Source: Albidovulum marisflavi
GTDB taxonomy: Bacteria > Pseudomonadota > Alphaproteobacteria > Rhodobacterales > Rhodobacteraceae
Direction: 5' to 3'
DNA: 64,000 nt
Assembly (NCBI RefSeq): GCF_025751435.1
Contig: NZ_JAOWKY010000002.1
Coordinates: forward strand, 124,001-188,000
Numbering within the stretch: position 1 is the stretch's first letter; each line of letters opens with the position of its first letter. Position numbers and translations under genes: made by a program. The notes under the pieces were generated by a model. That model worked only from the letters and a program-made list of their open reading frames with translations. It ran no database searches and was not told the origin of the DNA. Below are positions 1 through 64,000 of the stretch, one piece after another.

Positions 1-531
1 GCCATTTCGACCAGCTATTTCCCGATGATCTGGCCTGCGCCGGAAAAGGTGACGGTGACGGTTCACCCCGAGGGCAGTCATCTGGAGCTTCCACTGCGCG
101 CGCCCTCTCCGCTGGACGACACCCTGGACCCCTACGAGCCCGCCGTAACTGCGCCGCCGCTGGCGCGCGAGGTGATCGCAGAGGGCGAAAACCACGTCCG
201 GATCGAAGAAGACGCGGCTACTGGCGCGCACACCATGACCATCGCAAGCGGGGCGGGCAAGGTGCGCATCCTGGGCAACGACATAACGATGGAGGAACAA
301 GGATATGAGCGCCACTCCGTCAGCGCCGAGGATCCCGACAGCGCCCGCGGGACATCGGAATGCGTCATCGGCCTGTCCCGAGGCGACTGGCATACCCGGT
401 CCGAGACCTGGACCGAACTGACGGTCGATCGCGACGCCTTCATGATCCGCGCGAAAATGATCGTTTGGGAGGGCGACACCGTCGTGGCCAAGCGGGAGTG
501 GGACGAAAAAATCCCGCGCCAGCTGGTCTGA
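1..531 (+). CDS. CocE/NonD family hydrolase, C-terminal part (5' end outside window)
   Basis: The reading frame is open from base 1, so this is the last ~176 residues of a longer gene. The segment reads STSYFPMIWPAPEKVTVT and ends WDEKIPRQLV. That matches the C-terminal beta-sandwich (jelly-roll) domain of CocE/NonD (Pfam X-Pro dipeptidyl-peptidase S15 type) serine hydrolases, which end in a conserved 'GDWHTRSETWTE...WDEKIPR' pattern. The catalytic alpha/beta-hydrolase part lies upstream of the window, so catalysis cannot be checked. Family members cleave esters or amides of acyl-peptide-like substrates. It lies 114 bases before an ABC peptide-type importer and may process the imported compound. 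The family assignment rests on remembered C-terminal signatures and the substrate is unknown. Confidence 0.75.
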   Translation, partial: AISTSYFPMIWPAPEKVTVTVHPEGSHLELPLRAPSPLDDTLDPYEPAVTAPPLAREVIAEGENHVRIEEDAATGAHTMTIASGAGKVRILGNDITMEEQGYERHSVSAEDPDSARGTSECVIGLSRGDWHTRSETWTELTVDRDAFMIRAKMIVWEGDTVVAKREWDEKIPRQLV

Positions 532-532
532 C

Positions 533-569
533 TTCGCGATGTGACGCTTTTGAAGCGCAGTATCGCGAA
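533..569. promoter_or_regulatory. Nested inverted repeat between hydrolase gene and ABC importer operon
   Basis: Outer arms TTCGCGAT (533-540) and ATCGCGAA (562-569) are perfectly complementary. Inside them CGCTT (545-549) and AAGCG (553-557) form a second stem with a TTG loop. No T-run follows, so it is not a clear intrinsic terminator. It could be an RNA-stabilising structure or an operator. Confidence 0.5.
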
Positions 570-645
570 AGCTTGCGAACTGGATTGAACGGTCAAGCTG
601 TGTCTTAATGATTCTATCAAAACCAAGATCCGCAGGGAGGATCAG

Positions 646-2196
646 ATGAAGAGACTGACCACAACACGCCGCCACTTCCTGGCCACGACCGGCGCCCTTG
701 GCGCGGTCGGACTTGTCGGGGGGGTGCCTTCCATGCTGCGCGCGCAGGAAGGAAAGGTTCTGCGCATCCGCCTTGATGGCGACAACAACGTGCTGGATCC
801 CGGCTACATGGTCGGCGGCACCGAGGTCGAAGCACAGCTGCAATGCCTGCCGTTCTTGGCGGAATACGTTCGCGAAGGCGACACGTTCACCTGGCGTCCC
901 AGCCAGTACGTGACGAAGCTGGAACAGCGCGATCCGACGCATATCGATTTCGAACTGGTCGACGGTCTGGCCTGGTCGAACGGCTACGGCACGCTCAAGG
1001 CATCGGACGTGGCCTATTCCTACAACCGCATGAAGACCAGCGACTGGTCGGGCTACTTCGACGCGCTTGAGACGGTCGAGGTGACGGGCGACCTGACCGG
1101 CACGATTGTCCTGAACCAGGCATTCGCGCCCTTCATCATGGTCACGCTTTGCCACGGTCCGGGCGCGATCGTCTGTGAAAAGGCGGTGGAGGATGCCGGC
1201 GGGCGGTTCACCACGGACTTCCCCGCGATCTGCGGCCCCTACACCTATTCGGCGACACCGGGCCAGCGCGTCGTGTTCGAACGCAACCCGGAATGGACCG
1301 GCCCCCTGCCCGATTTCGACCGGATCGAAGGCAATGTCATCACCGAGGTGAAGGCATCGGAACTCGCCTACGAGGCGGGGGAACTGGACTGCACGGAACT
1401 GGGCGCCGACACCATGGCACGCTACCAGGGGGCGATGCCGGACAATACCGCCATCACCACGGCAGGGCAGCTTCAGTACATGTGGCTCGGCATGAACACC
1501 GAGCATGAGAAGCTGAAGGATATCAAGGTTCGCCAGGCGATCCAGCATGCCGTCGATGTCGACTCGATTCTGGCCGGCGCGTATTCGAACACGACCGCGA
1601 AGTCCCATGGCATCATCTGTCCGGGCCTGCTGGGCCACCGCACCGAAAGCTCCTACAGCTACGATCCGGCCAAGGCCAAGGCGCTGCTGGACGAGGCGGG
1701 TGCCTCCGGGCTGGAACTGACGCTGCGCACGCTCAACAACCAGGAACGGATGCTGGCCGCGCAGATCATCCAGGCGAACCTTGCCGCGATCGGCATCACC
1801 GTCACCGTGCTGCCCGTCGACAGCGGTCCGTTCTGGGAAATGGGGATCGAGGAAAAGGGCGACACCTGGAAGGAGCTTGAGCTTTGGCTCATGCGCTACG
1901 GCACCGTGCCCGATCCCTACGAGGCGACGCAGTGGTTCGTCTCGGACCAGGTTGGCATCTGGAACTGGGAACGCTGGACCGACGAAGAGTTCGACAGGCT
2001 CTACAAGGAAGGCATCGCGGAAACCGACGGTGCGAAACGTGCCGACATCTATCTGCGCATGCAGCAGATCATGGAGGACACGGGCGCCTACGTGTGGATC
2101 AACCACGAGCCCGAAGCCTATGCCCATCGCGCCGACATCACGATCAACGCGGCGCCCTCGGGCGAATTGAACTACCGGCGCTTCAATCTGGCATGA
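646..2196 (+). CDS. ABC transporter substrate-binding protein, peptide/nickel (SBP_bac_5) family
   Basis: A 516-residue periplasmic binding protein. The N terminus carries a Tat-type signal (TTRRHFLATTGALGAVG, residues ~7-23, then a hydrophobic stretch ending near MLRAQ), implying export in a folded state. The body has the family pattern: a 'lDPGYMV' start, a 'DGLAWSNGYGTLKASDVAYSYNR' segment, and a C-terminal region with 'VRQAIQHAVDVDSI' and 'YDPAKAKALLDEAG', typical of DppA/OppA-like proteins. Length is normal for the family. A Shine-Dalgarno GGGAGGA lies 6-12 bases before the ATG. It is the first gene of a five-gene unit (binding protein, two permeases, fused ATPase, C69-like hydrolase). 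Ligand is inferred to be an oligopeptide or peptide-like amide, from the neighbouring hydrolases. Confidence 0.92.
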   Translation: MKRLTTTRRHFLATTGALGAVGLVGGVPSMLRAQEGKVLRIRLDGDNNVLDPGYMVGGTEVEAQLQCLPFLAEYVREGDTFTWRPSQYVTKLEQRDPTHIDFELVDGLAWSNGYGTLKASDVAYSYNRMKTSDWSGYFDALETVEVTGDLTGTIVLNQAFAPFIMVTLCHGPGAIVCEKAVEDAGGRFTTDFPAICGPYTYSATPGQRVVFERNPEWTGPLPDFDRIEGNVITEVKASELAYEAGELDCTELGADTMARYQGAMPDNTAITTAGQLQYMWLGMNTEHEKLKDIKVRQAIQHAVDVDSILAGAYSNTTAKSHGIICPGLLGHRTESSYSYDPAKAKALLDEAGASGLELTLRTLNNQERMLAAQIIQANLAAIGITVTVLPVDSGPFWEMGIEEKGDTWKELELWLMRYGTVPDPYEATQWFVSDQVGIWNWERWTDEEFDRLYKEGIAETDGAKRADIYLRMQQIMEDTGAYVWINHEPEAYAHRADITINAAPSGELNYRRFNLA

Positions 2197-2208
2197 TCGC
2201 AACAAGAC

Positions 2209-2249
2209 CCCGCGCGCGAAATGCGCGCGGGCACACTGACGGAGTGCCC
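2209..2249 (+). promoter_or_regulatory. Two mutually exclusive hairpins between binding-protein and permease genes
   Basis: The first stem, CCCGCGCGC (2209-2217) with GCGCGCGGG (2223-2231), is a perfect 9-bp helix with a GAAAT loop. The second, GGGCAC (2229-2234) with GTGCCC (2244-2249), shares three bases with it, so both cannot form completely at once. The second ends five bases before the permease start codon. Such structures commonly lower permease expression relative to the binding protein; that role is inferred. Confidence 0.6.
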
Positions 2250-2254
2250 GCCAA

Positions 2255-3199
2255 ATGACAGCCTATCTTTTCAAACGATTAGGACTGTCGATGGCGGTCG
2301 TCCTTGCCGTTGTCGTGGTGCTTTTTTCGCTTCTGCACATGATCCCGGGCGATCCGGCGACCATCGCGCTTGGTCCTCGCGCGACACCCGAAGCGATCGC
2401 GCGCTACGCCGCGAAGATGCATTTGGACCAGCCGGTGTGGAAGCAGCTCGTGATCTACGTCGGCAACGCGGTGACGGGCGACCTGGGCGTCGATGTCTTT
2501 TCCGAACGTCCCGTGACAACGATGATCCTGGAACGTCTTGGCTTTTCCATGTCGCTGGTTTTCGCGGGAATGGGTTGGGCCGCCGTGCTTGGCATTCCGC
2601 TGGGCTGCCTTGCGGCGGTGAAGCCCAATACTTGGCTCGACTGGATCACCGGCGTGATATCCGTGGCGACCATCGCGGTGCCGTCCTTCCTGGTGTCGAT
2701 CTGGGCCCTTCTGATCTTCGCGGTCGGCTTGCGATGGCTGCCCGCAATCGGCGCGGGCGAGCCGGGTGATCTGGGCGACCAGTTCTTGCACCTGATCATG
2801 CCCGCCTTCGCCGTCGGCCTGGGTTGGGTCGGATATCTTGCCCGCATGGTGCGCGCCTCGATGCTTGAGGTGATGGGCGAACCCTACATCCGGTCCGCGC
2901 GCGCCTTCGGGCTGAAGCCCAACAAGGTGATTTTCGGCTACGCGCTGCGGGTTGCCATCCTGCCCACGATCACGCTGATCGGCATGGGCTTCGGCGGGCT
3001 GATCTCGGCCACGGTCTTTGCCGAGATCATCTTCGCCCGCCCGGGGATCGGCAAGCTGATCTTCGACTCGGTGATGGCCCGGAACTTCCCCGTGGTGCAG
3101 GGCGCCGTCCTTGTGGCGACCGCGCTGTACATCCTTGTCGTCCTGATTTCCGACATCCTCATAGCAATGCTGGATCCCCGTGTCCGTGACTCGCTCTGA
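2255..3199 (+). CDS. ABC transporter permease, DppB/OppB-like
   Basis: A 314-residue integral membrane protein. It starts with the typical 'YLFKRLGLSMAVVLAVVVVLF...HMIPGDPA' first membrane segment and following loop of DppB/OppB proteins. The EAA loop that contacts the ATPase is visible around residues 205-225 (EPYIRSARAFGLKPNKV). The end shows 'FARPGIGKLIFDSV' and a C-terminal 'MLDPRVR', both characteristic. About six membrane helices can be drawn. The reading frame overlaps the next permease by 20 bases, implying translational coupling. It forms the membrane pore with the downstream permease. Family is clear; substrate is not. Confidence 0.93.
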   Translation: MTAYLFKRLGLSMAVVLAVVVVLFSLLHMIPGDPATIALGPRATPEAIARYAAKMHLDQPVWKQLVIYVGNAVTGDLGVDVFSERPVTTMILERLGFSMSLVFAGMGWAAVLGIPLGCLAAVKPNTWLDWITGVISVATIAVPSFLVSIWALLIFAVGLRWLPAIGAGEPGDLGDQFLHLIMPAFAVGLGWVGYLARMVRASMLEVMGEPYIRSARAFGLKPNKVIFGYALRVAILPTITLIGMGFGGLISATVFAEIIFARPGIGKLIFDSVMARNFPVVQGAVLVATALYILVVLISDILIAMLDPRVRDSL

Positions 3200-4124
3200 C
3201 TCCGAAACCGGCCTTCCGGCCGTAGACGCATCCCGCCTGCCAGATCACCTGGAGGCCGGCGACATGCGCGAATCCGCCGCGCGAGAGCGCCGTGAGAAGC
3301 TGAAGCTTTTCCTGACGAACTGGCAGGGGGTGTTCGGCCTTATCCTTGTCCTGCTGTTCTTTGCCAGCGCGATCTTCGCGCCCTGGATCGCGCCCTACGA
3401 TCCGAATGCGATCGACATTCCCGCGCGGCTCTCGAAACCGAGCGCGATCCACCTTGCGGGCACGGACCAGCTTGGCCGAGATACGTTTTCCCGCATCCTC
3501 TACGGCGGCAGGGTGGCGCTCAAGATCGCGGCGATCGGGGTGTCGGTCTCGCTTGTCGTGGGGCTTTTGCTGGGAATGATCGCGGGCTTCGGCCCGCGGT
3601 GGCTGGACAACCTGCTGCTGCTTGTATTCGACACCGTGCGCGCGTTTCCCACCGTCATCCTTGCGCTTGCCACCGTCGCGCTGACCGGACCCAGCCTTGC
3701 CGTCGTGCTTGCGATCGTCATCGTCACCTCGATCCCGAGCTATGCCCGCATCGCCCGCACCGCGGCGCTTTCACTGCGCAACACGGACTTCATCATGGCC
3801 GAACGCTCATTGGGCGCTGGCCTTGGCCGGATCCTCTGGCACCACGTCACGCCTAACGTGATGGGCCCGCTTCTGATCCTCGGGGCGATGGACGTGCCGG
3901 TGATCGTCACGGTGGAAGCCGGCCTCAGCTTTCTTGGCCTTGGCGTGCTTCCACCCACCGCAAGCTGGGGAACGATCCTGAACGAAGGCTACCTGGTCAT
4001 CCGCGACACGCCCTGGATGGTGATCGCGGGGGGCATTCCGCTGATCCTGACCACGCTTGGGTTCACCTTTCTGGGAGAGGCGCTGCGCGACGTGTTCGAT
4101 CCACGCATGGGAAGGGGGCGGTGA
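3180..4124 (+). CDS. ABC transporter permease, DppC/OppC-like
   Basis: A 314-residue permease beginning at a GTG that lies inside the end of the preceding permease gene. It has a ~45-residue cytoplasmic N-terminal extension, a first membrane helix (residues ~50-70, VFGLILVLLFFASAIFAPW), the DppC hallmark 'HLAGTDQLGRDTFSRILYGGR', and an EAA loop with 'RNTDFIMAERSLGAG'. The C terminus 'EALRDVFDPRMG' is the standard DppC ending. It pairs with the upstream permease. Its stop codon overlaps the GTG start of the ATPase gene. Confidence 0.93.
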   Translation: MSVTRSDSETGLPAVDASRLPDHLEAGDMRESAARERREKLKLFLTNWQGVFGLILVLLFFASAIFAPWIAPYDPNAIDIPARLSKPSAIHLAGTDQLGRDTFSRILYGGRVALKIAAIGVSVSLVVGLLLGMIAGFGPRWLDNLLLLVFDTVRAFPTVILALATVALTGPSLAVVLAIVIVTSIPSYARIARTAALSLRNTDFIMAERSLGAGLGRILWHHVTPNVMGPLLILGAMDVPVIVTVEAGLSFLGLGVLPPTASWGTILNEGYLVIRDTPWMVIAGGIPLILTTLGFTFLGEALRDVFDPRMGRGR

Positions 4125-6163
4125 TGGACACGCTGCTGGACATCCGCAACCTGTCGCTTGATTTCCGCACCACGCGGGGCCGCGTCAAGGCGCTGCGCGA
4201 CATCAGCTTTCCGGTCCGCAAGGGCCGCATCATCGGCATCGTCGGCGAAAGCGGCTCGGGCAAGAGCACGATCCTGTGGTCGATCATGGGGCTGCTTGCC
4301 GGGAATGCCGAGGTCACTGGCGGCGAGATCCTGTTCGAAGACCGCAACATGCTGACGCTGAGCGAATCCTCGCGCCGCGCGGCGCGGGGCGAGGAGATTT
4401 CGGTGGTCTTCCAGGATCCGATGACGTCGCAGATCCCGGTCCTGACCTATGCGCGCCAGATGTTCGACATCCTCTATCGGCGCCCGAACCTCAGCCGCGC
4501 CCAGAAGCGCGAAGCTGCGATCGACATGATGCGCCGCGTCGGCATTCCCGATCCGGAAGCGCGGGTCGATCAGTATCCCCACCAGTTTTCGGGGGGCATG
4601 CGTCAGCGTGCTGGCATCGCGATGGCGCTGCTCACCGGCCCGAAACTGCTTCTGGCGGACGAGCCGACCACGGCGCTCGACGTCACGATGGAAGCGCAGA
4701 TCATCCATCTTCTGCAGGGACTTCAGAGCGAGTTCGGCGCGACGATCGTGGTGGTGTCGCACAACCTGGGCCTGATCGCCGAACTGTGCGACGACGTCGT
4801 GGTCATGTACGCCGGCGAAGTCATCGAGGCGGGTGAAGTACACGACATCTTCCACCACGCGCGTCACCCCTACACGCGCGCATTGCTGGAATGCGATCCC
4901 GCGCGCGTGGAAAAGGTCACCAGGCGCCTGCCGGTCATCCCGGGCGACATCCCGGATCTGACGCGCCCGCGCAAGGGTTGCATCTATTCGCCCAGATGCC
5001 AGCGCGCCATGCCCACCTGCCATGACGTCGACCCGCCAACCGCTGCGACCGCGCCCGGGCAGTTTGCGCGGTGCCATCTGCTGGAAGGGCCGCACGCGGA
5101 CCCGACATGGCCGCCCCCAGCCAGCGTCCTGACCGTCGGCCGCGGCACCGAGGATCTGCCGCCCCGCCCTGACCCGGCGGGCACTCCGCTGCTTGACGTG
5201 CGCGATCTCAACGTGCGGTTTCGCACGATGGGGCCGATCCGCGCCCGGCTGCGCGGCATCGATGATCCGTTCGTCGACGCGGTGCTGGATGTCAGCCTGT
5301 CGGTTCGCCCGGGCGAGACCGTCGGCCTTGTCGGCGAAAGCGGATCCGGCAAGACGACGCTTGGCCGAACCATTCTCAACCTTCTCAGGTCCGAAGCCGG
5401 CACCGCCACCTTCGAGGGACAGGACATCCGCAACATGCCCGAGAGCCGGTTCAAGCCGCTCAGACGCGACATGGCGATGATGTTCCAGGATCCGGTCGGA
5501 TCGCTCAGCCCGCGCAAATCGGTGCGCGCGCTGATCACCGAGCCGCTTCTGATCCATGGCATCACCGGGCGCGACCTTGACGTCGAGGCAGAGCGGCTGG
5601 CCGACATGGTGCGCCTGCCCAAACCCTTCCTGACCCGGTATCCGCACGAGCTTTCGGGCGGCCAGGCGCGCCGCGTGGGCGTCGCGCGCGCGCTCGCGCT
5701 CAATCCCAAACTGATCATCGCCGATGAGCCGACGGCCGGGCTGGATGTGTCGGTCCAGGGGGAAATCCTGAACCTGATGGCCGAACTGCAGGCCGAACAC
5801 GGTTTGAGCTACCTGATCATCACCCACAACCTGCCGGTCATCCGCCACATCGCCGACCGGCTTGCCATCATGTACCTTGGCCGCATCGTCGAACAGGGCC
5901 CTACCGGCGCCATCTTCGCAAACCCTCTGCATCCCTACACCCAGGCGCTTGTCGAGGGCGTGCCCAAGCCCGACCCGGATCGCCGGCGCAAGCACGTGTC
6001 CATCTCGGGCGAGGTTCCAAGCCTTCTCAGGCGTCCGCCCGGCTGCGATTTCGCGACGCGCTGCCCCTATGTGCAGGACCGGTGCCGTGTCGAAAAACCA
6101 CCCCACTTCGACGCGCCGGCCGGGCGCCAGCACGCCTGCCTGTTTCCGCTGACCCACAACTGA
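4121..6163 (+). CDS. Fused double ABC ATPase of a peptide-type importer (DppD-DppF fusion)
   Basis: At 680 residues this protein joins two ATPase subunits that are often separate (DppD and DppF). First half: Walker A GESGSGKST, signature FSGGMRQR, Walker B LLLADEPTTALD, then an OppD/F-type C-terminal motif with four cysteines (CIYSPRC...C...RCHL). Second half: Walker A GESGSGKTT, signature LSGGQARR, Walker B LIIADEPTAGLD, and a similar Cys-containing tail (GCDFATRCPYVQDRC). Both halves keep all catalytic motifs, so both nucleotide sites should be active. Translation starts at GTG 4121 (overlapping the permease stop) or the ATG three bases later. It powers the importer encoded immediately upstream. 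Confidence 0.93.
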   Translation: MMDTLLDIRNLSLDFRTTRGRVKALRDISFPVRKGRIIGIVGESGSGKSTILWSIMGLLAGNAEVTGGEILFEDRNMLTLSESSRRAARGEEISVVFQDPMTSQIPVLTYARQMFDILYRRPNLSRAQKREAAIDMMRRVGIPDPEARVDQYPHQFSGGMRQRAGIAMALLTGPKLLLADEPTTALDVTMEAQIIHLLQGLQSEFGATIVVVSHNLGLIAELCDDVVVMYAGEVIEAGEVHDIFHHARHPYTRALLECDPARVEKVTRRLPVIPGDIPDLTRPRKGCIYSPRCQRAMPTCHDVDPPTAATAPGQFARCHLLEGPHADPTWPPPASVLTVGRGTEDLPPRPDPAGTPLLDVRDLNVRFRTMGPIRARLRGIDDPFVDAVLDVSLSVRPGETVGLVGESGSGKTTLGRTILNLLRSEAGTATFEGQDIRNMPESRFKPLRRDMAMMFQDPVGSLSPRKSVRALITEPLLIHGITGRDLDVEAERLADMVRLPKPFLTRYPHELSGGQARRVGVARALALNPKLIIADEPTAGLDVSVQGEILNLMAELQAEHGLSYLIITHNLPVIRHIADRLAIMYLGRIVEQGPTGAIFANPLHPYTQALVEGVPKPDPDRRRKHVSISGEVPSLLRRPPGCDFATRCPYVQDRCRVEKPPHFDAPAGRQHACLFPLTHN

Positions 6164-6179
6164 CACGAACGGAGCGACG

Positions 6180-7601
6180 ATGAGCTACGCCATCTATATC
6201 GGGCGCAATCACACCCAGGACGGAGTCGCCTGGCTTGCCGGCTATGGCGACGAACCGTCGAGTCACTGGCTTGAGGTCGTGCCGCGCGCCACCCACGCGG
6301 AGGACGCGGTAATCGAGGTGGGTGTTGGCCCCGATGCGGACATGCCCGGACGCAGGACATCCATTCCCCAGGTGCGGGATACCGCCCGACACCTGCGCGT
6401 CAGCTACAGCTACTTCCTGGGCGTCCCCGCCCCGATCACCAATGGCGGCCTGAACGAATTCGGCGTCGCGGTTCGTGACATATGGTCGCCCTCGCGTCCC
6501 GATCTTATCCGGATGACGCCGGCCGACCAGACCGGCCCGAACTATTCGGATCTTGCGCGGATCGTGCTTGAGCGCGCCCGCACCGCACGCGAAGGGGTCG
6601 AAATCATCGGCGCGTTGATCGCAGAGCATGGGTATTCGACCTACGGCGGCAATTCCCACCTGATCGCGGACCCCGACGAAGCTTGGGTGGTGATCCAGTT
6701 CGCCGGCGGCCGCAAGCTATGGGCGGCGGAACGTCTGGGGCCGGACGACATCCGCGCCTCACGTCCCGGCTACATCGGCGTCATCCCTGACGCCGCCGAT
6801 GACAGGTTCCGCTATCCGCCCCACTTCATCGACACCGCGATCGAGCTTGGGTGGTACGACCAGTCCCGCGGCCCCTTCGACGTCAACGCCGTCTATGGCG
6901 ACGGCAAGGGTCGCTGGGAGGGCGTGGCCTGGATCGAAGACGACATGCGCGCCCGCGCCGCGCAACGGAAGATCAGCCGCGAGGACGTCTTCTGGGCCAT
7001 ATCGAACGACAGGCTGACGGGCGATACGGCGGGCTATGGCCAGGCGGTTCCGCTGGTCCATCCCGCGCATGATGCGCTGCGCGTCATGTGGCACGCACCC
7101 ATCGGCCCGGTCACAGCCCCGCTGGTTCCGGTCTTCCTTGGCATGACCGAGGTGCCGGACGAATACGCCCAGCACCGCTACCTTACGCATGGCGAGGCGC
7201 ACCGCTTTCTCGACCGGCGGAAAGAGACGAAGAACCCCGACACCGTTTCGCACGTGGCCCAGGGGATCGAGGTCGCCGACAGCGCGGTTTACCAGTTCAA
7301 GCGGCTCATGCACCTGTCCTTCCACGACCCGGCCCTGCTGAACGAGGTGTCATCGCACTGGCGCCGTCTTGAGGCGTCGCTGGATGCGGAACTGACAGAC
7401 GTCCTGCGCAGCGCCCAGATCCTTCTAGAGGCGGGCGAAGACAGGCTTGCCGCGCGCCTTCTGACCGCGGAAAGCCATCGCTGGCTGTCGGGCGCGCTTG
7501 ACGACTGCGCAGCCCTGGTTGCGGCAAGTCATGCGGGACTTCGCCGGAAGGGGCAGTTGAACCGGACCGACAAGCCACTTGCGCCGGCGCAACTCTGGTA
7601 G
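6180..7601 (+). CDS. C69-family-like dipeptidase/amidohydrolase with Ser at the N-terminal nucleophile position
   Basis: A 473-residue protein resembling peptidase family C69 (PepD-type Ntn hydrolases). The pattern from residue 2, SYAIYIGRNHTQDG, lines up with the family's 'CTTILVGKKAS.DGS' start, 'TNGGLNEFGVAV' (~88-100) is the conserved glycine-rich segment, and 'YGGNSHLIAD' with 'EAWVVI' follows. Classical members use an N-terminal Cys; here the aligned residue is Ser2, directly exposed after removal of Met. There is no signal peptide, so it is probably cytoplasmic. It follows the importer ATPase by 16 bases and is preceded by GGAGCGAC, so it likely hydrolyses an imported peptide-like amide. 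Similar Ser-start relatives seem to exist in other alphaproteobacteria (from memory); activity is inferred. Confidence 0.82.
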   Translation: MSYAIYIGRNHTQDGVAWLAGYGDEPSSHWLEVVPRATHAEDAVIEVGVGPDADMPGRRTSIPQVRDTARHLRVSYSYFLGVPAPITNGGLNEFGVAVRDIWSPSRPDLIRMTPADQTGPNYSDLARIVLERARTAREGVEIIGALIAEHGYSTYGGNSHLIADPDEAWVVIQFAGGRKLWAAERLGPDDIRASRPGYIGVIPDAADDRFRYPPHFIDTAIELGWYDQSRGPFDVNAVYGDGKGRWEGVAWIEDDMRARAAQRKISREDVFWAISNDRLTGDTAGYGQAVPLVHPAHDALRVMWHAPIGPVTAPLVPVFLGMTEVPDEYAQHRYLTHGEAHRFLDRRKETKNPDTVSHVAQGIEVADSAVYQFKRLMHLSFHDPALLNEVSSHWRRLEASLDAELTDVLRSAQILLEAGEDRLAARLLTAESHRWLSGALDDCAALVAASHAGLRRKGQLNRTDKPLAPAQLW

Positions 7602-7774
7602 CGTCCCCGCCGGACATCCCGCCGTTCGCCCTGGAAAGCGGAGTGTCGTTGCGCAACGCGAAAGGAATTGCGTCATGGTCGTCAGCACGGCGGCCCGGCG
7701 ATCCGTCTCAGGGCATCGGATCGGACCCCGCAGGCGCTGCGATATCGTCCCGGCAGCGTCACGCGGCCCCTTCG

Positions 7775-7803
7775 TTGCAAAAAGTGGCGTTTTTTGTTAT
7801 GGT
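7775..7803 (+). promoter_or_regulatory. Candidate sigma-70-type promoter for the TRAP operon
   Basis: TTGCAA (7775-7780) and TATGGT (7798-7803) are separated by 17 bases in a locally AT-rich stretch, which stands out in this GC-rich region. Matches are 5/6 and 4/6 to the enteric consensus, so this is a prediction only. A 7-bp inverted repeat begins 12 bases downstream. Confidence 0.45.
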
Positions 7804-7814
7804 TAGCCTTGGTG

Positions 7815-7865
7815 GTTCATCCGTGTGATGAACGGACGAAGCGGCAGGGGATCTGGCCGCTTCGT
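7815..7865 (+). promoter_or_regulatory. Inverted repeat and perfect 10-bp hairpin in the TRAP leader
   Basis: GTTCATC (7815-7821) and GATGAAC (7827-7833) are perfect inverted arms placed just after the candidate promoter, fitting an operator over the transcription start. ACGAAGCGGC (7836-7845) and GCCGCTTCGT (7856-7865) form a perfect 10-bp stem with a 10-base loop. No T-run follows. Roles are unproven. Confidence 0.5.
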
Positions 7866-8062
7866 ATGGTGTGAGCAACCGATGGCCGGCACGACGCCGA
7901 AGCATCAGTCGGCCTTCGCATTCGCGCACCAACGCGCATCAGGCGTCGCAACCGGGCGGCGCGACAGGTCAGCGCCAACAGAAGCGCACCGCGCATGGAC
8001 GCCGGTGGATCGAAGGGACATCCCCACAAGGCCGGGCATCCCCGGCAAACAGGGAGGATGCG

Positions 8063-9061
8063 ATGAATTGCACCCAAACACGCGCCCAGACCTTGGGCGT
8101 CATCGCGGTGGCGCTTTCCACCGCGGCAGCCCCCGTCGCCGCGCAGGAAACGCGCTTCATCACGGTCGGCACGGGCGGACCGACAGGCGTCTACTTCGTT
8201 GTCGGCAACTCGGTCTGCCGGATGGTCCACAAGGAAGCGGCCGAGGGCCGCACGGAGGGACGGCAACATGGGCTCAGATGCTCGGCCCCGTCCACGGCCG
8301 GATCGACCTACAACATCGGACAGATCTGCGCCGGAGAGCTTGATTTCGGCGTGGCCCAGTCCGACTGGCAATACCATGCCTACAACGGCTCGGCACCCGA
8401 CAGGGTCAACGCCTGCCCGGACCTGAGAGCGGTCTTCAGCGTCCACCCCGAGCCGTACCAGATCCTCGCCGCCAAGGATTCCGGCATCATGTCCTGGAAT
8501 GACCTGAAGGGTAAGCGCTTCAATATCGGCAACCCGGGTTCGGGTCAGCGCGGTACGACCGAGGAACTGATCGAGGGCCATGGCTGGACGCTGGATGACT
8601 TCGCGGTCGCGACCGAGTTGACTTCGACCGAGCAGGCCAGCGCCCTTTGCGACGGCAACATCGACGCATTCGGCTACACCGTCGGCGTTCCCAATGCCGG
8701 CGTTGCGGTCGCGACCGACGGTTGCGACGCCTACATCGTCGACATGGGCGAAGACCCGGTGGCGCAGGAACTGGTGGCGCAGCACGACTACTACGCCTTC
8801 AACACGATCCCGGCCGGCACCTACTTCACGACCGACAAGGACGTGACGACCTTTGGCGTGATGGCGACCTTCGTCACCAGCGCCAGCGTGCCCGACGACG
8901 TCGTCTATGAGGTGACGCGCGCCGTGTTCGAAAATCTGGACGATTTCCGATCGCTGCATCCTGCCTTCGCCAATCTTGATCCAGCCAAGATGACAACCGA
9001 CGCGTTGTCGGCGCCCATCCATCCGGGCGCGCAGCGCTACTACGACGAGATGGGTTGGTAA
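8063..9061 (+). CDS. TAXI-family TRAP transporter solute-binding protein
   Basis: A 332-residue periplasmic receptor. The start at ATG 8063 is preceded by GGGAGGA and gives a cleavable signal peptide (residues 1-28, ending VAAQ) before 'ETRFITVGTGGPTGVYFVVGN', the TAXI family hallmark. Other family features are 'GELDFGVAQSDWQYHAYNG' and 'GKRFNIGNPGSGQRGTTE'. The frame is open further upstream, but that part lacks a signal peptide and Shine-Dalgarno. TAXI receptors usually bind dicarboxylates or amino acids such as glutamate; the ligand here cannot be read from sequence. Two extra cysteine pairs (near CRMV, RCSAP, ICAGE, CPDL) suggest periplasmic disulfides. The permease follows after an intercistronic hairpin. 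Confidence 0.92.
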   Translation: MNCTQTRAQTLGVIAVALSTAAAPVAAQETRFITVGTGGPTGVYFVVGNSVCRMVHKEAAEGRTEGRQHGLRCSAPSTAGSTYNIGQICAGELDFGVAQSDWQYHAYNGSAPDRVNACPDLRAVFSVHPEPYQILAAKDSGIMSWNDLKGKRFNIGNPGSGQRGTTEELIEGHGWTLDDFAVATELTSTEQASALCDGNIDAFGYTVGVPNAGVAVATDGCDAYIVDMGEDPVAQELVAQHDYYAFNTIPAGTYFTTDKDVTTFGVMATFVTSASVPDDVVYEVTRAVFENLDDFRSLHPAFANLDPAKMTTDALSAPIHPGAQRYYDEMGW

Positions 9062-9091
9062 GCCGCGGCGCAGTCCTGTGCATAGGCTATT

Positions 9092-9114
9092 GCCCTTGTC
9101 GACGTGACAGGGGC
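9092..9114 (+). promoter_or_regulatory. Intercistronic hairpin between TAXI receptor and TRAP permease genes
   Basis: GCCCTTGTC (9092-9100) and GACAGGGGC (9106-9114) form a 9-bp stem with one G-U pair and a GACGT loop. It matches in position the hairpins found after the other two binding-protein genes in this window. Confidence 0.5.
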
Positions 9115-9143
9115 GCGTTCGGGTGCCTGCGAATGGGCGAGAC

Positions 9144-11510
9144 ATGAGCAACGACAAGGTTCCCGACCGGCCCCGAACCGCAGGTGCCGATGTCTCGGCA
9201 CGGCTGGAGGGCGCGCGCGTCCCGACCGCGGGATGGAGCCGCGTCATCATCGGCTTGGCCGTTCTCTGGTCCCTGTTCCAGCTCTGGATCGCCTCGCCGT
9301 TGCCCTACATGTTCGGCTTCGGGATCATCACCGACGTGCCGGCGCGCGCGCTGCACCTGGCCTTCGGGCTAACGCTTGCCTTCCTCATCTTCCCGGCGCG
9401 ACCGGCGCTGCGCGATCGGCCGATCGCGTGGCATGACGTCGCTCTGGCGCTTCTGGCAGCGGCGGCCACGCTTTACATCTTCTTTGGCTATGACGGGATA
9501 GTCCGAAGGCAGGGGGTGCTGTTCGAGTGGCACTTGGCCGGGGCGGCGATCCCGGTCGAGGCCATCATCGGCGGCGTCGGCATTCTCGTGCTGCTGGAAG
9601 CGACCCGCCGCGTCATCGGTTTGCCCCTTGTCATCGTTTGCGCGCTGTTCCTGCTGTATTCAGTCTTCGGGCAGCAGATGCCCCTGGTGATCTCGCACAA
9701 GGGCGTCTCGCTGGAACGGCTGATCGGCTATCAGTGGCTGGGCGGAGAGGCGGTATTCGGCATACCGCTGAGCGTTTCGGTCAGTTTCGTGTTCCTCTTC
9801 GTGTTCTTCGGCGCGCTTCTGGAACGGGCGGGCGCGGGGCAATACTTCCTGGACCTGGCTTTCGCGATGGTCGGTCGGATGCGCGGCGGGCCTGCGAAGG
9901 CCGCCATCCTTGCCTCGGGCATGACCGGCATGATCTCCGGCTCCTCGATCGCGAACGTCGTGACCACGGGAACCTTCACCATCCCGGTCATGCGCAAGAC
10001 CGGATTGCCCGCGGTCAAGGCTGGCGCGATCGAGGTGGCCGCCTCGACCAACGGGCAACTGATGCCGCCGATCATGGGGGCGGCGGCCTTCATCATCGCC
10101 GAGTTCGTCGGCATATCCTACTTCGAGGTCATCAAGGCGGCATTCATTCCGGCCGTCATCAGCTACATGGCTCTGATCTACATCTCGCATCTCGAGGCGC
10201 TGAAACTTGGCCTGCGTGGTTTGCCCAGATCCGAGATCCCCCCCTTGGGCGCGACGTTCCGCAAGGGGCTTCACTACCTGATACCGCTTGCGATCCTGGT
10301 GTACCTGCTGATCGTGAAACGCTGGAGCCCGTCCAGCTCGGTCTTCTACGCGATCCTCGCGTTGTTCGCGATCATACTGGTGCGTCCTGTGGTCATGGAA
10401 CTGCGGGACGGCGGATCGCGCATCGGCGAGGCCATGACCCGCGGCGCGGCCGACTGCGTCTGGGGCATGATCGAAGGCGCGCGCAACATGGTCGGCATCG
10501 CGATCGCGGTGGGCGCCGCGGGGATAATCGTGGGCTCGGTGTCCTCGACGGGGCTTTCCAACGCGCTGATAGGGGTGATGGAAACCATCGCCGGCGGCAA
10601 TGTCTATGTCCTGCTGGGCTTGACGGCCCTGCTGTGCATCGTGCTTGGCATGGGCTTGCCAACCACCGCCAACTATCTTGTCGTGGCCTCGCTGATGGCG
10701 GGTGTTCTGGTCGAACTTGGCAGCGCCGCGGGGCTCGTGCTTCCGCTGATCGCGGTGCATCTTTACGTTCTGTTCTTCGGGCTTCTGGCGGATTCCACGC
10801 CCCCCGTCTGCCTTGCGGCCTTCGCGGCCTCGGCGATCTCGGGCGCCTCGCCGCTCAGAACCGGGGTCCAGTCGTTTCTTTATGACATCCGCACCGCGAT
10901 CCTGCCGGTCGTGTTCATCTTCAACCCGACGCTGCTGTTGATCGGGGTCGACAGCGTCTGGCACGCGCTTGTGGTCTTTGTCGCGTCGCTGCTGGCCATC
11001 CTCGCCTTCGCCTCGCTGACCCAGAACTGGATGCTTGTGCGCAACCGGCTGTGGGAAAGCGTCGCGCTGGTGCTCGTGATATTCGCGCTGTTCCGGCCAA
11101 GCCTTTTCATGGACCAGGTCTATCCGCCCTTCGCCATGGTGCCGACGGCGACCTTTGCCAGCGGCACGTTCACGGCCGCGCCGGGGCAGATCGTGCGTTT
11201 TCACGTCACCCGGGAGACCGCCTACGGCGACCGGCTGAAGCTGTTCGCCCTGCCCGCCCCCGAAGCCGGAGCGCGGCAGCAGCAGGGTCCGTTCGGGGTA
11301 ACGCTCGCCCAGGACGAAAGCGGGCGGTGGATCGTGCACGCGCTTGCCTTTACTGGGCCCGCCGCGACTGCCGGGATGGACTTTGCGGATGTCGTGACTG
11401 CCATTGACGTCGAACAGCCCGATCTGCCGCCAAAGGAGGTTGTCTACCTTCTTGGCTTCGCCCTGCTCGCCCTGGTGTGCATGTCGCAGTATCGCCGGTC
11501 GCGATCATGA
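9144..11510 (+). CDS. TRAP transporter fused 4TM/12TM permease with C-terminal DUF3394-like domain
   Basis: A 788-residue membrane protein joining the small (DctQ-like, residues ~30-190) and large (DctM-like, ~200-640) TRAP subunits, as in TAXI systems. Key segments are 'FFGALLERAGAGQYFLDLAF', 'GGPAKAAILASGMTGMISGSS', 'STNGQLMPPIMGAAAF' (the DctM substrate/ion region) and 'LGMGLPTTANYLV'. After further membrane helices there is an extracytoplasmic segment (~665-755, FRPSLFMDQVYPP...) and a last helix, resembling the DUF3394 tail found on such fusions. ATG 9144 was chosen; a GTG seven codons upstream (9123) is an alternative. It uses an ion gradient for import with the TAXI receptor encoded just upstream. 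Confidence 0.9.
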   Translation: MSNDKVPDRPRTAGADVSARLEGARVPTAGWSRVIIGLAVLWSLFQLWIASPLPYMFGFGIITDVPARALHLAFGLTLAFLIFPARPALRDRPIAWHDVALALLAAAATLYIFFGYDGIVRRQGVLFEWHLAGAAIPVEAIIGGVGILVLLEATRRVIGLPLVIVCALFLLYSVFGQQMPLVISHKGVSLERLIGYQWLGGEAVFGIPLSVSVSFVFLFVFFGALLERAGAGQYFLDLAFAMVGRMRGGPAKAAILASGMTGMISGSSIANVVTTGTFTIPVMRKTGLPAVKAGAIEVAASTNGQLMPPIMGAAAFIIAEFVGISYFEVIKAAFIPAVISYMALIYISHLEALKLGLRGLPRSEIPPLGATFRKGLHYLIPLAILVYLLIVKRWSPSSSVFYAILALFAIILVRPVVMELRDGGSRIGEAMTRGAADCVWGMIEGARNMVGIAIAVGAAGIIVGSVSSTGLSNALIGVMETIAGGNVYVLLGLTALLCIVLGMGLPTTANYLVVASLMAGVLVELGSAAGLVLPLIAVHLYVLFFGLLADSTPPVCLAAFAASAISGASPLRTGVQSFLYDIRTAILPVVFIFNPTLLLIGVDSVWHALVVFVASLLAILAFASLTQNWMLVRNRLWESVALVLVIFALFRPSLFMDQVYPPFAMVPTATFASGTFTAAPGQIVRFHVTRETAYGDRLKLFALPAPEAGARQQQGPFGVTLAQDESGRWIVHALAFTGPAATAGMDFADVVTAIDVEQPDLPPKEVVYLLGFALLALVCMSQYRRSRS

Positions 11511-11563
11511 CAGGACTTTTCGGGCGGGCCGGCGTGAATAGCCGTGGGCTTTTCCCCGATATG

Positions 11564-11586
11564 TGTCAGATTGTCCCGAACTGACA
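11564..11586. promoter_or_regulatory. Short inverted repeat before a 71-residue gene
   Basis: TGTCAG (11564-11569) and CTGACA (11581-11586) are perfect 6-bp arms 11 bases apart, ending next to the AAGGAGA ribosome-binding site. It could be an operator or an RNA stem close to the ribosome site; support is positional only. Confidence 0.3.
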
Positions 11587-11600
11587 AGGAGACAAGGAAC

Positions 11601-11816
11601 ATGTCCGCTTCACAACTCGAGGCCATGTTGGCGCTGTCGCAAGCGCGGGCCGAGGCCTATGTTCACGCGGCCAAGATCATCGTGATGAACCAGTTCGGTC
11701 CGGCCGCCGAACACACCCACACCGAAATCACCGTCGCGCTGGCGAGCGCGATGATGCAGCACGAAGGGGCGCAGATCATCGCCGACGCCTATCGCAGCGC
11801 AGGGGGAAAGGCGTAG
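11601..11816 (+). CDS. Small protein of unknown function (71 residues)
   Basis: I do not recognise a family. The start at ATG 11601 has a strong Shine-Dalgarno (AAGGAGA, ~9 bases upstream). The product is soluble and predicted helical, with no signal peptide: an N-terminal amphipathic region (QLEAMLALSQARAEAYVHAA) followed by a His-containing segment (AAEHTHTEI) and an Ala-rich helix (VALASAMMQHEGAQIIADAY). It lies 90 bases after the TRAP permease, on the same strand, and converges with the AAA+ gene. It might belong to the TRAP transcript. Coding status is supported by codon pattern and ribosome site, not by homology. Confidence 0.6.
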   Translation: MSASQLEAMLALSQARAEAYVHAAKIIVMNQFGPAAEHTHTEITVALASAMMQHEGAQIIADAYRSAGGKA

Positions 11817-11859
11817 AGGCCCATGGGCGCGGCGCCGGCACCCGCCATGCGCCTGCAAA

Positions 11860-13791
11860 CTAACCCCTTTCGAAGCGGGCGCGCCAGCGATCGTTTCCGG
11901 GAACGACCCGCTGCGGATAACGCGGCGGATCAGCCTGAACAAGGCGGCGCGGTTCGACCTTCGCCGGCGCCTTGTCGCCCAAGGCGTCGTCTTCGATCTC
12001 CAGAACCGTTTTCCCGTCGACCTCCCGGACATCGGTGATGCAGATGTCGCCCATCGCGCCATCCAGGAACATCTTGCGTGCCAGAGGATTTATGAAATGC
12101 GTCTCGATCCGGTTCGCGATGCCGCGCCCGCCTTCAAAGAAATCCTGCGTGCAGAGCAGCCTTAGCGAACTCGTGGCTTCGGGGGTCAGGCTGACGGTGA
12201 TCCGATGCATCATCTCGATCCGTCTGACGACCTTCTGCAGCAGGGCCTCGAATATCTGCGCCATTCCCGGCCCCTTCAGGAAATCGAACACGACGATGTT
12301 CTGGCCGATGCGGTTCAGAAGTTCAGGCCGCTTCAGTTCCGTGCGGAAGTGATCCTCGACCGCGCGGCCGATCTTGTGGGACAGTTCGGTATAGCTGTCC
12401 GAGGGAAGGACGTTCATGCCCATGTTACTGGCCCGCGATCCGCTGGCCACGCCGATGTTCGAGGTGAAGATGATCAGCGCCTCGGAAAAATAGGCCGTCA
12501 TTCCCCGCGCATCGGTCAGACGTCCTTCGTCCAGGATCTGAAGAAAGACGTCCAGCACCCGAGGATGCGCCTTTTCCACCTCATCGAACAGGAAGACGCT
12601 GAAGGGGCGGCGGTTTGCGGCATTCACAAGCTCGCCGCCATTTTCGTGCCCAAGGTGCCCCGGCGGCGCGCCAAGCAGCCGCGCGACGGAGTTTTCCGCC
12701 ATGAACTCGGACATGTCGAAGCGGTGGCACAGAGTCTCATCCCCAAACAGAAGCTCGGTCACCGCCTTGGCCAGCTCGGTCTTGCCGACGCCCGTGGGCC
12801 CGACAAGAAACAGCGCCCCCCTTGGACGGGTGTGCATCGCTCCGGACTGCGCGCCGGAGAGCCCCAGGATCGAGCGCGCAAGGATGTCCAGGGTCTTCTC
12901 GACCGCGTGTGACTGTCCCTTGATCCGCGCGCCCAGGATATCGCCCGCATTCTGCATCCGCTTGCGCAGGACCGGAGAGGTCCAGGGGTTGCGGCGCGAT
13001 CCGGTCCGGAAGACCCGGATCGCGTCGGAGATATGCGCAAGGCCAAGCCCTTCGTCGCGCGCGATCTTCGCGATCGCCTCCATCGCCAGAAGCGGCTTGC
13101 CGTCGCATTCCAGCGCGAACTGCTGCAGAAGCCTGTCCTGATCCAGAACAGACACGTCATTCAGCCAGCCCAGGGTTCCCGCCAGATGCCGTGCATAGCG
13201 AAAGCGGTCTTCCAGGTTCGGAAGCTCAAGCTGTATCTCGCGCAGCGACGGATTCTGCAGGACGAACCAGTCGGGCAGGTCCGCCGGATGATCGACCAGC
13301 CAGATGGTCGGGTTCAACCGTGTGCCGGTTTTCGCCCGCCGCCGTTCGCGCGACGTCGCGTCGATGGTGACAAAGAAACTGTCGCCGTCGTCACGCGCGC
13401 TGGTCGCAAGGTGCGACGCATGATCCAGAAGCAGCGCGACGGGAAATGCGCCAAAGTCGGCGACCGCCGCGTGCATCGCTCCGACATCGGCCAGTGTCGA
13501 CGCGCCCTTGCCCATAGGCAGGCCGACCCTGCGCAACGCTTCGGCGTCGATGTGTTCGGCAGCCGCTAGGACGCCAAGCCCATCCGCCGGATCGTAGCGC
13601 AACAGCGCGCCGAAGCCGGTCGCCTTGAGTTGCGCCCACAAGATGGCGTGCAACTCCAGAAACTCTTCTCGCGTGTCATCGGGGCCGGGGTAGACATCAC
13701 CAAGGTTGCCCGACAACACCAGATGGTCAGAGTACGAGAGGGCGGAACTTACCTCGTCGTACCAGGAGGGAAGATCATACGGGCGGGGCAT
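11860..13791 (-). CDS. AAA+ ATPase with degenerate N-terminal AAA module and ClpB/ClpA D2-type C-terminal module
   Basis: A 643-residue protein using ATG 13791; the frame continues 28 codons upstream but that part looks non-coding. The C-terminal half is a complete Clp/Hsp100 D2 module: Walker A GPTGVGKT (~331-338), Walker B FLFDEVEKAH (~400-409), sensor 'IIFTSNIG', arginine finger region 'RPELLNRIG' and a D2-small domain ending near 615. The N-terminal half has an AAA-like layout without a P-loop (HLVLSGNLGDVYPG where Walker A is expected), a Walker-B-like LLLDHASHL (~120) and a sensor-like TIWLVDHPADLPDWF (~162-176). There is no Clp-N domain. At the ClpP-loop position it reads NMGM instead of IGL/IGF. 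Probably a protein remodeller or unfoldase; target unknown. Confidence 0.8.
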   Translation of the reverse strand: MPRPYDLPSWYDEVSSALSYSDHLVLSGNLGDVYPGPDDTREEFLELHAILWAQLKATGFGALLRYDPADGLGVLAAAEHIDAEALRRVGLPMGKGASTLADVGAMHAAVADFGAFPVALLLDHASHLATSARDDGDSFFVTIDATSRERRRAKTGTRLNPTIWLVDHPADLPDWFVLQNPSLREIQLELPNLEDRFRYARHLAGTLGWLNDVSVLDQDRLLQQFALECDGKPLLAMEAIAKIARDEGLGLAHISDAIRVFRTGSRRNPWTSPVLRKRMQNAGDILGARIKGQSHAVEKTLDILARSILGLSGAQSGAMHTRPRGALFLVGPTGVGKTELAKAVTELLFGDETLCHRFDMSEFMAENSVARLLGAPPGHLGHENGGELVNAANRRPFSVFLFDEVEKAHPRVLDVFLQILDEGRLTDARGMTAYFSEALIIFTSNIGVASGSRASNMGMNVLPSDSYTELSHKIGRAVEDHFRTELKRPELLNRIGQNIVVFDFLKGPGMAQIFEALLQKVVRRIEMMHRITVSLTPEATSSLRLLCTQDFFEGGRGIANRIETHFINPLARKMFLDGAMGDICITDVREVDGKTVLEIEDDALGDKAPAKVEPRRLVQADPPRYPQRVVPGNDRWRARFERG

Positions 13792-13988
13792 CGCGTGGCA
13801 CGTCCTGTCTTGTGGGTTGGAAGCCGTCCGGCAAGGGGCGGCAATGGGAAAGCCGTGTGAAACTGGAAGCATCAAACGCGGGCCGCAACGTGACCGGCTT
13901 CGGACAACTCTTGGGCGTGGACACGAATTCCGGCCGCGGCATCGTTGCGCGAAGTGCCCACCCGTCGCCTTTCACGGCCGATCCCGCG

Positions 13989-16556
13989 CTAGTCGAAACG
14001 CGGTTTGCGGCCGCGAAGAATGTAGGCGATCGCCTGCAGCATGATCCCGTTGGTGTTGACATCGACATATCCCTTCATCGGCTCGCCCGAGGCTGAAAAC
14101 ACCCCCGGGCAGAAACCTCCCCCATCGAAGCGTGCGCGCTCTCGCACGTGTCGGGCCAGTTTGTTCGAAAAGGCACCAGGCCTGACGGCCGCCCAAAGGT
14201 ACGACGCCTTGGTGTTCACCAGCAGAACCTCGCGCCGGAAGGACTCTGCCTGCCACTCGCGCGCGTTGTCGACGGTGCTGACGACCCAAGGCTGCCCGGG
14301 CGTCGCAAGGCTCAGGCCCTGATACATGAACCAAGGCGCCCGATCGAGCGGCGACTCGGACACGCACAAAAGCTCTCCCGTCCGCTCGAAGGTCCTGCGC
14401 TGCTGGTCCAGCAAGACATCGGCAAGGAACGAAGATGGTTCCGAAACCGGCATCTCGACCGCTTCGAGCAAAAGCGGCTCGGCGCCAAAGGGGCCGATCT
14501 CGGCGACGCGCTGCATCAGCCGCATCTGCCGATCCATGACGGTTCCGTCTTCTGCGACCATGTAAGGGGACCGGAGCGGCAGACCCCAGTGGCGGAACGC
14601 GCGCGCGGTGTAGTGGCTGCAATGCGTTTGGGACTGGTCGACCATGCGCCCGCCGACAACCGAGTGGACCCGGCCATCGGAGATCACCGCGTCCAGATGC
14701 CACCGCCCGACGACCTCAGCCGCGATGCCTTGCGTCAGTGGATGCATGTCCAGCTCGCGCAACACACTGAGCAATCGGCCGGTGTCGCAGGCATTGAAGT
14801 CGTTCGACAGGATCGAGGCGGACCCCGCAGAAATGACAGCCGCGGGCAATCGCCATTCGCCGACCTGCGCCGACGGGATGGCCGCGACGATCCGCCCGGC
14901 CCTGGAGGCGAACTCTGCGTCGGTGATCAGGGCAAGTTCATGCGCCGACATGATCGCCGCCAGCAGGCTGGCCAAGTCCCACATCGTCAGTTCCTGATGC
15001 AGGTAGGTCGCCCCCTCGGCTTCGTGCGCGGTCGCGACACATAGACCGCTTTCGACCCTGGAATACCTTTCGAAGAACTGCCAGGCTTGACGCGCATCGG
15101 CCAGAAGCTCTTCGCCCGACAAGCCATCGGGGCCCGAAGGTGGCTCCGGCGGCTGTCGGTAGGTATCGCGCAGAACCTCGAACAAGGGATCGGGAGCGAT
15201 GATTGCTGCGGCAAGGTCGGGCACGTCCGAAAGGACCGTATCGCTTTCGCAGCAGAGACTCTCCACCGCGGCCAGCGATCTTTCCCGCGCCTCTGCCTGC
15301 ACATAGGCGTCGTCATCGAGCACGATCACCGCATCGCGAAGGCGTGCGATATCTTCGTCGCCGGGCCGTTCCAGCAGGCGCGTCTCTCCGATGCGGAAGG
15401 GGCCGGTGCCGTCGAAGCTGGGCCAGGCGCGACCGCCAAGAACGAGGTCGACGCCGGCGGCCAGCGCGGGCGGGGCGTTCCCGCCCGCGCGCTCAACCGC
15501 ACAGACAGGGTCGGCCTCCGGCCTGTCAGCGACCCATTTGCGGGCGTCCGCCGTGTCGGTCAGTTCAAGCGCTAGGCAGTCGTCGGATGATGCGCCATCC
15601 CACGGCTTGCCCGCGATGGAGTGTGGCACTCCTTTGCTCAGCAAGGCGTTTCTCATTTCGGCGAACGCCTTGGCCGCGACCTCATCCCCAGCATCGGGCC
15701 GGGCAAGACGCAGCGCGATCCTGCGCGGCTGGCTTGAGCCGAACCACCCGATCTGCGCACGCGGCAACGACACGAAACGGTGGCCGGCCTGAACATCGCC
15801 CTCGATCGCCGCGACGATCAATTCAGCGCGCCGCCGCAGAACATCCGGCTCCAACCCTTGGCTGCCCGTCAGATCGAGGACGATCATAGCCCAGCCTGGC
15901 TTCGCAAGCGTCCGCGCGATCCAACGATCCGCGTCCGCTTCCGATACCAGGTCAAGACGCGCGCCGCCCAACATGCAGATAGTCCGGCTGGCGCAGCCGG
16001 TCGATGTGACCATGCCGTTCGCTGCCGTGTCGATGACCTGTCTTATGCCAAGCGCGCGAAGGGGATCGAAATTGACCTGGCCGCTTGCCGCGGTCGCGAC
16101 GGTCAGCGGCGCGAGCGGCGTGACACCTGCCTCCGTGTCAGCCGCCCCATCCGAAAGCAGGGCGTTCAGCCCGGCCAGGGCTTCGCTGGCGGTGCGGCGC
16201 TGAAAATACGGTGACATGCCGGAAAGACCGGGCAAGGCCAGAACGGGCTCGACAAGCTGGGGGAACCCGGTCACCAGATGGCGAACAAGCGCCGCTGCAC
16301 CGCGCGATCCGGCGCTTCCAAGCGCTTCTGGCGAAAGCACGAGCGCGATCGGAACGCTTGCCACCAGCAATGGCTCCAACACCGCCTCAAGGCCGTCTGG
16401 CGTGGCCATCTCAGCCAGTCCGTCGACAAGCACGAACAAGGGCTCGGGACCGCCTGAGGCCCAAAGGCGCGCGTCAAGGAATGGACCGACAACACTTGGC
16501 ACGACCCACTTCAGCAAGGTTCGTCGATAAATCCCAATCGGCCCGCGGCATTCCAT
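13989..16556 (-). CDS. DUF3131-domain protein, exported, probable partner of the divergent polysaccharide synthase
   Basis: An 855-residue protein. The N terminus YRRTLLKWVVPSVVG (residues 10-24) looks like a Tat signal. Residues ~35-300 (PLFVLVDGLAEMA..., SVPIALVLSPEALG) resemble a degenerate polysaccharide-deacetylase/GH barrel without the metal-binding DD and HxxxH motifs. The C-terminal ~380 residues, from 'ARQAWQFFERYSRVESGL' through 'GATYLHQELTMWDLASLL' to 'YLWAAVRPGAFSNKL', match DUF3131, a predicted all-helical glucoamylase-like fold found beside exopolysaccharide genes. It is transcribed divergently from the NodB-NodC-like fusion across a 148-base gap, suggesting joint expression. 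An (alpha/alpha) barrel acting on the polymer in the periplasm is inference. Confidence 0.78.
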   Translation of the reverse strand: MECRGPIGIYRRTLLKWVVPSVVGPFLDARLWASGGPEPLFVLVDGLAEMATPDGLEAVLEPLLVASVPIALVLSPEALGSAGSRGAAALVRHLVTGFPQLVEPVLALPGLSGMSPYFQRRTASEALAGLNALLSDGAADTEAGVTPLAPLTVATAASGQVNFDPLRALGIRQVIDTAANGMVTSTGCASRTICMLGGARLDLVSEADADRWIARTLAKPGWAMIVLDLTGSQGLEPDVLRRRAELIVAAIEGDVQAGHRFVSLPRAQIGWFGSSQPRRIALRLARPDAGDEVAAKAFAEMRNALLSKGVPHSIAGKPWDGASSDDCLALELTDTADARKWVADRPEADPVCAVERAGGNAPPALAAGVDLVLGGRAWPSFDGTGPFRIGETRLLERPGDEDIARLRDAVIVLDDDAYVQAEARERSLAAVESLCCESDTVLSDVPDLAAAIIAPDPLFEVLRDTYRQPPEPPSGPDGLSGEELLADARQAWQFFERYSRVESGLCVATAHEAEGATYLHQELTMWDLASLLAAIMSAHELALITDAEFASRAGRIVAAIPSAQVGEWRLPAAVISAGSASILSNDFNACDTGRLLSVLRELDMHPLTQGIAAEVVGRWHLDAVISDGRVHSVVGGRMVDQSQTHCSHYTARAFRHWGLPLRSPYMVAEDGTVMDRQMRLMQRVAEIGPFGAEPLLLEAVEMPVSEPSSFLADVLLDQQRRTFERTGELLCVSESPLDRAPWFMYQGLSLATPGQPWVVSTVDNAREWQAESFRREVLLVNTKASYLWAAVRPGAFSNKLARHVRERARFDGGGFCPGVFSASGEPMKGYVDVNTNGIMLQAIAYILRGRKPRFD

Positions 16557-16704
16557 TCCTGCGTCGTCTCCCCCGTCCGCCGTCCCGCGACATGTGAACC
16601 TGCGTCATTTGTATAACTTTTGCGGCGGCGCACTTTGATATAGCACAGATGAACGCGCCGATTATCGTGCAAGGCGTCCTGCCGGGCGACCAAGGGAGAA
16701 AAGC
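16557..16704. promoter_or_regulatory. Divergent promoter region of the polysaccharide genes
   Basis: This 148-base gap separates two divergent genes. An AT-rich patch (16605-16645, containing TTTGTATAAC and TTTGATATAGC) is the only plausible promoter material, but I cannot pair -35 and -10 boxes with correct spacing. A GGGAGAAAA ribosome site precedes the plus-strand gene. Confidence 0.35.
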
Positions 16705-19700
16705 ATGGCGCCGAGCAGTAACCGCGTGCGCGCGCGCCTGAGGTCGCGACACCGCAACCCGGTTTTTCAGGACAACAGGTCCCTTCGCGCGCGGCTCGTG
16801 AAGGGAATGGCGGCGCTGGCGGTGATGATCGCCGTTGCCTGGGCGGCCGCCTTTGCGCTGAACCTTTACTATGTCCGGGTCCTGCCGGAAAACACCTTGA
16901 TGGCCGAACAGTCCGGCGATCCCCGTAAGGCCGCTGCCGCCCCCCTGCCCGTCTGCGAGGGCGAACCCTTCGCGAAGACGGATTGGCTGGTCGACCCGCA
17001 CGGAAGGTCGGCATCGGCCTATCTTCGCGTGCAACCGGATTCGTCGATCGCGTCCCTTGCGCCGAAATGCGGCCTTTTCTCTCATGTGCTGGCCGAATGG
17101 GTGACGATCGACGTCAGGTCGCAGGCGGTGGAGTGGTTGAGCGAGTCCCGAACCGACGACGCACTGCGCGCCCTGGCGCGAACCGCACCAACGACAAGCT
17201 TTGAACTTGTCGCACGGGTGGAACTGCCTTCGGCGTTTTCTCTTGGGGCGCAGGCACTGGAAAAGCCCGCCGTGCGCCACGACATACTGAACGCGCTCAT
17301 CGACATGCTGTCGTCGGGTCCATATTCGGGTCTCTGCCTTTATCCGGAAGGTTACAGCGACATTCATCGCACGGGGCTGGTCGCGCTGCTCAAGGATCTG
17401 CGCTCGGCGCTGCCGCGCGACCTGCGAACCTGCCTTGTCGCAGAAAGCGATGGCCCGCTTTGGCGCGATCGGTCGATCATCGACAATGTGGACAGCGTCG
17501 TGCTTCAGACCTTCCGGGACCCGAATGGAGCGGACCCGGCCGGGGCGCTTGCGCCGCAGGCCTGGTTCCAGTCGCTGCTGGCCGAAGCCGAGGACACCAT
17601 CGGCCCTGAAAAGCTGCGACTTGCGCTCGGCTCCTTCGGGCGGCTTTGGGTCGACGGCCGCGCGGAACCCGTGCCGCTTTCCTATGCCGATGCAATGGGG
17701 CTGGCAGCGCGCAACGGTGCCGCAATCGAATTCTCTGCGCCGGATCTCAACACCCATATCGTCTTCGATGGCACCGACGGTCGCAGGCGCGAAATTTGGT
17801 TGCTGGACGCCATTTCGATCCGAAACCAGTTGCTTGCCCTTCAGGGGCATGACACGGCGGACATCGTCCTGTGGTCGACCGGGCTTGAGGATCCCGGCGT
17901 GTGGCCCTTGCTTCTGGGCGGCACGACGCCCGTCACCGCCTCCGATATCCAGACCGTTCGCCTGGACGACTTCGTGGCATATGAAGGCGAAGGCCCCTTC
18001 CGCACGATCATCCAGGCCGCGGTCGAGGGTCAGCGGCGTCTGTTCAAGGATGCCAGGACGGGCCTTGTGAATGGCGTCCGGTATGACCGCACGCCGCAGC
18101 CGTTTCTGGTTCAGCGCTACGGCAAGCGGGATGACAAGGTGGTCGCCCTGACATTCGACGACGGCCCGGACCCCGAATACACGACCGCCATCCTGGACAC
18201 GCTGAAGCAGACCGGCGTTCCCGCGACCTTCTTTCTTGTCGGAAGCGGAATGCTGAAGGAACCTGACATCGTCAGACGCATGGTCGCCGAGGGGCACGAG
18301 GTCGGATCCCACACCTTCCTTCACCCGGAGAATGGCGACCTTGGGCAAGAACGACTACGGCTTGAGTTGAATTCCTTCCAGCGCCTGCTTGCCAGCCTGA
18401 CAGGCCGGACAACCTACCTTTTCCGCATGCCATACGGTCGCAGCGAGGGTCCGCTGACGTCGTCCGAGGCCATCCCGATGAAGGTGGTAGAGGACCTTGG
18501 CTACCTCCTGACCGGCGCCGACATCGTGCCCCGTGACTGGGAGGGTCTGAGCGCCGAGCGGATCGCTCAGCAGGTCAGCGAAGGCGCGCGCGCCGGGGGC
18601 AGCCAGGTCATCGTCCTGCATGATGCGGGCGGCGACAGGGCCGCGACCGCGGCCTCGGTCGGGCTCATCGTCGAACGTTTGCGGGCTGAGGGGTTTACGT
18701 TCGTCCCGCTCGCATCCCTGATCGGCCTCAGCCGCGACCAGGTGATGCCTACGGTGGGCGTGCGCTACGGATTCGTGGACGACGTCGCCTTCACGGTTCT
18801 GGCCAGCATCGGCTCGGTGCTCTACTGGGTGTTCTGGATCGCGATCCTCTTTGGGGTCATGCGATCCGCACTGGTGCTGACCCTTGCTCTGCTACGGCGG
18901 CGTCACCAACCGGCTGAACCGAGGCAAACACCCCCTGTCACCGTCGTGATCCCCGCCCTGAACGAAGAGAATGTCATCGTCGAAGGGATCGAGGCTGTGC
19001 TTTCGTCCGACCACCCGGACCTGCGCGTCATCGTCGTCGACGATGGCTCGACCGACGACACGGCGTCCCGTGTGACGCGGGCGTTCGAAAAGGATCCGCG
19101 CGTCACCCTGATCCGGCAGGAAAACGGGGGCAAGTGGAACGCGATCAACGCGGCCTACGCGCACGTGCAGACCGAAATCGTGGTCGCCATCGACGCCGAC
19201 ACGCTTCTGTTGCCCGATGCGATCGGGTTGCTCGCCCGCCACTTCGCCGATCCCGAGGTCGGCGCCGTCGCGGGCAATGTGAAGGTCGGGAACCAAGGCG
19301 GCCTTCTGACCCGGCTCCAGTCCCTTGAATACGTTACAGCGCAGAACATCGACCGGCGCGCGGCCGAGCGGCTGAATGCGATCCTGGTCGTGCCTGGCTC
19401 GATCGGCGCCTGGCGCGTCTCGGCCGCCGTCAAGGCGGGGCTCTATTCCGGCGACACCATCACCGAAGATGCAGACCTGACCGTCGCCGTCCTGCGGGCA
19501 GGCTACCGCGTCGTTTTCGAGGAACATGCCTGCTCACGCACCGAGGTCCCGGAAACCGTCCGCGCGTTTCTGCGTCAGCGCCTGCGCTGGACCTTTGGCA
19601 TGATGCAGACGGCCTGGAAGCACCGCCGGGCAGCTGGCACGGCGCCAGGCGCGGGCCTGTTTTCGATTCCCGACCTGTTCCTGACGGGGGTCGTCCTGGG

Positions 19701-20046
19701 CCTGCTGGCGCCTGTTGCCGACCTGGTGTTTCTATGGGCCTTGGCCGATGCGGGGTTGCAACTGCTCGAAACGGGGCTGGCATCCATGCCGGAATGGCAC
19801 CTGCCGCTCATGATCGCATGGCTGGCCCTGCCCGCGACGGACCTGGTTTTCATTGCGACGGCATTGATGTTAGAGCGCCGCGAAAACAAGGGATTGCTGC
19901 TTCTGTTTCCGCTTCAGCGGCTTTTCTACAGGCCCTTGCTATACCTGACGGTCTGGCGCGCCGTGGGACGGGTGCTGGTCGGTCACGTCGCCGCCTGGGG
20001 CAAGCTGGTCAGGCGCGGAACGGCCCTGCCAGGCCCTTCGAAGTGA
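16705..20046 (+). CDS. GH18-like / NodB-type polysaccharide deacetylase / GT2 synthase fusion
   Basis: A 1113-residue membrane protein. Order: cytoplasmic Arg-rich N terminus, membrane helix (~33-53), an extracytoplasmic GH18-like domain (~75-445) that lacks a clear DxxDxDxE motif, then a complete NodB domain: TFDDGPDP (~484), SHTFLH (~534), FRMPYG (~572) and VIVLHDAGG (~637), which preserve the metal-binding Asp/His and catalytic residues. Helices near 700-725 lead to a cytoplasmic GT2 domain with DDGSTDDT (~779), DADT (~830), TEDADLT (~919) and QRLRW (~957), the full set of a processive synthase, followed by C-terminal helices. One chain thus polymerises a sugar (likely GlcNAc) and deacetylates it outside the membrane. 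Product identity is inference from NodC/NodB and poly-GlcNAc systems. Confidence 0.88.
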   Translation: MAPSSNRVRARLRSRHRNPVFQDNRSLRARLVKGMAALAVMIAVAWAAAFALNLYYVRVLPENTLMAEQSGDPRKAAAAPLPVCEGEPFAKTDWLVDPHGRSASAYLRVQPDSSIASLAPKCGLFSHVLAEWVTIDVRSQAVEWLSESRTDDALRALARTAPTTSFELVARVELPSAFSLGAQALEKPAVRHDILNALIDMLSSGPYSGLCLYPEGYSDIHRTGLVALLKDLRSALPRDLRTCLVAESDGPLWRDRSIIDNVDSVVLQTFRDPNGADPAGALAPQAWFQSLLAEAEDTIGPEKLRLALGSFGRLWVDGRAEPVPLSYADAMGLAARNGAAIEFSAPDLNTHIVFDGTDGRRREIWLLDAISIRNQLLALQGHDTADIVLWSTGLEDPGVWPLLLGGTTPVTASDIQTVRLDDFVAYEGEGPFRTIIQAAVEGQRRLFKDARTGLVNGVRYDRTPQPFLVQRYGKRDDKVVALTFDDGPDPEYTTAILDTLKQTGVPATFFLVGSGMLKEPDIVRRMVAEGHEVGSHTFLHPENGDLGQERLRLELNSFQRLLASLTGRTTYLFRMPYGRSEGPLTSSEAIPMKVVEDLGYLLTGADIVPRDWEGLSAERIAQQVSEGARAGGSQVIVLHDAGGDRAATAASVGLIVERLRAEGFTFVPLASLIGLSRDQVMPTVGVRYGFVDDVAFTVLASIGSVLYWVFWIAILFGVMRSALVLTLALLRRRHQPAEPRQTPPVTVVIPALNEENVIVEGIEAVLSSDHPDLRVIVVDDGSTDDTASRVTRAFEKDPRVTLIRQENGGKWNAINAAYAHVQTEIVVAIDADTLLLPDAIGLLARHFADPEVGAVAGNVKVGNQGGLLTRLQSLEYVTAQNIDRRAAERLNAILVVPGSIGAWRVSAAVKAGLYSGDTITEDADLTVAVLRAGYRVVFEEHACSRTEVPETVRAFLRQRLRWTFGMMQTAWKHRRAAGTAPGAGLFSIPDLFLTGVVLGLLAPVADLVFLWALADAGLQLLETGLASMPEWHLPLMIAWLALPATDLVFIATALMLERRENKGLLLLFPLQRLFYRPLLYLTVWRAVGRVLVGHVAAWGKLVRRGTALPGPSK

Positions 20047-20064
20047 CCGGCCCCTCGGCTGCCG

Positions 20065-20682
20065 TCAGCCGAAGACGCGGCATCCTTCGGCCGCGATCTC
20101 GCCGACCTCGACCGGAAGATCCCGTGGCGGATTGATGATCGCCTGCTGGACCGCCGTGATCCGGCGCGCGCACAGGTCTGAGGCCTCTTGCGACTGGCCG
20201 CGCCCGCCGATCCAGATATCAAGCCACGGATGTCCGCGGTGACCGGTGTGGCAGGGGCCGTCCTGCGGCTTGGCGCCATCGCCGCAGACGTCCTCGACGA
20301 TCGCGTATTTGCGCAGGCGGGGCAGGTAGAAGCGCGTGCCGGCAGGATAGTCCAGCGATTGCCGTCCGTTGTCGATCCGGTGACCGACCGCGATCGTGAC
20401 CGGATCGGCCCAGGTCCCGCTTCCACCCGCGCGCCGGTGCACGACAGGACGGGCGATGGCCGCCGATCCCGGCGGGGTGTTGTCCCAATAGGTGTAGCCC
20501 GTCAGGTATATGGGAAAGTTGCGCGGTGCCGCGGCCGAAACCTGCCTGACCCCCGGCGTCTGGGCCGGTTGCTCGGGCAGCCTCAACTGCGCCCGCTGTG
20601 CCTGCGCGGCCGTATCCTGGACGCATCCCGACATCATCACGACCGCCCCCAAGGCAAGGATCGCCGTTCCGCTTGCTCGCAT
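20065..20682 (-). CDS. Putative lipoprotein, double-psi beta-barrel-like secreted domain
   Basis: A 205-residue protein. ATG 20682 was chosen because GGGAGAAAGG precedes it and it opens a lipoprotein signal (MRASGTAILALGAVVMMSGC, lipobox MSGC). Longer in-frame starts would bury this signal. After a Gln/Ala-rich linker the core reads YLTGYTYWDNTPPGSAA ... DPVTIAVGH ... YPAGTRFYLPRLRKYAIVEDVCG ... WLDIWIGG, an order that recalls the 3D/RlpA-like double-psi barrel (DP...PAGT....VEDxCG...DIW). Four cysteines in the core probably form disulfides. It converges tail-to-tail with the polysaccharide synthase gene 18 bases away. Function unknown; the barrel assignment is by eye only. Confidence 0.65.
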   Translation of the reverse strand: MRASGTAILALGAVVMMSGCVQDTAAQAQRAQLRLPEQPAQTPGVRQVSAAAPRNFPIYLTGYTYWDNTPPGSAAIARPVVHRRAGGSGTWADPVTIAVGHRIDNGRQSLDYPAGTRFYLPRLRKYAIVEDVCGDGAKPQDGPCHTGHRGHPWLDIWIGGRGQSQEASDLCARRITAVQQAIINPPRDLPVEVGEIAAEGCRVFG

Positions 20683-21264
20683 CTGCCTTTCTCCCGCTCG
20701 TGTGCTCCGACCATGCCAGCTGGATGCTGGCACATGTTCGGGGCCATTCCTTGGCGACCCGCCTTTTTCTTCCTGCACCTCGCCAGACTGCGTCAACTGG
20801 CGCGTGACAGGATGCGCTGCCGCCATCCGCTTCGGGCCATCAACGGCCCGTCACGAAGGCGGGACAGATATGGCTTCCTGAATATATGGAGCCGCACACG
20901 CGATTGTGAAGACCCGGGCGCGAAAAACACGGATGCATGGCACGAAGTCGATCGCCACGCTTGCGCCCGGATTGGCGGCAGTGAACGCGTCGGTCATCGC
21001 CCGCATTACGCTTTCGCCTCGGGCGGCCTGCTGCATCAAAAGCACGCCAGGATGCGTTTCGGCCCGAAGCGGATGCGCGACCGCCTGCGCGCAAGTCATC
21101 GCGCCAAGAGCAGGCGCGTGGATGCTTCCAGTCTGCGCATCAGTTTCCACGAATGCTGCTGGCCGGTGGGATCGGGAAGGCCCCAAGACCTGATCGCCCC
21201 GGCCCGGGCGCCATCCGCGATGACCGGCCGGCCTTGCGGCGCAAGCATCGGTTCCTAATGGCGT
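20683..21264. other. 580-base region without a convincing gene
   Basis: A minus-strand frame (20851-21186, 111 codons) contains a stretch with protein-like character (ESVMRAMTDAFTAANPGA) but I recognise no family, see no ribosome site, and a plus-strand frame of similar size overlaps it. The region borders a frameshifted regulator gene and may itself be decayed coding sequence. Confidence 0.4.
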
Positions 21265-21905
21265 TCAGACGTTCCCGGCTACCTTTCGGGCATAGGTGAC
21301 AAAGGCCTCGACCTCTTCCGGGCGCGGTTCAAGCCCGGTGAAGCCAAGCAGGTATTTTCCACCCGTTTCAGGCACTCTTCCAGCGGCTCTGACAGTTCCA
21401 GCGCGTAGTAACCCACGTGCATGAAGTAGAAGATGCGCGCGCGTACCTCCGCCTCGGCGGGATTGTAGCCGAACCGCTCGAACATTGCAGCAAAGGCCGA
21501 AATCCGGGCCGCGTCCGTGCGGTCGATGACGCGCCGGACGGCCCGTCACGCCGAGCCCATTCTCGCACCGCGAAGTCGAGCTTGTGATTGAAAATCCGGG
21601 ATCGACCCAACACCGGAACACGTTGCACACCGCCCCGGTGATCGTATCCGCCGGCATCTCGGCGTGACGCTTCAGCGCAGTGGTGTTGGAGGACTCCCAA
21701 TCCTCAAGCAGCGCATCAAATCGCGGCGGCTCTTGAAGTACCAGTAGAAGCTTGACCGCGACACGCCCAGGCGCTCACCAATCGCCAGAACCTTGACCTC
21801 GGCGACGCCTTCGCTGACCAGCAGCTCCTTTGCCACGGCAAGCCGCTCGGCTGCGGCCAGCCCTTCATTGCGCTGGATCCCGATCGGTTCGCAGGCCGCT
21901 CGTTT
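21265..21905 (-). pseudogene. TetR-family regulator, disrupted by several frameshifts
   Basis: Fragments of one TetR protein are spread over all three minus-strand frames. The helix-turn-helix part (AKELLVSEGVAEVKVLAIG, GVSRSSFYWYFKSRRDL) is in one frame; LEDWESSNTTALKRH in the next; KLDFAVREWARRDG in the third; AVRRVIDRTDAARISAFAAM and FERFGYNPAEAEVRARIFYF back in the first; and the end (EAFVTYARKVAGNV) in the second again. At least four indels are needed. Each fragment lines up in order with the intact TetR protein encoded at 37063-37716 (SFYWFFKDR, LEDWDQTNT, RLDFAIRGWA, AMFERFGYG), so it is a decayed paralogue. It lies divergent to the flavoprotein gene at 22112, copying the arrangement of the intact pair. 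A cluster of sequencing errors is an alternative. Confidence 0.8.
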
Positions 21906-22111
21906 CACGCGACCATCCGCGCGCTGGCACAGTCGATCACCACGCAGCCCGGTGCGCGGCTGCCGCATTCGCGCCGCGAGGCGAACAGGCGCCGCATCGA
22001 ACGTTCGGGCCTTCTTGAGGAAGGCCGATCTGCTTGCCGTGCTCAAGGGCTTTGCCGATCGGAAAGATGCCTGAACGCAAGCCCGCCCTCCCTCCATTTT
22101 CTGAAAGCGAG

Positions 22112-24106
22112 ATGACCATGTCCTATCCGACGCTGTTCTTCCCACTCCAGCTTCGCCACAAGACGCTGAAGAACAGGATCGTTTTCGGCGCGCGCACCGT
22201 CAACATGAGCCACGAGGGCATACCGGCGCCGCGGCACTTTGGCTACTACCGGGAACGCGCACGCGGCGGGGCGGCGATGATCGTGGTGGAGCCTTCGCCT
22301 GCACATCGGACCGGCGTCTTGATCCGCGGCAACTTCCTGGCCGAAAGCGACGAGGTGATCCCGCATTTCCGCAAGATCACCGATGAATGCCATGACCACG
22401 GCACCGTCATGGTCCACCAGATCTTCCATGTCGGCGGGCACGGGGATCAGGACAACAGCTGGCAGCCCTACTGGTCGCCGTCGGGCCTGCCCTCGATGCA
22501 TGATCCCTGCGGCAGCCATGCGATGACCGACGCCGAGATCGAGAAACTGATCGAGGCTTTCGTTCAAGCCGCGCGACGCGACCGCGACGCGGGGTTCGAC
22601 GGCGTGGACCTTTTCGCCGGCTACAACTGCATCATCGACCAGTTCTGGTCCCCGATCACCAACAAGAGGACCGACAGATGGGGCGGATCGCTTGAGAACC
22701 GGCTGCGTTTCGGTGTGCGTATCGTCGAGGGCATCCGAAAGATGGCGGGAGCGGATTTCATCATCGGCATGACCATTTCCGGCGCCAAGAAGTACCCCGG
22801 CGGGCTGTCGCTGGAAGACAAGCAGGAAATCGTGAGCTGGCTCGATCAGCGCGGCCTGGTCGACGACTGCTCGGTCGGGACCGGCAGCTACCTGAACCAG
22901 TTTTCCAAGATCGTGCCCAGCTTCCACTTCGGCATGTTCCTGGGCCGTGATGACGCCGCCGCGATCAAGGAGGTCGTTTCCCACGCCAAGGTCACCGCCG
23001 AGGCTCGCATCAAGACCCCCTCGAACGCGGAAGAGGTTCTGAGCGCGGGCAAGTCCGACCTCGATTCGATCGTGCGCGGGCAGATCGCAGACCCCCATCT
23101 TGCGAACAAGGCCAGCCAAGGACGCGCCGAGGACATCCGGCCCTGCATCTCCTGCAACCAGATTTGCATCGGCCGCCGGCTCAGGGACTACTACGTTTCC
23201 TGCCTGATCAACCCGTCGGTTTCCAGGGAACACGAATGGGACGGCGACACCGTCCGCCCGGCCGAAAGGCAAAAGCACGTGCTTCTGGTCGGTGGCGGTC
23301 CCGCCGGGATGGAGGCCGCCCGCGTCGCCGCGGAACGCGGCCACCGCGTCAGGCTGGTCGAAAGGACACGCGAACTGGGCGGACAATTCCGCCTTGCCTC
23401 GGGCCAGCCCGAGCGCGGCGAGATCGGGGCGTATCTGACCTGGCTTCAGACACAGCTGACAAAGCTCCAAGTGAAGGTGGAGCTGGGCAAGGACATGACC
23501 GCCGACGACATCCGCGAAAGCGGCGCGGACGAGGTCATACTCTGTACCGGTTCCGTTCCCTCGCGCAGCGGCTACCAGCGGCCCTTCCCGCATCAGGAGC
23601 GTTTGCCGGGCGCGGACCTGCCCAACGTCCACACCATCCAAGACATCCTTGACGGTTCGGTGGATCCCGGTACCAACGTCCTTCTTCTTGACGACATCAA
23701 TGGCTGGTGGCCCGCCTCGGGAACGGCGATCCACCTTGCCCGGCAAAGGCACATGGTCACCGCGCTCACAGCCTCGGAGAAGGCGGCGGCCCAGCTTGAC
23801 ATCAGCCTGACGGGTGACACGACGCGCGAGCGTTTCGCGAAGTATGGCGTGGAGGTGATCCTGGCCTCGGCCCTTGAAAGCTGGGACGGGCGAACCGCGC
23901 GGATTGTGAACCTCTATACGGGGGACGTGGAAGAGCGGGATTTCGACAGCCTTGTCATGGCGCTGACGAACGAACGCGAAGACCGCCTGACGCGGGAACT
24001 GCATGAGGACACCCAGCTTTCGGTGCATGCGATCGGCGACACGGTGCAGGCCAGAACGGCCAGCATGGCCATCTACGAGGCGCGCAGCCTAGCGATGGGA
24101 ATGTAG
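22112..24106 (+). CDS. FMN/FAD/Fe-S flavoprotein of the 2,4-dienoyl-CoA reductase / trimethylamine dehydrogenase superfamily
   Basis: A 664-residue protein starting at ATG 22112 (GAAAGCGAG upstream). Residues ~5-350 form an old-yellow-enzyme TIM barrel: LRHKTLKNRIVFGAR, VMVHQIFHVGGHGD, GFDGVDLFAGYNCIIDQFWSP, RWGGSLENRLRF. A [4Fe-4S] site follows (CISCNQIC, CxxCxxxC, then SCLINP). The second half is an FAD/NAD(P)-type domain with HVLLVGGGPAGMEAARVAAE. This layout matches the DgcA/StcD/TMADH-like N-demethylases and dienoyl-CoA reductases. It is a paralogue of the protein at 37833. Its divergent TetR regulator gene is broken, so expression may be constitutive or lost. Substrate is inferred to be an N-methylated amine but is not shown. 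Confidence 0.83.
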   Translation: MTMSYPTLFFPLQLRHKTLKNRIVFGARTVNMSHEGIPAPRHFGYYRERARGGAAMIVVEPSPAHRTGVLIRGNFLAESDEVIPHFRKITDECHDHGTVMVHQIFHVGGHGDQDNSWQPYWSPSGLPSMHDPCGSHAMTDAEIEKLIEAFVQAARRDRDAGFDGVDLFAGYNCIIDQFWSPITNKRTDRWGGSLENRLRFGVRIVEGIRKMAGADFIIGMTISGAKKYPGGLSLEDKQEIVSWLDQRGLVDDCSVGTGSYLNQFSKIVPSFHFGMFLGRDDAAAIKEVVSHAKVTAEARIKTPSNAEEVLSAGKSDLDSIVRGQIADPHLANKASQGRAEDIRPCISCNQICIGRRLRDYYVSCLINPSVSREHEWDGDTVRPAERQKHVLLVGGGPAGMEAARVAAERGHRVRLVERTRELGGQFRLASGQPERGEIGAYLTWLQTQLTKLQVKVELGKDMTADDIRESGADEVILCTGSVPSRSGYQRPFPHQERLPGADLPNVHTIQDILDGSVDPGTNVLLLDDINGWWPASGTAIHLARQRHMVTALTASEKAAAQLDISLTGDTTRERFAKYGVEVILASALESWDGRTARIVNLYTGDVEERDFDSLVMALTNEREDRLTRELHEDTQLSVHAIGDTVQARTASMAIYEARSLAMGM

Positions 24107-24164
24107 ATCACGGGTGAATCGCGCAACCGCCGCCGCAGTCCCGGCAAGCCGCTCCGGCAGGCGC

Positions 24165-24181
24165 GGCGGGCGCCGCCCGCC
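24165..24181. terminator. GC-rich hairpin between convergent genes
   Basis: GGCGGGC (24165-24171), GCC loop, GCCCGCC (24175-24181) lies immediately after the flavoprotein gene and before the 3' end of the convergent LysR gene. It lacks a T-run, so termination is only suggested by position. Confidence 0.35.
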
Positions 24182-24183
24182 GA

Positions 24184-25101
24184 TCAAAGCTTTCTCAGCA
24201 CCTGCTCATAGAAAAGCTGCGCGCTGCGGGGCAGTTCTCGGGTCCTGTCGCGCACCACGAAGTACGGCGTCACCGACAATTCGGTCGCCGTGTCGATCAT
24301 CGTCAGGCGCGCACCGAAATCATGGCCAGTCAGAAGCTCGGCGACCTCACGCGACTGGGGCGCGATCACATCGGATGTCGCCAGAAGCGCCTCGACCATC
24401 AAGAGCGAGGAGGAATTGATCACCTTGTGCGGCACCGCGATCCCGGCCGCATAGAAGGCCTGTTCCACCGCTTCACGAATTGGCGACCCGCGTTCCTGGA
24501 TCACCCATTCATAGGCCACCAGCTCCTCAAGCCCGACACCCTTCCGATGCGCCAGCGGATGCCCCTCTCGCACCAAAAGGCGAACGGCCTCGGATCGGGC
24601 GGGGTGCACAAGCAGGTCGCGGCTGTCCTGCGTGGCGGGCACGCGGGCCATGATGAAGTCGAAACGGCCTTCGTTCAGACCGCGCACAAGATCGGTCGAC
24701 GGGCCAACATCGATGGACAGCGAGATGTCCGGCGCGATCTCGCGCATCACGGCCATCGCAGGCAACAGGATGCCAACGGCAGGGCCCGTGACCGACCCGA
24801 TCCGCACGTCCCCCGCGACACCGCTGGAAAGCGAGGTCACCTCCTTCTCCAGGCTCTCGAGCCCCGACAGCACGATGCGCGCGTGACGCGCGAAGGCCTC
24901 TCCGACCTGTGTCGTCTCCATACCCTTCGGCGTGCGCTTGAAGATCGGACTGCCGCACATCCTTTCGACCTCGCTCAGGATGCGCGATGCGGCGGGCTGG
25001 GACATGTTGAGCGCGCGGGCCGCAACCTGAAGCTGCCCGACCTCGTGAATCTTGAGCAGCAACTGCAGATGCGTTGGCTTGATCTGCCTGATGAAGCGCA
25101 T
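24184..25101 (-). CDS. gbpR: LysR-family regulator, GbpR-like (galactose/arabinose uptake regulator)
   Basis: A 305-residue LysR protein with start at ATG 25101, giving [18 protein letters not shown]. The winged helix is at ~18-75 ([31 protein letters not shown]). The effector domain starts with '[19 protein letters not shown]'. The sequence style (IKPTHLQLL start and RTPKGMETT) matches GbpR of Agrobacterium, which sits beside and controls chvE. Here too it is divergent to chvE, with a LysR-type site in the 170-base gap. It most likely activates the downstream sugar operon in response to arabinose or galactose; regulation by sugar is inferred from the Agrobacterium case. Confidence 0.87.
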
Positions 25102-25124
25102 TGCGGGCCTTTCGTATACCATTC

Positions 25125-25142
25125 GTGATATGCAGTTATCAC
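25125..25142. promoter_or_regulatory. LysR-type operator between gbpR and chvE
   Basis: GTGATA (25125-25130) and TATCAC (25137-25142) are perfect inverted arms with a 6-base spacer, and they contain the T-N11-A LysR box (T25126 to A25138). It lies 24 bases upstream of the gbpR start and in an AT-rich stretch, ideal for autoregulation and chvE activation. Confidence 0.65.
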
Positions 25143-25271
25143 ATAATCCAATTTTACAGTGATGTAATTTTCCGTCTAACTCGCTCTCACGGCCCGATTG
25201 CGGTCCGTGGACACACAGAAGAGCGGGCATGCGGCAGCAAGGGAGTGGCTCGCGTCTTTCGGGAGGATAAA

Positions 25272-26324
25272 ATGAAGATCAGGACGATACTGACCGCGGC
25301 CACCGCGGCTATTGCTTTTGCGTCTGCGGCCTACGCGGACGGTCTTGTCGGCATCGCCATGCCGACCAAGTCCTCGGCACGCTGGATCGCCGACGGCGAC
25401 AACATGGTCAAGGAGCTGCAGGCCGCGGGATACGAAACCGACCTGCAGTATGCAGAGGATGACATCCCCAACCAGCTTTCGCAGATCGAGAACATGATCA
25501 CCAAGGGTGTCGACGTGCTGGTGATCGCGGCGATCGACGGCACGACGCTGTCGAACGCGCTGGAAAACGCGGCGGCAGCGGGCGTCAAGGTCATCGCCTA
25601 TGACCGTCTGATCCGCGACTCCGGAGACGTCGACTATTACGCCACCTTCGACAACTTCAAAGTCGGGGTCCAGCAGGCCACAAGCCTTGTCAACGGCCTG
25701 AAAGAGCGCTTCGGAGACGGCCCCTACAACGTCGAACTGTTCGGCGGATCGCCCGACGACAACAACGCCTATTTCTTCTACAACGGCGCGATGAGCGTGC
25801 TGCAGCCGCTGATCGACAACGGCACCGTCGTGATCCAGTCCGGCCAGATGGGCATGGACAAGGTCGGCACCCTTCGCTGGGACGGCGCCGTGGCGCAGGC
25901 GCGCATGGACAACATCCTGTCGGCCAACTACACCGACAAGGAAGTGCACGGCGTGCTGGCCCCCTACGACGGCCTGTCCATCGGCATCCTGTCCTCGCTC
26001 AAGGGTGTCGGCTATGGTTCGGGCGACCTGAAGATGCCGATCGTGACCGGTCAGGACGCCGAGGTCCCCTCGATCAAGTCGATCCTCGCGGGCGAGCAGT
26101 ATTCGACCATCTTCAAGGACACCCGCGAGCTTGCGAAAGTCACCGTGGGCATGGTCAATGCCGTTCTTGAGGGCACCGAGCCCGAGATCAACGACACCGA
26201 GACCTATGACAATGGCGTCAAGGTCGTGCCCTCCTACCTGCTCGAGCCGGTCTCGGTCGACGCGTCCAACTGGGAAGAAGTGCTGATCGGTTCCGGCTAC
26301 TACACCGCGGATCAGATCCAGTAA
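25272..26324 (+). CDS. chvE: Multiple-monosaccharide ABC transporter periplasmic binding protein ChvE
   Basis: A 350-residue sugar receptor. ATG 25272 follows GGGAGGA and gives a signal peptide (1-22, ending AAYA). The mature start '[23 protein letters not shown]' and the segments '[32 protein letters not shown]', 'IAYDRLIR' and '[13 protein letters not shown]' are diagnostic of ChvE-type periplasmic binding proteins (Pfam Peripla_BP_4), which bind arabinose, galactose, glucose and xylose. It is the first gene of the import/catabolism operon and feeds MmsA/MmsB. In Agrobacterium ChvE also signals to VirA; nothing here suggests a virulence role. Start choice excludes a long upstream in-frame extension with no ribosome site. 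Confidence 0.95.
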
Positions 26325-26339
26325 GCCACTCCCCAAGAC

Positions 26340-26373
26340 CCGTCCGCCCATCTGTCCCAGCTTGGGCGGACGG
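26340..26373 (+). promoter_or_regulatory. Perfect 11-bp hairpin between chvE and mmsA
   Basis: CCGTCCGCCCA (26340-26350) pairs perfectly with TGGGCGGACGG (26363-26373), with a 12-base loop. An alternative pairing CCCAAG (26332-26337)/CTTGGG (26361-26366) overlaps it. It probably reduces read-through or protects the chvE transcript end, giving more receptor than ATPase. Role inferred. Confidence 0.6.
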
Positions 26374-26397
26374 TTCCCGCAATGCAAAGAGGCCAGC

Positions 26398-27921
<1,524 letters not shown>

Positions 27922-27925
27922 AGGG

Positions 27926-29179
27926 ATGACGACGGACACGAACGACATGGCGACGAATGCCGGCGCCGCGGCATCGGAGAGGAAAGGGCTAAAGAGCTAT
28001 CTCGCCTCTCACATGCGCGAGTTCGGCCTTCTGTTCGCGCTGATCGCCATCATGGTCTTCTTCCAGATCGTGACGGGCGGCACGCTGATGCGCCCGGTGA
28101 ACATCACCAACCTGTTCCTGCAGAACAGCTACATCATCATCATGGCGCTCGGGATGCTGATCGTCATCGTGTCGGGCCATATCGACCTTTCCGTCGGATC
28201 CGTCATGGGCTTCGTGGGCGCGCTGGCAGCCGTGCTGATCGTCAACCACGACGTTCCGATCCCCATCACGGTCGCGCTCTGCCTGCTTGTCGGCGCGGCG
28301 ATCGGCGCCGCGCAGGGCTACTTCGTGGCGATGTGGCGCATCCCCTCTTTCATCGTGACGCTGGCCGGCATGCTGGTGTTCCGCGGCCTGTCCCTTTGGC
28401 TTCTTGAGGGTCAGTCCGTTGGCCCCTTCCCCAAAAGCTTCCAGATCCTTTCGACCGGCTTCGTCCCCGAAATCTTCCCCGCCTCCATCGGAGAAGCACT
28501 CGCCTCTGCCTTCGACACGCGCAATTTCAACGTGCTGTCCTTCGCGCTTGGCCTGATCGCCGCGGCCGTGGTCGTCCGGATGGGCCTCAAGAAGCGCGCG
28601 CGCAACGCGCAATACGGCATCGCGGACGAACCGATCGGCCTGTTCTGGGCGCGCACGGCGATCATCGCCGCCGCGATCATCTTCCTGATGTTCAAGCTGT
28701 CCACCTTCCGCGGCCTTCCGAACGTCGTGGTGACGATGGGCGTTCTCATCCTGATCTACACCTTCATTACCGAAAAGACGGTGATCGGCCGCCGCGTCTA
28801 TGCGCTTGGCGGGAACGAGAAGGCCGCCAAGCTGTCCGGCATCAAGACCGAGCGGCTGACATTCCTTGCCTTCGTCAACATGGGCGTGCTGGCCGCCCTT
28901 GCGGGGTTGATCTTTGCGGCGCGCCTGAACACGGCGACACCCAAGGCCGGCTTCGCGCTTGAACTGGACGTCATCGCGGCGGTCTTCATTGGCGGCGCGT
29001 CGATGTCGGGCGGATCGGGCAAGATCATCGGCGCGGTCGTGGGCGCGTTCATCATGGGCGTGATGAACAACGGCATGTCCATCATGGGCATCGGCATCGA
29101 TTACCAGCAGGTGATCAAGGGGTTGGTGCTGCTCGCCGCTGTCTTCTTCGACGTCTACAACAAGAACAAGCAAGCCTGA
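27926..29179 (+). CDS. mmsB: Multiple-monosaccharide ABC transporter permease
   Basis: A 417-residue CUT2-type sugar permease (GguB/MmsB). ATG 27926 is four bases after the mmsA stop, with AAAGGG as ribosome site. A ~30-residue cytoplasmic N terminus is followed by about ten membrane helices. Family segments: 'LFLQNSYIIIMALGMLIVIVSGHIDLSVGS', 'MWRIPSFIVTLAGMLVFRGL' and 'YALGGNEKAAKLSGI'. The last is the EAA-like coupling region facing MmsA. It imports L-arabinose/D-galactose-type sugars with ChvE and MmsA and is directly followed by the catabolic enzymes. Confidence 0.94.
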   Translation: MTTDTNDMATNAGAAASERKGLKSYLASHMREFGLLFALIAIMVFFQIVTGGTLMRPVNITNLFLQNSYIIIMALGMLIVIVSGHIDLSVGSVMGFVGALAAVLIVNHDVPIPITVALCLLVGAAIGAAQGYFVAMWRIPSFIVTLAGMLVFRGLSLWLLEGQSVGPFPKSFQILSTGFVPEIFPASIGEALASAFDTRNFNVLSFALGLIAAAVVVRMGLKKRARNAQYGIADEPIGLFWARTAIIAAAIIFLMFKLSTFRGLPNVVVTMGVLILIYTFITEKTVIGRRVYALGGNEKAAKLSGIKTERLTFLAFVNMGVLAALAGLIFAARLNTATPKAGFALELDVIAAVFIGGASMSGGSGKIIGAVVGAFIMGVMNNGMSIMGIGIDYQQVIKGLVLLAAVFFDVYNKNKQA

Positions 29180-29204
29180 AGGCTGGCAGGGAAAGGATAC
29201 TCCC

Positions 29205-30950
29205 ATGGCGTTCAAACCGGCGCATTGGCCGCGCAAGCTGCGTTCGCAGGAATGGTACGGCGGCACGTCACGCGACACGATCTACCATCGCGGCTGGCTG
29301 AAGAACCAGGGCTACCCGCATGACCTGTTCGACGGACGCCCGATCATCGGCATCCTCAACACCTTTTCGGAACTGTCGCCCTGCAACGGCATCCACATGA
29401 AGGAGCTGGCGGAAAAGATCAAAGCCGGCATCTGGGAGGCGGGCGGCTTCCCGGTCGAGGTTCCGGTGTTCTCGGTCTCGGAAAACACATTCCGCCCGTC
29501 CGCGATGATGTTCCGCAACCTGGCGGCCCTTGCGATCGAAGAGACCATACGCGGACAACCGATGGACGGCGCTGTTCTGATGGTGGGCTGCGACAAGACC
29601 ACGCCCTCGCTGATGATGGCGGCGGCGTCCTGCGACATCCCCTCCATCGTGGTGACAGGCGGACCGATGCTGAACGGCTACTACCGGGGCGAACGTGTCG
29701 GCTCTGGCACCCACCTTTGGAAGTTCTCGGAAGCCGTGAAGGCGGGTGAGATGACGCAGGAAGAATTCCTGGAGGCCGAGGCGTCCATGTCGCGCTCGAC
29801 GGGCACCTGCAACACGATGGGCACCGCCTCGACCATGGCCTCCATGGCGGAAAGTCTTGGCATGGCGCTGTCGGGCAATGCCGCGATCCCGGCGGTCGAC
29901 AGCCGCCGCCGCGTGATGGCGCAACTCTCGGGCCGGCGCATCGTGCAGATGGTCAAGGACGACATGAAGCCCTCCGACATCCTGACCAAGGAGGCCTTCG
30001 AAAACGCGATCCGCACCAACGCGGCCATTGGCGGGTCCACCAACGCGGTGATCCATATCCTGGCTCTGGCCGGGCGCGTCGGCATCGACCTGACGCTGGA
30101 GGACTGGGACCGCTGCGGGCGCGACGTGCCGACCATCGTGAACCTGATGCCTTCGGGCAAATACCTGATGGAGGAGTTCTTCTATGCCGGCGGCCTGCCC
30201 GTCGTGCTGAGGCGACTTGGCGAAGGCGGCCTGCTTCACAAGGACGCCCTGACTGTATCCGGCCAGACGATCTGGGACGAGGTCAAGGACGCCATCAACC
30301 ACAACGAGGACGTGATCCTGCCCACCGACAAGGCCCTGACCCAATCGGGCGGCATCGTGGTCCTGAAGGGCAATCTTGCGCCCAAGGGCGCGGTGCTGAA
30401 GCCCTCGGCGGCGACGGCCTCGCTGCTTCAGCACCGCGGCCGCGCCGTCGTGTTCGAGGACATCGACGACTACAAGGCCAAGATCGCGGACCCGGACCTC
30501 GACATCGACGAGACCTGCGTCATGGTCATGAAGAACTGCGGTCCGAAGGGCTATCCGGGCATGGCCGAGGTCGGGAACATGGGCCTGCCGCCCAAGGTCC
30601 TGCAAAAGGGCATCACCGACATGGTTCGCATCTCGGATGCGCGCATGTCCGGCACCGCCTATGGCACGGTGGTTCTGCACACCTCGCCCGAGGCCGCCGC
30701 CGGCGGTCCGCTGGCCGTCGTTCAGAACGGCGACATCATCGAACTTGACGTCAAGAACCGGAGGCTTCACCTCGACATTTCCGACGAGGAACTGGCCGCG
30801 CGCCTTGCCAAGTGGACCCCGCTGCCGGACCAGCCGACCAGCGGCTACGCCTGGCTGCACCAACAGCATGTCGAAGGCGCGGACACCGGCGCGGATCTCG
30901 GCTTTCTGAAAGGGTGCCGCGGAAATCCGGTCGGAAAGGACAGCCATTGA
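29205..30950 (+). CDS. L-arabinonate dehydratase (IlvD/EDD family; possibly also D-galactonate)
   Basis: A 581-residue dehydratase converting L-arabinonate to 2-keto-3-deoxy-L-arabonate (EC 4.2.1.25). It begins WPRKLRSQEWYGGTSRDTI and ends DTGADLGFLKGCRGNPVGKD, nearly the same as the structurally known Rhizobium L-arabinonate dehydratase (recalled). Fe-S ligands are visible as SPCNGIH (~63), GCDKTTPS (~131) and GTCNTMGTAST (~204). Mg2+ and carboxylate-binding parts include ENTFRPSAMMFRN. Members can also dehydrate D-fuconate or D-galactonate, which matters because galactonate enzymes lie downstream. It overlaps the next gene by one base. Confidence 0.93.
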   Translation: MAFKPAHWPRKLRSQEWYGGTSRDTIYHRGWLKNQGYPHDLFDGRPIIGILNTFSELSPCNGIHMKELAEKIKAGIWEAGGFPVEVPVFSVSENTFRPSAMMFRNLAALAIEETIRGQPMDGAVLMVGCDKTTPSLMMAAASCDIPSIVVTGGPMLNGYYRGERVGSGTHLWKFSEAVKAGEMTQEEFLEAEASMSRSTGTCNTMGTASTMASMAESLGMALSGNAAIPAVDSRRRVMAQLSGRRIVQMVKDDMKPSDILTKEAFENAIRTNAAIGGSTNAVIHILALAGRVGIDLTLEDWDRCGRDVPTIVNLMPSGKYLMEEFFYAGGLPVVLRRLGEGGLLHKDALTVSGQTIWDEVKDAINHNEDVILPTDKALTQSGGIVVLKGNLAPKGAVLKPSAATASLLQHRGRAVVFEDIDDYKAKIADPDLDIDETCVMVMKNCGPKGYPGMAEVGNMGLPPKVLQKGITDMVRISDARMSGTAYGTVVLHTSPEAAAGGPLAVVQNGDIIELDVKNRRLHLDISDEELAARLAKWTPLPDQPTSGYAWLHQQHVEGADTGADLGFLKGCRGNPVGKDSH

Positions 30951-31879
30951 TGGATATCGCACTCATCGGCATCGGAAAGATCGCGATCGACCAGCACGTC
31001 CCGGCGATCGCGGCCTCGCCCGACTTTTCGCTGGCGGCGACGGTGTCCCGACACGGCCGCGTCGAAGGTGTCGAAAGCTTCACCGAAATAGCAGAACTGC
31101 TTGCCGCGCGCGACGACATCAGGGTTGTTTCCTTGTGCCTGCCGCCTGTTCCGCGGTTCGAAGCTGCGGCCAAGGCCATCCGGGCTGGCCGGCACGTCAT
31201 GCTTGAGAAACCGCCGGGTGCGACGCTGGCGGAATGCCACGCGCTTATCAAGCTCGCGAAAGAGCACAAGGTCTGCCTTTTCGCAACCTGGCATTCGCGC
31301 GAGGCGGACAAGGTCGCCCTGGCCAAGGCATGGCTGGCCGACAAGCGCCTGACCTCATTGCAGGTGACCTGGAAAGAGGACGTCCGGCGCTGGCATCCCG
31401 GTCAGGACTGGATCTGGGAGCCGGGCGGCATGGGTGTGTTCGACCCCGGCATCAACGCGCTGTCCATCGTGACCGAGATCCTGCCCGACGATATCCACCT
31501 GACCGAAGCGACGCTGGACGTCCCGGCCAACCGGCAGACCCCCATCGGCGCCGAGTTGAGCTTCTACCACCCGCAGGGCGCCAGGGTCGGCGCCATCTTC
31601 GACTGGCGGCAGGAAGGCGAACAGATCTGGACGATCGAGGCGGTGACAGACCAGGGCACCCTGACGCTTCTGGACGGCGGTGCGCGCATCCAGATCGACG
31701 GGGTCGAGGACGCGGTGAAGGACGAAAACCCTCTGGCCGGCGAGTATCCCCGTCTTTACGCGAGGATGGCCCGGCTGCTGTCCACGGGCGGCATCGACAT
31801 GGACCTGCGCCCGATGATCCACGTCTGCGACGCGCTGGCGCTTGGCCGGCGCAACAGCGTCGCCCCGTTCATCGAATAA
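30950..31879 (+). CDS. L-arabinose / D-galactose 1-dehydrogenase (Gfo/Idh/MocA family)
   Basis: A 309-residue NAD(P)-dependent sugar dehydrogenase, the first oxidative step (aldose to lactone). The Rossmann start is MDIALIGIGKIAIDQHVPAI, with the family EKP motif as MLEKPPGATL (~85) and a catalytic region 'WHPGQDWIWEPGGMGVFDPGIN'. Length equals the characterised Azospirillum L-arabinose 1-dehydrogenase (309 residues, recalled), and relatives are annotated as D-galactose 1-dehydrogenase; L-arabinose and D-galactose share the stereochemistry around C1-C4, so one enzyme can serve both. ATG 30950 shares its first base with the previous stop codon, so translation is coupled. Confidence 0.9.
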   Translation: MDIALIGIGKIAIDQHVPAIAASPDFSLAATVSRHGRVEGVESFTEIAELLAARDDIRVVSLCLPPVPRFEAAAKAIRAGRHVMLEKPPGATLAECHALIKLAKEHKVCLFATWHSREADKVALAKAWLADKRLTSLQVTWKEDVRRWHPGQDWIWEPGGMGVFDPGINALSIVTEILPDDIHLTEATLDVPANRQTPIGAELSFYHPQGARVGAIFDWRQEGEQIWTIEAVTDQGTLTLLDGGARIQIDGVEDAVKDENPLAGEYPRLYARMARLLSTGGIDMDLRPMIHVCDALALGRRNSVAPFIE

Positions 31880-31897
31880 ACCGAAAGCAGCCACGAC

Positions 31898-32815
31898 ATG
31901 AAACAGCCCCTAACAGGTATCCTTCCCGTCGCCCCGACGCCGTTCTTCGACGACGGTCGCGTGGATGAAGAGGGCATGAAGCGCATCCTCGACTGCATGA
32001 TCGACCAGGGCGTCGACGCCATCTGCGTTCTTGCCAACTACTCGGAACAGTTCGTCCTGTCTGACGAGGAGCGCGCAACCCTGACCCGCCTTTCGCTGGA
32101 ACATGTCGCGGGGCGGGTGCCCGTTATCGTGACGATTTCGCATTTCGCCACCCAGATCGCGGTCAGGCGCGCCGTCGAGGCGGAGTCGCTTGGCGCCGCG
32201 ATGGTGATGATGATGCCGCCCTACCACGGCGTCGGCCTGGTCCCACCGGAACATGCCATCTTCGGCCAGTTCAAGGCGGTGTCGGACGCGATCAATATCC
32301 CGATCATGGTGCAGGATGCGCCGCTCTCGGGGGTCACGTTGTCCGTTCCACTCCTGGTGCGCATGGCAAGGGAGATCGCGAACGTCTCCTACTTCAAGAT
32401 GGAGATGCCTTTTGCCGCCGACAAGCTTGCCGCGCTGATCGAACAAGGCGGAGAACATATCGTGGGCCCCTTCGACGGCGAAGAGGCCGTGACGCTGCTG
32501 GCGGACCTTGACGCAGGCTGCACGGGCACCATGACCTCTGCCCTCCAGCCGGAAAAGATCCGGCCGATCCTGACCGAGTATCGCGCCGGAAACGTCGATG
32601 CAGCGCTTGACCAGTGGCGGCTCTGCCTGCCGCTGATCAACCATGAAAACCGGCAATGCGGACTTCGCGCGGCAAAGACCGTGATGATGGAGGGCGGCGT
32701 GATCAGGTCAGACCATGTCCGCGCGCCGCTTCAGCCGATGAGCGAGCGGACCAAGGCCCGGCTGCTGGAGCTTTGCCGGGAACTCGACGTGATCGCCCTC
32801 AAGTGGGGCAAGTGA
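31898..32815 (+). CDS. 2-keto-3-deoxy-L-arabonate dehydratase (DHDPS/NAL family)
   Basis: A 305-residue TIM-barrel protein of the dihydrodipicolinate synthase/N-acetylneuraminate lyase superfamily. It starts LTGILPVAPTPFFDDGRVDE; the Schiff-base lysine is in YFKMEMPFAADKL (~167), and 'FDGEEAVTLLADLDAGCTGT' and 'ENRQCGLRAAKTVMMEGGVI' follow the L-KDA dehydratase subgroup. The reaction is loss of water (EC 4.2.1.43) to alpha-ketoglutaric semialdehyde, not aldol cleavage; this is inferred from the subgroup and from the aldehyde dehydrogenase encoded next, which would use that product. It lies 18 bases after the sugar dehydrogenase gene. Confidence 0.9.
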   Translation: MKQPLTGILPVAPTPFFDDGRVDEEGMKRILDCMIDQGVDAICVLANYSEQFVLSDEERATLTRLSLEHVAGRVPVIVTISHFATQIAVRRAVEAESLGAAMVMMMPPYHGVGLVPPEHAIFGQFKAVSDAINIPIMVQDAPLSGVTLSVPLLVRMAREIANVSYFKMEMPFAADKLAALIEQGGEHIVGPFDGEEAVTLLADLDAGCTGTMTSALQPEKIRPILTEYRAGNVDAALDQWRLCLPLINHENRQCGLRAAKTVMMEGGVIRSDHVRAPLQPMSERTKARLLELCRELDVIALKWGK

Positions 32816-32820
32816 AGCCC

Positions 32821-34338
32821 ATGATGACGTTCACCCCGCACGGCAAGCACCTGATCGCAGGCGAATGGGTCGGCACCGAAACCCGCTTTGCTTCCGAACC
32901 GGCGTACGGCCCGGCGCATGCATTTTCCGTTGGCACGCCCCAGCTGGTCGATCGCGCCTGCGAGGCCGCGGAACAGGCGTTCTGGTCCTACGGCTATTCG
33001 ACGCGCGAAGACCGCGCCGCGTTCCTTGACGCCATCGCGGATGAGATCGAGGCCCGCGCCGAGGCGATCACCCGGATCGGCAGCCAGGAAACCGGTCTGC
33101 CTGAAGCCCGTCTTCAGGGCGAGCGCGGGCGCACCACCAGCCAGCTTCGCCTGTTCGCCAAGCATATCCTGAAGGGCGACTATCTTGACCGCCGCCATGA
33201 CGCGGCCCTGCCCGACCGCCAGCCCCTGCCCCGGCCCGATCTGCGCATGATGCAACGCCCGATCGGCCCCGTGGCGGTCTTTGGCGCGTCGAACTTCCCG
33301 CTTGCCTTCTCGACCGCGGGCGGTGACGCGGCGGCGGCCCTTGCTGCGGGCTGCCCGGTCGTTGTCAAGGGTCATGGCGCGCATCCCGGCACCGGCGAGA
33401 TCGTGGCCGAGGCGATCCATGCCGCGATTCAGAGCACCGGAATGCCGCAGGGCGTGTTTTCGCTTGTCCAGGGCGGTAACCGCGACGTCGGGCAGGCGCT
33501 GGTGCGGCACCCATTGATCAAGGCCGTGGGTTTCACCGGCTCGCTTGCTGGCGGAAGGGCGCTGTTTGACCTGTGCGCATCGCGGCCCGAGCCGATCCCC
33601 TTCTTCGGCGAACTTGGCTCGGTCAACCCGATGTTCATGTTACCCGATGCGCTTGTGCGGCGGGGCGGTGCCCTTGGCAAGGGTTGGGCCGCCTCCCTGA
33701 CCATGGGGGCCGGCCAGTTCTGCACGAACCCCGGCATCGCCGTGGTGATCGGCGGGCAAGCGGCCGATGGCTTCATCGAGGCCACCCGCGCCGCGCTCTC
33801 GCAAACCGGTCCGCAGGTCATGCTGAGCGACGGGATCGCCGCAGCTTATGCCCGCGGCTCCGAACGTGTGGGCGGCGCGGCAGGCGTGCAGGATCTTCTG
33901 ACCTCGATGTGCGACAGGCGCCAGGCAAAGCCGTTCCTGTTCAAGGTCCAGGCGCGCGACTGGCTGGGCAATCACGCGCTGTCCGAAGAGGTGTTCGGCC
34001 CGCTCGGTCTTGTTGTCGTCGCAGAGGATACGGAGGCGATGCTGACGGTTGCGCACAGCTTCGCCGGCCAGTTGACCGCGACGCTGCATATGGACGACGG
34101 TGACGTGACGCTTGCGCGCCGCTTGATGCCGGTGCTGGAACGCAAGGCGGGCCGCGTGCTTGCGAACGGCTTTCCCACGGGAGTTGAGGTCTGCGACAGC
34201 ATGGTTCATGGCGGCCCCTATCCCGCCTCGACCAACTTTGGCGCGACGTCGGTCGGCACTCTGTCGATCCGCCGCTTCCTGCGCCCCGTCTGCTACCAGA
34301 ACATCCCCGAGGCCATCCTGCCGCAGGACCTGGCGTGA
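32821..34338 (+). CDS. Alpha-ketoglutaric semialdehyde dehydrogenase
   Basis: A 505-residue aldehyde dehydrogenase (EC 1.2.1.26) of the KGSADH class. It oxidises alpha-ketoglutaric semialdehyde to 2-oxoglutarate, completing the L-arabinose route. Visible are the cofactor segment PIGPVAVFGASNFPLAFS (~142-159), 'VVKGHGAHPGTG', 'AVGFTGSLAGGRALFDL', the general-base Glu in PFFGELGSVNP (~265) and the nucleophile Cys in GAGQFCTNPG (~302). Two adjacent ATGs (32821, 32824) are possible. The position directly after the dehydratase supports the pathway assignment. Confidence 0.92.
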   Translation: MMTFTPHGKHLIAGEWVGTETRFASEPAYGPAHAFSVGTPQLVDRACEAAEQAFWSYGYSTREDRAAFLDAIADEIEARAEAITRIGSQETGLPEARLQGERGRTTSQLRLFAKHILKGDYLDRRHDAALPDRQPLPRPDLRMMQRPIGPVAVFGASNFPLAFSTAGGDAAAALAAGCPVVVKGHGAHPGTGEIVAEAIHAAIQSTGMPQGVFSLVQGGNRDVGQALVRHPLIKAVGFTGSLAGGRALFDLCASRPEPIPFFGELGSVNPMFMLPDALVRRGGALGKGWAASLTMGAGQFCTNPGIAVVIGGQAADGFIEATRAALSQTGPQVMLSDGIAAAYARGSERVGGAAGVQDLLTSMCDRRQAKPFLFKVQARDWLGNHALSEEVFGPLGLVVVAEDTEAMLTVAHSFAGQLTATLHMDDGDVTLARRLMPVLERKAGRVLANGFPTGVEVCDSMVHGGPYPASTNFGATSVGTLSIRRFLRPVCYQNIPEAILPQDLA

Positions 34339-34339
34339 C

Positions 34340-35239
34340 ATGACGCTGCGGGTCGCCGTCGATTGGGGCACCACCACCTTGCGGCTGTGGACACTGGCGC
34401 CCGACGGAGCCGCGATGATCCACAGGCGGTCTGGCAGGGGGATGGGCAAGCTTTCCCCATCGGAGTTCGAGACAGCCTTTCTTGACCTGGCAGGCGATCT
34501 GGTCGCGGCGGCCGGATCAGCCGATGTGCTGATCTGCGGAATGGCCGGGGCCCGCTCCGGCTGGCGCGAGGCGCCCTATCTTCCGGTCCCCTGCGCCCCG
34601 GGCACCGCCGGCGCGGTGCGCGCCGAAACCCGCGACCCGCGGCTTTCGGTGCACATCCTGCCCGGATTGTCGCAGGCCGAGCCTGCGGATGTGATGCGCG
34701 GAGAAGAAACCCAGATCGCCGGTTTCCTGGCGGCGCGGACGGTCTTCGACGGCGTGCTGTGCCTTCCGGGCACCCATACGAAATGGGTGCGGGTGCGCGG
34801 CGGCAAGGTGGAACACTTCCGCACCGTCATGACGGGGGAGCTTTACGCGCTGCTGTCAGGCGCGTCCGTCCTGCGGCTTTCGATGGCCGAGAACGATCCA
34901 TGGCGACCCGACGCATTCGATCGGGCGCTTCATCACTCGCTATCGGCGCCACAGGACCTTACGTCGGCGCTGTTTTCGCTGCGGGCGGACAGCCTGCTTG
35001 CCGAGCTGCCGGGTGGAACCGCCCGCTCTGCCTTGTCCGGCTTGCTGATCGGCCACGAACTGGCCGCGATGCGGCCGCTCTGGTCCGCCAACCCAATCGC
35101 GATCATCGGCGATCCGGCATTGTCCGAACGCTATCGCGCGGCACTTGCCCAAGCGGGCTGCGCGGCTGAAATGTTCGACGGCAGCGACATGGTGCTGCAA
35201 GGTCTTCGGGCAGCCTTCGCGAAGATGAAGGAGACTTGA
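34340..35239 (+). CDS. dgoK: 2-dehydro-3-deoxygalactonokinase
   Basis: A 299-residue sugar-acid kinase phosphorylating 2-keto-3-deoxy-D-galactonate at O6 (EC 2.7.1.58). The actin/ASKHA-like phosphate loop reads AVDWGTTTLRLW (5-16); 'GMAGARSGWREAPYLPVPC' and 'MRGEETQIAG' are DgoK signatures, and 'CLPGTHTKWVRV' is the second nucleotide segment. ATG 34340 overlaps the end of the aldehyde dehydrogenase region by spacing of one base. Together with the aldolase downstream it provides the D-galactose (De Ley-Doudoroff) exit from the shared upper pathway. Confidence 0.92.
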   Translation: MTLRVAVDWGTTTLRLWTLAPDGAAMIHRRSGRGMGKLSPSEFETAFLDLAGDLVAAAGSADVLICGMAGARSGWREAPYLPVPCAPGTAGAVRAETRDPRLSVHILPGLSQAEPADVMRGEETQIAGFLAARTVFDGVLCLPGTHTKWVRVRGGKVEHFRTVMTGELYALLSGASVLRLSMAENDPWRPDAFDRALHHSLSAPQDLTSALFSLRADSLLAELPGGTARSALSGLLIGHELAAMRPLWSANPIAIIGDPALSERYRAALAQAGCAAEMFDGSDMVLQGLRAAFAKMKET

Positions 35240-35241
35240 CA

Positions 35242-35853
35242 TTGTCACGCAACATAGTCGCGATCCTGCGCGGGGTGACGCCGCCCGAGGTCGAAGCGGT
35301 CTCGGAGGCTCTTGTCGACTGCGGGATCACGAGGATCGAGGTGCCGCTGAACTCCCCCGACGCCTTTGCCTCGATCGAACGGCTGGCCAGTCGGTTCGGA
35401 GCCGTGGCGCTGATCGGTGGCGGCACGGTCCTCACCGTGGACGAGGTGGCGCGTCTGCACGACTGCGGGGCGAGGCTGGTCGTTTCACCGAACATGAACC
35501 CCGACGTCATCCGCGCGACACGTTCGGCGGGAATGAGATCCTATCCTGGCGTGATGACACCGACGGAATGTTTCGCAGCCCTCGACGCCGGTGCGAGCGG
35601 GCTTAAGCTTTTTCCCGGATCCCTGATCGGACCCGATGGCCTGCGGGCCCTTCGCGCCGTGCTGCCCACCGCGACCGAGGTCCTTGCCGTGGGCGGGGCA
35701 GCACCGGACAATTTCGTCCAGTGGATGGCGGCGGGGGCAAGCGGCTTCGGGATCGGAACCGCGCTGTATCGGCCGGGCGACACGGCGGCAGGCGTCCGCA
35801 AGAAGGCGCAGGCGGTTGTTGCGGCGTTCGACGCAAGTTCCGGGGGGCAATGA
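35242..35853 (+). CDS. dgoA: 2-dehydro-3-deoxy-6-phosphogalactonate aldolase
   Basis: A 203-residue class I aldolase (EC 4.1.2.21) giving pyruvate and glyceraldehyde 3-phosphate. Features are NIVAILRGVTPPE (N terminus), IEVPLNSPDAF, GGGTVLTVDE, 'VSPNMNPDVI' and the Schiff-base lysine in GLKLFPGSLIGPDGL (~122). The start is a rare TTG. TTG 35242 is preferred over TTG 35236 because AAGGAG (35228-35233) is eight bases upstream of it but only two from the other. The dgoK stop codon lies just upstream, and the SMP-30 gene starts one base after the stop of this gene. Confidence 0.92.
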   Translation: MSRNIVAILRGVTPPEVEAVSEALVDCGITRIEVPLNSPDAFASIERLASRFGAVALIGGGTVLTVDEVARLHDCGARLVVSPNMNPDVIRATRSAGMRSYPGVMTPTECFAALDAGASGLKLFPGSLIGPDGLRALRAVLPTATEVLAVGGAAPDNFVQWMAAGASGFGIGTALYRPGDTAAGVRKKAQAVVAAFDASSGGQ

Positions 35854-35854
35854 C

Positions 35855-36712
35855 ATGAACGTTCGGGTTTTCGACGACCGCAGCTGTTATCTTGGCGAGG
35901 GGCCGATCTGGCATTCCGGCCTTCGAACGCTGTTCTGGTTCGACATCATCAACAAGCGGCTTCTGGCGCGAGGGCCCGATGGGCCGCGTGACTGGCAGTT
36001 CGACGAATGCCATTCTGCCGCGGGCATCATCGACGACAAGACGCTTCTGATCGCTTCGGAAACGGGGCTTTGGCGCTTTGACATCGCGACCGGCGCGCGG
36101 ACGCCGGTCAAGACGCTGGAGGCGGACCGTCCCGACACGCGGTCCAACGACGGCCGCGCGGACCCTTACGGCGGATTCTGGATCGGAACGATGGGCAAGC
36201 GCGCCGAACCCGAACAAGGGGCGATCTATCGTTACTTCAAGGGAGAGTTGCGTCAGCTTCACGCAGGGCTGACGATCCCAAACGCCATCTGCTTTTCTCC
36301 CGATGGTGCCTATGCCTATTTCGCATGCACGCGTTCTCGCACGATCCGTCGCCAGGCCCTTGACGCCGAAGGATGGCCCAGGGCGGCGCCGGAGGTGTTC
36401 GCCGATCTGCGGGACGAGGGACTGAACCCGGATGGGGCGGTCGTCGACGCGGAAGGCTGCCTGTGGAATGCACAGTGGGGCGCCGGACGGGTGGCGCGCT
36501 ATCGCCCCGACGGAACCTTCGACCGCGCGTTCGAGGTGCCCGGACGTCATTGTTCCTGCCCGGCCTTCGGCGGCCCTGGTCTGGGCACGCTGTTCGCCAC
36601 GACCGCGCAGGAGGGGATGGATCAACCGGATTCCGCCCAGGGACTGGTCTATGCCATCGACGTTCCCTTCAGGGGGCGCGACGAGCCGCGCGTCATCGTC
36701 CACCAGGCCTGA
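35855..36712 (+). CDS. SMP-30/gluconolactonase family lactonase (arabinono-/galactono-lactonase)
   Basis: A 285-residue six-bladed beta-propeller metal lactonase. It should open the L-arabino- or D-galactono-lactone made by the sugar 1-dehydrogenase. Metal ligands are visible in order: Glu in YLGEGPIWH (~16), Asn in RSNDGRADPYGGFWIGTMG (~101), Asn in IPNAICFSPDG (~148) and Asp in LNPDGAVVDAEG (~197). Length is normal. It is the last gene of the sugar operon, one base after the aldolase gene. Which lactone it prefers cannot be told. Confidence 0.91.
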   Translation: MNVRVFDDRSCYLGEGPIWHSGLRTLFWFDIINKRLLARGPDGPRDWQFDECHSAAGIIDDKTLLIASETGLWRFDIATGARTPVKTLEADRPDTRSNDGRADPYGGFWIGTMGKRAEPEQGAIYRYFKGELRQLHAGLTIPNAICFSPDGAYAYFACTRSRTIRRQALDAEGWPRAAPEVFADLRDEGLNPDGAVVDAEGCLWNAQWGAGRVARYRPDGTFDRAFEVPGRHCSCPAFGGPGLGTLFATTAQEGMDQPDSAQGLVYAIDVPFRGRDEPRVIVHQA

Positions 36713-36779
36713 CAGCCTGCGTGGTCTGGAACAGAAACCCGCCCGCGCGACGAAAATGGATGCATATCCTGAGCCCTGA

Positions 36780-36878
36780 CGCCTTGGCGATCGGGGCGGC
36801 CTTCATCATCTGGCGCGGGCCGCCGATCTCTCGCGGGCCGGCGGCGATCAGGGCGATGCGGATATCGGTTGTGATCAT
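36780..36878 (-). pseudogene. 5' remnant of an unidentified gene (SDR-like start)
   Basis: An ATG at 36878 starts MITTDIRIALIAAGPREIGG, which looks like the beginning of a Rossmann-fold protein with a glycine motif, but the similarity disappears within ~35 codons and no full gene follows. It begins 11 bases after the stop of another remnant, like two genes of one former operon. Assignment is weak. Confidence 0.35.
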
Positions 36879-36889
36879 TTCGTCCACTC

Positions 36890-37027
36890 TCAAAGGCTGT
36901 CGTAGAAGGGGGTTACATCGGTCACGTCGAAGCGCATAGGGACGGGGTCGGCCAGTCGCCAGATCGGGGCCGGTTGCCCCGCCATCAGCGACAGCGCGCG
37001 CGCCGTGTCACAGACGCCGCCATACGG
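36890..37027 (-). pseudogene. 3' remnant of an unidentified gene
   Basis: About 45 codons ending in a TGA at 36890-36892 read GGVCDTARALSLMAGQPAPI and continue WRLADPVPMRFDVTDVTPF, then YDSL. The segment has coding character and a plausible C terminus, but upstream the frame shifts and runs into the end of the TetR gene. I cannot name the family. It suggests a deletion between the sugar operon and the TetR gene. Confidence 0.45.
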
Positions 37028-37062
37028 CCGTCGGGAATGGCGGACCGGGGCCGCTCCGGGCG

Positions 37063-37716
37063 TCAATCCCGGTCGGGGTCGAAGCCCAGGCTTGCCTGGA
37101 ACCGGGCGAACTCGCGGTCCGTCGGCGCCTGGCCCGAGTAGGTTTTGACATAGGCCGGAATGCGCGCCATGCGCGTCGCGACGCTTTCCCTGACCTGCAT
37201 CGAGATGTAGCCGATCTGGACCAGATAGACGGTTCGCGCACGCACATCGGCGTCCTCGGCGCCGTAGCCGAACCGTTCGAACATCGCGCGGATCGCCGCC
37301 AGCCGCCGTTCATCCGCTGCGGCAACGCGGGCCATGACGGCATCGGACTGATGTGCCCAGCCCCGGATCGCGAAATCCAGACGCGGCTGAAAACGGCTCT
37401 CGTCAAGAAAGACGCCAATCACGTTCAGCACCGCCTCGGCGATCGTTTCGGCATAGGCGTCGCAAGCCGCGACCAAGGCCCCGGTATTGGTCTGATCCCA
37501 GTCTTCAAGCAATGCATCAAGAATTGCCGCTCGGTCCTTGAAAAACCAGTAGAAACTGGTCCTGGACAAGTTCAGATGGTTGGCCAGGGGCTGAATCTTG
37601 ACCGCTTCGATCCCGCTTTCCAGGAACGCGGCCTTCGCGGCCTCAAGCCACCCCTCGCGCGAGCCGCGCCAGCCCGAGGGTTTCCTGTCCTCATCATCTT
37701 GCCGCATCTGATCCAT
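37063..37716 (-). CDS. TetR/AcrR-family regulator of the StcD-like demethylase
   Basis: A 217-residue TetR protein. The helix-turn-helix is at ~20-65 (WLEAAKAAFLESGIEAVKIQ, ANHLNLSRTSFYWFFKDR), followed by an all-helical ligand domain. It is divergent from the flavoprotein gene at 37833, with a tandem operator between them, so it probably represses that gene and itself until a betaine-derived ligand binds. Start could also be at 37740 or 37707; no strong ribosome site decides. Its decayed paralogue lies at 21265-21905. Confidence 0.85.
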   Translation of the reverse strand: MDQMRQDDEDRKPSGWRGSREGWLEAAKAAFLESGIEAVKIQPLANHLNLSRTSFYWFFKDRAAILDALLEDWDQTNTGALVAACDAYAETIAEAVLNVIGVFLDESRFQPRLDFAIRGWAHQSDAVMARVAAADERRLAAIRAMFERFGYGAEDADVRARTVYLVQIGYISMQVRESVATRMARIPAYVKTYSGQAPTDREFARFQASLGFDPDRD

Positions 37717-37757
37717 GGCCCGACAATACCGCACGACCACCCGGCGTCAAACAGGAA

Positions 37758-37793
37758 TTGACGCATGTGAACTTAATCTTGACATATGTGAAC
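37758..37793. promoter_or_regulatory. Tandem operator for the TetR regulator upstream of the StcD-like gene
   Basis: TTGACGCATGTGAAC (37758-37772) and TTGACATATGTGAAC (37779-37793) are direct repeats differing at two bases and spaced 21 bases, two helical turns. Each holds an inverted repeat (TTGACAT/ATGTGAA, one mismatch in the second copy). The second overlaps a TTGACA -35 candidate. The position between divergent tetR and target gene fits a TetR operator. Confidence 0.7.
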
Positions 37794-37832
37794 ATTTTTT
37801 GGATTTTGCGGCAGCACCAAAGGGAGGCCCCG

Positions 37833-39869
37833 ATGTCCAATGATCCGCTCCTGCAGCCATATCAGCTGAAACACCTGACGCTTAAGAACCGGATGATCAT
37901 CACCAGCCACGAACCGGCCTACCCGGAAGATGGCATGCCCAAGGACCGCTACCGCGCCTATCACGTCGAGCGCGCGCGCGCTGGCGTCGCCATGACGATG
38001 ACCGCTGGTTCGGCGTCGGTCGCGCGCGACAGCCCGCCCGTCTTCAACAATATCCTCGCCTGGAAGGACGAGGTCGTGGGCTGGATGAAGAAGCTGACCG
38101 ACGAATGCCACGACCACGGCTGCGCCGTGATGATCCAGCTGACGCACCTTGGCCGCCGCACCCGCTGGGACAAGGCGGACTGGCTGCCGGTCGTCTCGCC
38201 CAGCCACGAACGCGAACCCTCGCACAAGGCGTTTCCGAAGAAGGCCGAGGATTGGGACATCGCGCGCATCATCGAGGACTATGCCGACGCCGCCGAGCGG
38301 ATGAGGGACGCCGGGCTCGACGGGATCGAACTGCAGGCCTATGGCCACCTGATGGACCAGTTCTGGTCGCCGCTGACCAACTCTCTGGAAGGTCCCTATG
38401 GCGGCAGCCTGGACAACCGCCTGCGCTTCACCTTCGATACGCTCAAGGCGATCCGCGACCGGGTCGGGTCCGAGTTCATCGTGGGCATCCGCTATACCGC
38501 GGATGAAGACATGCCGGGCGGCCTGACCAAGGAAGACGGGATCGAGATTTCCCGCCGGCTCAAGGACAGCGGGATGGTCGACTTCCTGAACGTCATCAAG
38601 GGCCATATCGACACCGACGCGGCGCTGACCGACGTGATCCCGGTGCAGGGCATGCGCAGCGCGCCCCACCTTGATTTCGCGGGCGAAGTTCGGGCGGCGA
38701 CCAAGTTCCCTACATTCCACGCCGCCAAGATCCAGGACGTGGCCACGGCGCGCCATGCGATCGCGTCGGGCAAGCTGGACATGGTCGGCATGACCCGCGC
38801 GCATATGGCCGATCCGCACATCATCGCCAAGATCATGCGCGGCGAGGAAGAGCGCATCCGCCCCTGTGTCGGCGCGAACTACTGCCTTGACCGGATCTAC
38901 CAGGGCGGCATGGCGCTCTGCCTGCACAACCCCTCGACCGGGCGCGAACTGGAGCAGCCGCACGACATCGCCAAGGCCGAGACCCGCAAGCGCGTGGTCA
39001 TCATCGGCGCGGGCCCGGCAGGGCTGGAGGCTGCCCGCGTGGCGGCCGAACGCGGGCACGAGGTGATCGTGCACGAAGCCGCGAACGATCCGGGTGGCCA
39101 GGTGCGCCTGACGGCGCAGACCCCACGCCGCGCCGAGATGATCCAGCTGATCCAGTGGCGGTTCGAGGAATGCACGCGCCTCGGCGTGACCTTCCACTTC
39201 AACAGCTTCGCCGATGCCGACATGGTCGTCGCCGAAAAGCCCGACGTCGTGATCGTGGCGACCGGCGGCCTGCCGCACACCGAGATCCTGGGAGATGGCA
39301 ACGCACTTGTCGTGTCGACCTGGGACATTCTTGCGGGCGACGCCCAGCCCGGCTCCAATGTCCTGATCTACGACGACGCCGGCGACTACCCTGCCCTTCA
39401 GGCGGCCGAAAAGATCGCAGCGACCGGCGCCAAGGTCGAGATCATGACCCGCGACCGGACCTTCGTGCCCGAGGTCATGGCCATGTCGCTGACCCCATCG
39501 ATGCGCGAACTGCAAAAGCGTGACGTGACCTTCACGGTCACCTGGAAGCTCGACGCGGTGCGCCGCGACGGCAACGAGTTGATCGCGACCCTCGGCAGCG
39601 ACTACGGCGGGGTCAGCCGGGAACGTCGCGTGGACCAGGTCATCGTCAACCACGGCACGCGGCCGCTTGACGATCTCTACTTCGACTTGCGCGACGGTTC
39701 GGTCAACCAGGGCGAGGTGGACTACGAAGCGCTGGTCGCGGGCGAACCGCAGACCGTCACACGGAACCCGAAAGGCACCTACCAGCTGTTCCGGATCGGC
39801 GACGCGGTCTCGGCGCGCAACACGCATGCCGCGATCTACGACGCGATCCGCCTCGTACGCCACGTCTGA
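37833..39869 (+). CDS. stcD: StcD/DgcA-like N-methyl amino acid demethylase (N-methylproline or dimethylglycine)
   Basis: A 678-residue flavoprotein starting at ATG 37833 (GGGAGG upstream). It has an old-yellow-enzyme barrel (LKHLTLKNRMIITSHEPAY, VMIQLTHLGRRTRWD, LMDQFWSPLTN) and an FAD/NAD domain (RVVIIGAGPAGLEAARVAAE). The length and sequence style match StcD of Sinorhizobium (N-methylproline demethylase, stachydrine use) more than Pseudomonas DgcA (dimethylglycine), both from memory. The iron-sulfur segment reads CVGANYCLD...LCLHNP: the second Cys of the usual CxxCxxC is Ala, as I recall in both StcD and DgcA. It converges with the Rieske oxygenase pair, which would make its substrate by removing one methyl group from a betaine. 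Confidence 0.85.
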   Translation: MSNDPLLQPYQLKHLTLKNRMIITSHEPAYPEDGMPKDRYRAYHVERARAGVAMTMTAGSASVARDSPPVFNNILAWKDEVVGWMKKLTDECHDHGCAVMIQLTHLGRRTRWDKADWLPVVSPSHEREPSHKAFPKKAEDWDIARIIEDYADAAERMRDAGLDGIELQAYGHLMDQFWSPLTNSLEGPYGGSLDNRLRFTFDTLKAIRDRVGSEFIVGIRYTADEDMPGGLTKEDGIEISRRLKDSGMVDFLNVIKGHIDTDAALTDVIPVQGMRSAPHLDFAGEVRAATKFPTFHAAKIQDVATARHAIASGKLDMVGMTRAHMADPHIIAKIMRGEEERIRPCVGANYCLDRIYQGGMALCLHNPSTGRELEQPHDIAKAETRKRVVIIGAGPAGLEAARVAAERGHEVIVHEAANDPGGQVRLTAQTPRRAEMIQLIQWRFEECTRLGVTFHFNSFADADMVVAEKPDVVIVATGGLPHTEILGDGNALVVSTWDILAGDAQPGSNVLIYDDAGDYPALQAAEKIAATGAKVEIMTRDRTFVPEVMAMSLTPSMRELQKRDVTFTVTWKLDAVRRDGNELIATLGSDYGGVSRERRVDQVIVNHGTRPLDDLYFDLRDGSVNQGEVDYEALVAGEPQTVTRNPKGTYQLFRIGDAVSARNTHAAIYDAIRLVRHV

Positions 39870-39873
39870 CGAA

Positions 39874-39904
39874 AAAGCCCGGCGTGGGAACCACGCCGGG
39901 CTTT
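39874..39904. terminator. Bidirectional intrinsic terminator
   Basis: AAAGCCCGGCGTGG (39874-39887), GAA loop, CCACGCCGGGCTTT (39891-39904): a perfect 14-bp stem with A-rich and T-rich flanks, between the convergent stcD-like and reductase genes. Confidence 0.92.
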
Positions 39905-39929
39905 CACTTCCGAACGGAAATCGCTGCCC

Positions 39930-41003
39930 TCAGGCGTCGACCTCCACCGTTCCGATCGGCTTCGAGCAGCAGGCCAGGATATAGCCCGCCTCGATATCTT
40001 CCTCGCTGATACCGCCGTTGTGCACCATGAGGACCTCGCCAGAGATTTTCTTGACCTTGCAGGTCCCGCAGATCCCGAAATTGCAGCCCGAAGGCACCGG
40101 CAGGCCCGATCCCTTGGCGACCTGAAGCACGGTGTCCGTCTCGGAGCAGTCGACCGAGATACCCGCGCGGGCGAAGCGGATCTCGGCGCGCACCTCGTCG
40201 GCGGGGACGAAGTCGTCGAAGACGGTGATGTCCTCGACCGTCTCGGCAGGCGCGGCGAAGGATTCCTGGTGGTAGCGGCCCATGTCGTAGCCGAGCGAGA
40301 TCAGGATCTCGCGCACCGCCGTCATGAAGCCCTCGGGCCCGCAGCAGTAGACGTCGCGCTCCAGATAGTCCTGGCACATCAGGCCCAGCATCAGCTGGTT
40401 GAAGGTGCCGCGATACCCGGTCCAGACCTCGTAGGGATCGCTGTTCTGGACGACGAAATGCAGCTGAAGGCCGCTTATCCGGCCCGCCATGAACTCAAGC
40501 TTGCGGCGGAAGATCAGTTCGACCGGCCGGTTCGCGCACTGGATGAAGCAGATGTTCGGATCTTCGCCCCGTTCGAAAAGCGTCGTCGCCATCGACATCA
40601 TCGGCGTGACGCCCGATCCGGCCGAGATGAACAGGTACTTGCCATCCGGCTGGCGCGGCAGATGGAACAGGCCCGCGGGGCCATAGGCCTTGATCCGCAT
40701 GCCGGGCTTGAGATGGTCGATCATCCAGCGCGTGGCGACCGACCCCGGCTGCGCCTTCACCGTGACCGTGATGTAGGCGCTGGAAACCGGGGAAGACGAG
40801 ATGGTGTAGGTACGCTGAATGTTTCCGCCCGGCACCGGCAGGTCCAGCGTGATGAACTGGCCTGCGCGGTAGACGAAGGTCGCGCCCGAAGGCGGCCGGA
40901 AGGAGAAGGTCTTCACGTCCGGCGCTTCGGGAATGACCATCACGCATTCCAGAGGCTCGCTGTCTGTCCAGACCGGCGTGTCTTCGCGGGGCATAGGGAT
41001 CAT
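39930..41003 (-). CDS. Ferredoxin-NAD(P) reductase component of the betaine Rieske oxygenase (GbcB-like)
   Basis: A 357-residue electron-transfer protein. FAD-binding segment RTYTISSSP (~77), nucleotide-binding GSGVTPMMSM (~127) and YCCGPEGFM (~225), then a plant-type [2Fe-2S] ferredoxin domain at the C terminus with Cys ligands in SGCNFGICGTCKV (~305-317) and LACCSKP (~345). It passes electrons from NAD(P)H to the oxygenase encoded immediately upstream; the start ATG 41003 is four bases after that gene's stop, so the two are co-translated. The set equals GbcB of glycine betaine monooxygenase and the reductases of stachydrine demethylase. Confidence 0.92.
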   Translation of the reverse strand: MIPMPREDTPVWTDSEPLECVMVIPEAPDVKTFSFRPPSGATFVYRAGQFITLDLPVPGGNIQRTYTISSSPVSSAYITVTVKAQPGSVATRWMIDHLKPGMRIKAYGPAGLFHLPRQPDGKYLFISAGSGVTPMMSMATTLFERGEDPNICFIQCANRPVELIFRRKLEFMAGRISGLQLHFVVQNSDPYEVWTGYRGTFNQLMLGLMCQDYLERDVYCCGPEGFMTAVREILISLGYDMGRYHQESFAAPAETVEDITVFDDFVPADEVRAEIRFARAGISVDCSETDTVLQVAKGSGLPVPSGCNFGICGTCKVKKISGEVLMVHNGGISEEDIEAGYILACCSKPIGTVEVDA

Positions 41004-41007
41004 CGGA

Positions 41008-42243
41008 TCACTCCGCAGCGACGGCAGTGCGGCCAACAAGCCGGTTCTGCAGGGTGCGGCAGTACCAGTCGACGAACTGGTTCACGCCGCTTTCCTCAAC
41101 CTGGCTGTAGGGGCCGGGCACATAGGCCGGGGTGTTGATGCCCTTCTGGTTCTCCTCGACGATGCGGCGGTCTTCGTCGTTGGTGGCGATCCAGACCTCG
41201 GTCAGGCGTTTCAGGTCGTAGTCGACCCCTTCCACCGCATCCTTGTGCACCATCCAGGTGGTCGTGACTTCGGTTTCCTCGGGGCCAAGCGGCATCACGC
41301 GGAAAGTCAGAACCTGGTCCGACAGGAAGTGATTCCAGGTGTTCGGGTAGTGGAAGTAGAGGCACGACCCGGCGTTGTCGAAGGGCACGGTGCCGACGCG
41401 CTTGGATACTGCGGCCTTGCCGTCCATCGTGTAGCTGACGCCCTCGCCCAGGAACGGGATCCGGACAAAGCGCCACTGTTCGGACGGGTCGATCACGTAT
41501 TTCGAAGGCAGACCGGCGGCCTCACACCGTTCCACATGCGCCTTGCCGATGTTGGACGAGGTTGAATCGTCGGCGCCGACCATGTTGGGATCGTCCGGGA
41601 AGGTCACGCAAAGCGCCGGGTGGTTGCCGCCGCAGTGGTAGCATTCCCGGTTGTTTTCAAGCACCAGCTTCCAGTTCGCCTTTTCGATGATCTTGGACTG
41701 GTGCGCGACCTTGAGGTTGGACAGATCATGCGGCGCGAGATAGCGCGCGGCCTGAGCCTCGAGAGCCGAGGTGTCGGGCGCGTCCTTGCCCAGGCAGATG
41801 AAGATCATGCCTTGGATCTCGCGGCAGTGGACCGAACCCAGACCGTGATCGGCGGGCTTGAAGTCCGGGCCCATTTCGCGGGCCCACAGCAGACGGCCGT
41901 CCAGTTCGTAGGTCCACTGGTGATAGGGGCAGACGAGCTTGGCGGCGGTGCCCTTTTCGGCCGAACAGATCCGGCTGCCGCGGTGACGGCACGAGTTGTG
42001 GAACGCCCGCGCGACACCGTCAGAGCCACGCACGACGATCACGGAATAGGTGCCGATCTGTACGGTGACATAGCTGCCGGTCTTGGGCAGTTCGGGGCCC
42101 GCGACGGCATAGATCCAGTCCTTGTACCAGATATTCGCCAAGTCGGCTTCATAGGCACCGGCATCGCGGTAGAAGGCTTGCGGCAACGAGTGCCACGGGC
42201 GCCGGGAGAGGAGGAGCGAGAGGACCTCGGAGTTTGACATCAT
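41008..42243 (-). CDS. Rieske non-heme iron oxygenase, betaine demethylase (Stc2/GbcA-like)
   Basis: A 411-residue oxygenase alpha subunit. The Rieske centre is complete (CRHRGSRIC start at ~85, then LVCPYHQWTYELDG), and the mononuclear iron site is in NNRECYHCGGNHP (~205). It contains the segment TWMVHKDAVEGVDYDLKRL common to quaternary-ammonium oxygenases. The phrases YTMDGKAAVS and PNTWNHFLSDQVLTFRVMP resemble the stachydrine (proline betaine) demethylase Stc2 more than Pseudomonas GbcA (recalled sequences). It removes one N-methyl group as formaldehyde. Starts at ATG 42243 or 42240. Its product would be the substrate of the convergent StcD-like enzyme. Confidence 0.9.
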   Translation of the reverse strand: MMSNSEVLSLLLSRRPWHSLPQAFYRDAGAYEADLANIWYKDWIYAVAGPELPKTGSYVTVQIGTYSVIVVRGSDGVARAFHNSCRHRGSRICSAEKGTAAKLVCPYHQWTYELDGRLLWAREMGPDFKPADHGLGSVHCREIQGMIFICLGKDAPDTSALEAQAARYLAPHDLSNLKVAHQSKIIEKANWKLVLENNRECYHCGGNHPALCVTFPDDPNMVGADDSTSSNIGKAHVERCEAAGLPSKYVIDPSEQWRFVRIPFLGEGVSYTMDGKAAVSKRVGTVPFDNAGSCLYFHYPNTWNHFLSDQVLTFRVMPLGPEETEVTTTWMVHKDAVEGVDYDLKRLTEVWIATNDEDRRIVEENQKGINTPAYVPGPYSQVEESGVNQFVDWYCRTLQNRLVGRTAVAAE

Positions 42244-42810
42244 GATAGGCGGCCTTGCACTAGAGGGGCATGTGAATCTGTCCGGGACAATGCCTTCGAC
42301 TGATGCCATTCGGAGGCCAGATTCCGCCTCATTAATGGCGAAAAATGACACGCGGCGCGGCAAACGGCCTTGCCGTGACGACGGCGCGGGGTGCGAGGCC
42401 GCTCACCGCAGCCAAAGGCGCGCCCTGCGTCCTCGGTTTGCCAGGCGCAGGCCGTCAGAGGGCACGCCCGGCCCCAAGCCCTCAAGCACGGCATGTTCTG
42501 CGGTTCGAGGGCACACGGCAGTCACCGACCACGCGGCGTTCGATCCCCCGTTTCCGGACCAATCGCTCTACCCGAACAAGCAGGGTGTGGCCCCGACAGA
42601 AGACCGGCGTGCCGACATCCTCGCAGCTCACTGGTTCGTTTCTCTTGATGTGCTGCCGTATCATCCACATGGTCCGTCCCGGCATCCATCCCGTTCTCCT
42701 TCGCCCGCCCCTGCAAGGCCTGCCCCGCGCCGAACCGACGCAAAGCACGACGGACCCTTGACAAGCACGAAAACTAAATATGATATCAGTATCAGTTTTT
42801 AGGCAACGCG
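42244..42810. other. 567-base divergent intergenic region
   Basis: The region separates the Rieske oxygenase gene from a divergent tetR. Overlapping short frames occur on both strands, but none has a ribosome site or a recognisable family. Base composition falls (AT-rich) only near 42770-42800, where a tetR operator is placed. It is long for this genome and could contain decayed coding sequence. Confidence 0.45.
42781..42794. promoter_or_regulatory. Candidate TetR operator
   Basis: TGATA (42781-42785) and TATCA (42790-42794) form a perfect inverted repeat with a 4-base spacer in an AT-rich patch 17 bases before the tetR start, fitting autoregulation of the tetR-CoA ligase-hydratase operon. 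Confidence 0.5.
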
Positions 42811-43482
42811 GTGAGCATGTCCGATTCCGACCAAGAACACTCATCGCAACCCGTGCTCCCGTCCGGCTTTGCGGACTGGCTTCAGCACGGACGCGAGGAC
42901 ATGCGCAAAGGCGAACGCACCAGGGCCGAACTGGTCACTGCCGGCGCCAACTTCCTGGCCCGTGAACCGCTTGAGCGGCTGACCGTTGCCGCGATCTGCA
43001 AATCCGCCGGGGTCGCGCACGGCACGTTCTACCTTTACTTCCCCGACAAGAACGCGCTGGCGAACGAAGTTCTTGGCGCGTTCGTCGACTATGTCCAGGG
43101 GCGCATGCGGGCCGCCGCGCACCTGCCGGGCGACGCGGCCCGCAACACCACCGCTGCCTATCTTCAGCTGTTCGAGGACAACGCGGGCCTGATGAAATGC
43201 CTTGTGGTCGGCGTGGACGCCTTTCCAGAGGCGCGCGGGGCGTTCCAGCGTCTGAACCGAGAGTGGGCCGAAACCGTCGTACGCGCCACCCGCCGCCGCG
43301 AAGGCCCCGACCGGCCACAAGATGATCTGATGCGCCGCGCCTATGCCCTGGGCGGCATGGTCGATCAGTACCTTTCCGCCCTTTTCATCACCGGAGACCC
43401 CTGGGTTAGGGCCCTGTCCGAAGATCGGGAAGCGGTGTTGGAGATGCTCACAGACCTTTGGAAACGAGGCATGGCGCCATGA
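42811..43482 (+). CDS. TetR/AcrR-family regulator
   Basis: A 223-residue regulator. After an extended N terminus (~40 residues), the HTH reads LTVAAICKSAGVAHGTFYLYF (split around residue 60-80). GTG 42811 was chosen because AGG lies seven bases upstream; ATG 42817 is the alternative. The stop overlaps the start of the CoA ligase gene (ATGA), so it is the first gene of a three-gene operon and probably controls it in response to an acyl-CoA or aromatic acid. Ligand not determinable. Confidence 0.85.
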   Translation: MSMSDSDQEHSSQPVLPSGFADWLQHGREDMRKGERTRAELVTAGANFLAREPLERLTVAAICKSAGVAHGTFYLYFPDKNALANEVLGAFVDYVQGRMRAAAHLPGDAARNTTAAYLQLFEDNAGLMKCLVVGVDAFPEARGAFQRLNREWAETVVRATRRREGPDRPQDDLMRRAYALGGMVDQYLSALFITGDPWVRALSEDREAVLEMLTDLWKRGMAP

Positions 43483-44783
43483 GCCTGATCGACAACGGAC
43501 ATCGGATTGCACTGAAAGACCTGGGCAGTCACCGCCAGGCGGCGTGGGAAAGGCAAGGCCGGTACGTCGCGTCAAATTCCGCTTTTTATCAGCGGCTTTG
43601 GCAAGGAAAGGCGCCACCCAAGCGGCTTGAGGACCTGCCGGAACTGCCGTTTTCGGACAAGTCGGATCTGCGTCTGTCGCAGCCTTCACATCCCCCCTTC
43701 GGCGACTATCTGGCTGCACCGCGCGACCGCGTCAGCCGTCTGCACCGCACCTCGGGCACCACAGGCCAGGCAATGAACCTTGCCATGAGCGCACGCGATT
43801 GCGAGATCACCGAGACCGTCGGCGGCCGGGCGCAATCGCTTGCAGGGCTGAGGCCGGGCATGATGGTCGTGCATTGCCTGAACTATCAGATGTGGATGGG
43901 CGGCCTGACAGACCACCTGACGCTGGAACGCACCGGCGCGACGGTCGTGCCCTTCGGAGTTGGCTCAACCGAACTGCTGGTGCGCACGATCCTGGAAACC
44001 GGGATCACTGCGATTTCCTGCACCCCCTCCTACCCTGCGGTCCTTGAACGGGTCGTGGCCGACAGGTTCCCCGGCCTGAAACCCGCCGACCTCGGTCTGC
44101 GGCTGGGGCTCTTCGGCGGCGAACCGGGGCTGGACGACCCCGCCTTCCGCCAGCGCTTCCGCGACACCTGGGGCATGGAGCCGCGCAATTCGAACTACGG
44201 CGTGTCCGACGTTTTCTGCAACTTCGCCGCGCAGTGCGAACACGACACGGCATTGCACTTCGTCGCCCATGATGTCCTGCATGCCGAGGTGATCCATCCC
44301 GACACCGACGCCGTCCGGCAGATCGAACCGGGCGCCGAAGGCGAACTGGTGCTGACGCATCTGGAACGGGACTGCCAGCCGCTGGTCCGCTTCCGTACCG
44401 GCGACATCATCGCCGTCGAGGCAACCGAGACCTGCCGCTGCGGCTGCGCCGGGTTCCGCTTCCGCGTCGTGGGGCGGTCGGACGACATGGTGGTCGTCCG
44501 GGGGCTGAACATGTTCCCGACCATGGTCGCGGCGGTCGTCACGAGCTTTGCCGAATTGTCGGGCGACTACCGCATCGTCCTGGACAGCCCGCCCCCCTAC
44601 GACGCGCTGCCCGTACAGGCGGAACTGGCGAAGGGCCGCGACGATGACGGTGACCTGGCCCGGCGGCTGGAAACGGCATTCAAGACCAAGCTGGGCGCAA
44701 CCGCCCGCGTGACCATCGTTCCCTCGGGCACCTTTCCTGTGACCGAAGGCAAGACCAAACGCGTGATCAGGAGCCACCCATGA
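43479..44783 (+). CDS. AMP-forming CoA ligase, phenylacetate-CoA ligase-like
   Basis: A 434-residue adenylate-forming enzyme of the PaaK type. Features: N-terminal 'YVASNSAFYQRLW', the ATP loop HRTSGTTGQAMN (~91), 'NYGVSDV' adenylation region, a CRCGCAGFRFRVVGRSDDM segment (Cys-rich, common in PaaK-like ligases), and the C-terminal hinge and lysine region (PVTEGKTKRVI). It activates a carboxylic acid, likely aryl, as a CoA thioester. It is coupled by 4-base overlaps to tetR upstream and the enoyl-CoA hydratase downstream. No oxygenase of the phenylacetate pathway is nearby, so phenylacetate itself is doubtful. Confidence 0.86.
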   Translation: MSLIDNGHRIALKDLGSHRQAAWERQGRYVASNSAFYQRLWQGKAPPKRLEDLPELPFSDKSDLRLSQPSHPPFGDYLAAPRDRVSRLHRTSGTTGQAMNLAMSARDCEITETVGGRAQSLAGLRPGMMVVHCLNYQMWMGGLTDHLTLERTGATVVPFGVGSTELLVRTILETGITAISCTPSYPAVLERVVADRFPGLKPADLGLRLGLFGGEPGLDDPAFRQRFRDTWGMEPRNSNYGVSDVFCNFAAQCEHDTALHFVAHDVLHAEVIHPDTDAVRQIEPGAEGELVLTHLERDCQPLVRFRTGDIIAVEATETCRCGCAGFRFRVVGRSDDMVVVRGLNMFPTMVAAVVTSFAELSGDYRIVLDSPPPYDALPVQAELAKGRDDDGDLARRLETAFKTKLGATARVTIVPSGTFPVTEGKTKRVIRSHP

Positions 44784-45541
44784 CCGCTTTCACCTATGAC
44801 ACGATCCTGTCCACCATGACCGGCGAAGGCGTGCGCACCATCGCGTTGAACAGGCCCAGGTCGCTGAACGCGATGAACCGCAGGCTGATCGACGAGGTGG
44901 CGCTGGCCTTCGACGATGCGAACCGCGACCCCGAAACGCGCGCAATCGTCTTTACCGGCGAGGGGCGCGCGTTTTGCGCGGGCGACGACCGGCATGAACA
45001 TGTCCACCCCGAAACCGAAGAGCAGGCGCGCGATCTGGTCGACGCGATCCAACGGGCGACGATGGCGATCGTCTTCGGCGCGAAGCCGGTGGTGGGTGCG
45101 ATCAACGGCTGGGCCGTGGGCGGCGGCTTCGAATGGGCCATCAACTGCGATTTCCCGATCTGGGCCGAAAGCGCCAAGGGGTTCTTCCCCGAAGTGTCGC
45201 TGAACCTGTTCGTGACCGGCGCGGTAACCTCGCTGCTGCCGGGCATCGTCGGCCCGGTCAAGGCGAAGGAGATGCTGTTCCTGGGTCAGCGCTACACCGC
45301 GGCCGACCTGAAGGACTGCGGCGTGGCCTGGAAGGTCGTCCCCGACGCCGATCTGCGCGACGAGGCGGGCAAGGTCGCGGCGCAGCTTGCGGCGCTTCCC
45401 ACACTCTCGGTCCGGGCGATGAAGCGCGTCCTGAACCAGGCGACGGCGGGCGGCCTTCAGCGGGCGCTGGAGCTTGAGACCGACGCGACTGTCGCGGGTT
45501 TTCTTGACCCGGAAACGACGCGCCTTCTGCAGACGTTCTGA
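44780..45541 (+). CDS. Enoyl-CoA hydratase/isomerase family protein
   Basis: A 253-residue crotonase-fold protein. N-terminal VRTIALNRPRSLNAMNRRL, CoA-binding/oxyanion segment RAFCAGDDRHEHVHP (~63) and the second oxyanion loop GWAVGGGFEWAINCDF (~107). In the catalytic region 'FFPEVSLNLFVTGAVTSLLP' one Glu is kept (PEV) and the other position is occupied by different residues, so hydratase, isomerase or hydrolase activity cannot be told apart. Its ATG overlaps the CoA ligase stop (ATGA); it likely acts on that ligase's CoA ester. Confidence 0.86.
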   Translation: MTAFTYDTILSTMTGEGVRTIALNRPRSLNAMNRRLIDEVALAFDDANRDPETRAIVFTGEGRAFCAGDDRHEHVHPETEEQARDLVDAIQRATMAIVFGAKPVVGAINGWAVGGGFEWAINCDFPIWAESAKGFFPEVSLNLFVTGAVTSLLPGIVGPVKAKEMLFLGQRYTAADLKDCGVAWKVVPDADLRDEAGKVAAQLAALPTLSVRAMKRVLNQATAGGLQRALELETDATVAGFLDPETTRLLQTF

Positions 45542-45560
45542 AGCGGTGGACAGCGGTCGC

Positions 45561-46769
45561 CTACGCCCGATCGCGCAAGAAGGACCGGATGTGGCCCCGC
45601 AGTTCGGCTGCGTTCCTGTCCTGGTCGTGCCATTGTTCGACCCGCACGCGGCCGGCCCGCCCCATTTCGGACAGCGCCTGCGGCTCGGCCGAAAGCAGCT
45701 GTTCAAGGCAGTCCTGCAAGCTGCTCGGATCCCCCGGCTCGGCGAGCCATCCGCAAGTTGCATCCACCAGCTCCGGGATACCGTTGATCCGGGTTGTCAG
45801 GACAGGTCGCCCCAAAGCGAAGCTTTCCATGATCACGATCGGCAGGCCTTCGGCCAGGCTGGGCAGAACCAGCGCGCGCGCATTCGTCAGCGCCTCGGCC
45901 ACTTCGGGGTTCTTCTTCCAGCCTGCCAGCACGACATTTTCCCCCAGGTCCAGCCTGGCGATCCGCTCTTCGATCGCTGACCTCAGTTCCCCGTCACCGA
46001 TCAGCACCAGCCGGGCCCGCGGGAATTTTCCCACCACGCCCGCAAAGGCCTCGACCAGCAAGACCTGCGCCTTTGCCTTGCAAAGCCGCCCGACGCAAAC
46101 CAGTGTATGGCTGTCCGGAACGTCGCTGGGCCGAGGGAAGTCACGCAGGTCCAGCCCGCAGCGCACGATCCGGATCTTGCCCTCGTATTGGCGCCGGGTG
46201 AACTCGTTCACCACGGATAGGCAGTAGTTGCTGATCGCGGCGACAAAGGTCGCGTGCCGGACCTTCAGGGCCAGCGAATTTTCCCGCATCTCCCACAGTT
46301 CGTCCGGTCCGTGTATCGTCAAGCTGTAGCTCGGCCCGCCCATGAGATGGGACAAAAGCGCGACGGTGGCGGAGTTCGTGGAAAAATGCGTGTGCAGATG
46401 GTCGATCCGACGGCGCGTCGCCTCCTGTTTCAGGGCGGCGGCCTCGATGAAATAGGCGATGTGCTTCAAGCGCTTGCCGCGCGCGCGCGCGGCCATCGCT
46501 ACGGCGGCGGCAAGCGCCCTGGACGTCCGCAAGGGATGCCGGATGGATTGGGACAGGACCGAGCGAAGGATGTGCAAGGGAGCCTGTTCCAGCAGGTAGA
46601 AGGTCTTTTTCGCGTCGTCTGAGTCCCGCGGGTCGACAAGCGGCTGATCCCATCGGCGGATGGCGAACCTGTCGATCGTGATCCCCGACCGTTCATGCGC
46701 CTCGATCTCTCGGCGGATGAAGGTCGTGCTGGTCATCGGATAGGCGTTGAGGAAATAGCCGAGTTTCAT
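45561..46769 (-). CDS. Family 4 glycosyltransferase (WcaL/AmsK-like)
   Basis: A 402-residue GT-B fold glycosyltransferase. It begins MKLGYFLNAYPMTSTTFIRR, the colanic-acid type (WcaL) start, and the donor domain has VCVGRLCKAKAQVLLVEAF (~225) and the retaining-GT4 E-x7-E motif in SLAEGLPIVIMESFALGRPV (~308). No signal or membrane helix is evident; it acts on the cytoplasmic side. Start ATG 46769 overlaps the stop of the Gfo/Idh gene upstream, so the two are coupled. Sugar donor and acceptor are unknown. Confidence 0.88.
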   Translation of the reverse strand: MKLGYFLNAYPMTSTTFIRREIEAHERSGITIDRFAIRRWDQPLVDPRDSDDAKKTFYLLEQAPLHILRSVLSQSIRHPLRTSRALAAAVAMAARARGKRLKHIAYFIEAAALKQEATRRRIDHLHTHFSTNSATVALLSHLMGGPSYSLTIHGPDELWEMRENSLALKVRHATFVAAISNYCLSVVNEFTRRQYEGKIRIVRCGLDLRDFPRPSDVPDSHTLVCVGRLCKAKAQVLLVEAFAGVVGKFPRARLVLIGDGELRSAIEERIARLDLGENVVLAGWKKNPEVAEALTNARALVLPSLAEGLPIVIMESFALGRPVLTTRINGIPELVDATCGWLAEPGDPSSLQDCLEQLLSAEPQALSEMGRAGRVRVEQWHDQDRNAAELRGHIRSFLRDRA

Positions 46770-47833
46770 TCCAGCGCGCCATCCCCGCCTGTGCACTCCG
46801 CCACCTGCCGTGCGGCTTGCGTGAGGTCGGCGATGCTCTGACTCAAGGCGTGTGGGACAAGATCGCTTTCCGCCTTTCCGGACTCGACTGCCCGCATGAA
46901 CTCGATCAGGATCGGGCAGAAGCGCGACGCGCCATAGCCCATGAACCGCCCGCCCGCAGGCGCCCTTGCCTTGATCGCGCGCAACAGGGACATGGACCGA
47001 AGCCGGGCCTTCAGGCCCCCGCCCTCCCCATGCCCCGCGATCGGCGCCGAACGGTCGGCGGCTTTCCAGGAAAGCACCTCGCAGGCAAGCGATCCCGGCC
47101 CCACGCCTGCCAACCCCTGCCCGGTCGCGACGTCAAGACGGTTGGGTCCAAGCCGGTCGAACGACAGCGTGATGAAGGACGTGCCCCCCTCTTCGTGCGT
47201 CAGCCTCAGGTCCGCAGAGGTATCAAGCCCATCCGCCCGCCGCGTGACATGCGCCTGCTGGTGCCGCACGGGCCCGTTCACGCTGATCGCCGCCGCGTAA
47301 CCGTACACCGCGCGATCCAGCAGAACGCCGCCCTGCCGCGGGCTGAAGTAGTGGGCATCTTCCGCGGCGATGAGGGGCATCGAAAAGTCGAAGAAAAGCT
47401 GTGTTCCAACACCCAATCCGCCTTTCTCGCGCACCAGATCGCGCAGCGCGCGATAGGCGGGCAGCGCGAGCGTCCAGATCGCCTCCATCACCAGCACGCC
47501 TTCGCCCTGCGCCCTTGACAGGACGTCGCGGCAGGCCGAGGCCGATGGCGCAAGGGGCTTTTCGCAAAGAACCGGGACCTTTCTTGAGATCGCGCCATTC
47601 AGGCAGCTTGCATGGCTGTCCGGGGGCGTCGCGACATAGACGGCGTCGACGGCGCGCAAAAACGCATCCATGTCCTGCTCCGCCTGAGCCTTGGGCGCGA
47701 ACCGGTCGCAAAATTCGCGGGCGCGGTCAGCGCTTCGCGACAGAACCGCCGATACCTCCAGACCCGGAACATGCGTCGCCGCGCGCGCCACCTCGGACGC
47801 CATCCTTCCGGTTCCGACAATTCCAAGACGCAT
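46766..47833 (-). CDS. Gfo/Idh/MocA family oxidoreductase
   Basis: A 355-residue NAD(P)-dependent oxidoreductase. Rossmann start MRLGIVGTGRMASEVARAA, with the EKP motif in VPVLCEKPLAPSASACRDVL (~91). The C-terminal half is the usual mixed beta-sheet, with 'FFDFSMPLIAAEDAHYF' and 'GGVLLDRAVYGYAAAI' near the expected catalytic H/D positions. It is followed, with a 4-base overlap, by the GT4 gene, and preceded by a second Gfo/Idh gene. Probably modifies a nucleotide sugar or free sugar used in glycan assembly; this is inference from context. Confidence 0.85.
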   Translation of the reverse strand: MRLGIVGTGRMASEVARAATHVPGLEVSAVLSRSADRAREFCDRFAPKAQAEQDMDAFLRAVDAVYVATPPDSHASCLNGAISRKVPVLCEKPLAPSASACRDVLSRAQGEGVLVMEAIWTLALPAYRALRDLVREKGGLGVGTQLFFDFSMPLIAAEDAHYFSPRQGGVLLDRAVYGYAAAISVNGPVRHQQAHVTRRADGLDTSADLRLTHEEGGTSFITLSFDRLGPNRLDVATGQGLAGVGPGSLACEVLSWKAADRSAPIAGHGEGGGLKARLRSMSLLRAIKARAPAGGRFMGYGASRFCPILIEFMRAVESGKAESDLVPHALSQSIADLTQAARQVAECTGGDGALE

Positions 47834-47856
47834 TCGCCGTCATCTCCTCGCTGGGC

Positions 47857-49056
47857 TTATCGCAGGCTGCCGGCCCATTCCATGGCAGGCACTGGATCAC
47901 ACGCGGTCTGCATGAGGTAGGTTTCGCTGGCTTCCCCCGCATTCTGCAAATGCAGCGCAGCCTCGGTCACGTGCAGCGCCATCTGGTCGGCGCACCGGTT
48001 CACGCCGCCCTGCGACAAGTGCCTGAACATTTCCTCCGGCCCCAGAAGGAAATCCATCGAGGCTGCCCCGCGCCTCTTGGCGCGGCGCCCGGCAGGCCCC
48101 TGTGCCAGCCGCAACCGACGGGGAATGGGCGATTCAAGCAGGCGCCGCCGCACCACGAAGCGCCGGCGGAAATGCACCTTGGCGTTGTTGTCCCAGGTAT
48201 CCCTGACCTCAAGCGTGCCCCTGTCCCCCGTCAGGAGCACCCTGTGGTCATGTGGGGCGACGATGGTGCAGGTCAGGCGGACGATCGGGCCCGAGCGGAA
48301 TTTCAGGATGCCGATCGAGGTGTCCGGCACCCGGCATTCGGGCTCCAGCCCCTTGTCGACGGTCGCCGCCGAGAAGGCGGTGATCGAGTGGATCGAGCCG
48401 AACATGGCGACCAGCCAGGTCAGGACATAGCCTGCATGCTCAAGCGTGCAGCCCGTCTGCATCTCGTTTTCATAGGGCCAAGGCGCGCCGCTTTCGCTTA
48501 GCCACTTCTGGTGCGGGGCTTGCGGGATGAAGCCGTCATCCAGCTCTGCATAGACCAGGCGGACCGGGCCGCAGGTCCCCGTCCTCGTGGCTGTCGCCAA
48601 CGTCTGCGCCGCCTCGGACAGATGGCTGCACGGCGCCCCGCCCAGCAACTTTCCGGTGCGCCGGGCCAGATCCACCAGTTCCCTTGCCTGACCAAGCTCC
48701 ATCGCGAGCGGCTTTTCGGAATAGACATGGTGGTCCGCCTCAAGGCAGGCCCTGGTGACGTCGTGGTGTGCGGCCGGGTTCGTCAGGTTCAGCACGATGC
48801 CACCCTTCGGCAAGGCGCGCAGCAGGTCACTCAAGGACGCGAAAGGCGTCAGGTTCCAATAGTTGCAGAAGGCAGCCAGCCGGTCCTGCCGGATGTCGAA
48901 CGCGCCCGCCACCTGGATATCGGGATGCAGGTCGCGGGACCGCATGTAGAGATCGGCGACATATCCGGTCCCGACAATCGCCACCACTTTGCGGGCAGAT
49001 TCCAACGGCACGCACCCTCGCACACATTTTCGGACGGATGGAGGCAGAGTAAGCAT
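47857..49056 (-). CDS. Gfo/Idh/MocA family oxidoreductase (second, diverged)
   Basis: A 399-residue protein. The Rossmann motif is preceded by ~20 extra residues (VVAIVGTGYVADLYMRSRDL at ~24), so true translation could start at an internal GTG. EKP motif: HHVYSEKPLAMELGQ (~113). It has an unusual Arg-rich insert (RRRFVVRRRLLESPIPRRLRL, first 20 residues quoted from ~297) not typical for the family. The dehydrogenase is 23 bases upstream of the other Gfo/Idh gene. Relatives with such inserts occur in polysaccharide clusters. Substrate unknown. Confidence 0.8.
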   Translation of the reverse strand: MLTLPPSVRKCVRGCVPLESARKVVAIVGTGYVADLYMRSRDLHPDIQVAGAFDIRQDRLAAFCNYWNLTPFASLSDLLRALPKGGIVLNLTNPAAHHDVTRACLEADHHVYSEKPLAMELGQARELVDLARRTGKLLGGAPCSHLSEAAQTLATATRTGTCGPVRLVYAELDDGFIPQAPHQKWLSESGAPWPYENEMQTGCTLEHAGYVLTWLVAMFGSIHSITAFSAATVDKGLEPECRVPDTSIGILKFRSGPIVRLTCTIVAPHDHRVLLTGDRGTLEVRDTWDNNAKVHFRRRFVVRRRLLESPIPRRLRLAQGPAGRRAKRRGAASMDFLLGPEEMFRHLSQGGVNRCADQMALHVTEAALHLQNAGEASETYLMQTACDPVPAMEWAGSLR

Positions 49057-49310
49057 CTTGCCGGTTTCGACACAATCCCCTGGCCCGGTTCCGATCTGCC
49101 CGGACGGCAGCCTGCCGATCCGGACACGCCCAAGACCGACGCGAAGTCCTTGAATCGTGGGATTTCAGGTGGATGGCAGGCGGTAACAGCGACCGCGAAG
49201 CGCGAATGGGAAAGGCCGCCAGCCAAGCTGGAACCGGGCAAAATGGCCGGACATCGCCGTCTTTGTTTCGCAATCAGGGACAGCCGCGGAAGACTCGGCG
49301 CGGCGACCGG

Positions 49311-50921
49311 CTATGCGCGGTGATCCTGGATGATCATGGCCGCGCCCTTCTCGGCAATTACCATGGTCGGTGCGTTCGTGTTGCCCGAGGTGATGCGCGG
49401 CATGACCGAGGCGTCGATCACACGCAACGCCTCTACGCCGCGCACCCTCAGGCGCGGGTCCACGACCGCGTCCTCCGCCGGGCCCATGGCGCAGGTGCTC
49501 ACCGGATGAAAGATGGTCGACGCATGCTGCATCGCTGCGACCACGAGTTGCTCGTCGCCGGTCAGTTCGGCGCCGGGCCGTACCTCTTCGGGCGCGTGGG
49601 GCTGAAGCGCCCTTGCCTGCATCAGGCGCCGCGTCAGCTTCAGCGCCGAAACCATCTTTTGCCGGTCCTCCGGCGCGGACAGGTAATTCGGATCAATTGC
49701 CGGGGCCGCCATCGCGTCGGCTGACGTCGCATGCACCGACCCGCGACTTGCGGGACGAAGATTGCAGACGCTGGCGGTGATCGCAGGAAAGGCGTCCAGA
49801 GCGCCACCGAACTTCTCGAGCGACAGAGGCTGGAAGTGGTACTGCAGATCGGCCGAGGCGACCTCCGGGCCAGAGCGGACGAAGGCCCCCAACTGGCTCG
49901 GCGCCATCGACAGGGGACCGGTTCGGCGCAGCGCATATTCGATCCCGATCCGCGCCTTGCCCACAAGGCTGCCGGCAAGCGTGTTCAGGGTCTTCGCGTT
50001 GCGGACACGGAATACCGGGCGCATCTGCAGGTGATCCTGAAGGTTTTCCCCGACGGCCCGTCTGTCCGCGACGACGGCGATGCCGAGCGAGGCCAGACGT
50101 TCGGCCTGGCCTATGCCCGAAAGCTCGAGCAAATGAGGCGACCCGATCGCACCGCTTGACAGGATGACCTCGGCACGAGCGGGAATAATCCTGTGTTCCC
50201 CGCCGAACCGCACCTCGACCCCTGTCGCGCAGCGCCCCTCGAAAACAACGCGCAACACATGCGCCTGCGTCAGGATGCGCAGGTTCGGCCGTTTTCGGGC
50301 GGGCTTCAGAAACGCGCTCGCGGCGCTGACGCGGAGACCCTTGTTCTGCGTCACGTCGAAATACCCGACACCTTCATTGTCGCCGCGATTGAAATCCCGC
50401 GTCAGGGGGATACCATTTTCGACCAGCGCCGCCCGGATGGCGTCGAGGATGTCCCACCGGAGGCGCTGCCTGCGGATCGGCACCTCTCCGCCCACACCAT
50501 GCATATCGTCTTCGCCGGCGTAGTGATCCTCATGCCTGCGGAAAAGCGGCAGAAGGTCGTCCCACCCCCAGCCGGTGTTTCCCATCTGCGCCCAGCCGTC
50601 GTAGTCGAGCGCCTGACCGCGGATGTAGATCATGCCGTTGATCGAGGAACAGCCGCCCAGGCCTTTGCCGCGGGCGTAGCCCATGCTTCGGTTGTTCAGG
50701 TCGGCAACCGGTGCGGTCTGGAAACACCAGTCGGTACGTGGGTTTCCGATGCAATACAGATATCCTGCCGGAACGTGAATCCAGGGATAGGTGTCGCGTT
50801 TGCCGGCCTCGATCAGCAGGACACGGTTGCGACTGTTTTCGGACAGGCGGTTCGCAAGCAGACAGCCGGCGGTTCCCGCCCCGACGATGATGAAGTCAAA
50901 CTCTCCGACATCCGTGTTCAT
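49311..50921 (-). CDS. GMC-family FAD oxidoreductase (choline/alcohol dehydrogenase-like)
   Basis: A 536-residue flavoprotein. FAD motif [19 protein letters not shown] (~10), GMC signature 1 [18 protein letters not shown] (~85), signature 2 around [20 protein letters not shown] (~254), and active-site residues in [11 protein letters not shown] (~467) and [10 protein letters not shown] (~514). No signal peptide. Oxidises an alcohol to an aldehyde with a quinone or dye acceptor. It resembles choline dehydrogenase (BetA) and other alcohol dehydrogenases, but no betB or betI accompanies it. It is followed upstream (47 bases) by the quinone-oxidoreductase gene. Confidence 0.88.
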
Positions 50922-50968
50922 GACACTCCCGGTTGCTGGACAGGGTTTCCGGCGGCGCGTCCCCTGTC

Positions 50969-51958
50969 TCAGGGCAGCAGGATGACCGAGCCCGTCGTGC
51001 GGCGCCCCTCCATGTCCGCCTGCGCCCTGGGCGCATCGCCAAGCGCATAGGTCGTCACCTCGGGTGCCGCTATGAAGCCGTTGCCGATCGCGTCGAAGAG
51101 GTTGGCCGCGGCAGCCTCATACTCCGAGCGGTCGGCGGTGTAGTGCGCGATCGAGGGCCGCGTCACGAACAGCGATCCCTTCGCGCCGAGGTCCGCGACC
51201 TTCAGCGGCGGGACGGGGCCCGATGCCTCGCCAAAGCTGACAAGCGTGCCGCGCGGGCGCAGGCAGTCGAGCGAACCGGCGAAGGTATCGGCACCCACCG
51301 CGTCGAAGACCGCGCGAACGCCCCTGCCTTCGGTGATTTCCCGCACGCGGTCGCGGAAATCCTCTTCCCGGTAGTTGATGACATGGGCGCAGCCCTTGGA
51401 CCTCGCGATCTCTGCCTTGTCGGCGGATCCAACGGTTCCAATCACTGTCACACCCTTGTGGCGAAGCCACTGCGCCGCGATCGACCCCACGCCGCCCGCC
51501 GCAGCGTGCCAAAGCACCGTGTCGCCCCCTGAAAGGGGCACGCAGCGATTGATCAGATACTCGACGGTCAGGCCCTTGAAGATCAACGCGGCGACGATTT
51601 CGGACGTCAGGGCATCGGGCACCTTGAGGGCGCGGACCGCCGGTATGTTGCGCGCCGTCGCATAGGCGCCGGGCGGCCCCCCGACATAGGCCACGCGGTC
51701 GCCGACCGAGACATTGCCCACGCCAGAGCCCACCGCCGTGACGACGCCGACGCCCTCGACACCCAGCCCGGCCGGCAGGGACAACGGCGGCGCGTAGATG
51801 CCCTTCCTGTGGTATATGTCGATGTAATTGAGGCCGATCGCTTCGTGACGAAGCTGAACCTCGCCTGCGGCGGGATCGGGAAGGTCGACCTCCCGCCAAG
51901 CCAGAACCGAGGTGCCACCATACTCGGAAAAACGGAATGCGGATGCCGACTGAACCAT
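50969..51958 (-). CDS. Zinc-independent MDR family quinone oxidoreductase
   Basis: A 329-residue NADPH:quinone reductase-like enzyme (Qor group of the medium-chain dehydrogenases). ATG 51958 is chosen for the AGGTGAGGT ribosome site; an upstream ATG at 51988 is possible. '[15 protein letters not shown]' (~42) and the NADPH motif [18 protein letters not shown] (~140) are typical; the zinc-binding cysteines are absent. It probably reduces quinones or enones. It is transcribed with the GMC gene downstream and lies after the LysR gene on the same strand. Confidence 0.9.
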
Positions 51959-52066
51959 CTGTGACCTCACCTGCCAATCGCGGGTCATTGTGACGATCTC
52001 ATCGCGGAATTCGAGTGCTGAATTGCGGTCAGACGGGAAAATCGGCGCCGCCTCCCTGCGCGGCTG

Positions 52067-52933
52067 TCAGAGCAACGTGTTCCAGAATTCCAGCGCTGCC
52101 GGGCCAAGCTTGCGATCCGAACTGCAGATCATGCGCAGCTCGCGCAGGGTTTTGGGATCCGCAGGACTGACAAAGCCGGTTCCGCCGCCGATGATGGGAA
52201 CCGCGCCTTCGGGCAGGATCGTGGCGCCCAAGCCCTCCCGCACGAAGGACAGCAGCGCCGTGGTGTTGCGCGCCTCGAGGTTGCAGCCGTCCAGAAGCCC
52301 CGCGATGTCATCATGGGCGACCATCGCGCACAGCGGGTTCGCGATAAGCGGCTCCAGCCGCATCAGCGACCACGATGCCGGCCCCTCGGACTCCGCAAGA
52401 GCGCGGGCGATGCGGCCGCCTTCGCGATAGACGATTCCCAGACAGTCGGACGCGATCGTCACGCCCTCCCCCGGTTCGTCGACCGAGGCGGTCAGGATGC
52501 CGATATCCGCCTGGTCGAAGCGGATGCGCTGCCGGACGGAGTCGCTGTCGAGATCGCTGATTTCAAGACGGACCTCGGGATGCGATTCCCTGAAGCGCGC
52601 GATGGCGCCGGGCAGCAGCGTCGCGATCACCGAGGGCACGGCGGCGATGCGCACGGTACCCGCGATCGACGTCGTAAGCCGCCGGATCGTTCCGGTGCTG
52701 CTGTCGAATACGTCGGTTGCGCGCACGGCCTCGGCCAGGATCAGCTCACCCAGCTTGGTCAGCCGGTTCTTGCGGTCGGTCTCGAACAGCGGCGCACCGA
52801 TGTTGGCCTCAAGTTGCGCGAGGGTCATCGAGACTGCGGACGGTGTCCGCCCAAGCACCCCCGCCGCCTCGGCCAGCGACCCCTGCTCGGCTACGACGCG
52901 GAAGGCGCGCAGCATTTCCAGCTTGATCGCCAA
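52067..52933 (-). CDS. LysR-family regulator of the amine-catabolic operon
   Basis: A 288-residue LysR protein. The winged helix spans ~1-60 (LEMLRAFRVVAEQGSLAEAA, RTPSAVSMTLAQLEANIGAP). The effector domain starts AGTVRIAAVPSVIATLLPG. It is divergent from the aldehyde dehydrogenase gene across 89 bases that contain two near-identical operators. The first operator abuts its own start codon, which predicts autorepression. It likely activates 53023-60541 with the pathway substrate as co-inducer. Confidence 0.88.
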   Translation of the reverse strand: MAIKLEMLRAFRVVAEQGSLAEAAGVLGRTPSAVSMTLAQLEANIGAPLFETDRKNRLTKLGELILAEAVRATDVFDSSTGTIRRLTTSIAGTVRIAAVPSVIATLLPGAIARFRESHPEVRLEISDLDSDSVRQRIRFDQADIGILTASVDEPGEGVTIASDCLGIVYREGGRIARALAESEGPASWSLMRLEPLIANPLCAMVAHDDIAGLLDGCNLEARNTTALLSFVREGLGATILPEGAVPIIGGGTGFVSPADPKTLRELRMICSSDRKLGPAALEFWNTLL

Positions 52934-52979
52934 TTCAGATTTCCTGAAGGATTGTTAAGTTATTTCAGATTGCCTGAAG
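52934..52979. promoter_or_regulatory. Tandem LysR operators between lysR and aldehyde dehydrogenase gene
   Basis: TTCAGATTTCCTGAAG (52934-52949) and TTCAGATTGCCTGAAG (52964-52979) match at 15 of 16 bases and start 30 bases apart. Each is a perfect inverted repeat TTCAG-N5-CTGAA containing T-N11-A. The first begins at the base next to the LysR start codon. Confidence 0.8.
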
Positions 52980-53022
52980 CAACGTGCTGTGTCTAGGGTC
53001 CCCGAAATCACAGGAGCGCGAC

Positions 53023-54474
53023 ATGGCACAGACGAACGGCCTTTTCATTGCAGGCGAATGGCAGGACGGCGCGGCGGTCATCGAGAACCGCAACCCCTCT
53101 GATCTGTCCGACATCATCGGTGAATACGCCCAGGCCGACAGCTCCCAACTGGACGCGGCGCTGGCCGCGGCGCGCAAGGCGCAGCCGGTCTGGTGGGCGG
53201 CGGGCGTCCAGAAGCGGCACGACGTGCTGATGGCGATCGGGACCGAACTGATGGCGCGCGCCGAAGAGATCGGCCGCCTGCTGTCGCGCGAAGAGGGAAA
53301 GCCCCTGGCCGAAGGCAAGGGCGAGGTCTACCGCGCCGGCCAGTTCTTCACCTATTTCGCGGCCGAGGCGCTGCGCCTTCACGGCGACCTGGCGGAAAGC
53401 GTTCGCCCGGGGATCGAAATCGACGTCCGGCGCGAACCGGTGGGCGTCGTCGCGATCGTCTCGCCCTGGAACTTCCCGGTCGCTACGCCCGCGTGGAAGA
53501 TCGCGCCAGCCCTTGCCTTCGGGAACGCCTTGGTCTGGAAACCCGCGAACCTGACGCCGGCCAGCGCGGTTGCCCTGACCGAGGTCATCGCAAGGCAGGA
53601 CATTCCGGCGGGCCTGTTCAACCTGGTGACCGGACCGGGCCGGGCCGTGGGTCAGCGGCTGGTCGAAAGCCGCGAGATCGACGCGATCAGCTTTACCGGC
53701 TCGGTCTCGGTCGGGCGCGGCATCGCGGCCAGCGCGGTCGCCAACATGACCAAGGTCCAGATGGAGATGGGGTCGAAGAACCCCATGCTGATCATGGACG
53801 ACGCCGATCTGGACCTGGCCGTGGCCCATGCCGCCAACGCGGCCTTCGGCGGCACGGGGCAGAAATGTACCGCCGCCTCGCGCCTGATTGTGCACGAGGC
53901 CGTGCATGACGCCTTTGTCGAAAAACTGGTGGCCGCCGCGCAGGCGCTAAAGGTCGGTCACGCGCTTGAGGCGGGCACGCAGATCGGGCCCGCGGTGTCG
54001 GGCGAGCAGCTGGCCCAGAACCTTGACTACGTGGCCATCGGCAAGTCGGAAGGGGCAGAGCTTCTGTGCGGCGGCGACCGGCTGGAGCGGCCGACCGAGG
54101 GATACTACATGGCCCCCGCCGTCTTCGCGGGAACGCGCAACGACATGCGCATCAACCGCGAAGAGATGTTCGCCCCCATCACCTGCGTGATCAAGGCAGG
54201 CAGCTATGACGAGGCTCTGGGCATCGCCAATGACAGCGAATTCGGACTGACCGCCGGCATCATGACCCGCTCGCTTGCGCGGGCCAGCCACTTCCGCGCC
54301 CACATGCGCGCGGGCTGCGTCATGGTGAACCTGCCGACGGCGGGAACGGACTACCACGTTCCCTTCGGCGGGCGCGGCGCATCGTCCTTCGGGCCGCGCG
54401 AACAGGGCCGCTACGCCGCCGAGTTCTATACGACGGTCAAGACGGCCTATGTTTCGGCGGGGTTGCCGGAATGA
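53023..54474 (+). CDS. NAD(P)-dependent aldehyde dehydrogenase
   Basis: A 483-residue aldehyde dehydrogenase with start at ATG 53023 (CAGGAG seven bases upstream). Cofactor segment VAIVSPWNFPVATPAWKIAP (~146), 'VWKPANLTPASA', 'SFTGSVSVGRGIA', general base in MEMGSKNPML (~248) and nucleophile Cys in GTGQKCTAAS (~282). The C terminus (HVPFGGRGASSFGPREQG) resembles the semialdehyde dehydrogenases KGSADH/GabD-like. First gene of the operon under the tandem LysR operators; it overlaps the next gene by four bases. Probably oxidises an aldehyde released when the amine is cleaved. Confidence 0.9.
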   Translation: MAQTNGLFIAGEWQDGAAVIENRNPSDLSDIIGEYAQADSSQLDAALAAARKAQPVWWAAGVQKRHDVLMAIGTELMARAEEIGRLLSREEGKPLAEGKGEVYRAGQFFTYFAAEALRLHGDLAESVRPGIEIDVRREPVGVVAIVSPWNFPVATPAWKIAPALAFGNALVWKPANLTPASAVALTEVIARQDIPAGLFNLVTGPGRAVGQRLVESREIDAISFTGSVSVGRGIAASAVANMTKVQMEMGSKNPMLIMDDADLDLAVAHAANAAFGGTGQKCTAASRLIVHEAVHDAFVEKLVAAAQALKVGHALEAGTQIGPAVSGEQLAQNLDYVAIGKSEGAELLCGGDRLERPTEGYYMAPAVFAGTRNDMRINREEMFAPITCVIKAGSYDEALGIANDSEFGLTAGIMTRSLARASHFRAHMRAGCVMVNLPTAGTDYHVPFGGRGASSFGPREQGRYAAEFYTTVKTAYVSAGLPE

Positions 54475-55484
54475 CCCCGCTTATCGACGGCCTTCAATAC
54501 GCCAACTGGTCCGAGAAGATCTTTCGCCAGATGCGCGAAGGCGGCGTGAACGCTGTCCACGTCACCATCACCTATCACGAAAACTTCCGCGAGACGGTCC
54601 TGAACATCGAGCGTTGGAACCGCTGGTTCGAGCGGTTTCCCGACCTGATCTTCCAAGGCAGGACGGCGGCCGATGTGACCCTTGCGCGCGAAACGGGCCG
54701 CACCGCGATCTTCTTCGGCTCGCAGAACCCGTCGTGCATCGAGGATGACATCGGCCTCGTCGAGGTGTTGCACACCCTTGGCCTGCGCTTCATGCAGCTG
54801 ACCTACAACAACCAGTCCCTTCTGGCTTCGGGCTGCTACGAGGCCGACGACGCCGGCCTGACCCGGATGGGGCGCGAAGTCGTGGCCGAGATGAACCGCG
54901 TGGGCCTTGTGGTCGACATGAGCCATTCCGGCGAACGCTCCACGCTTGAGGCGATCGAACATTCGACCCGTCCGATCGCGATCACCCACGCCAACCCGGC
55001 TGGCTGGCACTCCGCGCTTCGCAACAAGTCCGAAAACGTCCTGCGCGCGCTGGCCGAAAGCGGCGGAATGCTGGGCTTTTCGGTCTATCCCCACCACCTG
55101 CGCGGTGGCAGCGCCTGCACCCTTCGGGACTTCTGCGAAATGATCGCGCGGACCGCCGACCTGATGGGGATCGACCAGGTCGGCATCGGCACCGATCTGT
55201 GCCAGGACCAGCCCGACAGCGTCGTCGAATGGATGCGCGTCGGTCGCTGGACCAAGACCATCGACTACGGCGAGGGGAGCAAGGATGCGCCGGGCTTCCC
55301 GCCGATGCCTGACTGGTTCGCGGACAACCGCAACTTCGGCAAGATCGCGGATGGCTTGCAAGCCACCGGCATGGCCGACGCGGATGTCGCCGCCGTGATG
55401 GGGGGCAACTGGCTGCGCTTTTTCGACAAGAGCTTCGGCGCGAACAAAGGTCCCGAAGGCAGGCTCAGCGAAGCCGCAGACTGA
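54471..55484 (+). CDS. M19-like (membrane dipeptidase family) protein with degenerate metal site
   Basis: A 337-residue TIM-barrel amidohydrolase-like protein. The usual HxD metal motif is replaced: the N terminus reads PLIDGLQYANW where M19 enzymes have 'IDGHND'. The Glu of the bridging 'EGG' is also missing (FFGSQNPSCIEDD), while the later histidines remain (VVDMSHSGE ~150 and ITHANPAG ~170). The site can hold at most one metal in the normal way. From memory, P. aeruginosa has a similar 'dipeptidase' directly beside dgcAB of glycine betaine catabolism, suggesting the group works on betaine metabolism rather than dipeptides. It overlaps the aldehyde dehydrogenase gene by ATGA. Confidence 0.8.
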   Translation: MTPLIDGLQYANWSEKIFRQMREGGVNAVHVTITYHENFRETVLNIERWNRWFERFPDLIFQGRTAADVTLARETGRTAIFFGSQNPSCIEDDIGLVEVLHTLGLRFMQLTYNNQSLLASGCYEADDAGLTRMGREVVAEMNRVGLVVDMSHSGERSTLEAIEHSTRPIAITHANPAGWHSALRNKSENVLRALAESGGMLGFSVYPHHLRGGSACTLRDFCEMIARTADLMGIDQVGIGTDLCQDQPDSVVEWMRVGRWTKTIDYGEGSKDAPGFPPMPDWFADNRNFGKIADGLQATGMADADVAAVMGGNWLRFFDKSFGANKGPEGRLSEAAD

Positions 55485-55529
55485 CTGCAAAAGGGCACGG
55501 AAACACCCATCTAGCAGGACGGGGGCAAG

Positions 55530-57077
55530 ATGACAGACATCACGGCAAGCCAGTGCGGACGATCGCGCCTGGCAGGTTTGGACAAGCCACTTCTTGCTGT
55601 GACGGGTGGATTCATCCTGCTCTTCTGCGGCATGGCGCTTGTCAGCATGGACAGCCTTACGGCGATGGTCGACTGGGGCTTCAATTTCGCCGCCACCTAC
55701 TTCGGGCTCTACTGGCAGGTTCTGCTTCTGGCGACCTTCCTCATCGGACTTGCCATCTGCCTGCTGCCGGGAAGCCGGGCCGTTCTGGGCACGCTGGACA
55801 AGCCGGAATTCAGCACGTTCCAGTGGGCCTCGATGATCATGTGCACGCTGCTGGCCGGCGGCGGCGTCTTCTGGGCGGCGGGTGAGCCCATCGCGCACTA
55901 TCTTTGGACACCTCCGCTTTTCGGTGACCTTTCGGCCGATCCGGCCGCGCGCGCCAACGCCGCGCTCGCGCAGGCATACCTGCACTGGGGCTTCCTTGCC
56001 TGGGCGATCCTTGGCGCGCTGACCACGATCATGCTGATGCACTATCACTACGACAAGGGGCTGCCGCTTGCACCGCGCACGCTGCTCTACCCCGTGTTCG
56101 GTGATCGCGCGCTCAAGGGCCCCATCGGCCTGATCGCCGACGCGTCCTGCATCATCGCCGTCGTCGCCGGCACCGTTGGCCCCATCGGTTTCCTTGGCCT
56201 GCAGATGTCCTACGGGCTGAACGCGCTTTTCGGCATCCCCGACAGCTTCGCGACCCAGGCCGTCGTGATCCTGGCGCTTGTCGGAATCTACACGATCTCT
56301 GCGATTTCCGGTCTTGAACGGGGCATCCAGTTCCTGTCGAAGGCGAACGTCATCCTTGCCTTCGCCCTGCTGGCATTCATGCTGGTCGTCGGATCCACCG
56401 CCTTCATCTTCAAGAGCTTTCTTGGCGGGCTTGGCACCTATCTGTCCAACTTCTTCTCGATGTCGATGTACCGCGGCGAGGCCGGGATCTTCGGAGAGCC
56501 GGGGTGGCTGGGATGGTGGACGGTCTTCTTCTGGGGCTGGTTCCTGGGCTACGGGCCGCTGATGGCGATCTTCATCGCGCGTGTCAGTCGTGGCCGTTCG
56601 ATCCGCTCGATCATCATCATGCTGTCCATCGTGGCGCCGCTGATCACGAACTTCTGGTTCACCATCATCGGAGGATCGGGCATCGCGCTGGAGCAGGCGA
56701 CGGCCGGTGTCATCTCGGCACCGTTCGAAGGCTTCAACCTGCCTGCGGGCCTTCTGGCCATCACCCAGGCGATGCCGATGGGCTTCATCCTGTCGCTTCT
56801 CTTCCTTGTCCTGACCATGATTTTCGTGGCCACGACCAGCGACTCGATGAGCTTTGTCATCGCGACGGCAATGTCCGACGACAACCCGTCGGCCCCGCTG
56901 CGGGCGTTCTGGGGTCTTGCCATGGGCGTCATGGCGCTGATCCTGATCTCGACAGACGCGGGCGGGATCGGCAAGCTTCAGAGCTTCATCGTGGTGACCG
57001 CGGTGCCGGTATCGCTCGTGCTTCTGCCGTCCCTGTGGGATGCTGCACGCATCACCTTGGCATTGGGACGGAAATAG
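55530..57077 (+). CDS. BCCT family transporter (betaine/carnitine/choline type)
   Basis: A 515-residue transporter with about 12 membrane helices. The family core is visible in 'MIMCTLLAGGGVFWAAGEPIAHY' (~110), 'AQAYLHWGFLAWAILGAL' (~150), the signature-like 'WWTVFFWGWFLGYGPLMAIF' (~328) with 'IARVSRGRSIRSI' following, and 'FVATTSDSMSF' (~432). The two Trp-rich segments make the aromatic substrate cage for quaternary ammonium groups. The BCCT C-terminal osmosensing extension is absent, so a catabolic role is more likely than an osmotic one. It is the transporter of the operon 53023-60541. Confidence 0.92.
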   Translation: MTDITASQCGRSRLAGLDKPLLAVTGGFILLFCGMALVSMDSLTAMVDWGFNFAATYFGLYWQVLLLATFLIGLAICLLPGSRAVLGTLDKPEFSTFQWASMIMCTLLAGGGVFWAAGEPIAHYLWTPPLFGDLSADPAARANAALAQAYLHWGFLAWAILGALTTIMLMHYHYDKGLPLAPRTLLYPVFGDRALKGPIGLIADASCIIAVVAGTVGPIGFLGLQMSYGLNALFGIPDSFATQAVVILALVGIYTISAISGLERGIQFLSKANVILAFALLAFMLVVGSTAFIFKSFLGGLGTYLSNFFSMSMYRGEAGIFGEPGWLGWWTVFFWGWFLGYGPLMAIFIARVSRGRSIRSIIIMLSIVAPLITNFWFTIIGGSGIALEQATAGVISAPFEGFNLPAGLLAITQAMPMGFILSLLFLVLTMIFVATTSDSMSFVIATAMSDDNPSAPLRAFWGLAMGVMALILISTDAGGIGKLQSFIVVTAVPVSLVLLPSLWDAARITLALGRK

Positions 57078-57084
57078 CTGCTGC

Positions 57085-57113
57085 TGCCGGGCGTGTTCTG
57101 CACATGCCCGGCA
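57085..57113 (+). promoter_or_regulatory. Hairpin after the BCCT gene
   Basis: TGCCGGGC (57085-57092) and GCCCGGCA (57106-57113) form a perfect 8-bp stem eight bases after the BCCT stop. No T-run follows; it may be a partial terminator or mRNA stabiliser inside the operon. Confidence 0.45.
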
Positions 57114-57142
57114 CCCAACCGAAACAGAAAGGGGCTTGACCC

Positions 57143-58822
57143 ATGACCGACGCGTCCCTTCCTTTGGCCCAGCATGACCTGAAAGTCGGCCTGCGGGCGC
57201 CCGAAACCGTCATGCGGCTGGCCCGCATGGGATCGGCGCATCCCACGCGGCTGTCCTTCCTGCGCGTGCTTCTTCGCAGGGTACGGGATGAGGGCTGGCG
57301 CTTTGACCGCCCGGTTTGGGACGTCGACGCCAAGGGCGTGGGGCGCGCCGTCTACCGCGCGATCGGGCCCGCCAGGACATACAGCCTGGTGGCCTTTTCG
57401 CACGACCTGCCCGATCACATGCGCTCAGACCGGGTGATCGCCACGGCCTGGGACGCCACCTTCGCCCTGTTCGATGGTACGCCGACGACACAGGATCTGG
57501 ACCGCCTGCAGAGGAACGTGCCCCTGCAAGAGGCCGGCCGCGTCTCGGCGCGAGAACTTTCGCTGAGCCGCGCCAACCGTTCGGTGCGGCTCTGGGCGCA
57601 TGTGGTGGACAGCCTGGCGGCGGGGCACCAGCCGGAGATGTCGGAAATCGACGCCGTCGGCTACCTGATGCGCACGACCGCGGTCTATGGTTCGGGCAAG
57701 TTCGGCGCCGCCGACCGGCGCGAGATCGCGGAGCGCCCGGAACTGCACGGCCCCTTCCAGGCCGAGATGCTGTCGGTCTGGCTGACCCGGCAGTTCACGG
57801 TGGACATCGTAGAACATCTGGCTGCCGCGAAGGGCGGCGAACGCGCCGTTCGACTGTCTGACCAGATCAAGCGCCGCCTTGGCGTCGGCAACTCCACGGG
57901 TCTTGGCATGGCGCCTTTCCTGGTGCGCCACCCGATGCTGATGAACAACTGGATGGCCATGCGGGAAACGGCGCTGGCCCGTGTCCGTGCTTTGGCCGAC
58001 GCAACGCCCGACGCCGTCGCGGCCCTGCACCTGGCCTACACCGCGGCCTGCGATAACGCCGACAGCTGGCGTTCCGAACATCCGATCCAGATCGCCAAGC
58101 TGCAGGACCTGCGCCGCGACCTTGCGCGGATCGGCGAGCGGTTGGGCTCCTTCCCCGACGAAGAGGCGCTTCCGTGGGACGCGCTCTGGCGATGGGGTGA
58201 AAGGCAGCTGACGCTCGAAGGGCAGGAAATGCTGTTCGCCCTTCTGATCGAGCCGCACGGCGCCGTCGTGGACAACCTGGCGCAAGGGATGAGCGCGGAC
58301 GAACATGTGGCCTTCACGCTGGACGGCGCAATGAAGGTCGGGACCCTCCAGGCCATATTCCGCGACCGCTACGGCTGGGCGCTGAGCATCGACTTTCAGC
58401 CGGCCGAGGCCCAGGCCCGCTTCTGGTACGTGTCCGAAGAGAAGCTTGAACCCCGGCTGGGCGAACGTGCAAGCGAGGAAGGAGCGGAGCTTGAGCAGCC
58501 GCTGTGCATCGCGCGCCTTGCCAAGGAGCTTTACGCGGATCTGTCGGCCTGGCCGGCTACCGAAACGGTCGCGGCCTTTCTGCTGCGCCACCCCGAACAT
58601 CGCTACATGGCGCGGCGCGCGCAGATCGCCGCCGACCATCCCTATGCCGAGGTTCAGGACAACCTGATCGCCAAGGACATGCTGCCCATCGACCTGATGC
58701 GCTGCAAGCTCGCGTTCTTCGGCGCAAGCCACTTCGACCCCAGGTCCGACAAGTGGGTGCGTATAAGCCTGTTTCAGGGCGCGCCCTACCCGCTCGACAT
58801 GCAAGGGAAGGGCAGGCCATGA
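57143..58822 (+). CDS. Protein of unknown function (559 residues)
   Basis: I do not recognise a family. ATG 57143 is preceded by AAAGGGG. The product is soluble, without signal peptide or membrane helix. Residues 1-300 are predicted mostly helical with many charged pairs (LRVLLRRVRDEGWRFDRPVW, LDRLQRNVPLQEAGRVSARE). The C terminus (DLMRCKLAFFGASHFDPRSD, KWVRISLFQGAPYPLD) looks like a structured end. No metal or nucleotide motif is obvious. It overlaps the DUF3726 gene by ATGA and lies in the BCCT operon, so the two are probably used together. It may be an enzyme of the pathway or a binding partner of the DUF3726 protein. Confidence 0.75.
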   Translation: MTDASLPLAQHDLKVGLRAPETVMRLARMGSAHPTRLSFLRVLLRRVRDEGWRFDRPVWDVDAKGVGRAVYRAIGPARTYSLVAFSHDLPDHMRSDRVIATAWDATFALFDGTPTTQDLDRLQRNVPLQEAGRVSARELSLSRANRSVRLWAHVVDSLAAGHQPEMSEIDAVGYLMRTTAVYGSGKFGAADRREIAERPELHGPFQAEMLSVWLTRQFTVDIVEHLAAAKGGERAVRLSDQIKRRLGVGNSTGLGMAPFLVRHPMLMNNWMAMRETALARVRALADATPDAVAALHLAYTAACDNADSWRSEHPIQIAKLQDLRRDLARIGERLGSFPDEEALPWDALWRWGERQLTLEGQEMLFALLIEPHGAVVDNLAQGMSADEHVAFTLDGAMKVGTLQAIFRDRYGWALSIDFQPAEAQARFWYVSEEKLEPRLGERASEEGAELEQPLCIARLAKELYADLSAWPATETVAAFLLRHPEHRYMARRAQIAADHPYAEVQDNLIAKDMLPIDLMRCKLAFFGASHFDPRSDKWVRISLFQGAPYPLDMQGKGRP

Positions 58823-59529
58823 CAACAGAACCCAATGACCCGACCGCCTCGGGGTCTTCGTTCGCCGACGCGCCCACCTTCCTCGTCCTCTCGCGCAACG
58901 AGATCGAGAGCCTGAGCACCAAGGCCGCCCGCGGCGCAGGGATGAGCTGGGGCCAGGCCGAGGAAGCCGGCTTTGCGGCCGGCTGGCTTCACGAACACGG
59001 CGTCGACGGGTCGGCGGCGCTTCTGGCGCAACTGGAGAGCGCGGCGGGCAAGCCCTGGCACGATGTCTGCCCGATCGTCGGCCCTAGACATTGGCGGCAG
59101 CAGGGCGAAGGGCCGCTATGCCCCATCGCCGTCGGCGCGGCGCTAAGCGACTTTGTCGATCTGCCCGAAGGGTCGCTGTCCCAAGGCTTGAAGATCGCGG
59201 ACGTAAGTCGGCCCGTGCTTCTGGTGCCCTTTCTGTCGCGCATCGCAGAGCGGCATGGCCAGCGCATCGCGTTGACCTTTCCCGGTGGGGCCGTCGGCGT
59301 CGACGGCACAGGTGCGATCACCGGCGATCTGGGCTGCTTCACCGGCCTGTCCGCTGCCACCCTGACGCTCGAATTGCTGGAGGGTGCAGCCGATGCGGAA
59401 TCGAGGGGACCGGCGGGCTGCGAAAGCCCGGTTCTGTCCAGGCTTAACGACCTGGCGATGAAGACCACGGTTCCCCCGTCCGACCGATCGCGGGCGGATG
59501 CGGGCGCCGGAACAAGCGACAATGACTGA
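58819..59529 (+). CDS. DUF3726-like protein
   Basis: A 236-residue soluble protein. It contains LSRNEIESLSTKAARGAGM and WGQAEEAGFAAGWLHEHGVD, as in DUF3726 proteins that occur near Ldh_2-type dehydrogenases in Rhodobacterales (recollection). The N-terminal ~20 and C-terminal ~35 residues look disordered. No catalytic motif stands out. It overlaps the 559-residue gene by four bases and is followed by the dehydrogenase gene 16 bases later, indicating a conserved functional unit. The role is unknown. Confidence 0.72.
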   Translation: MTTEPNDPTASGSSFADAPTFLVLSRNEIESLSTKAARGAGMSWGQAEEAGFAAGWLHEHGVDGSAALLAQLESAAGKPWHDVCPIVGPRHWRQQGEGPLCPIAVGAALSDFVDLPEGSLSQGLKIADVSRPVLLVPFLSRIAERHGQRIALTFPGGAVGVDGTGAITGDLGCFTGLSAATLTLELLEGAADAESRGPAGCESPVLSRLNDLAMKTTVPPSDRSRADAGAGTSDND

Positions 59530-59545
59530 CGGAAAAGAGGCCAGC

Positions 59546-60541
59546 ATGCGGATAGGCATCGACGACATCGCGCGGATGAGCGAACAGGCCCTGCTGGCCC
59601 ATGGCGCGGGCGCGTGGCAGGCAAGCGAGGTCGCGCGCGCGGTCGCCCGGGCCGAGGAAACCGGCAACGTGATCTGCGGTCTCTACTACCTGGAAAGCTA
59701 CTGCCGGCAGCTCGTGTCGGGCCGGGTCGATGGCCGGGTCGAGCCAGTCGTTACCCTGCCCCGCCCCGGCGCCGTCACGGTGGATGCAAGGTTCGGTTTC
59801 GCGCAGCCCGCGTTTTCGCGCGGCCTTCAGCCCGCGATCGAGGCGGCGCGGGCCTGCGGCATCGCGAGCCTTGCGGTCTGCCATTCGCACACCTGCACCT
59901 CGCTTGGCTATTTCACGGAACAGATCGCCGCCAAGGGGTTGATCGCGATCGGGGTCACCAATGCCTCGGCCATCGTTGCCGGACCTGGCGGCAAGCGCCC
60001 GGTGATCGGCACCAACCCTATCGCCTTCACGATCCCCGGCCCGGACGGGATCGCGATGCATGCCGATTTTTCGACGGCGGCAGTCGCATTGGGCAAGATC
60101 ACCAAGGCGCAGGCGGCGGGCGAACGCATCCCGCTGGGTTGGGCGGTGGACCGGAACGGAAAGCCCACGACCGACCCGGCCGAGGCGCTATCAGGCTCGT
60201 TGGTGAGCGCGGCGGACTACAAGGGCTGGGCGCTTGGTCTTCTGGTCGAGTTCCTGGCGGCCGGGCTGACCGGGTCGGTCAATTCGCTTGACGTCAAAGG
60301 ACTCAAGGCCGAGGCCGGTCCGCCCCACGACCTTGGGCAATTCTACATCCTCATCGACCCAGACACCCATGCCGCGTCCCTGGCCGAGCGCATAAGCCGC
60401 GTTGCCGAAGCGGTGGCCGACGATCCGGGCGTGCGCATCCCCGGCAAACAGCGCACCCGGCTCGATGCGGTCGAGGTCGCGCCCGCGCTTTGGCAGCTTG
60501 TGCAGCAACTGGCCAAGGCCGGGACGACAGCCGCCGGCTGA
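59546..60541 (+). CDS. Ldh_2 family (malate/L-lactate dehydrogenase-like) oxidoreductase
   Basis: A 331-residue NAD(P)H-dependent dehydrogenase of the LDH2/MDH2 family, which is unrelated to Rossmann-fold lactate dehydrogenases. The catalytic His is in VCHSHTCTSLGYF (~112), with 'GVTNASAIVAGPGG' and the cofactor region 'PVIGTNPIAFTIPG' following. ATG 59546 is preferred for the AGAGG ribosome site; ATG 59522 is in frame. Members reduce 2-oxo acids or cyclic imines such as Delta1-pyrroline-2-carboxylate and Delta1-piperideine-2-carboxylate. An imine or keto acid produced by amine oxidation would fit here, but is not proven. Last gene of the plus-strand operon. Confidence 0.88.
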   Translation: MRIGIDDIARMSEQALLAHGAGAWQASEVARAVARAEETGNVICGLYYLESYCRQLVSGRVDGRVEPVVTLPRPGAVTVDARFGFAQPAFSRGLQPAIEAARACGIASLAVCHSHTCTSLGYFTEQIAAKGLIAIGVTNASAIVAGPGGKRPVIGTNPIAFTIPGPDGIAMHADFSTAAVALGKITKAQAAGERIPLGWAVDRNGKPTTDPAEALSGSLVSAADYKGWALGLLVEFLAAGLTGSVNSLDVKGLKAEAGPPHDLGQFYILIDPDTHAASLAERISRVAEAVADDPGVRIPGKQRTRLDAVEVAPALWQLVQQLAKAGTTAAG

Positions 60542-60561
60542 CCGCCGGGACAGGACGCCCG

Positions 60562-60595
60562 GAACGCGATGCGCTGATGAAACAGCGCCGCGTTC
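60562..60595. terminator. Hairpin between convergent genes
   Basis: GAACGCG (60562-60568) pairs with CGCGTTC (60589-60595), and GCGCTG (60571-60576) with CAGCGC (60583-60588): a 13-bp helix with a two-base bulge and ATGAAA loop. It sits between the dehydrogenase and argE-like genes. No T-run, but position and strength fit termination. Confidence 0.6.
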
Positions 60596-60606
60596 GCCCT
60601 GGGGAT

Positions 60607-61749
60607 CTAGGACAGCAGACCGATCAACCGGTCGCACATGGCGTCGCAGGCAGATAGCTGATCCAGTTCGATGAACTCGTCAGGCTTGTGCCCCTGCTCC
60701 ATTGATCCCGGACCGCACACGAAACTCGGGATGCCGGCGGCTTCGAAGTGGCCCGCCTCGGTCCCGTAGGCAACCTTGGTCGTGGCAGCTGTCGGCACCA
60801 GGCTTCGCATCATGTCCAGCGCATCGGGATCATCGCCCGCGCCAAGACCCGGGTAGGCGCTAACGGTTTCGACCTCAATCCGCGCCCCGGTGAACGCCGT
60901 CCGGAAGGGCGCCGACGCCGTCTCGGCGATCCCGTCGATCGCGGCTTTGACATCCTCGGCGGACTGCGCTGCGGGATAGCGGAACTCAAGATCGACGACG
61001 GCCCGGTCAGGCACGATGTTCAACGCGGTGCCCCCCGAAATCCGGCCCGCGTGAACGGTCGCATAGGGGATGTCGTAGCCCGGTTCGCGCGCGCCATGCC
61101 GGGCAAGGTCATCCTGAAGACGCCGCAGCCCGGCCACGAAGTCGACGGCAAGGTGGATCGCGTTGACGAAGTCCGGTGCGAGCGCGGAATGGCCTGCCTC
61201 ACCGTGGCAGGTGGCGCGCAGGGCGACCTTGCCCTTGTGGCCGACAGCGATCTGCATCTGCGTGGGCTCCCCCACAACGCACAGGCGCGGCTTTCCGATG
61301 GACGCCGCAAGCACGGGCAGCATCATCGGGATACCCAGGCAACCGACCTCCTCATCCCAGGAAAAGGCAAGCTTCAGCGGTTTGACAAGCCGACGGCGCG
61401 ATGCGCGTTCGGCGGCGGAAAGCATTGCGGCCAGAAAACCCTTCATGTCCGTAGCGCCGCGCCCGTAGAGCCGGCTTCCCTCTCGCCGCATCCGGAAGGG
61501 ATCTGCGGACCAGCTTTGGCCGGTCACGGGCACCACGTCGGTGTGCCCGGACAGCATGATGCCCCCTGCACCAGCGGGCCCCATGCAGGCAAACAACCCG
61601 CCCTTGGTTCCCGTCCGATCCTGAACGTGATGAACGGTTGCGCCGCATTCGACCAGAAAGCCGGAGATGTAGTCCAGAATCGGAAGGTTGCTTTCGCTGC
61701 TGACCGAGGGAAAGGCGATCAGACGGTCCAGGATTTCCACGGTGCGCAT
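60607..61749 (-). CDS. argE: ArgE/DapE family N-acyl amino acid deacylase (acetylornithine deacetylase-like)
   Basis: A 380-residue M20 metallopeptidase. ATG 61749 follows the intergenic gap; upstream codons in the same frame belong antisense to the flavoprotein gene. Zinc and catalytic residues: SGHTDVVPV (~68, His-x-Asp), GRGATDMKG (~97, bridging Asp), AFSWDEEVG (~130, general-base Glu) and a later 'VGEPTQMQ'. It is the ArgE type (N-acetyl-L-ornithine deacetylase), but its location beside a TMADH-like gene and a BCCT operon suggests an N-acetylated diamine derivative as real substrate. It lies 17 bases downstream of the flavoprotein gene on the same strand. Confidence 0.87.
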   Translation of the reverse strand: MRTVEILDRLIAFPSVSSESNLPILDYISGFLVECGATVHHVQDRTGTKGGLFACMGPAGAGGIMLSGHTDVVPVTGQSWSADPFRMRREGSRLYGRGATDMKGFLAAMLSAAERASRRRLVKPLKLAFSWDEEVGCLGIPMMLPVLAASIGKPRLCVVGEPTQMQIAVGHKGKVALRATCHGEAGHSALAPDFVNAIHLAVDFVAGLRRLQDDLARHGAREPGYDIPYATVHAGRISGGTALNIVPDRAVVDLEFRYPAAQSAEDVKAAIDGIAETASAPFRTAFTGARIEVETVSAYPGLGAGDDPDALDMMRSLVPTAATTKVAYGTEAGHFEAAGIPSFVCGPGSMEQGHKPDEFIELDQLSACDAMCDRLIGLLS

Positions 61750-61766
61750 CTTCGTTGTCCCCCGCC

Positions 61767-63836
61767 CTAGTCCGCCGCCAGTTCGGCCAGTTCGCGGCGG
61801 AACGGAAGATCGTCGCCGATATCGGGTTCGTCCAGCTCGCGCGCGTAGCGGTGGCCCGCGTAGGTGGCCCATGCGATCGGTCCGGGCGCCGCGGCGTCGC
61901 CGATCAGCCTGACCGTCCGGATGCCGCCGTCGGCCCAGTCCGCCTGCCGCGCCGCCAGCGCGTGGTAAAGCCCGTCGTTCGGGTGGCGGGCCGCCACCAC
62001 GACCACCGCATCGCAGCCCGTCAAGTCGCGCCGATCGGTGTAGGTGCAGTTCGTTTCGACGCCGTCCGGACGGATCGCCGTCACGCCGCGGTTCAGCACG
62101 ATCGTCACGCCCGCCCCGGCCAACCGCACGTGGATCGCGTGCTGCTCCAGCGTGTTGCGCGCCCAATCTGACACATAGGGCGCCGGCGTGATCAGCGTGA
62201 CTTCGCACCCTTTTCCTGCCAGAAGCTCTGCCACGACCCCACCCATGTAGTAGTGATCGTCGTCATAGACGACCACCCGACCACTGGGCACGCGCCCCTC
62301 CATGATGTCGTCTGGGGTGAAGACCGGCATCGCCGGGTCCATGGGCATCGGCACCACATGCTGCCGGCCGACCCCGTCGGCGCGCCAGGACGCGCCGGTG
62401 ACGATGCAGACATTCTCGAATCCGAACTCAAGGATCTGCGCCGCGTCCAGCGGGGATCCGATATAGGTTTCGACGTTGGGCCGCTGGGACAGCTGGTACT
62501 GCCTGTAGTCGACCACCCTGCCCCAGGCCGACAGCCCCGGCAGAAGCCGTTCGCGCGCGACGCGGCCGCCGATCTGATCGCGCGCCTCCGCGATGGCGAC
62601 GTCGTAGCCCCTGAGCGACAGCGCGCGGGCGGCCTCAAGCCCGGCGGGCCCGGAGCCCACGACCAGCACATTCGCGCTGCCGCCCTTGGCGTTCATCCGT
62701 TCGGGATGCCAGCCCTTGCGCCACTCTTCCATGAAGGTCGGGTTCTGTGTGCACCGGCTGATCGACATGGTCATGTCGCCCGTGATGCATATGTTGCAGC
62801 CGATGCATTCCCGGATGTCCTCGACCCTTCCCTCCTCGACCTTCCTCGGCAGGAACGGGTCCGCGATCGAGGGGCGCGCGCAACCGATGAAGTCAAGCGT
62901 GCCCTGCCGGATCATCCGCGCCATGACATCGGGCGAGGTGAAGCGGCCGACACCCACCACGGGCTTGTCCGTCAGGTCCCTGATGCCCCTGACCAATGCC
63001 TCTTGCGCGGCTTCCTCCTTGAAGCGCGATGGGCCTGAGCAATCCTCCCAGGTCCCTTGCGCAAGGTCCCAGAGGTCGGGCAGGTCGCGGTTCATCTCGA
63101 TGAAGTCGCGGACCTCGGCGTTGGAAAACCCCAGTTCGCCGATGCTTTCGTCCAGCGACACGCGCAGCGTCAGCGCCATCGTGTCACCCACCGCGTCGCG
63201 CATGTCCGCGATCACTTCCCGCGCGAAGCGGGACCGGTTTTCCAGGCTGCCGCCGTATTCATCGCCCCTCTGGTTCGTCGCGCGCGACAGAAAGTGCTGG
63301 AAGATGCCGAAGCCGTGCGCGCCATAAAGGCAGATCAGGTCGAACCCGGCCGCCTTCGACCGCCTGGCCGCGTTCACGAACCAACGCCGCAGGTTGCGGA
63401 TGTCGGCCTTGTCCATCGCGCGCGCCTGCACGGGATCGTTCGTGAAGGTTCGGATCGGCAGCGCAGTCGGCGCCAGAGGCACCTCCTTGGTGTAGAGGTT
63501 CGAACCATTGATGCCGGAATAGGCAAGCTGGATCCCGGCAAGCGCGCCATGCGACTTCATCGCCGCGGACATCTTGCGCAGCGCGGGGATGTCCTTGTCA
63601 TCCCAAAGGCGCAGCTCGATGAACGGCGTGATCTCGGACGTGTGGTGCATCTCGGTCTGTTCAGTGAAGATCACGCCCCAGCCGCCTTCGGCCTTGATCC
63701 CCCGCATCGCGGCGGCTGCCGATGGGTCGCGATAACCGCCGCCATTGCAATGTGGCACCTGGTAGAACCGGTTCTTCGCGCGAAGCGGACCGATCGCCAA
63801 AGGCTCGAACAGGATATCGTAACGGGGGTCGCGCAA
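61767..63836 (-). CDS. Trimethylamine/dimethylamine dehydrogenase-like flavoprotein with altered substrate pocket
   Basis: A 689-residue protein matching trimethylamine dehydrogenase over its length: YDILFEPLAIGPLRAKNRFY, the covalent-flavin segment FYQVPHCNGG (its Cys is the 6-S-cysteinyl-FMN ligand in TMADH), YGAHGFG (Tyr and His of the catalytic triad), and EDCSGPSR near the triad Asp. The [4Fe-4S] site is complete (CIGCNICI...CTQNP). The second half has the nucleotide-binding fold (VLVVGSGPAGLEAARALSLR). In TMADH the substrate cage includes Tyr60; here the aligned residue is Gln (FTEQTEMHH), so trimethylamine is unlikely to be the best substrate. No etf genes are adjacent. Residue numbering is by remembered alignment. 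Confidence 0.86.
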   Translation of the reverse strand: MRDPRYDILFEPLAIGPLRAKNRFYQVPHCNGGGYRDPSAAAAMRGIKAEGGWGVIFTEQTEMHHTSEITPFIELRLWDDKDIPALRKMSAAMKSHGALAGIQLAYSGINGSNLYTKEVPLAPTALPIRTFTNDPVQARAMDKADIRNLRRWFVNAARRSKAAGFDLICLYGAHGFGIFQHFLSRATNQRGDEYGGSLENRSRFAREVIADMRDAVGDTMALTLRVSLDESIGELGFSNAEVRDFIEMNRDLPDLWDLAQGTWEDCSGPSRFKEEAAQEALVRGIRDLTDKPVVGVGRFTSPDVMARMIRQGTLDFIGCARPSIADPFLPRKVEEGRVEDIRECIGCNICITGDMTMSISRCTQNPTFMEEWRKGWHPERMNAKGGSANVLVVGSGPAGLEAARALSLRGYDVAIAEARDQIGGRVARERLLPGLSAWGRVVDYRQYQLSQRPNVETYIGSPLDAAQILEFGFENVCIVTGASWRADGVGRQHVVPMPMDPAMPVFTPDDIMEGRVPSGRVVVYDDDHYYMGGVVAELLAGKGCEVTLITPAPYVSDWARNTLEQHAIHVRLAGAGVTIVLNRGVTAIRPDGVETNCTYTDRRDLTGCDAVVVVAARHPNDGLYHALAARQADWADGGIRTVRLIGDAAAPGPIAWATYAGHRYARELDEPDIGDDLPFRRELAELAAD

Positions 63837-63945
63837 TCGGGCCTCCTGTGGTCACATGCGCGGGCGACTTTAGCGCGACGCGGCTTCGGTTACAGTTGCG
63901 GATGCGGAAGCTGTGATTAGGGGATGCCTATGCCATTCTTCCGGA

Positions 63946-64000
63946 TCAGGACGCCGCTTCGGGACCCGCGGGGCTGATGCCGGGCATGCCCCCCTGCGCG
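63946..64000 (-). CDS. Possible C-terminal end of a gene running off the window
   Basis: The minus strand is open from base 64000 to a TGA at 63946-63948 and reads AQGGMPGISPAGPEAAS. It could be the tail of the next gene, but 18 codons are too few for identification. Confidence 0.25.
   Translation of the reverse strand, partial: AQGGMPGISPAGPEAAS

Follow-up and report, generated by a model that had tools for sequence, protein, structure and literature searches.

Marine algae use homarine (N-methylpicolinate) and related betaines as osmolytes, and bacteria that break these compounds down contribute to the carbon and nitrogen cycles of the sea. Among described systems, the homarine catabolism operon homABCDER of Ferrer-Gonzalez et al. 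2026 (Nat Microbiol 11:1531) reportedly comprises several genes including a dedicated regulator, occurs in Rhodobacterales, SAR11 and SAR116 and leads to N-methylglutamate and glutamate. A further system of reference is the trigonelline pathway tgnABCD of Acinetobacter, in which an N-methylpyridine-carboxylate ring is opened, followed by oxidation of the aldehyde by an aldehyde dehydrogenase (ALDH) and hydrolysis of a formamide. These features would be shared with the pathway proposed below, whereas tgnAB, which encodes a flavin-dependent two-component monooxygenase, has no counterpart in the operon described here.

PMC13390433 reports a role of Mgd in homarine catabolism; this was the only publication found on homarine degradation or the hom operon, and searches for homarine and trigonelline showed nothing further on genes. 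Ruegeria pomeroyi draws down homarine within 10 h according to PMC12817926, and according to PMC9723723 no homarine transporter is confirmed for this species. No publication was found on a homarine transporter or homarine uptake by those names, nor on DUF3726 or PF12525.

Organisation of the operon

The window, i.e. the whole stretch of 64,000 nucleotides from Albidovulum marisflavi that was analysed, contains a LysR-type regulator gene followed in this order by genes for an ALDH, an altered M19 protein, a BCCT transporter, a protein of 559 residues (P559), a DUF3726 protein and a DpkA-like reductase:

52067–52933, minus strand: LysR-type regulator, divergent from the operon (Pfam HTH_1 9e-16, LysR_substrate 3.6e-24)
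53023–54474, plus strand: aldehyde dehydrogenase, ALDH (Pfam Aldedh 6.1e-157)
54471–55484, plus strand: relative of M19 'membrane dipeptidases' with altered metal site (Pfam Peptidase_M19, PF01244, 3.9e-72)
55530–57077, plus strand: BCCT-family betaine/carnitine/choline transporter (Pfam BCCT 2.8e-145)
57143–58822, plus strand: P559, 559 aa, conserved, of a family without a name; proposed catalytic subunit (AF2 pLDDT 92.7)
58819–59529, plus strand: DUF3726 protein, 236 aa, shortened Ldh2-fold partner (PF12525 2.8e-20; AF2 pLDDT 92.1)
about 59546–60541, plus strand: Ldh2-family dehydrogenase, DpkA-like (Pfam Ldh_2 1.4e-78; nearest 1wtj)

The original prediction was confined to positions 57143–59529, and the LysR, ALDH and M19 genes belong to the operon outside that interval. 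Its placement of the two proteins between a transporter and a dehydrogenase was borne out by the Pfam matches of the upstream BCCT and the downstream Ldh_2 genes. The ALDH reading frame opens at GTG 52984, and an AGGAG precedes ATG 53023; the start of the M19 gene overlaps the end of the ALDH gene by 4 bases. The core of the operon was found again in Rhodobacterales, where the reductase is often not nearby. Betaine-type uptake is encoded by the BCCT gene in the window and by OpuAC-type glycine-betaine transport genes near the pair in the loci L126, L129 and, by annotation, L035.

An operon of this composition very probably serves betaine catabolism. Positions 52067–60541 probably correspond to the homarine operon of Ferrer-Gonzalez et al. 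2026. Given this probable earlier description, the view that the two proteins are the real novelty of the cluster holds only in part.

The M19 protein is clearly homologous to the M19 membrane dipeptidases, the nearest being the amidohydrolase 2i5g of Pseudomonas aeruginosa (E 2.2e-62). M19 dipeptidases hold a binuclear metal centre by five ligands, namely His-x-Asp, Glu, His and His. At presumably three of these five canonical positions, however, Leu, Gln and Gln (L8, Q9 and Q85) were found in 116–118 of 118 aligned sequences, while H152 and H173 are kept in all 118. In the 3id7 alignment, Q85 stands opposite a Glu, and the place of the His-x-Asp motif was judged by alignment to 2i5g, which itself has no His-x-Asp. 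Judged by these alignments, the full set of five metal ligands is apparently not kept, and these altered positions make an ordinary dipeptidase unlikely.

The gene following DUF3726 encodes a true Ldh2 protein whose closest solved relative is delta1-piperideine-2-carboxylate reductase (DpkA, 1wtj), matched with 1.7e-44 by the single sequence and with 3.2e-96 by profile, as compared to 2.4e-68 for the next best entry. Use of DpkA for reductive methylamination is described in PMC8070496. Genes of the soxBDAG/mgdABCD type were located near the operon in six loci (L031, which was the source of the query, L032, L043, L132, L137 and L146) and were not seen in the other loci searched; weaker soxA matches at 26–33% in L045, L095, L124, L131, L135, L153 and L154 were left out as linkage. 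The host carries an orthologous set elsewhere in its genome, with the same convergent regulator. These heterotetrameric genes are of the sarcosine-oxidase/N-methylglutamate-dehydrogenase type and may encode either enzyme.

P559 and DUF3726 occur as a pair

The stop codon of P559 and the start codon of DUF3726 (ATG at 58819) overlap by ATGA, which confirms the translational coupling noted in the original prediction. A downstream reading frame of 131–299 aa was called in 127 of 134 distinct P559 loci, with a –4 overlap in 79 and a –1 overlap in 13 of these 127, and the recurrence of such overlaps across loci indicates that the coupling is not due to chance. The other seven loci comprise four natural P559–DUF3726 fusions (L056, L069, L071 and L088; the DUF3726 part of L056 was confirmed by Pfam), L025 and L109 at contig ends, and L139, where no DUF3726 gene adjoins P559. 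On direct reading, the partner was present in 128 of 130 P559 loci; L140 and L142 have distant partners, which gave no PF12525 match.

Of the 385 genomes sampled from the host's class, 54 contained the P559 family, and the co-occurrence check showed P559 in 43 of 43 genomes with DUF3726 (Fisher p 4e-47, without correction for common ancestry), each of the 43 DUF3726 places lying within 2.5 kb of P559. The P559 family was also found in Vibrio and Pseudomonas plasmids, and two genomes (G154 and G252) carry second copies. Near-constant adjacency, co-occurrence and gene fusions lend good support to the earlier suggestion of a complex or of consecutive steps. P559 and DUF3726 are very likely obligate partners, and we infer that they form a physical complex.

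P559 is a conserved protein without a matched fold

P559 gave no Pfam match at E up to 1 and no PHROGs match, neither P559 nor the DUF3726 protein had an NCBIfam match at E up to 0.1, and both yielded chance matches only against PDB sequences (phmmer and profile). The AlphaFold model of P559 is confident (AF2; pLDDT 92.7, pTM 0.92). Comparison of the whole 559-residue model with the PDB resulted in a best E of 0.53 (prob 0.05) by Foldseek and a best Z of 4.0 over 129 residues by VIA, in whose listing the NAT10, JetC and argininosuccinate-lyase entries were judged to be chance; against viral models, the best Foldseek E was 0.28, with nothing strong. On the outcome of these Pfam, NCBIfam, PHROGs, PDB, Foldseek and VIA searches an ordinary annotated enzyme was rejected, as was an Ldh2 relative on an hhalign probability of 0.1. 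The earlier statement that no domain is recognisable in P559 is therefore correct, at the fold level too as far as searched.

An alignment of 100 sequences, with identities to the window protein down to 27%, revealed 28 invariant columns, among them eight Arg, Asp, two Glu, Gln, Tyr and Asn, and by this sequence criterion P559 looks like an enzyme. Neither Pfam nor this alignment revealed a recognisable motif for metal, heme or flavin: two His are found in 94 and 99 of the 100 rows, and no Cys is conserved. No conserved site for iron or heme is visible, which speaks against a ring-cleaving dioxygenase of the ordinary kind, and the classical iron-dependent type is unsupported for want of a conserved His/Cys set.

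DUF3726 has a shortened Ldh2 fold

In the second protein, PF12525 matched residues 24–87 (E 2.8e-20). Its AF2 model (pLDDT 92.1, pTM 0.86) has the Ldh2 fold of type-2 malate/lactate dehydrogenases by both Foldseek and VIA. With VIA, 27 of 997 chains reached a Z of at least 8, and the 15 entries listed at this level are all Ldh2 (Z 10.3–13.2, rmsd 3.3–3.7 Å, 165–190 residues), the next row below the Ldh2 entries having a Z of 4.4. The N-terminal profile is similar to that of Ldh2 (hhalign E 2.6e-4, probability 43%), the full-length profile alignment being unreliable beyond this part, and PF02615 is absent from the Pfam matches at E up to 1.

DUF3726 thus shares its fold with the Ldh2 family (PF02615, including DpkA) but differs from it by its length, the missing PF02615 match and a conserved C-terminal tail with the consensus SRxxGAGAGxxDND. 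With 236 residues as compared to 313–361 for the listed Ldh2 chains, it is about 100 residues shorter, and the aligned 165–190 residues spread over nearly the whole span of these chains. The model suggests on these grounds that part of the Ldh2 nucleotide-binding region is probably lost. The profile and structure-prediction searches hence led to a known fold for DUF3726, shortened by about 100 residues, and to none for P559. Because of this shortening, the outcome named as refuting the original prediction, a known fold with a full active site, was not obtained in that form. The original view that both proteins are without obvious catalytic motifs stands for P559 as regards known motifs, yet not as regards its 28 invariant columns, and for DUF3726 it has to be revised, as this protein has a known enzyme fold.

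Conservation of neighbouring genes

In a survey of 99 P559 loci, 94 had M19 and 67 had ALDH no more than 6.5 kb from P559; a LysR match lay within 8 kb (centre to centre) in 59. BCCT and LDH2 genes were near the pair in 48 and 21 of the 99 loci, respectively. Among the 22 loci below 50% identity, ALDH was near the pair in five and BCCT in one, and LDH2 was near it in eight of the 58 loci with at least 60% identity. L033, L034 and L036 have RidA genes no more than about 10 kb from the pair, which like the DpkA-like dehydrogenase point to nitrogen chemistry. As ALDH, BCCT and LDH2 accompany the pair in only part of the loci, P559/DUF3726 is probably a module that serves further substrates as well, and the enzyme for the reductase step may come from elsewhere.

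Proposed pathway and alternatives

We propose that the BCCT operon lets the cell import and degrade an N-methylated ring betaine under LysR control, and that one enzyme is made up of P559 and DUF3726 as its two subunits. DUF3726 would be a former Ldh2 dehydrogenase, too short for the whole nucleotide-binding region, which acts as scaffold of P559 or donates its conserved C-terminal tail. As the entry step, the complex would open the ring; the ALDH would oxidise the resulting aldehyde and the altered M19 enzyme would hydrolyse the remaining formamide-like C–N bond. The DpkA-like reductase might then reduce the N-methyl imine so formed, giving an N-methyl amino acid, e.g. N-methylglutamate, from which an mgdABCD/soxBDAG-type dehydrogenase would form glutamate. 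We hold this reading, a LysR-controlled operon at 52067–60541 acting on an N-methylated ring betaine that is most likely homarine, with P559–DUF3726 as one enzyme, with evenly balanced confidence. Taken separately, homarine is the fairly probable substrate, and ring opening by P559–DUF3726 is a plausible but still tentative assignment.

A different betaine, e.g. trigonelline, stachydrine, N-methyl-pipecolate or a carnitine-like compound, is a rather unlikely substrate for the same operon and obligate pair, with homarine use then lying elsewhere. The BCCT and OpuA transporters indicate the betaine class only, the pair of Pseudomonas sp. MPC6 and Phaeobacter lies near genes for a Rieske oxygenase, an ALDH and an FAD oxidoreductase, and both the divergent copy L033 with an SBP_bac_8-type transporter and the second copies in one genome point to a likely diversity of substrates; however, the soxBDAG/mgd-type linkage in six loci, the imine reductase of the operon and the marine distribution fit a route from homarine to N-methylglutamate better.

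Unlikely as well is a catalytic pair that acts without oxidation by adding water to the pyridinium ring, which would yield an N-methylaminomuconate-semialdehyde-like aldehyde as substrate of the ALDH. Neither O2 nor a metal or flavin would be needed, in line with the absence of recognisable motifs for such cofactors in P559, with a DUF3726 too short for the whole Ldh2 nucleotide-binding region and with the ALDH gene in the operon. The reaction would be the reverse of the cyclisation to picolinate which aminomuconate semialdehyde undergoes spontaneously. However, the equilibrium favours the ring, and the opened chain would keep its six carbons in a C6 acid, so that N-methylglutamate with its C5 chain would need further carbon loss or arise from released methylamine.

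An accessory, chaperone or regulatory function of the pair, e.g. one that assembles or gates either the M19 or the Ldh2 enzyme, would agree with the shortening of the Ldh2 fold in DUF3726, as is typical of pseudo-enzyme partners, and with the frequent M19 neighbour, but it is improbable given invariant P559 columns typical of an active site, five of 99 loci with no M19 match near the pair and no other potential ring-attacking gene that is constant around it.

Implications

Going beyond the homarine operon itself, we tentatively suggest, as a possibility clearly below an even chance, that P559–DUF3726 constitutes a new two-part ring-opening enzyme and, with the altered M19 protein, forms a portable proteobacterial module for several N-methylated ring compounds. 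The catalytic subunit without known fold would be completed by a partner derived from an NAD(P)-dependent Ldh2 dehydrogenase, which lost part of the cofactor-binding region and gained a conserved C-terminal tail. If the pathway proposed above is right, its first step rests on an enzyme family without a Pfam or NCBIfam match or a matched fold. Naming the pair would then provide a marker gene for the pathway and a target in the search for new pyridine-ring chemistry; the pair would also exemplify how a dehydrogenase fold can become a partner subunit.

Organisation of the operon

The gene of a 559-residue protein (P559) and the following DUF3726 gene (PF12525) had been predicted to be a tightly coupled pair, and this was borne out: both reading frames are real, have an ATGA overlap in common and form an unusually tight pair. 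The operon extends beyond the interval of the original prediction and consists of the following genes together with a divergent LysR gene:

52067-52933, LysR gene, divergent from the operon
53023-54474, ALDH (start region read)
54471-55484, relative of the M19 'membrane dipeptidase'
55530-57077, BCCT transporter
57143-58822, + strand, P559 (559 aa)
58819-59529, + strand, DUF3726 (236 aa)
about 59546-60541, Ldh2-family (type-2 malate/lactate) dehydrogenase

An identical gene order was found on the megaplasmid of Ruegeria sp. TM1040, and on the 262-kb plasmid of Phaeobacter inhibens the order is kept as far as DUF3726; Aminobacter and Pseudomonas sp. MPC6 show arrangements different from that of the window. 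In P. inhibens DSM 17395 (L032:10318-11390), Ldh2 follows DUF3726 as two separate pieces with no dehydrogenase annotated, perhaps a broken gene.

Elsewhere in the window, 39930-42363 (-) encodes a subunit of a Rieske ring-hydroxylating oxygenase together with the corresponding ferredoxin/flavin reductase, in a layout that resembles carnitine or glycine-betaine oxygenases. The window also has two flavin oxidoreductases of the old-yellow-enzyme type (37758-39869, +; 61767-63836, -), both including a pyridine-nucleotide part, which resemble trimethylamine- or stachydrine-type demethylases. Genes of sugar-acid catabolism (dehydratase, 2-keto-3-deoxygalactonokinase, KDPG/KHG-type aldolase) occupy 29205-35853, and an AMP-binding CoA ligase-like gene overlaps an enoyl-CoA hydratase gene at 43458-45541.

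Pairing of P559 with DUF3726

DUF3726 was detected in 43 of 385 genomes sampled from the Alphaproteobacteria, the class of the host; all 43 encode P559, in every case within 2.5 kb (Fisher p = 4e-47 over the 385 genomes, shared descent being ignored), and DUF3726 was absent from all 14 control genomes. A DUF3726 match at the Pfam level was missing in 11 genomes with P559. For six of these (G057, G084, G122, G258, G310, G373) a partner reading frame or a fusion was read downstream and four gave partial or weak matches, while G338 has no DUF3726 partner adjoining P559.

Matches to P559 were collected from 156 loci, of which 134 distinct ones, host counted, were kept and 130 had sufficient downstream sequence. 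A strict motif for the DUF3726 tail was passed by 119 of the 130. Eight of the 11 failing loci carry a variant of the same tail, and L152 failed owing to its P559 gene (L152:7519-9630), which is interrupted between conserved parts by a long in-frame low-complexity insertion of Asn/Asp/Gly-rich repeats. A DUF3726-type partner is thus present in 128/130 loci, the real exceptions being L139 and L141, and the overlap value is -4 in 79 of 127 loci. Natural fusions of both proteins into one polypeptide of about 766-775 aa occur in L056, L069, L071 and L088, which come from three Marivivens and one Rhodobacteraceae assembly; within the L056 fusion DUF3726 was confirmed by Pfam. In L141 (8050-10656), a distant P559 homologue is fused to a divergent domain of ~300 extra residues, whose start appears DUF3726-like by eye. 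These extra residues gave no significant Pfam match, and the single Pfam match of the fusion is at chance level (0.16).

Family and predicted structures

P559 is an unassigned, yet widespread family. It had no match in any family library searched, PDB sequences gave only chance matches, and five divergent members had no Pfam match at E values up to 1. P559 is encoded in 54 of the 385 alphaproteobacterial genomes and in 14/22 genomes of the host's genus (host counted). A sample of 398 genomes from the host's phylum yielded 29 with P559, nine of which belong to other classes. One scan of species genomes revealed relatives in 385 stretches, the best 80 of which were retrieved as sequences. Genomes G154 and G252 (L128, L133) each contain two copies with differing neighbours, which suggests modules for different substrates.

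Across 100 sequences with identities to the window protein down to 27%, 28 positions are invariant, including R97, D104, R133, Q163, Y174, R177, R216, N250, E362, W428, S431, E436, R438, R492, R520 and R540; none is His or Cys. The AlphaFold model of P559 (95 rows; pLDDT 92.7, pTM 0.92) found no PDB match below E 0.5 with Foldseek, and the best of 798 chains compared by VIA reached Z 4.0. As these whole-chain searches may miss single domains of a long chain, we speak of no known fold found rather than of a new fold.

The DUF3726 model (pLDDT 92.1, pTM 0.86) retrieved Ldh2 structures in all of the top 27 Foldseek rows (best E 7e-4, probability 1.0; four rows below 0.001). By VIA, the 15 Ldh2 entries listed showed Z 10.3-13.2 and rmsd 3.3-3.7 Å over 165-190 residues, followed by a row at 4.4; 27 of 997 chains reached Z of at least 8. 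An independent profile comparison related the first 56 columns to the Ldh2 N-terminus (E 2.6e-4, probability 43%). Judged by its model, DUF3726 is a cut-down Ldh2, ~100 residues shorter, and at this length it has probably lost some of the nucleotide-binding region. In an alignment of 76 rows, which leaves out the most distant partners, E28 (76/76), P132 (75/76) and D111 (74/76) are conserved, as are A228 and G229 (both 76/76), S224 (71/76), D234 (70/76) and D236 (69/76) of the C-terminal tail. P559 and DUF3726 are a near-obligate two-protein unit, in which only DUF3726 has a matched fold, that of a shortened dehydrogenase.

Neighbouring genes and substrate class

Among 99 distinct loci with sufficient flank, P559 is accompanied by M19 in 94, ALDH in 67, LysR in 59, BCCT in 48 and Ldh2 in 21.

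Loci with neighbouring genes, by identity of P559 to the window protein
Identity Loci M19 ALDH BCCT Ldh2
>= 60% 58 57 53 42 8
50-60% 19 17 9 5 9
40-50% 17 16 5 1 4
< 40% 5 4 0 0 0

Among the few loci whose flanking genes were scanned, L126, L129 and the Aminobacter locus L035 have a glycine-betaine ABC system close to the pair; in the Sinorhizobium form the transporter is of the SBP_bac_8 type. These surroundings point to a betaine substrate, for which two unrelated betaine transporter types flanking the same core are good evidence.

The M19 protein retains H152 and H173 in 118/118 aligned sequences and carries L8, Q9 and Q85 at what we take to be three of the five canonical metal-ligand positions; these replacements make an ordinary dipeptidase improbable. 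In three loci RidA, which acts on enamines, is encoded no more than about 10 kb away from the pair. Six loci have genes of the soxBDAG/mgd type close to the operon, with identities of at least 42% and with N-methylglutamate dehydrogenase (Mgd) and sarcosine oxidase counted together; one of the six is the query source. The host has an orthologous set elsewhere in its genome (large subunit 68% identical), where the regulator gene (54%) is present too and again convergent. The nearest relative of the operon's Ldh2 enzyme is delta1-piperideine-2-carboxylate reductase, described in PMC8070496 as employed in reductive methylamination to N-methyl amino acids.

A proposed role in homarine catabolism

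Participation of Mgd in homarine catabolism is stated in PMC13390433, citing Ferrer-Gonzalez et al. P559 also occurs in genomes of 1.2-1.4 Mb (G030, G207, G259, G297), a size as in SAR11. Ferrer-Gonzalez et al. reportedly described an operon, named homABCDER, which is present in Rhodobacterales, SAR11 and SAR116 and leads to N-methylglutamate and glutamate; the distribution of P559, these small genomes included, fits that description.

On the way from homarine to N-methylglutamate one carbon of the ring has to be lost, in keeping with a route in which the C5-C6 bond is cleaved. After ring cleavage, ALDH may carry out an oxidation, the M19 protein may hydrolyse an N-formyl group and Ldh2 may reduce an imine. 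By elimination among the operon genes, ring opening would fall to P559-DUF3726. This elimination is the most fragile step of the argument, since the ring could equally be opened by the product of a gene elsewhere, and since other members frequently lack a nearby ALDH or Ldh2. The operon of A. marisflavi is probably a member of this recently published pathway.
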